This document shows positions 1 through 32,379 of a stretch of DNA of 32,379 nucleotides, in pieces. Each line of letters opens with the position of its first letter. The stretch's first letter is position 1. A program made the translations under genes and the position numbers. The stretch is from Ichthyobacteriaceae bacterium. Lineage in GTDB: Bacteria > Bacteroidota > Bacteroidia > Flavobacteriales > JADGDT01. Location: contig JAGLDK010000013.1 of NCBI GenBank assembly GCA_023145615.1, positions 1 through 32,379 on the forward strand, given 5' to 3'. The notes under the pieces were generated by a model. It was not told where the DNA came from and made no database searches. It saw only the letters and a program-made list of their open reading frames with translations.

Positions 1-66
1 TATAATTATAAAATCATTAATACATTACACTTTGTAATATCTGCAAATATAATTTATGATGATACA

Positions 67-120
67 ATAAAAGCAAAAAAAAGCCACATTAATATTAATG
101 TGACTTTTTTTTGCTTTTAT
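67..120. terminator. Bidirectional intrinsic terminator
   Basis: A 54-base palindrome centred between 93 and 94, with a single C/A mismatch at 84/103. Eight A residues (75-82) and eight T residues (105-112) lie within the arms, so it offers a stem plus U-tract on either strand. It lies about 80 bases beyond the stop of the minus-strand PorP/SprF-like gene and probably ends that operon. It would also end any plus-strand gene entering from the left. Confidence 0.8.
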
Positions 121-164
121 AATACTTTATTATTTTTTACATATTAAAAATATGCTATTTATAC

Positions 165-186
165 GGGCAAACCTATGTGTTTGCCC
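165..186 (-). other. Small hairpin after the PorP/SprF-like gene
   Basis: Perfect 8-bp stem GGGCAAAC / GTTTGCCC with a 6-base loop, 17 bases past the stop of the minus-strand gene ending at 203. It is GC-rich for this sequence but has no immediate T-run on the minus strand. It may protect the mRNA 3' end or assist the terminator at 67-120. Confidence 0.4.
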
Positions 187-202
187 AACAGGCAATATCT
201 TA

Positions 203-1639
203 TTATTGCACCTCTTTAATCCACAATTCATCGAAATATGTACCATTTATATTATTCGATTTTAATTTCAATGCTGATTCGTATGTTTTGTACTTTCTTA
301 AAAATACGTAATAAAAATTATTTGCTCGGTTATAAAAATACTCTACATCGTATCCTTCCGATACTAATTTAGTATTTAAATCTTCGGCATTTTTACGATA
401 TGCAAACACTCCTGCTACAATATAATAACCTCTACTTCCGGCTACAACATTACTTGCAATTGTCGACATATCATTATATATATCATCTTCTTCTCCTCCA
501 ATTTTTTCCTTGTGCACTATAAGTTGATTGGCGTTTATTACAATATCATTTCTAAGTGCATCGGCTATTGAATCCATACGTTTAATCATACGTTCTTCAA
601 GCTCTTTCATTAGCACTAATTCTTCCTGACGTAATTTTTCAATTTCAAGCCTAACCTGACTCATTATACCAGTTGTATCAGCACTTCCTTTTCCATCACT
701 GCTATAAACTCCATTATTCCCAAAGTTATAAACAAGTGTTAATTCGTGTGTAGAACCAAGGCTTCTTGATACATTAGACATATTAAACTCTGTAGCATAC
801 CCTACTGCTAAATCATCGGTTAAATACATTCCTAAACTAGCCATTGGACCTGTATGAGTACGATATCCTCCACTAAGCCAACCTAACTTGCGCATATCTA
901 ACATTAAATGCCCATCAACTTGAACCGGAATTTCTGGGGTATATCTAACTAAAACCTGAGGCACTAAGCTCATCTGCTTTCCAAAATCGCCTAATTGCTT
1001 CATCTCGAAATCATATGTATATTTCATCGACCCAATATAGTGTCGGTTTAAATTATATATTACCGATGTATCTCTTAATTCTTGTGCATAATCTATAGAG
1101 TTTTCGAATAATTGTGGTGCCGAAAATCCAATATCGAAATTATAAAAATTAAAATTAACACCTGCATTAAAGTCGAACTCAGTTTTTCCGGCAGTATTAC
1201 CTGCATAAACTATATCGGAACGATCAGCTACAATCTCCGATTTATTTATCCCTTCGTTAATAACTCCAACACTTAATCCTAAAGAAATTCTAAAACCTTC
1301 GGTAGCTAAAAACGAAAAAGAATATCCTCCGTAAAACGAAGTAGTTTGTAAAATACCAGTTTGATCGTGATACAAATATCCTGAATAACCAACATTATCG
1401 TTAGTTCGTTTTCCATTAAAAGAAATTAAAGATGTTTCTGGAGCTCCATCAACACCAATCCATTGATTACGGTGAATTAAAGCCATAATTGATTTATCAT
1501 CAGAACCCGACAATGCAGGATTCAGAACAAATTGATTGTACTTAAACTGATTATAAACTGGCAACTGTTGCGCTTCTGCTTTACTTACAAGTAGCAGTAA
1601 AACTACCAATAATTTTATTGTTTTAAATATATTTTTCAT
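203..1639 (-). CDS. PorP/SprF-family T9SS outer membrane protein with C-terminal SPOR-like domain
   Basis: Membrane partner of a type IX secretion cargo. Numbering is from an upstream ATG at 1654. I prefer the start at 1639 because it gives a compact signal peptide (MKNIFKTIKLLVVLLLLVSKAEAQ). After the signal, the mature protein opens with LPVYNQFKYNQFVLNPALSG, the typical start of PorP/SprF proteins, and continues as a beta-barrel to about residue 310. Family members are usually near 310-340 residues; this one has about 150 more. The extra part holds a charged heptad-like helix (about 333-375), a linker, and about 75 residues beginning GYYIVAGVFAYRKNAEDL that match a SPOR peptidoglycan-binding fold. 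It lies 19 bases after the giant T9SS cargo gene on the same strand, like sprB-sprF pairs, so it probably anchors or helps export that cargo. The family call is firm; SPOR is by pattern only. Confidence 0.85.
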   Translation of the reverse strand: MKNIFKTIKLLVVLLLLVSKAEAQQLPVYNQFKYNQFVLNPALSGSDDKSIMALIHRNQWIGVDGAPETSLISFNGKRTNDNVGYSGYLYHDQTGILQTTSFYGGYSFSFLATEGFRISLGLSVGVINEGINKSEIVADRSDIVYAGNTAGKTEFDFNAGVNFNFYNFDIGFSAPQLFENSIDYAQELRDTSVIYNLNRHYIGSMKYTYDFEMKQLGDFGKQMSLVPQVLVRYTPEIPVQVDGHLMLDMRKLGWLSGGYRTHTGPMASLGMYLTDDLAVGYATEFNMSNVSRSLGSTHELTLVYNFGNNGVYSSDGKGSADTTGIMSQVRLEIEKLRQEELVLMKELEERMIKRMDSIADALRNDIVINANQLIVHKEKIGGEEDDIYNDMSTIASNVVAGSRGYYIVAGVFAYRKNAEDLNTKLVSEGYDVEYFYNRANNFYYVFLRKYKTYESALKLKSNNINGTYFDELWIKEVQ

Positions 1640-1673
1640 AATAGGAATTAACATTCAATATAACTAAATAGTC

Positions 1674-4600
1674 TTATTTAAAAATAGTAACCGATCCCAT
1701 AATAGGATTCTTTTTAGGCTGTTTAATTACATAATAATAAGTACCTGCTGGCAAATTAGCCCCACCATTAAGCTGTGGCCAATCGTTACTATATAATTTT
1801 TTCTGCATTACAATCGACCCCTGACGTGTTAGTATAGTAACTTCAACACCTTCAATCATTACAATACTTTCGGGCAATACCCAATTATCATTTACTCCAT
1901 CTCCATTTGGCGTTACAAGGTTTTGTATATCATCGCTACTAAAATCATCCAGAATAACCTCAACATCATAAGTATTATCACATCCATCATTGCTTAATAT
2001 CTTAACCTGATATTTATTTGAAGTTTCAACAATAACATCAAGTGTTTCTCCACCATCTTGAATTAATACATATTTTTCTCCATCAAGTAAATACCACAAA
2101 TAATCGTATCCACCGTATGCATCTAAGCTAATAACATCTCCAACCGAAGCCTCTACTAACTTTTGTCTAACACCTGTTTCATCTCCACTAAATTCAACAT
2201 AAATTGTATCAGATAAAGAACATCCCCACTCTGTGTCCAATTCAGTTACGTTAACAACATACTCTCCTGGCATTACAGCATTATGAATTGGCAATTCCTC
2301 TCCAAAAAGTGTATCTCCATCTAACATCCACGTATATGTTTTAAGCTTGTAATCTTCGTTTGAAGTTACAGTAAGCTTTACTCCTTCAGTATCATTATTA
2401 CACAGTACAACCGATTCATCTCCGTTATTAATTAAAGTACTAATATCATAAACTTCAATTGACAAAGGTTTCGATATAATTGAAACACAACTACCAAGAG
2501 AAACTTCAACTTTATAACTATAACCTGCTCCATTTACATCAATTTCGAATTGATTATTTGCAACATCATTGACTGTTTTTTCAGAATCATAAACCAATTC
2601 ATCAACAATTCCATTACCTGTTTTATACCATTTATAGGTATAATACTTAACCGGCATATTTCCAACACCATCTCCTACACCTTTAATAACAACATTATCG
2701 GCTCGGGCAACTAATACGTGCTCCGAATTATTACAAACTATTTCTGTTAGTGCACCTCCATTAATATAAGGCTCTTTAAGTTTACCAATAAATACATCAA
2801 TAGTATCCGAATACGTTATACACTCTCCTCTTTCAACACCGAAGTAATAATAACCATGATTTTCGTTTCCTCCACTAACCACAAAACTTTCAACAACACT
2901 AAACGTTTCAGAACTAGAAATTTTTTCAGGATCTCTGTCAAGAACATCTGTTAATCTGTACCATGCAAACTCAGAAACTTTACCGTCTGCAAAATCATCA
3001 TAAACTTGAGCTTTTAAAGTAACATCATTACCCATACATTCAACTCTGATAGGTGCAGTTTCTTGGTCAATAATATTTGCCGAATAATCAAATATATCAA
3101 CTTCAACAGCCTCAGATAAAACACCGCACTCTCCGTAATTCAACACTTCAAGCTTATAAAACGAAGATCCTATTCCGTTAAGTTCCTTCGTAACATTTAA
3201 TTCAATATCAGTAGCATCAGCAATTGGTTCATAAACTCCTGAATTATCTTCTTTGTACCATTGATATTTTACTACTTCTTCTACATCTTCACTAATACTT
3301 TTTAACAAAACAGTAGTACAGCTTTCTCTATAAGCATCTCCTGCAATTATGGCTTCAGCATTTTTAGATATATGTACAACAACCGTATCAGAAACACTTT
3401 CGCAAATTCCATCGTTTATTGTGTGTAAAACATACTTACCCGATTCGTCAGAAAAACCAAGTTCTAAATCGGCATAATCACTAACATACATAACACCATC
3501 GTCGGTAACACGCACCCACTTATAAGTAGGGTTAAACAAATTAGTACTTCCCGATTTTAAAACTAAATCAGTACCATCACATAAAACTTGTCCTCTTGCA
3601 CCTAATATTATAGATACCGGCTTTATTATATTTTCAACCTCTACAGCTTCAGATAAAGAATAACAACCTGTTTCAGTATTCTCAACACTTAAAGTATAAC
3701 CACCAATTGTTTCATTCGATACAGAAACTATAAATTCAGAACCACTACCAACAACTTTATCGTTTAAATACCATTCGTATTTAAACAAATCGGATATTGA
3801 TTCTGATTTCAAAACAACTTCACTACCATCACAAAACTTTTCTCCACCATCTACAACTTTAATTACAGCATTAGGATTTTCGTTAACAGTAACATTAAAT
3901 TCTTTTGATAAAACCGAACACGAATTAATTACATTATCAAATTCATTTCTAACTTCAACAACGTATTTTGCATCAGCTTTAACAACATCAGGAACGTTAA
4001 AAGTAATTGCAGGCTGATTAACATTAGTAACCTCAAGCTTATTGCCTCCAACAACTTCAAACCAATGATAATTAAATAAAGTATCGGTTATACTTGAAGT
4101 AAGAATTATAGGAGAGCCATTACAACCACTACTTGCTCCACTAATTTCAACTTCAAAATTCATATATCTAACATCTAAAGGCTTTGATATAGTGTCGCAC
4201 AATCCGTAATTACTTAACTTAACCTGATAAGAACCATCATCATCGTACTGTACAAAATAAGTAGATTTTGTAGCTCCTTCAATATCTTCTGAATTCTTAA
4301 CCCACTGATAAGTATAATTACTAGCATTAAACTTAGATTCTAATTTAAGTTCAACTCCATTTTCGTTACATATATACTGATTTTTTGAAGGAATAATTTT
4401 GGCAGGAACTCTTTCAACAACCACAACAGTAGCAGTATCCGAAACTTCGCAAACATTACCATAAACAGTAAGTATATAATCTCCTGAGTTTTCAACTTGT
4501 GACTTTTTAAGTTTAAAGTTATATTCATTAGATATTACCTTATCATTAAACTTCCATTCGTAAGTTAAATCTGGATTTTTACCTCCTGCTACTTTTAAAT

Positions 4601-7304
4601 GAATATAATCTCCCGAACAAACCGAATCGTTAGTAACAACAGCTTCAACTTCTAAATTTTCAACAGTAACATTAATAATATTAGAAGGTTCGGAATAACA
4701 AGTTCCATCGTTAGTAACAACCAAATAATACTCTCCGTTTATTGTTGGAGCATAATCTATTTCAGTAGAATTTCCAGGAGCTTTAGTATCTTTAGCTTGA
4801 TACCATTGATAAGACGGAGATACAGTATCTTGTAACGAAACTTGTAGTTTATCTCCCGTATTAACACATAAAGTTATATTTGATTCTCCTATAATTTCAA
4901 CAGATGGCGTTATTATATATTTTACTTCAACAGTATCTCTTTTTACACAACCAGATGCTAAATTATCAAAAACAGTTAATTCATATCTACCTTCTTTATT
5001 AGCAATAAAAACTGTATCAGTTGAAAGCGTAGTACCAGAATCTACACCTGCATCAATATAAGTCCACGAAAAAGTATTACCCAACTTTTTCCAACCATCT
5101 TTAGCCTTAAGAGTTATTGGAGCTTTATTACACAATTTAACATACTCAACCGAATTATTGTTTTCGTCAAGTATATCACACTTATATTCAGGTACAGTAA
5201 CAGTTAATATCTCCGAGTACATAGTACACTTATCATAATTAGTTACCGATAATTTATACTGCCCTTTTTCTTTAACAGTAATATCTGCATCAGTACCAAT
5301 AACAACAGAACCCTTAAACCACTCATAAGTTACATTTTCATCAACCATATTAATAGTTGTTGCTGAACTAAGAGTTATTTGATCGCATATATATATTTTA
5401 TTCTCCCCTTCATTATTATAGTCACCTATTAAAGAAATAACAGGATCAGGGTTTTTAGATAATACAACATTTACAGATTCCGAAATACTATTACATGTTG
5501 AATTATTAACAACATCTAATGTAATTTCAAACTCTCCATATCCCTTCATTGAAACACTATTAACTTTAAAAGGATTACCTGTATATAATAATTCGTTTTT
5601 GCTGTTATACCAATTATACGAATAATCACTATCGGTATTAACAGATCTTAATTTAACCTCATCGTTTTCACAAAGTATAAGCTCACCATCAACCTTAATT
5701 TCCGACTTAGGCGATTCAATATATTCAACAGTATATTTAGGTCCCGAAACACTACAATCATATCCGAAAGCAACATCTAAGTAATATTTACTATTTTCTA
5801 ATTCATCAACCTCAATACTTAACTGTTTGCTATTTCCAACTATTTTACCATCCTTATACCAAGTATAATTAAATTCATTTCCAGAATCAATTACATCCGA
5901 TACAAAAGTAACAGTATTACCTGCACACGATTTAACTTTACGTCCGTCAATACTACCCAAACTCTCGTTTTGTAATTCAACGCTATAAGTAATTTCAGCA
6001 GGAATTTCTTTAACTATTACTTCAAGCTGATATGATTTTTCGCATACAGCAGGACCTTTAATGTTTAAAGTATATTTTCCCGATTCAGAAATCTCACCGG
6101 GTATAGACAATTCTGGAGTTGTTGCTTTTTGAATCTCAACTCCATTTTTACTCCATGTATAAGTATATTCAACATCGGCACTCTTAAATTCAGAGGTTAA
6201 ACCAATATCAGTACCAACACAAACCTTTACTTTATTATCAACAATACTAAAACCATTTCCATTTTCAACAATTTTAGCATTAAAATCGTGTACTATAACC
6301 TCAACTAAATCCGATTCGTTAGAACAAACACCAAGATTTAAAGTTTTTAAATAATATTTACCTGTTACAGTTACAGGGTAAGTTTCTCCATTCCCAACCA
6401 AAACATCACTTTCGTTGTACCACTCATAAATAGGTTCTTCAATATTAGTACTTGAAGCTTTTAAAGTAATCTCTTCTCCAACACAAACATCAAAAAACTT
6501 AGCCGATGAATCTTCTATATCAATATCAGGTATTGATGTTACGAAAGCCGAAATTGGCTCTTCGGTAACTCTTACTTCAATAACATCTGATCTAAAATCA
6601 CAAGCTCCCGAAAAATAATCAACATAATAAAAACCACTTTTTTCAGCAGTAATAGACAGTTCACCACTCGCTAAAAATTCATACTCATAACTAATGTCAT
6701 TTTCGGCATAATACCAAGTTAACAAATCTCCATACCCTTCAGTTAATTCACTCCCATCAGGCAAAGTAACAATTCCTTTAATTTCAACTGAACCTCCAAT
6801 ACAAAAATCAGATGGAGTGCTTACTGTAGCATTAACTATAACACCAGGCACAACATTAACAAGCGTAGCTATTATATTATTAATACTTTTATCTGATTTA
6901 CACTGAATTTTAACAGAATATCCATTTCCTCCATCAATATATGGTATAGATATACTTTCTAACTTATATCTAGTAACCCCTTTAACATAATCAACGGTTC
7001 CAAGTAATGTTGGTTCATCAAAACTAGATTTTGAATTAGATAGTACAATTTCAAACTTCTCTGATTCAGCAAAATCACCAGAAACTTTAAAATTTAATAA
7101 ACCACCCGGATAGCTGTAAGTTTCACCAGCACATAAATCGGCTAAATAAAACCTACCCTTATCAATAGATTGAGAAATACCCGACATAGGCAAAGCCATA
7201 ACAAAAACCAGAAGCAGTAAACTAACCACCCTGTTTTTAATTAAATTATTAAAACCTATATAATCTTTAAAATTGTCCATAAAATTTGCTTGCTTCATAA
7301 TCAT
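1674..7304 (-). CDS. Giant secreted Ig-like repeat protein with CHU_C (type B) T9SS sorting domain
   Basis: A 1876-residue surface protein, probably an adhesin. A hydrophobic segment (VVSLLLLVFVMALP, about residues 27-40) ending before SISQS is the signal peptide. In-frame ATGs at 7304, 7298 and 7280 are possible starts; the signal is intact from any of them. The body consists of about 18 divergent repeats of 75-100 residues. Each has a Cys near its start, a Y-x-W core motif (for example YEWYN, YTWYK, YQWYK) and a second Cys near its end, as expected of disulfide-stabilised Ig-like beta-sandwiches. The last ~85 residues start NLVTPNGDGVNDNW and end in GTYYYVIK...GSVTIFK, the gliding-motility-associated type B C-terminal domain used by T9SS. 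The PorP/SprF-like gene directly downstream supports this. The ligand is unknown; no catalytic motif was seen. Confidence 0.9.
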   Translation of the reverse strand: MIMKQANFMDNFKDYIGFNNLIKNRVVSLLLLVFVMALPMSGISQSIDKGRFYLADLCAGETYSYPGGLLNFKVSGDFAESEKFEIVLSNSKSSFDEPTLLGTVDYVKGVTRYKLESISIPYIDGGNGYSVKIQCKSDKSINNIIATLVNVVPGVIVNATVSTPSDFCIGGSVEIKGIVTLPDGSELTEGYGDLLTWYYAENDISYEYEFLASGELSITAEKSGFYYVDYFSGACDFRSDVIEVRVTEEPISAFVTSIPDIDIEDSSAKFFDVCVGEEITLKASSTNIEEPIYEWYNESDVLVGNGETYPVTVTGKYYLKTLNLGVCSNESDLVEVIVHDFNAKIVENGNGFSIVDNKVKVCVGTDIGLTSEFKSADVEYTYTWSKNGVEIQKATTPELSIPGEISESGKYTLNIKGPAVCEKSYQLEVIVKEIPAEITYSVELQNESLGSIDGRKVKSCAGNTVTFVSDVIDSGNEFNYTWYKDGKIVGNSKQLSIEVDELENSKYYLDVAFGYDCSVSGPKYTVEYIESPKSEIKVDGELILCENDEVKLRSVNTDSDYSYNWYNSKNELLYTGNPFKVNSVSMKGYGEFEITLDVVNNSTCNSISESVNVVLSKNPDPVISLIGDYNNEGENKIYICDQITLSSATTINMVDENVTYEWFKGSVVIGTDADITVKEKGQYKLSVTNYDKCTMYSEILTVTVPEYKCDILDENNNSVEYVKLCNKAPITLKAKDGWKKLGNTFSWTYIDAGVDSGTTLSTDTVFIANKEGRYELTVFDNLASGCVKRDTVEVKYIITPSVEIIGESNITLCVNTGDKLQVSLQDTVSPSYQWYQAKDTKAPGNSTEIDYAPTINGEYYLVVTNDGTCYSEPSNIINVTVENLEVEAVVTNDSVCSGDYIHLKVAGGKNPDLTYEWKFNDKVISNEYNFKLKKSQVENSGDYILTVYGNVCEVSDTATVVVVERVPAKIIPSKNQYICNENGVELKLESKFNASNYTYQWVKNSEDIEGATKSTYFVQYDDDGSYQVKLSNYGLCDTISKPLDVRYMNFEVEISGASSGCNGSPIILTSSITDTLFNYHWFEVVGGNKLEVTNVNQPAITFNVPDVVKADAKYVVEVRNEFDNVINSCSVLSKEFNVTVNENPNAVIKVVDGGEKFCDGSEVVLKSESISDLFKYEWYLNDKVVGSGSEFIVSVSNETIGGYTLSVENTETGCYSLSEAVEVENIIKPVSIILGARGQVLCDGTDLVLKSGSTNLFNPTYKWVRVTDDGVMYVSDYADLELGFSDESGKYVLHTINDGICESVSDTVVVHISKNAEAIIAGDAYRESCTTVLLKSISEDVEEVVKYQWYKEDNSGVYEPIADATDIELNVTKELNGIGSSFYKLEVLNYGECGVLSEAVEVDIFDYSANIIDQETAPIRVECMGNDVTLKAQVYDDFADGKVSEFAWYRLTDVLDRDPEKISSSETFSVVESFVVSGGNENHGYYYFGVERGECITYSDTIDVFIGKLKEPYINGGALTEIVCNNSEHVLVARADNVVIKGVGDGVGNMPVKYYTYKWYKTGNGIVDELVYDSEKTVNDVANNQFEIDVNGAGYSYKVEVSLGSCVSIISKPLSIEVYDISTLINNGDESVVLCNNDTEGVKLTVTSNEDYKLKTYTWMLDGDTLFGEELPIHNAVMPGEYVVNVTELDTEWGCSLSDTIYVEFSGDETGVRQKLVEASVGDVISLDAYGGYDYLWYLLDGEKYVLIQDGGETLDVIVETSNKYQVKILSNDGCDNTYDVEVILDDFSSDDIQNLVTPNGDGVNDNWVLPESIVMIEGVEVTILTRQGSIVMQKKLYSNDWPQLNGGANLPAGTYYYVIKQPKKNPIMGSVTIFK

Positions 7305-7897
7305 CTTACATTTATGACTGAAAAAAACAGCCGATGAAAAATTACACTTCTATAACCAACTACTACAAACAAAAGTTACTTAGTAAAGCTGATTTCATAT
7401 TAGTTAGGTTAATAAATACTACTGTATAATAAACATGTATAGAAGTATGCCAAATTAATACAATTATATAATGTACCTACTACTTAGTTAAATTACAAGT
7501 AACACTAATTACATAGCTTCATGACTTCAATATGATAGTATTTATTGTTTATAAATATACGAAAAACGATTTTATATACACTTATACTAATAAATAATAA
7601 ATAGTTAATCAACTCTTTTTCAGTTATTTGCATATTACAACACTGTAATCAATAATAAAAAAACATATACTAACAAAACCAAACAACCATTAAATTAAAC
7701 ACATCTAATTATTTATATTTCTCAATAATCAAGTAATATTTAACGTACATGTAAACTCCTAACTAAATAAAACTCAATCAAATAATTTAAACATACTATA
7801 TAAGCTTAAAAACAAGCTTTATCCTTTTATAATAATTATACATTGAAAATCAAACATAAATATCTAAATTCGCATACTTTATAACTAGATACTTTAA
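7305..7897. other. 593-base divergent intergenic region
   Basis: AT-rich spacer between the minus-strand surface operon and plus-strand purH. I see no plausible small gene and no RNA gene. It holds the purH promoter near its right end and minor hairpins such as ATTACA-ACAC-TGTAAT at 7634-7649. No good TAnnTTTG promoter was found close to the surface operon, so its transcription start is unresolved. Confidence 0.6.
7843..7872 (+). promoter_or_regulatory. Candidate Bacteroidota promoter for purH
   Basis: TTG at 7843-7845, a 19-base spacer, then TAAATTCG at 7865-7872, one base off the TAnnTTTG -7 element. Transcription would start about 7879, giving a leader of about 19 bases before the ATG at 7898. 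That is too short for a riboswitch. Confidence 0.45.
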
Positions 7898-9430
7898 ATG
7901 GAAAACTTAAAAAAAGCCAAAGGAGCACTAATATCTGTATTTCACAAAGACGGATTAGAGCCTATTATAAAGACACTAAATGATAATGGTGTAACAATTT
8001 ATTCAACAGGTGGTACTCAAAAATTCATTAACGATTTGGGAGTTGATGTAATTCCGGTTGAAGATGTAACTTCATACCCGTCAATACTAGGTGGTAGAGT
8101 TAAAACACTTCATCCAAAAGTTTTTGGAGGTATTTTATCAAGAAGAGATTTTGATGGAGATATAAAGCAAGTTGAAGAATACGGAATTCCGGAAATTGAC
8201 ATTGTAATTGTTGATTTATATCCTTTCGAAAAAACTGTTAGTTCAGGAGCTTCGGAAGCAGATATTATTGAAAAGATCGACATTGGAGGTATTTCGTTAA
8301 TTCGTGCAGCAGCAAAAAACTTTAAAGATGTAACAATAATTTCAGAGATGAGTCAGTACGACGAATTCAATAAAATTATTACAGAGCAAAATGCGTCTAC
8401 AACTCTTGAACAAAGAAAGAAGTTTGCAGCTAAAGCGTTTGGTGTTTCATCGCACTACGATACTGCAATTTTCAACTACTTTAACAAGGAAGAAAAAGAA
8501 GATGTATTAAAAATAAGCGAGAATAACGCAAACGTACTTCGTTACGGAGAAAACCCTCATCAAAAAGGTGTATTCTTTGGAGATATGAATGCAATTTTCG
8601 ACAAACTTCATGGTAAAGAGCTTTCGTACAACAATTTACTTGATGTAGATGGAGCTGTTAACTTAATGAATGAGTTTAAAGATAATAATCCAACTTTTGC
8701 AATACTAAAACACAATAACGCTTGTGGTTTAGCAACAAGAGATAACCTAAAAGATGCGTATTTAGATGCACTTGCAGGAGATCCAACTTCGGCATTTGGA
8801 GGAGTATTAATATCGAATAAAGAAATTGACAGTGCTACGGCTCAAGAAATAAACAAATTATTTTGCGAGGTTGTAATTGCTCCTTCTTACGAAGATGGTG
8901 CATTGGAAATTATTAAATCGAAGAAAAATAGAATTATTCTTGTTCAGAAAGAAGTTGAACTTCCTACTAAACAAGTTAGAACTATTTTAAACGGGTATTT
9001 AGAACAAGATAAAAACTCTATTACTGACAAACAGGAAGATTTAAAACCTGTAACAAATATAGAGCCTAACCAAACCGAAATTGACGATTTATTGTTTGCT
9101 TCTAAAATTTGTAAGCACACTAAATCAAACACAATTGTTTTGGCTAAAAACAAACAATTAATTGCATCAGGTACCGGACAAACATCTCGTATTGATGCAT
9201 TAAATCAATCAATTGCAAAGGCAAAATCATTCAACTTCGATTTAAGTGGTTCTGTTATGGCATCTGATGCGTTTTTCCCTTTTCCTGATGCAGTAGAAGT
9301 GGCCGACAAAGCAGGTATACATGCAATTATTCAACCAGGTGGTTCAATAAAAGACCAATTATCAATTGACTATTGTAACGAAAACAATTTGGCAATGGTA
9401 TTTACTGGAACAAGACATTTTAAACACTAA
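7898..9430 (+). CDS. purH: Bifunctional AICAR transformylase / IMP cyclohydrolase
   Basis: Catalyses the last two steps of IMP synthesis: formylation of AICAR with 10-formyl-THF, then ring closure to IMP, in the cytoplasm. At 510 residues it is full length for the family. The N-terminal MGS-like cyclohydrolase domain carries the GGTQKFI and GGRVKTLHPKVFGGIL motifs. The transformylase domain carries LRYGENPHQ (about 214-222), the catalytic Lys-His pair K271-H272 in KHNNACG, DPTSAFGG, and the end motif SDAFFPFPD...GTRHFKH. The gene stands alone behind its own promoter, with a long inverted repeat downstream before mreB. The other purine gene here, purB, is about 9.5 kb away in a separate unit. 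Confidence 0.97.
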   Translation: MENLKKAKGALISVFHKDGLEPIIKTLNDNGVTIYSTGGTQKFINDLGVDVIPVEDVTSYPSILGGRVKTLHPKVFGGILSRRDFDGDIKQVEEYGIPEIDIVIVDLYPFEKTVSSGASEADIIEKIDIGGISLIRAAAKNFKDVTIISEMSQYDEFNKIITEQNASTTLEQRKKFAAKAFGVSSHYDTAIFNYFNKEEKEDVLKISENNANVLRYGENPHQKGVFFGDMNAIFDKLHGKELSYNNLLDVDGAVNLMNEFKDNNPTFAILKHNNACGLATRDNLKDAYLDALAGDPTSAFGGVLISNKEIDSATAQEINKLFCEVVIAPSYEDGALEIIKSKKNRIILVQKEVELPTKQVRTILNGYLEQDKNSITDKQEDLKPVTNIEPNQTEIDDLLFASKICKHTKSNTIVLAKNKQLIASGTGQTSRIDALNQSIAKAKSFNFDLSGSVMASDAFFPFPDAVEVADKAGIHAIIQPGGSIKDQLSIDYCNENNLAMVFTGTRHFKH

Positions 9431-9493
9431 ATAATAATTGGCTGATACTTAACAAATTGTTATTATCAACAAAAATTATTTTAAAATACTAGT

Positions 9494-9561
9494 TGCCGAT
9501 TATTGTAAATGTTATTGCAAATGCAAACACTATTACTCATAATCATTTACAATAATCGGCA
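9494..9561. repeat. Perfect 18-bp inverted repeat between purH and mreB
   Basis: TGCCGATTATTGTAAATG at 9494-9511 is exactly mirrored by CATTTACAATAATCGGCA at 9544-9561, with a 32-base loop. The inner TTAT/ATAA can add four pairs after a one-base bulge. There is no long U-tract on the plus side. It may be a purH transcription end or mRNA 3' structure, or a regulatory structure ahead of mreB, whose ATG lies 31 bases beyond the right arm. Confidence 0.75.
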
Positions 9562-9592
9562 TCTTTAATAAATTTTAAATAACAATAGCAAC

Positions 9593-10618
9593 ATGGGTTT
9601 TTTTGATTTTATGACAGAGGATGTAGCAATAGATCTTGGTACAGCCAACACACTTATTATACATAATGACAAGGTAGTGGTTGACAGTCCATCAATAGTT
9701 GCTATTGACCGTAGTAGTGGAAAAGTAATTGCAGTGGGTAAAACTGCAAGTCAAATGCAGGGTAAAACGCACGAAGACATTAAAACAATACGTCCTCTTA
9801 AAGATGGTGTAATTGCCGATTTTCAAGCATCGGAATACATGATGCGTGAGATGATTAAAAGCATACCAGGAATAAAAAGAAAACTTTTTACTCCATCATT
9901 ACGAATGGTAATTTGCATCCCTTCGGGAATTACAGAGGTTGAAAAACGTGCTGTACGAGATTCTGCCGAACATGCAAATGCAAAAGAAATTTACATGATT
10001 CAGGAACCTATGGCAGCAGCTATTGGTATTGGTATTGATGTAACTCAACCAAAAGGAAACATGATTATTGATATAGGAGGTGGAACTACTGAAATTGCAG
10101 TTATTGCTTTGGGAGGTATTGTATCGGATAAATCAATAAAAATTGCAGGCGATATTTTTACAAACGATATTAGCTACTACATGCGTACACAACACAACTT
10201 ATATGTTGGAGAACGTACGGCAGAAAAAATTAAAATAGAAATTGGTGCAGCAGTAACTGATCTTGAAAATCCACCTGAACCACTTGATGTACAGGGTAGA
10301 GATTTATTAACAGGTAAACCAAAACAAATTACTGTTACTTACGGAGAAATTGCAAAAGCACTTGACAAATCAATACTACGTGTTGAAGATGCTGTTATGG
10401 AAGCACTATCTTCTACTCCACCAGAACTTTCGGCAGATATTTACAACACAGGTATTTATTTAGCAGGAGGTGGATCGATGTTACGTGGTTTAGACAGACG
10501 TATTTCTCAGAAAACTGAGCTACCAGTATTTATTGCAGAAGATCCTTTAAGAGCAGTTGTACGTGGTACAGGAATTGCACTAAAAAATATTGATAAATTC
10601 AACTTCTTATTGAAGTAA
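9593..10618 (+). CDS. mreB: Rod shape-determining actin homologue MreB
   Basis: Cytoskeletal ATPase that forms filaments under the inner membrane and guides lateral peptidoglycan synthesis. The 341-residue length is usual. Actin-fold motifs in order: phosphate-1 DLGTANTLI (about 14-22), the PSIVAID segment, IRPLKDGVIADF, VICIPSGITEVEKRAVRDSA, IQEPMAAAIGIG, phosphate-2 MIIDIGGGTTEIAVI, and the adenosine motif YLAGGGSMLRGLD. The N-terminus MGFFDFMTEDVAIDLG fits known MreB starts and the membrane-facing amphipathic segment. It precedes mreC on the same strand but has an inverted repeat on each side, so its level may be set partly separately from mreCD-mrdA-rodA. Confidence 0.97.
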   Translation: MGFFDFMTEDVAIDLGTANTLIIHNDKVVVDSPSIVAIDRSSGKVIAVGKTASQMQGKTHEDIKTIRPLKDGVIADFQASEYMMREMIKSIPGIKRKLFTPSLRMVICIPSGITEVEKRAVRDSAEHANAKEIYMIQEPMAAAIGIGIDVTQPKGNMIIDIGGGTTEIAVIALGGIVSDKSIKIAGDIFTNDISYYMRTQHNLYVGERTAEKIKIEIGAAVTDLENPPEPLDVQGRDLLTGKPKQITVTYGEIAKALDKSILRVEDAVMEALSSTPPELSADIYNTGIYLAGGGSMLRGLDRRISQKTELPVFIAEDPLRAVVRGTGIALKNIDKFNFLLK

Positions 10619-10626
10619 TAAAATAT

Positions 10627-10665
10627 AATTTGCGGATTTTTACATTAGATAAAAATCCGCAAATT
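10627..10665 (+). terminator. Strong hairpin between mreB and mreC
   Basis: Perfect 16-bp stem AATTTGCGGATTTTTA (10627-10642) / TAAAAATCCGCAAATT (10650-10665) with a 7-base loop, beginning 8 bases after the mreB stop. GCTTTTT follows, within a second small palindrome (GCTTTT-T-AAAAGC). The form fits an intrinsic terminator or attenuator that would lower readthrough from mreB into mreC, although the U-tract is short. Confidence 0.6.
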
Positions 10666-10704
10666 GCTTTTTAAAAGCCTCTAAATTAAAAGCAACTAAC
10701 TGAT

Positions 10705-11526
10705 ATGCAACAACTGATATTATTTTTAATTAAACGAAAATACTTTTTTTTGTTATTACTTCTTCAAATTGTTGCCCTTATTTTAACTATTCAAAATCAA
10801 GATTATCATCGTTCTCAAATAGTTGGGTCAACAGGTAATTTTATTGGAGATACTTATAAAAACATCAATAAATTCGATTCGTATTTAAAACTGAAAGACG
10901 AAAATGAATTACTACTTGATGAAAATGCTAAACTACATTCTCTTCTCGAAAAATCGATGTATAGCATATCTACAAACTTCACAACCTACTCCGACTCTAT
11001 AAATAAAGGATTCCGACAGAAATACCAATATTCTGGAGCTTTAGTAATAAATAATTCTTACCGCCAACGCAACAACTATTTAACCATAAATAAAGGAAAA
11101 ATTAATGGCGTTACCGAAGAATCGGGAGTTGTAACACACAATGGTATTGTTGGTGTTGTAAATAATATTGGAGAAAATTATTCAAGTGTAATTTCAGTAT
11201 TAAATAAAAATTTACTGATAAATGCTAAACTTAAAAAATCGAGTTATTTTGGTTCTTTAAAATGGGATGGAAGAAATCATAACATTTTGCAATTAACCGA
11301 TATTCCTAAGCATGCCAAAATATCAATAGGCGATACAATTACTACCGGTGGATATTCTTCTATTTTTCCTGCAGAAATACCAATCGGAAAAATTTCGTAT
11401 TTCGAAATTAAAGAAGGACAAAATTATTACGATATTGAACTAGAAACTTTTATAGATTATGCCAATATAAAATCGGTGTACATTATAAAAAACTTACATA
11501 AAATAGAACTCGACACTATTCAATAG
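10705..11526 (+). CDS. mreC: Rod shape-determining protein MreC
   Basis: Bitopic inner-membrane protein whose periplasmic part links MreB/RodZ to PBP2-RodA and activates wall synthesis. A short cytoplasmic N-terminus is followed by one membrane helix (FFLLLLLQIVALILTI, about residues 14-29). Next comes a helical coiled-coil stretch (about 50-85, KLKDENELLLDENAKLHSLL) and the twin beta-domain region with family-like stretches such as LTINKGKINGVTEESGVVTHNGIVGVV and GDTITTGGYSSIFPAEIPIGKI. At 273 residues it is of normal length. The gene begins 39 bases after the hairpin behind mreB and is followed by mreD after 10 bases. Confidence 0.93.
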   Translation: MQQLILFLIKRKYFFLLLLLQIVALILTIQNQDYHRSQIVGSTGNFIGDTYKNINKFDSYLKLKDENELLLDENAKLHSLLEKSMYSISTNFTTYSDSINKGFRQKYQYSGALVINNSYRQRNNYLTINKGKINGVTEESGVVTHNGIVGVVNNIGENYSSVISVLNKNLLINAKLKKSSYFGSLKWDGRNHNILQLTDIPKHAKISIGDTITTGGYSSIFPAEIPIGKISYFEIKEGQNYYDIELETFIDYANIKSVYIIKNLHKIELDTIQ

Positions 11527-11536
11527 ACATATAATA

Positions 11537-12052
11537 ATGGATAAAAACTTAAAAATTATATTCAGATTTTTTATTTTAATAATAGTGCAATTAGCTATTT
11601 TAAATAAAATTGATTTCGGAGGTTATATAAATCCACAACTATATATACTATATGTAATATCATTTCCATACTACGGAAAAAACAAAAGCATATTTATGAT
11701 TAGTAGTTTTTTCTTGGGTTTAATACTTGATTTCTATATGAATTCGGGAGGAATTTACGCCTTTTCAACTACATTAATTGCATATTTAAGATACGATATT
11801 TACAGTGCTATTATTGGTAGATTTGAAGAATCGAAACCAAGAGTTGCTTTTGAAGAAGTGCCATTTGTAAAATCATTTGTATATTTATTTATTATGACAT
11901 TTATACACCATACATCAATGTTTTGGCTCGAAAACTTCAGTTTTAATCAACTTGACACAATGTTTATTAAAATTTTTAGTAGTACATTATATACTACTGC
12001 AATGTTAATATTGGTTTTATCTATATTTACACGAAGTAAAAAAATATCATAA
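11537..12052 (+). CDS. mreD: Rod shape-determining protein MreD
   Basis: Small polytopic inner-membrane protein of the elongasome that partners MreC. The 171 residues contain about five hydrophobic segments, beginning with IIFRFFILIIVQLAILNKIDF and including the characteristic NPQLYILYVISFPY and SSFFLGLILDFYMNSGG segments. The position between mreC (10 bases upstream) and mrdA (25 bases downstream) matches the conserved Bacteroidota gene order and is strong support, since MreD sequences are poorly conserved. Confidence 0.88.
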   Translation: MDKNLKIIFRFFILIIVQLAILNKIDFGGYINPQLYILYVISFPYYGKNKSIFMISSFFLGLILDFYMNSGGIYAFSTTLIAYLRYDIYSAIIGRFEESKPRVAFEEVPFVKSFVYLFIMTFIHHTSMFWLENFSFNQLDTMFIKIFSSTLYTTAMLILVLSIFTRSKKIS

Positions 12053-12077
12053 TAAAACAATTAAGCTATAGTACATT

Positions 12078-13907
12078 ATGAACAGAAAAATATTTTCATT
12101 TCTAATGCTTTTTATAGTAATGATAATTTTTTTAATAAGGTTATTTTACATTCAAATAGTTAATGATTCGTACAAATTTGAATCAGATAAAAACTCACGT
12201 CAAAAAATAAAACTCTATCCCGATAGAGGTTACATCTACGATAGAAATAATATTTTATTAGTATCAAACCAACCAGCTTACGATTTAATGGTTATTCCAC
12301 GTAAGGTTAAAAACATTGATACTCTGAAATTTTGCAAACTTATAAACATAACAAAAGAACGATATATAAAACGTATGAAAAGAGTAAAGTCTTATTCATG
12401 GCGTAAACCATCGGTTTTTATTGGAGAACTATCAAAAGAAAACTTTGCATTTTTTCAGGAGAAAATGTTTAAGTTTCCTGGTTTTTATATTCAGAAAAAA
12501 ACACTCCGAAAATATCCATTTAAATCAGCTCCAAATGTATTAGGGTATGTTGGAGAAGTATCGTCGTGGATGTTAAAAAAAGACACTTCAGGCTTTTACC
12601 GACAAGGAGATCAAATTGGAATTGCGGGTATTGAGAAATCGTATGAAAAAGAATTAAGAGGACAAAGAGGCGTAAAATACGTTGTTGTTGATGTGCACAA
12701 TCGTGTACAAGGACGATATGAGCAAGGAGATTACGATACTATTCCGGTTAACGGAGCCGACATAAAATCGACAATAGATATTTTTCTGCAACAATATGGA
12801 GAAAAATTAATGACTAATAAAAGAGGAGGAATTGTTGCTATTGAACCAGGAACTGGCGAAATATTAGCATCAATAACTGCACCATCGTACGACCCTAATT
12901 TACTTATTGGAAGAAAAAGATCTAAAAACTATTCAAAACTATTAAGTCAAGACGGTAAACCCCTTTTTGATAGAGGTTTATTGGCTCAATATCCCCCAGG
13001 ATCGCCATTTAAAATAATTAATGCACTTGTTGCATTACAAGTTGGAGCTATAACCGAAAATACAGGCTTTACATGTCATCATGGTTTCCGACACGGTAGC
13101 TTACATGTAAAATGCCATTGCGGAATATACGATAGACCACAAAAATTAAACTCAGCTATATTAAGATCGTGTAATAATTATTTTTCTACTTCGTATAAAT
13201 TATCGATAGAACAATATCCAACAACCGAAGAAGGCTTTAGAGTTTGGAGCGAGCACGTAAAAAGTTTTGGATTAGGTAAATATTTAAACAACGATTTGCC
13301 AACAGGAAGAAAAGGCCTTGTACCAAACACACAATTATACGACAAGGTTTACGGAAAAGGAAGGTGGAGACCAACATACAATATATCGAATGCAATAGGG
13401 CAAGGAGAATTATTAGTAACTCCAATACAACTTGCAAACATGACGGCTGCTGTTGCCAACAAGGGTTATTACTATACTCCTCATATTGTGAAAAATATAG
13501 GTGAAAATTCAGTTGAGAACACTAGATTTGCAAACAGAATTAACACTACTGTTGATCCTAAATATTTTCCGGCAGTTATACAAGGAATGATAGATGTATT
13601 TGAACCAGGTGGAACTGGTTGGGCATCGAGAATTCCGGGAATGAAAATTGCAGGTAAAACAGGTACTGCAGAAAATCCACATGGGCAGGATCACTCAATA
13701 TTTATTGCTTTTGCACCGGCTGATAATCCGAAAATTGCAATTGCTGTTTTTGTAGAAAATGGTTATTGGGGTTCGAGATGGGCAGCTCCTATTTCTACCT
13801 TAATGATTGAAAAATATTTAACAGGAGAGGTTAAAAGAAAAAGATTAGAAAAAAAGATTATTGAGGGTAGTTTACAAAATGAATATAACAAACAAAAAAA
13901 TCATTAA
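12078..13907 (+). CDS. mrdA: Penicillin-binding protein 2 (elongasome transpeptidase)
   Basis: Class B PBP that cross-links peptidoglycan during side-wall growth, working with the glycosyltransferase RodA. An N-terminal membrane anchor (FSFLMLFIVMIIFLIRLFYI) precedes the PBP dimerisation/pedestal domain with PDRGYIYDRNNILL and GYVGEVS. The transpeptidase domain then shows all three catalytic motifs: SPFK with nucleophile Ser309, SCN at 364-366, and KTG at 527-529 (AGKTGTAENP). Length 609 is normal. It follows mreD by 25 bases and is separated by only two bases from rodA, consistent with translational coupling of the two partner enzymes. Confidence 0.96.
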   Translation: MNRKIFSFLMLFIVMIIFLIRLFYIQIVNDSYKFESDKNSRQKIKLYPDRGYIYDRNNILLVSNQPAYDLMVIPRKVKNIDTLKFCKLINITKERYIKRMKRVKSYSWRKPSVFIGELSKENFAFFQEKMFKFPGFYIQKKTLRKYPFKSAPNVLGYVGEVSSWMLKKDTSGFYRQGDQIGIAGIEKSYEKELRGQRGVKYVVVDVHNRVQGRYEQGDYDTIPVNGADIKSTIDIFLQQYGEKLMTNKRGGIVAIEPGTGEILASITAPSYDPNLLIGRKRSKNYSKLLSQDGKPLFDRGLLAQYPPGSPFKIINALVALQVGAITENTGFTCHHGFRHGSLHVKCHCGIYDRPQKLNSAILRSCNNYFSTSYKLSIEQYPTTEEGFRVWSEHVKSFGLGKYLNNDLPTGRKGLVPNTQLYDKVYGKGRWRPTYNISNAIGQGELLVTPIQLANMTAAVANKGYYYTPHIVKNIGENSVENTRFANRINTTVDPKYFPAVIQGMIDVFEPGGTGWASRIPGMKIAGKTGTAENPHGQDHSIFIAFAPADNPKIAIAVFVENGYWGSRWAAPISTLMIEKYLTGEVKRKRLEKKIIEGSLQNEYNKQKNH

Positions 13908-13909
13908 TA

Positions 13910-15175
13910 TTGAAAAGTAGAAGTATAAACATATTCGCCAACTTGGACTGGATACTTGTGATACTCTACTTTGCATTTGTGTTTACTGGTTGGATAAACA
14001 TCTACTCGGCTGTGCTTGATCAAGACCATTCTAGCATTTTCGACATGAGTCAGAAGTACGGAAAACAACTGAGTTTTATAATTGCGGGATTAGGATTAAT
14101 CTTTATTATACTAATGCTAGATGGCAAGTTTTATGAACGATTTTCGAGCGTAATATACTTTGTTTCATTACTAAGTTTAGTTGGGTTATTTGTTTTTGGT
14201 AAAAAAGTTGGAGGAGCCACATCATGGTACGCAATAGGTTCTTCTTTTTCAATACAACCATCAGAATTTGCTAAATTTGCTACGGCTTTGGCAGTTGCAA
14301 AATTTATAAGCATACCTAGTTTCTCATTAAAAAAAGTAAAATATCAATACATGATATTTGCTATTATTATGTTGCCGGCATTAATTATTATACCTCAACC
14401 CGACCCAGGTTCGGCACTAGTTTACGTTTCGTTTTTATTTGTTTTATACCGAGAAGGTTTAAACAGTAATTATATGACTTTAGCTTTTTTAACAGCTTTT
14501 TTATTCATTTTAAGTATTCCATTCGACTACAAAACACTAATCTTAATCTTTTCGATATCATTAATAATTTACATTATTTACCAAAAGCAAAGAGGCAAAC
14601 CAATTGTAAAACTGTTTTTGTATTTAACATATATAATTGTGTTTCTAACTTCGGTAGATTATGTTTACAACAACATACTTGAAGACAGACACCGTAACAG
14701 ACTTGAGGTTTTATTAGGCATGAAACACGACCCTACCGGTGTAGGTTATAATCAACACCAATCAATGGTGGCAATTGGATCGGGTGGATTTAATGGAAAA
14801 GGTTTTTTAAAAGGAACTCAAACCAAAGGTGATTTTGTACCCGAACAAAGTACCGACTTTATTTTTTGTACAGTTGGAGAAGAATGGGGCTTTGTTGGAA
14901 GTGCTTCGTTCATTATAATTTTCTCTTTTTTTATAGGGTACTTACTCTACAAATCTGAAAAACAAAAACTTGTTTTCAGTAGAATTTACGGTTATTCTAC
15001 CGCAATGATTTTCTTCTTTCACTTTGCAATAAATATTGCAATGGTTATGGGTATTGCACCTGTTATTGGTATTCCTTTGCCATTTTACAGCTATGGAGGT
15101 TCATCGTTATGGGGATTTACAATTCTATTATTTATTTTCATAAAACTCGATTCCGAGAACAAATCTATATTATAA
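13910..15175 (+). CDS. rodA: SEDS peptidoglycan glycosyltransferase RodA
   Basis: Polytopic membrane glycosyltransferase that polymerises lipid II in partnership with PBP2. At 421 residues it has about ten hydrophobic segments. Family motifs include GATSWYAIGSFSIQPSEFAK-type residues near 105-125, PDPGSALVYVSF, VPEQSTDFIFCTVGEEWGF and GIPLPFYSYGGSSLWG near the C-terminus. The start is TTG at 13910: no in-frame ATG occurs before residues that belong to the first membrane helices, and TTG lies just two bases after the mrdA stop. A weak start codon with tight coupling may hold RodA in ratio to PBP2. It ends the elongasome cluster; truA converges from the right. Confidence 0.95.
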   Translation: MKSRSINIFANLDWILVILYFAFVFTGWINIYSAVLDQDHSSIFDMSQKYGKQLSFIIAGLGLIFIILMLDGKFYERFSSVIYFVSLLSLVGLFVFGKKVGGATSWYAIGSSFSIQPSEFAKFATALAVAKFISIPSFSLKKVKYQYMIFAIIMLPALIIIPQPDPGSALVYVSFLFVLYREGLNSNYMTLAFLTAFLFILSIPFDYKTLILIFSISLIIYIIYQKQRGKPIVKLFLYLTYIIVFLTSVDYVYNNILEDRHRNRLEVLLGMKHDPTGVGYNQHQSMVAIGSGGFNGKGFLKGTQTKGDFVPEQSTDFIFCTVGEEWGFVGSASFIIIFSFFIGYLLYKSEKQKLVFSRIYGYSTAMIFFFHFAINIAMVMGIAPVIGIPLPFYSYGGSSLWGFTILLFIFIKLDSENKSIL

Positions 15176-15183
15176 ACAGTGGT

Positions 15184-15208
15184 TTTTACCTGCTTATAAA
15201 TACCATGA
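15184..15208. repeat. Degenerate intergenic repeat, copy A
   Basis: TTTTACCTG, then CTT, then ATAAATACCATGA. It matches 18706-18727 at all 22 bases apart from the 3-base insertion. It lies in the 65-base rodA/truA convergent gap and can form an imperfect hairpin with GTGGTTTTTA just upstream. Weak ACACAA/TTGTGT pairing follows at 15208-15223. Confidence 0.45.
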
Positions 15209-15240
15209 CACAATTATTTGTGTGAAAAACATCAATATCA

Positions 15241-16020
15241 CTACTCAAAAAATTCAGTTTTATGAAGCATTAATCCTGATGCAGGTGCTATATAATTAAA
15301 CGGTGTTTTATCAGTTCCTAATAATGTTTTTTCAAGTTCTTCTAATGTAATTTCATGCTTACCTAATTTAACTAATTGCCCCATCATAAGTCGGACTTGA
15401 TTACGCATAAATCCAACTGATGATATTTTAAACAAATATGACTCTTGAGGAAAAAAACTTGCAGTATATTCTGTATTTGCAACAATTACAGACTGTAAAA
15501 CTTCTCGTACCGTATTTGTATTTTCGTTTGGCTTGGTTACATATTTAATAAAATTATGAGTACCCAAAAATAGCTCTGCACCTTCTTTCATCAATTTAAT
15601 ATCTAAATCTACACGAAAGGTTGTTAATAATGAAGCTGAAAATGGATGAGAATTATTACCCGAAGCAAACAAGTAATAGTAATGCTTTATTTTAGGGGTA
15701 TTAATAATATTAAAAGTGTTGTCAATCTCTTTAATCGAAATCAACTTTATATCGAAAGGAATATTAAAATTAACTTCCTTTAAAAATACATCAATATCAA
15801 TTGGAGCTTCTGTAAATAATTCGAAAGCACTATGATTAGCCGACACCATTGCATCGGTTCGGCTGGTACCTAATGTTTTAAAATTATCGTGTTTCAATAC
15901 AAACTTAATAGTTCTATCAATCATGTAATGCACCGTTTTCAGCTCTTTTTGTTTCTGCCATCCATGAAAACGATACCCTAAATACTGTACTTCCACTAAA
16001 TAATAGTGCTTTATTACCAT
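15241..16020 (-). CDS. truA: Divergent TruA-family tRNA pseudouridine synthase
   Basis: Expected to isomerise uridines to pseudouridine in the tRNA anticodon arm (positions 38-40). The 259-residue protein keeps the TruA layout: VQYLGYRFHGWQKQ near the N-terminus, a catalytic-loop RTD with Asp56, a GTHNF motif, and the C-terminal APASGLMLHKTEFFE. It departs from the norm at key points: the usual G-RTDAGVHA loop reads S-RTDAMVSA, and the usual FLRHMVR helix reads FMRNQVR. The catalytic Asp, the Arg and the overall length are kept, so it is probably active but may belong to a Bacteroidota side branch with altered targets. The gene is monocistronic and converges on rodA. Family sure, exact specificity unsure. 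Confidence 0.85.
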   Translation of the reverse strand: MVIKHYYLVEVQYLGYRFHGWQKQKELKTVHYMIDRTIKFVLKHDNFKTLGTSRTDAMVSANHSAFELFTEAPIDIDVFLKEVNFNIPFDIKLISIKEIDNTFNIINTPKIKHYYYLFASGNNSHPFSASLLTTFRVDLDIKLMKEGAELFLGTHNFIKYVTKPNENTNTVREVLQSVIVANTEYTASFFPQESYLFKISSVGFMRNQVRLMMGQLVKLGKHEITLEELEKTLLGTDKTPFNYIAPASGLMLHKTEFFE

Positions 16021-16144
16021 AATTTACATAATTTAATAACTGAATTAATTATATTCAAAACAAATGAATTTAAAGCAAAGGTAATTATACATAATTACAT
16101 GCACTTAGTTTTATAGTTAAGTTATACACCAACAAGCTTTATAT

Positions 16145-16164
16145 TCTTAAATTCAACTAATAAA
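16145..16164. repeat. Degenerate intergenic repeat, second motif copy 1
   Basis: TCTTAAATTCAACTAATAAA, 19 of 20 bases identical to 18674-18693. It lies upstream of the sirtuin gene, in the truA/sirtuin divergent gap. Confidence 0.4.
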
Positions 16165-16181
16165 CACTACGATATAATTTT

Positions 16182-16186
16182 AGGAG
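16182..16186 (+). promoter_or_regulatory. AGGAG ribosome binding site for the sirtuin gene
   Basis: AGGAG sits 7 bases before the ATG at 16194. Clear Shine-Dalgarno sites are uncommon in Bacteroidota and I did not see another this good in the window. It supports the start at MKRIVIFSGSG. Confidence 0.45.
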
Positions 16187-16193
16187 TAAGCAC

Positions 16194-16880
16194 ATGAAAA
16201 GAATAGTTATATTTTCAGGATCAGGATTAAGTAAAGAAAGTGGCATACCAACATTTAGAGATTTTGATGGTTTATGGCAAGATTATGACCCACGAGAACT
16301 TGCTACTATTAATGCGCTAAAAACCAACACCGAAAAGGTTATGGATTTCTATAATATGCGTAGAAATAAAATGTGGGAATCATTTCCTAACGCTGCACAC
16401 CAATCTATTATCGAGCTTGAAAAAAAGTTTGAAGTAAAAGTTATTACTCAAAATGTTGATAATTTACATGAACGTGCTGGTTCGGAAAACGTTTTACACA
16501 TACACGGAGAATTATCGAAAGTACGAAGTATGATTGATGAAGAGTTGATTTACAGTATTGAAGAAAAAAAGGATGTTAATTTAGGCGATTTATGTTCTAA
16601 GGGTTCTCAACTAAGGCCACATATTGTATTATTTGGAGAGCCGGTGCCTAAAATTAAAGAAGCTATTGAAATTGTTAAGACTGCAGATATTTTAATAGTA
16701 ATAGGTACATCTTTGCAAGTATATCCGGCTGCTGAATTAATAGAATACACAAAAGAAGATTGCGAAACCTACATCATAAACCCCGAGATTCCATCGATTA
16801 AAAAGAAAGATAACAGATTTTTTATAACCGAAAAAGCATGTATTGGCTTACCTAAACTTGTGCATAAACTATTGAATTAA
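16194..16880 (+). CDS. Sirtuin (Sir2-type NAD-dependent deacylase), class III-like, lacking the zinc ribbon
   Basis: Predicted to remove acyl groups from protein lysines using NAD+. The 228 residues show the Rossmann motif GSGLSKESGIPTFRD (canonical GAGIS is GSGLS here), TQNVDNLHERAG, the catalytic-type His104 in HIHGEL, LRPHIVLFGE and the nucleotide motif VIGTSLQVYPA. The Y-x-x-R pair (Tyr53, Arg56 in YNMRR), which in class III enzymes such as SIRT5/CobB recognises succinyl or malonyl groups, is present. Where most sirtuins have two CxxC zinc-binding pairs, the segment after HGEL contains a single Cys (DLCSKG). The enzyme therefore probably folds without zinc, as in a known subgroup. It forms a tight pair with the next gene (2-base gap). 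Confidence 0.9.
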   Translation: MKRIVIFSGSGLSKESGIPTFRDFDGLWQDYDPRELATINALKTNTEKVMDFYNMRRNKMWESFPNAAHQSIIELEKKFEVKVITQNVDNLHERAGSENVLHIHGELSKVRSMIDEELIYSIEEKKDVNLGDLCSKGSQLRPHIVLFGEPVPKIKEAIEIVKTADILIVIGTSLQVYPAAELIEYTKEDCETYIINPEIPSIKKKDNRFFITEKACIGLPKLVHKLLN

Positions 16881-16882
16881 CA

Positions 16883-17413
16883 ATGAATATATCAAAACAA
16901 ATTCTTGTAGAACATTCAGTGAAAAACGCAATATTAATAGCTAATTATATTGAACTAAATCCTGACTTATTACCCGAATTGATAAATATTACACTTTACG
17001 GAGATAAAATTTCAGCACAAAGATCGGCTTGGTCTTTAGCTAAATTTTCGGATGAGTTTTATGTAAATTTATTACCCTTTATTGATGAAATAATTAACAA
17101 CTTAAATAACGTAAAACATGCTGCCGTATCAAGAAACTACGCAAGGCTATTAATGGTTATATCTGAAAGAAAAAACAAATATAAAATCCCAAATAATTTA
17201 ATTGATAAAATAGTAGAAACAGCTTTTACATGGCTAATTAATATTGATGAAAAAGCTGCGGTAAAAGGTTATTCAATGTACACTCTTTATAATTTATCGG
17301 ACAGAAGAAAATGGATATTACCCGAACTAAAAACTTTTATAGATAATAATTACGCAGGTTCTCCTCCGTATTTTCAAGCTGTTGGACGAATGATTTTGAA
17401 GAAAAAAAGTTGA
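16883..17413 (+). CDS. Small helical-repeat (HEAT/ARM-like) protein coupled to the sirtuin
   Basis: I do not recognise a named family. The 176-residue protein is predicted to be all-helical, with repeating amphipathic helix pairs such as LPELINITLYG-AQRSAWSLAKFS, YVNLLPFIDEIINNLN-AAVSRNYARLLMVIS and AVKGYSMYTLYNLS, the pattern of HEAT-like repeats. There is no signal peptide, membrane segment or catalytic motif. It starts two bases after the sirtuin stop and so should be co-translated with it; it could be a scaffold, substrate adaptor or regulator of that enzyme (inference). Related small HEAT-like Bacteroidota proteins may carry unreliable transferred names, so homologue labels should be treated with care. 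Confidence 0.75.
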   Translation: MNISKQILVEHSVKNAILIANYIELNPDLLPELINITLYGDKISAQRSAWSLAKFSDEFYVNLLPFIDEIINNLNNVKHAAVSRNYARLLMVISERKNKYKIPNNLIDKIVETAFTWLINIDEKAAVKGYSMYTLYNLSDRRKWILPELKTFIDNNYAGSPPYFQAVGRMILKKKS

Positions 17414-17475
17414 AATATAATTAAGAGCTTCAATCGTGTACATTTTATAAAAAACAACAGGTTAATATTGATTAA

Positions 17476-18594
17476 CTATTTAAGTTTCATTAATTCTGCA
17501 ATATTCCTACCCGTATTTTGTAATAATTCGGCAGTTCTTTTAACCGACTCGTTTAAGCTTTGTGGTTTATCTTGAATTGAAAATACCGAAACACATCCTA
17601 ATTCATAAAATTCATCAACAATATTATAATCTACTTTTCCTCCAACTAAAATAAAAGATTTATTATGTTGTTTACATTTTTTAGCAATTCCAGAAATTAA
17701 CTTGCCTTTTAAAGTTTGTTCGTCTATTGATCCTTCTCCACTTATAACCAAATCCGATTCTGAAATCTGCTCATCTAAATTCACAATCTTCATAAAATAA
17801 TCAACACCCGAAACTATTTCAACATCAAAAACATTTGCCAATCCAAAAGCAATACCTCCAGCAGCACCTATTCCTGCCACTTCTCTCAATCTTAAACCCG
17901 TTGTATTTTCAAGTGCATCGGCATAACGGTGCATATTTATTTCTAAAATTGGCAAATTACTTATAGATGCACCTTTCTGAATAGCGTAAGTATATGTTGC
18001 ACCATTATCTCCCAACAAAGGATTATCAACATCTGCTAATATTTTAAAACTGCAATTTTCTATTAAAACTTTTGATAAATCAATACCCGAAATACTATGT
18101 AAATCCGAATTACAAATAAACTTATTTTCTAAACCAATAAACTTAACTCCTAAAGCCGATAAAACACCTGCACCTCCATCGTTAGTAGCACTTCCGCCTA
18201 CTGATAAAATAAATTTTCTAACTCCTGAATTATAAGCATCCAAAACCATTTCTCCAACTCCGTAGGTTGAGGTTATAAATGGATTTTTCTCATTATCGTT
18301 CAACAACTCTAAACCCGAAGATTGAGCCATTTCGATAAATGCAACCTTATCGGTTAAATTTATTGCATATTCTGCATTAATACTTCTGCCAAGAGAATCG
18401 GATATTTCAATTTGTATTTTACTGAATAACTTATTGTGTAAAAACACAGCTAAAGCCCCCTCTCCTCCATCGCTTATAATTTGTTTTTGCACTGATATTT
18501 GTTTGTTTTTAATCAAACCTAGCTCTAAATTATTAGCAACTTCAATTGAAGTTAAAGAGTTTTTAAACGAATCGGATGCTATTAGTATTTTCAT
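17476..18594 (-). CDS. Glycerate kinase (GlxK/GarK family)
   Basis: Phosphorylates D-glycerate with ATP, feeding glyoxylate or sugar-acid breakdown products into glycolysis. Full length at 372 residues. Family motifs in order: MKILIASDSFKNSLTS at the N-terminus, ISDGGEGALAVF, SVGGSATNDGGAGVLSALGV, ADVDNPLLGDNGATYTYAIQ, GIGAAGGIAFGL and ISGEGSIDEQTLKGK. All glycine-rich substrate and nucleotide motifs look intact. It is a single gene facing the sirtuin/helical-repeat pair; no other glyoxylate or tartronate genes are adjacent, so which product (2- or 3-phosphoglycerate) it makes cannot be told from context. Confidence 0.94.
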   Translation of the reverse strand: MKILIASDSFKNSLTSIEVANNLELGLIKNKQISVQKQIISDGGEGALAVFLHNKLFSKIQIEISDSLGRSINAEYAINLTDKVAFIEMAQSSGLELLNDNEKNPFITSTYGVGEMVLDAYNSGVRKFILSVGGSATNDGGAGVLSALGVKFIGLENKFICNSDLHSISGIDLSKVLIENCSFKILADVDNPLLGDNGATYTYAIQKGASISNLPILEINMHRYADALENTTGLRLREVAGIGAAGGIAFGLANVFDVEIVSGVDYFMKIVNLDEQISESDLVISGEGSIDEQTLKGKLISGIAKKCKQHNKSFILVGGKVDYNIVDEFYELGCVSVFSIQDKPQSLNESVKRTAELLQNTGRNIAELMKLK

Positions 18595-18673
18595 TTTTTA
18601 ATATTAAAATTTAGATAATGGTTTATTTTAATGGTTAATTGTGAATGATTAATTACACAGTGCCTATTAACTC

Positions 18674-18693
18674 TCTTAGATTCAACTAATAAA
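18674..18693. repeat. Degenerate intergenic repeat, second motif copy 2
   Basis: TCTTAGATTCAACTAATAAA, one mismatch from 16145-16164. It lies 12 bases left of the other shared motif at 18706, so both repeats meet in this gap. Confidence 0.4.
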
Positions 18694-18705
18694 TGTAATA
18701 ATTTA

Positions 18706-18727
18706 TTTTACCTGATAAATACCATGA
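18706..18727. repeat. Degenerate intergenic repeat, copy B
   Basis: TTTTACCTG followed directly by ATAAATACCATGA. All 22 bases occur in the rodA/truA gap (15184-15208), where CTT separates the halves. It lies between the glycerate kinase and purB promoters. Confidence 0.45.
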
Positions 18728-18874
18728 TTTATAGAATCATATAACCTACAATAACACTTCCACAACACTTGTTTTGTCATATCTCATTTAAATTAACCAT
18801 TATTTATTTAACATCTCTGAAGATAAATATTGAAAACAAAATTTCAGCAAAAACATCAAATACAATTAAAATTA

Positions 18875-18904
18875 TTGCACATTGCTTTATGTATGTTATA
18901 TTTG
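18875..18904 (+). promoter_or_regulatory. Consensus Bacteroidota promoter of purB
   Basis: TTG at 18875-18877, a 19-base spacer, and a perfect -7 element TATATTTG at 18897-18904. The start of transcription is expected near 18911, about 23 bases before the ATG at 18934. It is the best promoter match in the window and rules out translation starting further upstream from this transcript. Confidence 0.7.
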
Positions 18905-18933
18905 CACGCTTAAAGAATAAAACTAAAATTCTT

Positions 18934-20277
18934 ATGGGCCTTAATAGTTTAAACGCAGTATCTCCAATTGATGGTAGATATCATTCAAAAACAGCTGAAC
19001 TTTCTGCATATTATTCAGAAGAAGCTTTAATTAAATATCGTGTAAAAGTTGAAATCGAGTATTTTATAGCTCTTTGCGATATTCCAATTCCTCAGCTAAA
19101 ATCTTTCGACCACACAAAGTACGACGAACTTAGAACTATTTATAGAGAGTTTAGTACCGAAGATGCACAAGCAATAAAAGATATTGAGGCAGTTACAAAC
19201 CACGATGTAAAAGCTGTAGAGTACTTTATTAAAGGTAAGTTTGATGAAATGAACTTACAAGAATATAAAGAATTTATACATTTCGGATTAACATCTCAGG
19301 ATATTAACAACACTGCAATTCCGCTTTCGTTACGTAACGGAATTGAAGAGGTTTACTTACCCGCAATTACCGAATTAATTGAATATTTACACGATCTTGC
19401 TAACGATTGGAAAAACATACCTTTATTAGCACGAACTCATGGTCAGCCAGCTTCTCCTACTTTATTAGGAAAAGAAATTATGGTATTTATTGAGCGTTTA
19501 AATGTTCAGATTGATACTCTTGAAAAAGTTCCATTTAGCGCTAAATTTGGTGGAGCAACTGGAAATTTCAATGCACATTATGCTGCTTATCCTGATTATG
19601 ATTGGAATGGTTTTGCAAAGGTTTTTGTTAATGATGTATTAGGACTTAATCGTTCTTTTCCAACTACACAAATTGAGCATTACGATAATATGGCTGCTTT
19701 ATTTGATGCTTTAAAACGTATTAACTCTATTTTAATTGATCTTGACCGTGATATGTGGACTTACGTATCGATGGAATATTTTAAGCAGAAAATTAAAAAA
19801 GGAGAAGTAGGTTCTTCGGCTATGCCACACAAAGTAAATCCTATCGATTTTGAAAATTCGGAAGGAAACTTAGGAATGGCAAATGCTATTTTCGAACATT
19901 TATCTGCAAAATTACCAATATCAAGACTTCAACGAGATTTAACAGATTCAACAGTATTACGTAATATTGGTGTACCAATTGCACACTCGTTAATAGCTAT
20001 AAAATCTACCATGAAGGGTATGAAAAAAATGCTTTTGAATACTGATAAACTAGCCGAAGATTTAGAAAATAATTGGGCTGTTGTTGCAGAAGCAATTCAA
20101 ACTGTACTACGTAGAGAGCAGTACCCTAATCCTTACGAAGCTTTGAAAGGTTTAACACGTAAAAACGAAAAAGTTACAGCTAAAACAATTGCCGATTTCA
20201 TTGAAACTCTTGATGTATCGGAAGAAATTAAAGCTGAGCTTAGAGTGTTTTCTCCATCGAATTACGTTGGAAAGTAA
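18934..20277 (+). CDS. purB: Adenylosuccinate lyase
   Basis: Cytoplasmic fumarase/aspartase-superfamily enzyme acting twice in purine synthesis: SAICAR to AICAR plus fumarate, and adenylosuccinate to AMP plus fumarate. I place the start at 18934 (MGLNSLNAVSPIDGRYHSKT), giving 447 residues as usual. The frame stays open 55 codons further upstream, but that extension lacks family similarity and overlaps the promoter. Motifs: HFGLTSQDINNTA, ARTHGQPASPT with the catalytic His, KFGGATGNFNAHY, and the superfamily signature GSSAMPHKVNPIDFENSEG with the mobile-loop catalytic Ser. The C-terminus FSPSNYVGK fits. A strong terminator follows. Confidence 0.96.
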   Translation: MGLNSLNAVSPIDGRYHSKTAELSAYYSEEALIKYRVKVEIEYFIALCDIPIPQLKSFDHTKYDELRTIYREFSTEDAQAIKDIEAVTNHDVKAVEYFIKGKFDEMNLQEYKEFIHFGLTSQDINNTAIPLSLRNGIEEVYLPAITELIEYLHDLANDWKNIPLLARTHGQPASPTLLGKEIMVFIERLNVQIDTLEKVPFSAKFGGATGNFNAHYAAYPDYDWNGFAKVFVNDVLGLNRSFPTTQIEHYDNMAALFDALKRINSILIDLDRDMWTYVSMEYFKQKIKKGEVGSSAMPHKVNPIDFENSEGNLGMANAIFEHLSAKLPISRLQRDLTDSTVLRNIGVPIAHSLIAIKSTMKGMKKMLLNTDKLAEDLENNWAVVAEAIQTVLRREQYPNPYEALKGLTRKNEKVTAKTIADFIETLDVSEEIKAELRVFSPSNYVGK

Positions 20278-20295
20278 AACTCTTAAATAAATATA

Positions 20296-20335
20296 AAAAA
20301 AAGCCCATTCCGAAATTTCGGAGTGGGCTTTTTTT
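20296..20335. terminator. Intrinsic terminator of purB
   Basis: A 40-base palindrome centred at 20315/20316: A-run, GCCCATTCCGAAA / TTTCGGAGTGGGC, T-run (20329-20335). One G-T pair is the only irregularity. It lies 19 bases after the purB stop and would also work on the minus strand. Confidence 0.9.
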
Positions 20336-20401
20336 ATTAACACTATTAAATATATAAACAGCCAAATAAAGTGTACTCGTAATTTTATAATATTGACTCT
20401 C

Positions 20402-20503
20402 TGATAAATCAAGTTATTATTATTATCGTTACAAAAGTTATAGCCGAAAAATAGCGATAACGCTATAACGTTTTGCGATTGTAACGATAATTACGATTTA
20501 TCA
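20402..20503. repeat. Nested ~100-base imperfect inverted repeat
   Basis: Three mirrored arm pairs nest in order: TGATAAATC (20402-20410) with GATTTATCA (20495-20503); ATTATCGTTACAA (20422-20434) with TTGTAACGATAAT (20479-20491); GTTATAGC (20437-20444) with GCTATAAC (20462-20469). That is 30 exact pairs interrupted by internal loops. An alternative apical hairpin TAGCG-ATAA-CGCTA (20452-20465) competes with the inner arm. It may be a structured RNA, a protein-binding site or a miniature mobile-element relic. Confidence 0.65.
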
Positions 20504-20509
20504 AAACAC

Positions 20510-20528
20510 GGTATTTGTAAGAAATACC
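20510..20528. other. Small hairpin next to the nested inverted repeat
   Basis: GGTATTT (20510-20516) / AAATACC (20522-20528) with a 5-base loop. The right arm AAATACCAT echoes the intergenic repeats at 15184-15208 and 18706-18727. Confidence 0.35.
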
Positions 20529-20879
20529 ATAATATTTAAGTAACTACACATGAACAAAAAGAATAAACATGTAAACTAAATACTACAAATAATTAAAATA
20601 TAATTTAAGTTTCATGCATCAATAATAAAACAACAATTAGTGAAAAATATTCTGCAAACAAATAACACTACAAAATAATCAATAGCATAGCTGTAAATAT
20701 CAATAAAATAGAAAAACACATTACCAAAACACAACAAAAATAGATTATTGATAAATTAATATAAAAGAATAATTACAAGCAAAATAAACTTGATTTATGC
20801 AACAAAATCAATCAATTAAAAACATTTAAACAAGCTGTAAATAAACAGATAAACAGACATATACATAAACCAAAAAGTT

Positions 20880-20887
20880 TACATTTG
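20880..20887 (+). promoter_or_regulatory. -7 promoter element for the DUF349 gene
   Basis: TACATTTG is a perfect TAnnTTTG match. No TTG was found at the expected distance upstream, so the -33 element is weak or absent. A start near 20894 would give a leader of about 32 bases before the ATG at 20926. Confidence 0.45.
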
Positions 20888-20925
20888 CTACGTGATTTTA
20901 AATCAGTAAACTAATTAAGATTAAG

Positions 20926-22824
20926 ATGTCAGAAGAAAAATTGGACAACCTGCAAAACGCAGAAGGAAATGATTCTACTCAACAAAATATTGAGGTAAAT
21001 AATGAGGTAGAAAACAAAAACGATACAACTGAAGTATCGGTAGAAAATGAAACCACTGAAGAAAACGGTGATAAATCTACTACTGAAGTTGAAAAATCGG
21101 AAAAAGTTGAGATACCTTTAAACGACTATTCTAAAATGGATGCTGAAAAGTTGTATGATGAGGCTGAGATGCTAATTAAATCTTATCAGGTACAACTTAT
21201 TAAAACTCACGTTGAAAAAATAAGAGAGCAATTTTATTCGTTAGTTAATCTGGATAAAAAGGATAAGGAAGAAGCATTTATTGCTGAAGGTGGTAATGTT
21301 ATTGATTTTAGATACGAGAGTTATATTAAGAAGCAATTTGCAGCTTTATACAGCGATTACCGTGCTAAGAAAGATGCTTTTCAGAAAAATTTAGAAGAGC
21401 AGCAATTAAAGAACCTTAAATTCCGCCAAGATCTTATTAATGAACTTAAAGAGTTGATTAACAAGGAAGAAACTATGTCGGAAACTTACAAAGAGTTTAC
21501 CGAAATTAGAGACAAATGGGCTAATGCGGGGCATGTACCAAAAACAGAATCGAATGATTTATGGCGTACATATCACCACCATGTTGAAATGTTTTACGAT
21601 TTCCTTCGTTTAAACAACGAAATGCGTGATTTAGATTTCAAACATAATTATGACAAAAAAGCTAAGTTAATTTTAGCTGCCAAAAATTTAGCTAACGAGC
21701 CATCAATTAAAATTGCTTTTGATGAACTTCAGCTTTTACATAAAATTTGGAAAGAAGAAACTGGGCCAGTTGCTAAAGAACTTAGAGATGTTATTTGGGA
21801 AGAGTTTAGTGATGCTACCAAGGTTATACACGACAGAAGACACGAACAACTAAAGGAGCAGCGTAAAATTTGGGAAGAAAATCTTGTAAAAAAACAAGCT
21901 ATTTGTAAAAATATTGAACTTGTTACTGCTGAAGAAGGTTTTGCACATGCCGAATTACAGGATCGTATAAAACGTATTGATGCACTTAAGGGTGAGTTTC
22001 AGAAAATAGGTAGAGTTGCAAATGCTCATAACGATGAAATTTGGCAACAATTTAAAGATGTTACTCGTGCTTTTAACAAGCAGAAAAACGATTTCTACAA
22101 AGGCTTAAAAGATGTTCAGACAAAAAATTTAGAACAAAAAGTAAAGCTTGTTGAAGTTGCTGAATCGTTAAAAGATAGCACCGATTGGAAAAACACTACC
22201 GATAAGTTAAAGAAAATTCAGGCTGATTGGAAGAAAATAGGTCATGTACCACGTCAACAATCCGATGAAATTTGGAATCGTTTTAGAGGAGCATGTAACT
22301 ACTTCTTCGATAAAATGACAGAGAACAGAAAGGCTATTGACAGCAAGTTTGATGGTAATTTAATTGCTAAACAAGAATTTTTAGTTGAGCTTGAGAAACT
22401 TGTTTTTCCTGAAGATTCGAAAGAAGCAGTTGCTTTGCTAAAAGAGCAAATTAATAAGTGGAAAAGTTTTGGACCTGTACCAAGAAACAAAAAAGCTATT
22501 GAAAATGAATTTAGTAGTGTTATTGATAAGTTTTTTGACAAACTAAACCTCGACCAAAACGAAACTGCCTTAATTAAATTCAAGAATAAAATTGATACAC
22601 TTGTTGCATCTGACGATATTATTGGAGTTAGAAAAGAAGGAGATTTTGTTCGTAAAAAAATGGAGGAAATCAGAAAAGAAATAAACTTACTTGATAATAA
22701 CTTAGGTTTCTTTAATGTTAGTCCTGATAGCCCATTGGTTAAGGATGTACACCGTAAAATTGAACGTAACAAAGAAAATTTAAATCTTTGGAAACTTAAA
22801 AATGATTATTTAAAAACAATTTAA
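20926..22824 (+). CDS. DUF349 repeat protein
   Basis: A 632-residue cytoplasmic protein of unknown function. The first ~70 residues are acidic, Glu/Asn/Thr-rich and probably disordered. The rest is charged helical sequence with about five DUF349 repeats, each with the pattern W-x-x-x-G-x-V-(P/A)-x6-D-x-I-W-x-x-F: EIRDKWANAGHVPKTES, HKIWKEETGPVAKELRD, EFQKIGRVANAHNDEIW, DWKKIGHVPRQQSDEIW and KWKSFGPVPRNKKAIEN. No catalytic motif, signal or membrane segment is seen. DUF349 proteins are widespread in Bacteroidota and also include mycobacterial members; their role is unsettled. It is a single gene with its own promoter and a bidirectional terminator. Confidence 0.9.
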   Translation: MSEEKLDNLQNAEGNDSTQQNIEVNNEVENKNDTTEVSVENETTEENGDKSTTEVEKSEKVEIPLNDYSKMDAEKLYDEAEMLIKSYQVQLIKTHVEKIREQFYSLVNLDKKDKEEAFIAEGGNVIDFRYESYIKKQFAALYSDYRAKKDAFQKNLEEQQLKNLKFRQDLINELKELINKEETMSETYKEFTEIRDKWANAGHVPKTESNDLWRTYHHHVEMFYDFLRLNNEMRDLDFKHNYDKKAKLILAAKNLANEPSIKIAFDELQLLHKIWKEETGPVAKELRDVIWEEFSDATKVIHDRRHEQLKEQRKIWEENLVKKQAICKNIELVTAEEGFAHAELQDRIKRIDALKGEFQKIGRVANAHNDEIWQQFKDVTRAFNKQKNDFYKGLKDVQTKNLEQKVKLVEVAESLKDSTDWKNTTDKLKKIQADWKKIGHVPRQQSDEIWNRFRGACNYFFDKMTENRKAIDSKFDGNLIAKQEFLVELEKLVFPEDSKEAVALLKEQINKWKSFGPVPRNKKAIENEFSSVIDKFFDKLNLDQNETALIKFKNKIDTLVASDDIIGVRKEGDFVRKKMEEIRKEINLLDNNLGFFNVSPDSPLVKDVHRKIERNKENLNLWKLKNDYLKTI

Positions 22825-22841
22825 TCATTAATATTATTACA

Positions 22842-22882
22842 AAAAACAAGCTCTTTTAACTAGTTTAAAAGAGCTTGTTTTT
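22842..22882. terminator. Bidirectional terminator between DUF349 and VOC genes
   Basis: An 18-bp perfect stem built on ACAAGCTCTTTTAA / TTAAAAGAGCTTGT, flanked by A- and T-runs, with a 5-base loop (22860-22864). It lies between two convergent genes, 17 bases after one stop and 8 bases before the other, and serves both. Confidence 0.85.
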
Positions 22883-22890
22883 GTTTATAA

Positions 22891-23337
22891 CTAATAGTAT
22901 TGGGCTAACTCTAAAATAACATTGTCGGGACCTTTAAAATAGCAAAGTTTCTTGTTTTTAATGCCATTGTTACTATACACCTGAAGCTCTGAAAACATTT
23001 CTACTCCATAATTTTGCAATTTCTTGTACAAACTTTCTATTTCAGTAACATTAAACGCAATGTGCCTCATTCCTATTTGGTTTGCTAAATCATTATTAAC
23101 ATCCTCTCCTCCTACCGGATTACAATACTGAATTAACTCAATACAAGTTTCGGCATTTGGCAAAACCAATTTACTATACTTGGCACGCACTCCTTTAAGC
23201 CCAACAACCTTATCTATCCACTCCCCTTTTAACTCTCCTTCGGCATCAAGCACAAATCCTAACAACTGTATATAAAACTCTTTAGAAACCTCTAAATTGG
23301 TTACTGATATATTTATGTGATCAATGGCTTTTATCAT
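22891..23337 (-). CDS. VOC-family (glyoxalase / methylmalonyl-CoA epimerase-like) metalloprotein
   Basis: 148 residues from the ATG at 23337 (MIKAIDHINISVTNLEVSKEFY). An ATG 11 codons upstream is possible but adds an atypical tail. Two beta-alpha-beta-beta-beta modules carry the expected four metal ligands: His7 (DHINI), Glu67 (CIELIQY), His92 (RHIAFNV) and Glu143 (VILELAQ). This is the pattern of metal-dependent VOC enzymes such as lactoylglutathione lyase and methylmalonyl-CoA epimerase. The substrate cannot be told from sequence; no propionate-pathway or glyoxalase partner gene is adjacent. A 14-base palindrome GTATTTGAAAATAC lies 17 bases upstream of the start and could be an operator. 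Confidence 0.85.
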   Translation of the reverse strand: MIKAIDHINISVTNLEVSKEFYIQLLGFVLDAEGELKGEWIDKVVGLKGVRAKYSKLVLPNAETCIELIQYCNPVGGEDVNNDLANQIGMRHIAFNVTEIESLYKKLQNYGVEMFSELQVYSNNGIKNKKLCYFKGPDNVILELAQYY

Positions 23338-23420
23338 GATTGAGGGGTTTATATGTATTTGAAAATACAATATATGAAATCAGTTAAATAAATTAATTTT
23401 ATTTAAACAATATTAACAAA

Positions 23421-23450
23421 AAAAGCTACCAACAGATGTTGGTAGCTTTT
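23421..23450 (-). terminator. Terminator of the SusCD-lipoprotein operon
   Basis: 13-bp perfect stem AAAAGCTACCAAC / GTTGGTAGCTTTT with a 4-base loop. On the minus strand it runs into seven T (23418-23424). It lies 28 bases after the last gene of the uptake operon and separates it from the VOC gene. Confidence 0.85.
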
Positions 23451-23478
23451 AAATTTTACAAAAAGAACTAAGTTATTT

Positions 23479-24171
23479 TTATTCTTTTTCTTTAACAGTA
23501 ACAATTACTTCTTCAACTTGCGTTAAGCCGTTTGCTTCAGTTGTAATTTCATAAACAACAACAGAATCTGTTGCCGTTAACAAAGCTTGTTTTACTAGAA
23601 TATAACCATTAAAATCAGTACCATCTAAAGTTTCCTTTTCAAAAGCCATATCAGTTAAATCGCCTCTTAAAGCACCTTTTTTAACAACTACACTTTTAAC
23701 TGTAACTTTATCAATAGTAGCAAATGCAGTATTAACATCAACAGTTACCAACGAATCATCTTTAACCTTATAAGAAACAGCATTAGCAACTACAATAGAA
23801 TGACTTCTTACAAATGGTTTATTATCGAAAGTAGCCTTAAAATCTAAAGTTGCTTCGTCTCCTATTTTACTAATTTTAAGATCAGAAGCAGAATAAGTTG
23901 ATGTACCAACACCATTGGTAATAGCAATATCTCCTAATTTAGTTTCCCCTTCATAAGCTCCATCTTTAAAGTTAATAAGGAAAGCTTCAACAGTACTTAA
24001 ATTCTTAGGCTGATTGTCAATACTAACTAATGCTTTACTATCAAAACTAGTAATATTAGAAGAAATGAAAAACTCAGAACCTAAATCGTAAGTATCAATT
24101 TTTGGCTCTTTTTGACAAGAAACTGCGAACATTCCTGCCGAAACCAATGTATATATTAATTTTTTTGTCAT
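23479..24171 (-). CDS. Surface lipoprotein, third gene of the SusCD operon
   Basis: 230 residues with a lipoprotein signal (MTKKLIYTLVSAGMFAVSC, lipidated Cys19). The residues after Cys are QKEPK, resembling the charged lipoprotein export signal that carries Bacteroidota lipoproteins to the outer face of the outer membrane (inference). The rest is beta-rich with no catalytic motif; it looks like one or two Ig/DUF-type beta-sandwiches (for example LVSIDNQPKNLSTVEAFLI and VTVKSVVVKKGALRGD). It follows susD by 17 bases and precedes the operon terminator, so it is probably an accessory surface ligand-binding protein in a SusE/F-like position. No named family recognised. Confidence 0.75.
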   Translation of the reverse strand: MTKKLIYTLVSAGMFAVSCQKEPKIDTYDLGSEFFISSNITSFDSKALVSIDNQPKNLSTVEAFLINFKDGAYEGETKLGDIAITNGVGTSTYSASDLKISKIGDEATLDFKATFDNKPFVRSHSIVVANAVSYKVKDDSLVTVDVNTAFATIDKVTVKSVVVKKGALRGDLTDMAFEKETLDGTDFNGYILVKQALLTATDSVVVYEITTEANGLTQVEEVIVTVKEKE

Positions 24172-24188
24172 AATAATCTTAATTAAAA

Positions 24189-25640
24189 TTAATTCTTATC
24201 CCAGAACAATTTAGTTTCCATTTTATCACCTCCTACAGCTTTAGCTGCTGCTTGATAATTTACTTTGTTCAAAGTTTGCTCGTTTACAGGGTAAGTAAAA
24301 CGACGAGGAACAAGGTTATCAGAAGTAACACCTAAATTAACACCGTTACCAACTGGCTTTTCCATAATAGGAAAATCTAAACGACGGTAATTGTTATAAG
24401 CAACTAAACCACGAGTATAGTTTGCAAGGTAAGATTGTTCTGCAATTGATTGTTTCCAATTAGCAGAATTGTAAGCGTTTGCCAAAATATAATCAGCAGC
24501 TCCCTCAACACCCCAAAAACTAAACGATGCAGTAATTCCAGCATCATAGTAATCTTTAGCAGCTCCCGAAACAAGACCTCTTGCTGAAGCTTCTGCTAAA
24601 TAAAACTGTACTTCAGAATACGTAATAAGCATTCCTGCAAATTCAGCTTTCATAATAGTATTAGTAATATGAGAATAGTCATCATAAGCGTTTGTATTAC
24701 CATATACTCCACCTTTAAATGCACCTTTAATCTTAGATTCTGGATTAAAGAACGCATCCATACGAGCATCAGACTTAGACGACATTAAATCAACTAATGT
24801 ACGTGTAGGTACAAAATCCTGACGACCTGAAGCAACTAAATCAACAAAAAGTGGGTTAGTATTAGGTTGTGTACCCTGGTAAACTAACAAAGCATTATCG
24901 TTAGCTGAAGCTAAAACTCCACCAGCAATTGCTTCCTCAATTACCTTTTTAGTATCAAGTACATTTACATCAGACTGATTAATTGCAATTTTAAGTTTAA
25001 GTGAATTAGCAAATGTAATCCATTTAGTAACAGAACCATGGTAAATTAAATCAGCCCCATCAAAACTACCAGCTTCTGGCTTCTTATTTAAAACAACTAT
25101 TGCATCATCAATTCTCTTAATTAAGTCTTTATAGATAACAACAGCATCAGTATACTTAGGCGATATATTATTTACATCACTAGCATCAAAATAAGGTACA
25201 TTACCAAAAATATTAACCAAATTATGGAAAGTATAAACACGGTGCAATTCAATAATTGCAACCATGTTTGCTTTCTTTTCTGGAGTAAGAGAGATAGAAT
25301 TATCAGCTAAAATTATCTTTTCAGCTTCAGCCATAGGAGCTAAAACTTTACGATAGTATGCCGAAAATGCACTACCTGGAATATTTCTTTTTAAGATATC
25401 GTAGTTAGCCTCATCTGTATAGGTTGTTTCCGTCCAATACTGAACAAAAATTTTCCAAACATTTAGGTTAACACTTGTTGAAGATACCTGATCAGACAAC
25501 TCCTTCTGAGCCTTAGAGAACAAATATTCTCCTTTTACTTCAGTAGGGTTTTTATCGTCGGAGTTCATTTCACTAAAGTCCTTTGTACAAGAACCCAACA
25601 TACCGGCGAAAGTTAATAATACTATAAATATTTTTTTCAT
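24189..25640 (-). CDS. SusD/RagB-family nutrient-binding lipoprotein (SusD_like_2 type)
   Basis: Outer-membrane, surface-exposed lid that captures a ligand and delivers it to the SusC channel. 483 residues with lipobox LGSC (lipidated Cys18). The start of the mature region, FSEMNSDDKNPTEV, and helices such as QYWTETTYTDEANYDILKRN fit the SusD_like_2 group, as do TPEKKANMVAIIELHRVYTFHNLVNIFGNVPYFDA and the C-terminal PRRFTYPVNEQTLNKVNYQAA. The helical TPR-like core is evident. It begins 12 bases after susC. The ligand is unknown: no glycoside hydrolase, lyase or peptidase gene lies beside it. Confidence 0.93.
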   Translation of the reverse strand: MKKIFIVLLTFAGMLGSCTKDFSEMNSDDKNPTEVKGEYLFSKAQKELSDQVSSTSVNLNVWKIFVQYWTETTYTDEANYDILKRNIPGSAFSAYYRKVLAPMAEAEKIILADNSISLTPEKKANMVAIIELHRVYTFHNLVNIFGNVPYFDASDVNNISPKYTDAVVIYKDLIKRIDDAIVVLNKKPEAGSFDGADLIYHGSVTKWITFANSLKLKIAINQSDVNVLDTKKVIEEAIAGGVLASANDNALLVYQGTQPNTNPLFVDLVASGRQDFVPTRTLVDLMSSKSDARMDAFFNPESKIKGAFKGGVYGNTNAYDDYSHITNTIMKAEFAGMLITYSEVQFYLAEASARGLVSGAAKDYYDAGITASFSFWGVEGAADYILANAYNSANWKQSIAEQSYLANYTRGLVAYNNYRRLDFPIMEKPVGNGVNLGVTSDNLVPRRFTYPVNEQTLNKVNYQAAAKAVGGDKMETKLFWDKN

Positions 25641-25652
25641 ATCGTTATCTTA

Positions 25653-28600
25653 TTAGAATTGAAGATTAACATTAAATCCAAAGTTTCTGGTAGTTGGCAT
25701 AACACCACTCTGCCATCCTTGAATATTACCTGCTCCCTGAGATGCTTCAGGATCAGCATGTGGTAATTCTTTGTAAAGGATCCAAAGATTTGAACCTACT
25801 AAACTTAAAGTAGCACCTTTCATTCCAATTTTTTCGGCAGCCGATTTGTTTAAGCTGTAAGAAATTGAAGCTTCTCTTAACTTAACATAAGTAGCATCGT
25901 AAATAAAAGCAGCAACTGGCTTACGTGCATATCCAAAAGCACGGAAGTTATTACCTGCAACACGTTTTGTGTTTGTAACATAATTTCCACTTCTATCTAA
26001 ACTTACACCAGGATTAATAAATCCACCACCATTATTAGTTGCATTACGAACTGGATTATCTAAATCGTTATCGAAAGCTGTTTCAGCATAAAGTCCTGTA
26101 GCTAAACCATAGTTTTGATCTAACGAATAAAGCTGACCACCAATTTGAGAATCAAACAAGAAACTAGCCGACCAGTTTTTATAAGTAAAAGAGTTATTAA
26201 TACCCATCATAAAATCAGGGTTTATATTACCTACAATTTTATCAGAAGTAGAACTAACTTTATAATAACCGTTAGCACCAACTACTTTATTAGCATCATC
26301 AGCACGGAAACCATCAGGGTTATTCTCATCATTATTATCGTAAACAAAATCAGTACCTTGAATTACTCCATAAGGCATACCAACAGTAGCATTGATAGAA
26401 ACACCACCTTGAAGACTTGCAATTTGTAAATTTTCAACACCTTCTCCTAAAGAAATAACTTTGTTACGGTTTCTTGAATAGTTCACCATTACATTCCATG
26501 CAAAATCATTTGTTTTAATAGGAGTACCCTGTATCATTAATTCAATACCTGAATTCTCTACCTCACCAGCATTTACATATTTAGATCTATAACCTGTTAC
26601 AAAAGAAACTGCAAGAGGAACAATTTGATCAACAGTATTAGTTTTATAGTAAGCAAAGTCAAATCCTAATCTGTTATTGAAGAAATTCATTTCAACACCT
26701 GTTTCAATACTACTAGAAATTTCAGGACGAAGTTCTGAATTAAGCTTAGTATCATTAATACCCACCATTGGATTTCCGTTAAAAGGAGCCTCAATTGAAT
26801 AAGTATCTTGAATAGAACCCCAAGGAGCATCGTTACCAACTTGTGCATAGTTAACTCTAAGTTTTCCAAGCGATAACCAATCTTGAGAAACTAAATCAGT
26901 AAACAAGAAACTTGCAGATACTGATGGATAAACAAAAGCATTGTTATCTTCTGGTAAAGTTGAAGAAACATCTCTACGAATAGTTCCATCAATAAATATC
27001 ATATTATTATAACCTAAAGAAGCACTAGCAAATAAACCATTTACTCCAATTTCAGATTTTGTTTCTTCTGGTGGCATCATTGGATCAACACTGTTGGCAA
27101 GTGAATAAACACCAGGTACAGCTAAACCTCCATTTGTAGAAACAGAAAGTAAATCATTTCTTGTACGACGAATATTTGTTCCTGCTAAAGCTGTAAAGCT
27201 TAAATCTTCGGTAAAATATTTATTATACTTAAACATTGCATCCATGTTAACCTCTGCAAAGAAAATAGATTTCTTAGCATAACCAGAAGTAGCATCAGGA
27301 CGACCAACACCAAACTCCATAGAAGTAGAACCTACAGATAATCTTTCTTCTTGTAAAGTATTATAAGTATCAATAGAAGCTCTCGACATAAAGCTAAAAT
27401 CTTCTGTTATATCCCAATCAAGTTGAGCATAACCCATAATACGGTTACGTTCGTCATTCTGAAAGTTTTCGTAAACCTGGAAATAGAAGTTATTCCAATA
27501 AATTGGAGATAAATTTGTACTACTTTTAGGATTCCAAGTTGCGTTGGTTCCCATTAAGTCATACATTTCCTCTTGCTTGTTCATATCAACGTTAACCTGC
27601 CACCACTGACGGAAAGCAGACATCATGTTTCCACTATAACCAGTTGTGTTACGACCTTTACCTTTTGTATTAGTATAGTTTGCAGAAGCAGAAACTTTTA
27701 CTTTTTCAGAAAGTTTATAAGAACCGTTTAATGTTACATTATTTTTATTAATAGTACTGTTTGGAATAATACCAGACTGATTAGTATTAGTATAAGAAAG
27801 GTAAAAAGTTGACGTTTTAGTACCTCCACCAATATTAAATCCATTTGTTAAACTCAAAGAGTTATTTAAAAATGAAATAGGTCCATTTGGAGTATTAACA
27901 TAAGGAGCAGTTTGTCCATAAGTTGGAGAATCTGGGTAAAAAGAATCCCAATGACGAACCATTAAATTCTCGTCAAATTTTTCTCCAAAAGAAGCATCTT
28001 CAGTTAAAGGGATTGTGTATTCTTTAGTCTCATCATTATATGATAAACCAGGGTGATCTCCTCCACTATAATATGGTCCGTAACCAGAACCGTATTGAGT
28101 TTGGTACTTAGGAAATGTTGATCTATCAACAACTCCTACCATAATACCTGAATTTATACCAACACTTACAACAGACTTATCAGAGTTTTTACCTTTTTTA
28201 GTAGTAATTACAATTACACCGTTTGCAGCACGAGAGCCATAAAGAGCAGTAGCAGCAGCACCTTTAAGTACCGACATACTTTCAATATCGTCAGGATTAA
28301 TATCACTTACAGGGTTACCGTAGTCATATCCAGAACGACCAGTTGTTTGACCTTTTTCGTTATTTGTTGAGTTGTTAACAGGAATACCATCAATAACAAA
28401 CAACGCTTGGTTGTTTCCCATTAAAGAAGAAGAACCACGAATTACAATATTCGAAGAACCACCCATGTTGGTATTTGTTTTAACCTGAACTCCTGAAACT
28501 TTTCCAGAAATAGAATTTACAATGTTATCAGATTTAGCTTTATTAAGCTCATCTCCTCCAACTTCTTGCATAGCATAACCTAGAGATTTTTTATCTCTTG

Positions 28601-28940
28601 AAATACCTAAAGCCGTAACAACTACCTCATCTAATGCTTGTGCATCAGGGCTTAAAACAACCTGAAGAGTTTCTGACTCTACAGTTACTTGTTTGTTGCT
28701 ATAACCAATAAAGCTAAATTCTAGCTTATCTCCTTTGTTAGCTGTAATGCTAAAGTTTCCATCAAAATCGGCTGATGTTCCTTCGGTGGTACCCACCTTT
28801 ACAATACTAACACCCGGCATAGGTAAACCATCTTCTGATGATGTTACCGTACCGGAAACTTGTAACTCCTGAGCCATCATGGCAAATGGAGCAAACAGCG
28901 TAATTAACAACGCCATTAATCCAGTAAAATTAAACCTCAT
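25653..28940 (-). CDS. SusC/RagA-family TonB-dependent outer membrane transporter
   Basis: 1095-residue channel importing oligomers through the outer membrane, powered by TonB. Domains in order: signal peptide (to about residue 23, ending MMAQ), a carboxypeptidase-regulatory-like beta domain (about 25-110, VSGTVTSSEDGLPMPGVSI to LQVVLSPD), the plug with the TonB-box-like stretch ALDEVVVTALGI, and the SusC signature VLKGAAATALYGSRAANG near 222-245. The long beta-barrel ends with a terminal aromatic (NVNLQF). There is no N-terminal STN domain, so an anti-sigma switch is not expected. It is the first gene of a three-gene operon with SusD and a second lipoprotein. No regulator (HTCS, ECF sigma) is adjacent. 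Confidence 0.96.
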   Translation of the reverse strand: MRFNFTGLMALLITLFAPFAMMAQELQVSGTVTSSEDGLPMPGVSIVKVGTTEGTSADFDGNFSITANKGDKLEFSFIGYSNKQVTVESETLQVVLSPDAQALDEVVVTALGISRDKKSLGYAMQEVGGDELNKAKSDNIVNSISGKVSGVQVKTNTNMGGSSNIVIRGSSSLMGNNQALFVIDGIPVNNSTNNEKGQTTGRSGYDYGNPVSDINPDDIESMSVLKGAAATALYGSRAANGVIVITTKKGKNSDKSVVSVGINSGIMVGVVDRSTFPKYQTQYGSGYGPYYSGGDHPGLSYNDETKEYTIPLTEDASFGEKFDENLMVRHWDSFYPDSPTYGQTAPYVNTPNGPISFLNNSLSLTNGFNIGGGTKTSTFYLSYTNTNQSGIIPNSTINKNNVTLNGSYKLSEKVKVSASANYTNTKGKGRNTTGYSGNMMSAFRQWWQVNVDMNKQEEMYDLMGTNATWNPKSSTNLSPIYWNNFYFQVYENFQNDERNRIMGYAQLDWDITEDFSFMSRASIDTYNTLQEERLSVGSTSMEFGVGRPDATSGYAKKSIFFAEVNMDAMFKYNKYFTEDLSFTALAGTNIRRTRNDLLSVSTNGGLAVPGVYSLANSVDPMMPPEETKSEIGVNGLFASASLGYNNMIFIDGTIRRDVSSTLPEDNNAFVYPSVSASFLFTDLVSQDWLSLGKLRVNYAQVGNDAPWGSIQDTYSIEAPFNGNPMVGINDTKLNSELRPEISSSIETGVEMNFFNNRLGFDFAYYKTNTVDQIVPLAVSFVTGYRSKYVNAGEVENSGIELMIQGTPIKTNDFAWNVMVNYSRNRNKVISLGEGVENLQIASLQGGVSINATVGMPYGVIQGTDFVYDNNDENNPDGFRADDANKVVGANGYYKVSSTSDKIVGNINPDFMMGINNSFTYKNWSASFLFDSQIGGQLYSLDQNYGLATGLYAETAFDNDLDNPVRNATNNGGGFINPGVSLDRSGNYVTNTKRVAGNNFRAFGYARKPVAAFIYDATYVKLREASISYSLNKSAAEKIGMKGATLSLVGSNLWILYKELPHADPEASQGAGNIQGWQSGVMPTTRNFGFNVNLQF

Positions 28941-29419
28941 ATTTATTTATTATTAGTGATTTCTACTTTAACAAAAAAAAGGAATACCCTTTCAATTGAC
29001 AAGCACAAAAGCAATTAATATTAACAAATGTTAACAAGTAGGAAATTACAAATACAATTATAATATATCACAATTTATAGCAAACAAATAGAAAAACCGA
29101 ATCTATCTATATATAAGCAAACTAACGTTACAAGTGTAAATTAAATAATTAAAATCAAGAAAATACTTGCAAAAAGAAACCTTTACCAACTATACAACTA
29201 CATAGTTTAAGCAAAAAGAAATATTAACAATAACTAACACATTAACACAATTTATAAAACGAATAATAATAAATAATTATACATCCAAAAACAATGTAAT
29301 CCTTTTCTTATGACATAAATCATTTATACAAAAACCACGATTAAAAAAATATACCCCACTAAAAACACACTCCAACTATACATAAGCAATAATTAATGGT
29401 TATTTTCGCAATAAAAAAC
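28941..29419. other. Intergenic region upstream of susC and rnhB
   Basis: About 480 bases between divergent genes; strongly A-rich with no gene visible. The palindrome TTAACA-AA-TGTTAA (29021-29034) lies 81 bases before the susC start and could be an operator. I found no convincing TTG-N19-TAnnTTTG pair for susC. TATTTTCG at 29401-29408 is one base off the -7 consensus for rnhB but lacks an upstream TTG and would leave almost no leader. Confidence 0.5.
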
Positions 29420-30019
29420 ATGTTACTAAATAATTATTCTGAAATATACCCCGAAGCAGGTTGCGATGAAGCAGGAAGAGGATGCTTAGCTGGACCTGTT
29501 ACAGCTGCAGCAGTAATTTTACCAAAGAACTTTAATAACGAATTATTGAACGATTCGAAAAAATTAACTAAAAAAAACAGAGAAATACTACGAAAGGTAA
29601 TAGAGCAAGAAGCAATTGCTTATAGTGTGGCATTTGTTTGGCCAAGAGAAATAGAGGAGATAAATATTTTAAATGCATCTATATTAGCTATGCACAAAGC
29701 ATTAGATGGTTTAAATACTATTCCTAAGCATATTATTGTGGATGGTAACAAATTTAAACCTTATAAAAACATATCGCACGACACTATAATTAAAGGCGAT
29801 GGCAAATATTTATCAATAGCCGCTGCATCGGTACTTGCTAAAACTTACAGAGATGAGTATATGACAAAGTTAGCAAAGGAATTTCCTGGCTACGATTGGG
29901 AATCGAATAAAGGTTATCCTACTAAAAAACACAGAGAAGGTATTGCAAAACTTGGGGCAAATACACATCACAGAATGACTTTTAAATTACTTCCGAATCA
30001 ATTAAAGCTTGATTTATAA
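29420..30019 (+). CDS. rnhB: Ribonuclease HII
   Basis: Cuts the RNA strand in RNA-DNA hybrids and removes single ribonucleotides from DNA. I choose the start at 29420 (MLLNNYSEIYPEAGCDEAGRG), giving 199 residues; an ATG 8 codons upstream adds a short unconserved tail. Active-site acids are all present: Asp16-Glu17 in CDEAGRG, Asp108 in IIVDGNKF and Asp145 in YRDEYM. Other family features are AGPVTAAAVIL, NDSKKLTKKNRE, IKGDGKYLSIAAASVLAK and the C-terminal NKGYPTKKHREGI...HHRMTF. It converges on the HAD hydrolase gene with a 20-base gap and no separate terminator. Confidence 0.95.
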   Translation: MLLNNYSEIYPEAGCDEAGRGCLAGPVTAAAVILPKNFNNELLNDSKKLTKKNREILRKVIEQEAIAYSVAFVWPREIEEINILNASILAMHKALDGLNTIPKHIIVDGNKFKPYKNISHDTIIKGDGKYLSIAAASVLAKTYRDEYMTKLAKEFPGYDWESNKGYPTKKHREGIAKLGANTHHRMTFKLLPNQLKLDL

Positions 30020-30039
30020 ATCTTATAACTAAAAATTAG

Positions 30040-30744
30040 TTACATTTCTAAATTAGGAATAAGCTTAGTAATAGAACTTAATTCAATATAATTTTTATCT
30101 GCAATATCCGAGTCTGATACAGCTTCATGCACCCAAGTTGTATCAGCAGGAATGTATATTGCCTTGCCTCCTATATTTAAAACAGGTAATATATCTGATT
30201 TTAAAGAATTACCAATCATTAAAAACTCAATAGGATTGATATTGTATTTTAATAAAATAGAGCTATAAGTTTCTTTGTTTTTTTCTGATACAATTTCGAT
30301 ATGATTAAACAAACTAGCCAACCCCGAACGTGCAATTTTACTCTCCTGATCAAACAAATCGCCTTTTGTAATAAGTATAAGCTTATACTTGCCTTGCAAA
30401 CTATTCAATACCTCTTCTACTCCACTTATTAAATGTACAGGATGATTTATTTGATCTTTTCCCCAATCAATAAACTTTTGCAAATCGCAGCCTTTAACTT
30501 CTCCGTTAGTAAGTTCAATTGCAGTTTCAATCATCGATAATATAAAACCCTTTATTCCATAACCAAAATGTTGCAAATTACGCAATTCAGCATCATATAA
30601 TTTATCAATTACAGTTTTATCCGTAACATATTCCGATAATAAATCAACAAACCTTTGCTCTGTTATTCTAAACAAATGCTCGTTAATCCATAATGTATCG
30701 TCAGCATCAAATGCTATTGTGGTTATGTTATTTAAGTTTTTCAT
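30040..30744 (-). CDS. HAD-superfamily phosphatase-like hydrolase
   Basis: 234 residues. Motif I is DADDT at 13-17 (nucleophile Asp13, general acid Asp15, in IAFDADDTLWINE). Motif II is the Thr of LILITKGD. Motif III is a Lys in SEKNKETY, and motif IV is GNSLKSD. The helical cap (about 20-100) places it among subfamily I haloacid dehalogenase-like phosphatases, similar to YjjG/Gph-type enzymes. The DxDDT variant with Trp at the cap entry (DDTLW) is typical of Bacteroidota and fungal HAD proteins of unknown substrate. Cytoplasmic; single gene between rnhB and the sugar transferase. Substrate not assignable. Confidence 0.9.
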   Translation of the reverse strand: MKNLNNITTIAFDADDTLWINEHLFRITEQRFVDLLSEYVTDKTVIDKLYDAELRNLQHFGYGIKGFILSMIETAIELTNGEVKGCDLQKFIDWGKDQINHPVHLISGVEEVLNSLQGKYKLILITKGDLFDQESKIARSGLASLFNHIEIVSEKNKETYSSILLKYNINPIEFLMIGNSLKSDILPVLNIGGKAIYIPADTTWVHEAVSDSDIADKNYIELSSITKLIPNLEM

Positions 30745-30809
30745 AGTGTAATATTTTGATTATTATTTTAATAATTCAACTTACATCAATATTATTTTCA
30801 ATAAAAAAA

Positions 30810-30863
30810 AACAGACTAAGAAACATTATTATCCTTTAAAGAAAATAATACATCAAGTCTGTT
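30810..30863 (-). terminator. Terminator of the sugar-phosphate transferase gene
   Basis: AACAGACT (30810-30817) mirrors AGTCTGTT (30856-30863), with inner ATTATT (30825-30830) / AATAAT (30844-30849). On the minus strand the hairpin runs into eight or more T (30802-30810). It lies about 127 bases downstream of the stop at 30990. The inner pairing needs a one-base bulge, hence the moderate confidence. Confidence 0.55.
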
Positions 30864-30989
30864 ATAAGTATTGTTCTGATATCAACGCAATTTTAATGCA
30901 CCTATTTTAAATGGTCATATTTAATGTTTCAATATGGGCTTAATAGATATTAAAAAGAACAAAATCGGAGTGTTCTTAAAAACAAAATA

Positions 30990-32354
30990 TTAATACGCTT
31001 TTTCTTCTCCAACAATAGCGTTTACAAATGTTTGAATTATAATTTTAACATCTAAAATCATCGACCAATGTTCAATATAAAATCTATCCATTCTTGATCG
31101 AGCTCTCATTTCGTTTACCGTTTCTGTTTCACCTCTCAAACCTCGCACTTGAGCTAAACCAGTAATTCCGGGTTTTACAATATGACGCACCATAAACTTA
31201 TCAATTCTATTCTTATAAAACTCAGTATGACTAAGCATATGAGGACGAGGACCTACAACCGACATTTCTCCTTTAAAAACATTTATAAACTGAGGCAATT
31301 CATCAATAGATGTTTTTCTGATAAATGCTCCAATTTTAGTAATACGCGGATCGTTTTTAGTAGCTTGCTGAGAGTCTGATTTTTTATTAACTCCCATTGA
31401 TCTAAACTTAAAAACTTCAAATTCTTTATTAGCTAATCCGCTACGTTTTTGCTTAAAAAACACACTTCCTTTAGATTCTTTTTTTATAAAAAAACCTAAA
31501 ATAGGTACAAGCCACGACAATACAAATACAATTACAAGAGATGAAAAAACTATATCGAAAAATCTCTTTAATACTTTTTGTATCGAATCGTCGAATGGGT
31601 TTTCTCTTAACGCAAATACAGCCTGATAATCGTAATACTGCAACGATAATCCACGAGTATAAATTCCTTTAGAAATAGGAATAAATTTAAGCACAATCAT
31701 ATTATTATCAGCAAAATCAACCAATTCTTTCATTTGCTCCTTGGTTAAATACTCAATAGTACAATATATTTCATCTATTTTATTATCTAACACATACTTA
31801 ATAACATCTTTAATTTTTCCTTTCGAAATATCTAAATCATCATCAGTAAAAAAACCATTAAACTTATAACCATATTCAGGACGATTAATAAAAAAACGAT
31901 GTAAAGCTTGTGAGTTTTCATGATAACCAACAATTATTACATTTCTGTAATTACCACCGTATATTCTATAATTTCTAAGTCCGAAAAACAATAATATTTT
32001 CATCATCAACATTAATAAAAACATTGAACCAAAAAATATAAATAACAACTCTCTGTTTATAACCAAATGTGCCCAAGCAAAAATAGAAGATATTAATAAG
32101 AAGAAAATAACAAGTTGATTACCCAGGTCTCTAATAATTCTAACAACCTTAGTAAACCTGTAAACCCTATACAATCCAAGCATATAAGAAATAACAAGCC
32201 ACCCTAAATTAATAATTATGAAAAATTTAATATCACCAACAATACTTCTCAAACCTTCATGTTTAATTACAAAAAAATATACAAGTATATTTAATAATAA
32301 AACATCGAGGAAGATGCTTACAGGTTTTAAGTATTGAGAATATCCTTTATTCAT
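30990..32354 (-). CDS. Polyprenyl-phosphate hexose-1-phosphate transferase (WcaJ/WbaP type, exopolysaccharide initiation)
   Basis: Starts surface glycan synthesis by moving a sugar phosphate from a UDP-sugar to undecaprenyl phosphate. The 454-residue protein has the full polytopic layout: four to five N-terminal membrane helices (about 10-130), a Rossmann-like central domain (NVIIVGYHENSQALHRFF), a further hydrophobic (re-entrant) helix at about 270-295, and the catalytic bacterial-sugar-transferase domain. The last shows KRFFDIVFSS, FFKQKRSGLANKEFEVFKFRSM, DELPQFINVFKGEMSVVGPRP and KPGITGLAQVRG. It is complete, with its start 25 bases from the window edge; any glycan cluster would lie outside. 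The exact sugar (glucose, galactose or other) is unknown. Confidence 0.93.
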   Translation of the reverse strand: MNKGYSQYLKPVSIFLDVLLLNILVYFFVIKHEGLRSIVGDIKFFIIINLGWLVISYMLGLYRVYRFTKVVRIIRDLGNQLVIFFLLISSIFAWAHLVINRELLFIFFGSMFLLMLMMKILLFFGLRNYRIYGGNYRNVIIVGYHENSQALHRFFINRPEYGYKFNGFFTDDDLDISKGKIKDVIKYVLDNKIDEIYCTIEYLTKEQMKELVDFADNNMIVLKFIPISKGIYTRGLSLQYYDYQAVFALRENPFDDSIQKVLKRFFDIVFSSLVIVFVLSWLVPILGFFIKKESKGSVFFKQKRSGLANKEFEVFKFRSMGVNKKSDSQQATKNDPRITKIGAFIRKTSIDELPQFINVFKGEMSVVGPRPHMLSHTEFYKNRIDKFMVRHIVKPGITGLAQVRGLRGETETVNEMRARSRMDRFYIEHWSMILDVKIIIQTFVNAIVGEEKAY

Positions 32355-32379
32355 AATAATTTTTAGAGATAATATTTAG

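Follow-up and report, generated by a model that had tools for sequence, protein, structure and literature searches.

A PorP/SprF-like shuttle with a C-terminal SPOR domain, paired with a type B cargo gene in Ichthyobacteriaceae and related families

Introduction

How type B cargo of the type IX secretion system (T9SS) is anchored, and what makes a given cargo glide or stay put, is an open question. Such cargo binds PorP-type shuttles (PMC9143113), which are required for its secretion and which, together with the sorting domain, determine its destination (PMC12618676). Fjoh_3952 has been proposed to be a static type B cargo, anchored via a PorE homologue (PMC12618676). In SprF, the C-tail is periplasmic and is linked to GldK of the moving track by a disulfide, for which its Cys-X-Cys motif is needed (PMC12635249).

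In the present study we analysed a stretch of 32,379 nucleotides (the window), i.e. a whole contig (G000:C14) from the genome of an Ichthyobacteriaceae bacterium (2.1 Mb, 68% complete). It encodes a PorP/SprF-like protein with a SPOR domain at its C-terminus, hereafter PorP-SPOR. The locus raises the question of whether a shuttle could hold its own cargo on the cell wall, and the presence of a wall-type domain in the shuttle's own chain makes the anchoring of type B cargo directly testable.

Results

Domain composition and predicted fold of PorP-SPOR

The features of the window are listed in Table 1. The open reading frame of PorP-SPOR spans positions 203..1654 (-), with an ATG start at 1654 or, more probably, at 1639; translation from the latter yields a signal peptide followed by AQQLPVYNQ. 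Comparison with Pfam placed PorP_SprF (PF11751) over residues 22-304 (E 4.4e-54, 184 bits, cut-off 22.3) and SPOR (PF05036) over residues 402-461 (E 1.4e-6, 29 bits, cut-off 21), and the NCBIfam model TIGR03519 was matched with 199 bits (cut-off 90.6). The domains of the PorE set, i.e. TPR, beta-propeller, CarboxypepD-like and OmpA, were not detected in the window protein by Pfam.

Table 1. Positions of the features identified in the window, with the evidence for each
Feature	Position	Strand	Evidence
Strong terminator-like hairpin with T run, 3' of the shuttle gene	70..117	-	Consensus scan
PorP/SprF-like shuttle with C-terminal SPOR domain (PorP-SPOR), 478 aa	203..1639	-	ORF, Pfam, NCBIfam, AlphaFold
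SPOR domain, residues 396-478, beta-alpha-beta-beta-alpha-beta	206..454	-	Pfam, AlphaFold, Foldseek
Long charged helix, residues 324-375, predicted periplasmic spacer	515..670	-	AlphaFold
PorP_SprF outer-membrane barrel, residues 22-304, 14 predicted strands, FadL/PorV-like	728..1576	-	Pfam, AlphaFold, fold matches
Cognate cargo of 1876 aa with Ig-like repeats, 34 bases upstream of the shuttle gene	1674..7304	-	Pfam Ig_7/Ig_2 and CHU_C; homologue at 49/49 loci
Type B T9SS sorting domain (CHU_C/TIGR04131), cargo C-terminus	1677..1928	-	Pfam, NCBIfam
Divergent cluster purH-mreB-mreC-mreD-pbp2-rodA (neighbouring genes, outside the device)	7898..15175	+	NCBIfam
Putative small lipoprotein, after the SusD/SusC-like pair	23479..24171	-	Reading only
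SusD-like and TonB-dependent SusC-like gene pair	24189..28940	-	Reading only

The AlphaFold model of the full-length protein, built with 42 sequences, contains the barrel strands, a single helix, a region of low confidence (residues 372-388) and, over residues 404-477, a beta-alpha-beta-beta-alpha-beta fold with a pLDDT of ~95; the SPOR part modelled alone reached a pLDDT of 90. The preliminary description of this DNA had proposed a barrel, a coiled coil and a SPOR-like domain in one chain. The Pfam matches and the model agree with this composition, and of the coiled coil the long charged helix stands, modelled as one helix.

In a Foldseek search of the PDB the SPOR part matched the SPOR domain of CwlC (1x60; E 2.3e-4, probability 1.00) and, at less significant E-values, those of FtsN, DedD and RlpA (probability 0.98-0.99), RlpA with denuded glycan being among the matches; the TM-scores against solved SPOR domains were modest (about 0.45-0.57). 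When the PDB was searched by sequence, the SPOR profile retrieved CwlC and, weakly, DamX, and the profile of the full-length protein gave no match. The structural matches of the barrel included FadL and PorV-type chains of T9SS structures (8gl6_F, 6h3i_F). Since the predicted number of strands is even and the N-terminus is periplasmic, the model places the SPOR domain in the periplasm, i.e. on the inner side, as supposed earlier, and not outside the cell.

Cargo gene and genomic neighbourhood

At all 49 loci with sequence in that position, a cargo homologue lies directly upstream of PorP-SPOR on the same strand, separated from it by -5 to 74 bases. The window's cargo matched TIGR04131 with 42 bits (cut-off 35), and the C-terminal piece of the upstream gene matched this model in 50 of 50 cases, the window's included, in agreement with the earlier assignment of type B T9SS cargo to the shuttle. 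Most of the distant fusions (see below) also have a cargo gene directly upstream; the exceptions are a fusion with no adjoining cargo (G013) and a second copy in G215 (L190).

Among the 38 loci with at least 7 kb of upstream sequence, purH was present on that side in 29 and mreB in 25. This conserved neighbourhood is a sign of vertical descent; a functional tie of the cargo/PorP-SPOR pair to elongation is a possibility. The gene for exosortase XrtF is found directly downstream of PorP-SPOR in both further genomes of the genus (L010:2078-2656 and L039:10384-10914); the contig of the window stops short of this position.

Distribution and origin of the fusion

Both PorP_SprF and SPOR were detected in each of the 42 homologues of PorP-SPOR, scanned singly (42/42 for either domain; E <= 0.001). 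This finding, together with the spread of the gene in the family Schleiferiaceae described below, rules out for all practical purposes a chance similarity, a wrong join or an assembly error.

The preliminary description had suggested a search for this architecture in other genomes. A search of 99 relatives with the C-terminal part of PorP-SPOR identified full fusions in the genus of the window as well as in families f4, f7, f12 and f2 (Flavobacteriaceae), and the alignment revealed a common plan composed of the barrel, a charged helix, a variable low-complexity linker and SPOR. The fusion loci include those of Thermaurantimonas, Schleiferia, Phaeocystidibacter and Owenweeksia. Within Schleiferiaceae, the window's SPOR subtype was present in 80 of the 88 genomes and in all 19 genera, mostly as a single copy and in open frames that usually span 470-570 codons, genomes of 1.3-1.9 Mb included. 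Ichthyobacteriaceae also carry the PorP-SPOR architecture. The proteins of Flavobacteriaceae are 457-1164 aa long, with linkers of 76-780 residues and either a single SPOR domain or, in many cases, two. PorP-SPOR proteins of 450-455 aa are encoded in two genomes of family f22, which belongs to another order of the same class.

A tree of 52 barrels placed all 23 SPOR-bearing ones on one side of a single branch (100/97; 200/200 bootstrap trees) and separated them from plain PorP paralogues encoded by the same genomes. One old fusion event, followed by retention, is the simplest account of these sequences. PorP-OmpA fusions, in contrast, need at least two changes in the same tree, which suggests at least two independent origins.

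A search for PorP or SprF together with SPOR, in a library without most subscription journals, preprints and InterPro architecture lists, yielded no relevant paper. The parts of PorP-SPOR are known, and their combination is apparently undescribed in the literature searched.

PorE-like proteins and the tails of other shuttles

No porE-like gene was found within ~6 kb of PorP-SPOR at any of the 11 loci inspected, with a profile that may miss a distant porE elsewhere in the genome. Cargo-PorP-PorE triplets occur elsewhere in the same or related genomes. Judging by its architecture, it is plausible that PorP-SPOR replaces PorE for its cargo, as proposed in the preliminary description.

Besides the SPOR-bearing protein, the genome of the window encodes PorP proteins with other tails. 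One of them (contig C77, L126:5258-6760) is a PorP-OmpA fusion adjoining type B cargo, as are those of L202 and L203, and G131 likewise encodes a PorP-OmpA fusion. Contig C8 encodes a PorP with a short tail and with no SPOR, OmpA, HCGC or PorE-like partner. On contig C28, the gene after a plain PorP encodes a PorE-like protein (708 aa; L127:7311-9434), adjoining the cargo-PorP pair and ending in a SPOR-like domain; this C-terminus resembles the SPOR subtype of the window (family profile, E 7e-5) and gave neither a SPOR nor an OmpA match in Pfam. A PorP paralogue of contig C27 (L125:5948-6925) has HCGC in its C-tail and adjoins a cargo of at least 1921 aa; from its sequence it is a candidate SprF-type, track-linked carrier. 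Another PorP group (L132, L135, L139, L146, L149, L154, L157) ends in a conserved Cys-Pro-(Lys/Thr)-Phe, the cysteine of which could, by analogy with SprF, be a linkage site.

The matches from Arenibacter, Maribacter and Eudoraea were considered as further PorP-SPOR fusions and rejected, these proteins being PorE-like. In Arenibacter, Maribacter, Eudoraea and their relatives (L088:9779-12433 and the similar loci L089-L118), such proteins contain one to three N-terminal SPOR domains besides OmpA.

The wall modules SPOR and OmpA look interchangeable between PorP and PorE-like proteins. This exchange between partner proteins is the best evidence for a wall-binding role of the SPOR domain of PorP-SPOR.

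The mature part of PorP-SPOR contains no cysteine in any of the 42 proteins, and the Cys-X-Cys of the C-tail is thus absent, which leaves no means of forming a SprF-type disulfide to the GldK track. At least one cysteine is present in 21 of 26 plain PorP paralogues.

Glycan-contact positions of the SPOR domain

The glycan bound to RlpA-SPOR is touched or surrounded by four side chains (Q270, R302, R309 and R311), with F274 stacking on it (PMC6895207). According to a motif alignment with Q-type SPOR sequences, Q270, R309, R311 and F274 correspond to V408, Y444, F446 and F412 of PorP-SPOR. The first three positions are occupied by V/T, Y and F/Y, respectively, and only the position of F274 is kept. 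Other SPOR proteins of Flavobacteriales, without PorP, also lack the glutamine, and several elsewhere in the phylum keep it. The glutamine and the basic patch are not conserved in all SPOR domains; the assignment by profile and fold therefore stands, but the claim of binding is weakened. With the contact side chains replaced, the binding of denuded glycan put forward in the preliminary description cannot be assumed, and the proposed septal placement least of all. Most glycan contacts in the published work involve the main chain, and PorP-SPOR could therefore still bind the wall.

If the domain acted as in the division proteins of Escherichia coli, it would bind amidase-made denuded glycan and so direct shuttle and cargo to the septum or the young poles. 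Such binding is the best-known function of SPOR (PMC6895207), the fold matches septal SPOR domains, and Amidase_3 genes are present in the window's genome. We nevertheless consider this unlikely, because the canonical glutamine and arginine contacts are absent and because the gene pair adjoins an elongation cluster (mreBCD-pbp2-rodA), not a division cluster; no evidence for septal placement was found at the locus. Judging by the residues, a preference of PorP-SPOR for denuded, septal glycan is doubtful. A SPOR domain of Cytophaga hutchinsonii is reportedly found at the E. coli septum.

The loss of the glycan-contact residues would also fit a protein-protein docking module, directed e.g. to PorE, GldK or a lipoprotein partner, in place of a glycan binder. 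The SPOR domain is highly conserved, as are the aromatics Y406, F412, Y444 and W473, located on or near the presumed sheet face (outward faces were deduced from the alignment and strand alternation). However, aromatics are usual in sugar-binding faces too, and the absence of the glutamine is shared with the Flavobacteriales SPOR proteins without PorP. Moreover, SPOR and OmpA have repeatedly been exchanged for one another in PorP and PorE-like proteins, which speaks for a common target in the wall and makes a purely docking role improbable.

Discussion

We propose, with a probability of about 0.65, that PorP-SPOR is a self-anchoring T9SS shuttle which holds its cargo still on the wall. The cargo would leave through the SprA translocon (an SprA gene is present in the window's genome), and the PorP barrel would take over its type B C-terminal domain; binding of the cargo by this barrel, needed for secretion, is expected by analogy with the studied PorP/SprF pairs (PMC9143113, PMC12618676). 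The barrel-cargo pair would remain in the outer membrane, with the periplasm crossed by the helix of ~52 residues (~78 angstroms if straight) and the flexible linker. The SPOR domain would hold the complex to peptidoglycan, in a same-chain version of the PorE-like role known for other shuttles, and the cargo would be static instead of being carried on the gliding track.

A broader reading, speculative and to be given little credence, is that the cargo/PorP-SPOR pair forms a core envelope device by which a surface layer or filament, once secreted, is tied to the wall growing under the neighbouring MreB-PBP2-RodA machinery; the SPOR subtype would then read some feature of the wall different from denuded septal glycan. 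Beside it stands the near-universal presence of the gene in one family, reduced genomes of 1.3-1.9 Mb included.

It is very unlikely that the SPOR tail acts in secretion itself, e.g. by positioning the shuttle close to translocons, instead of in final anchoring: shuttles are required for cargo secretion (PMC12618676), but export of SprB continues when the C-tail cysteines of SprF are replaced (PMC12635249), which indicates that tail and carrier functions are separate in SprF.

The self-anchoring shuttle proposed here resembles several known systems. SprF of Flavobacterium johnsoniae, the carrier of the adhesin SprB, shares with PorP-SPOR the PorP/SprF barrel, the type B cargo gene directly upstream and the periplasmic C-tail, but its tail bears the Cys-X-Cys linked to GldK, whereas that of PorP-SPOR consists of a helix and SPOR without cysteine. 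The Porphyromonas gingivalis system PorP-PorE-PG1035 and the system Fjoh_3952-3951-3950 likewise combine a PorP-type shuttle, type B cargo and a periplasmic module of the wall-binding type; in these systems the module is an OmpA-like domain in the separate protein PorE, while PorP-SPOR carries the module, a SPOR domain, in its own chain. FtsN, DamX, DedD, RlpA and CwlC have the SPOR fold in common with PorP-SPOR (by profile, prediction and Foldseek), yet none of them is an outer-membrane barrel, and in PorP-SPOR the domain is carried by a barrel and its glycan-contact residues are replaced. A parallel in construction is provided by the PorP-OmpA fusions (the one from the window's own genome and that of G131), in which a shuttle with an adjoining cargo gene also carries a domain of the wall-binding type; they differ in the domain itself and in their at least two separate origins in the tree, as opposed to one for PorP-SPOR. 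Considered alongside PorP-SPOR, SprF with its Cys-X-Cys tail, the PorP-OmpA fusions and the PorE-like proteins that bear SPOR suggest a simple rule, namely that the destination of a cargo is set by the periplasmic tail of its shuttle.
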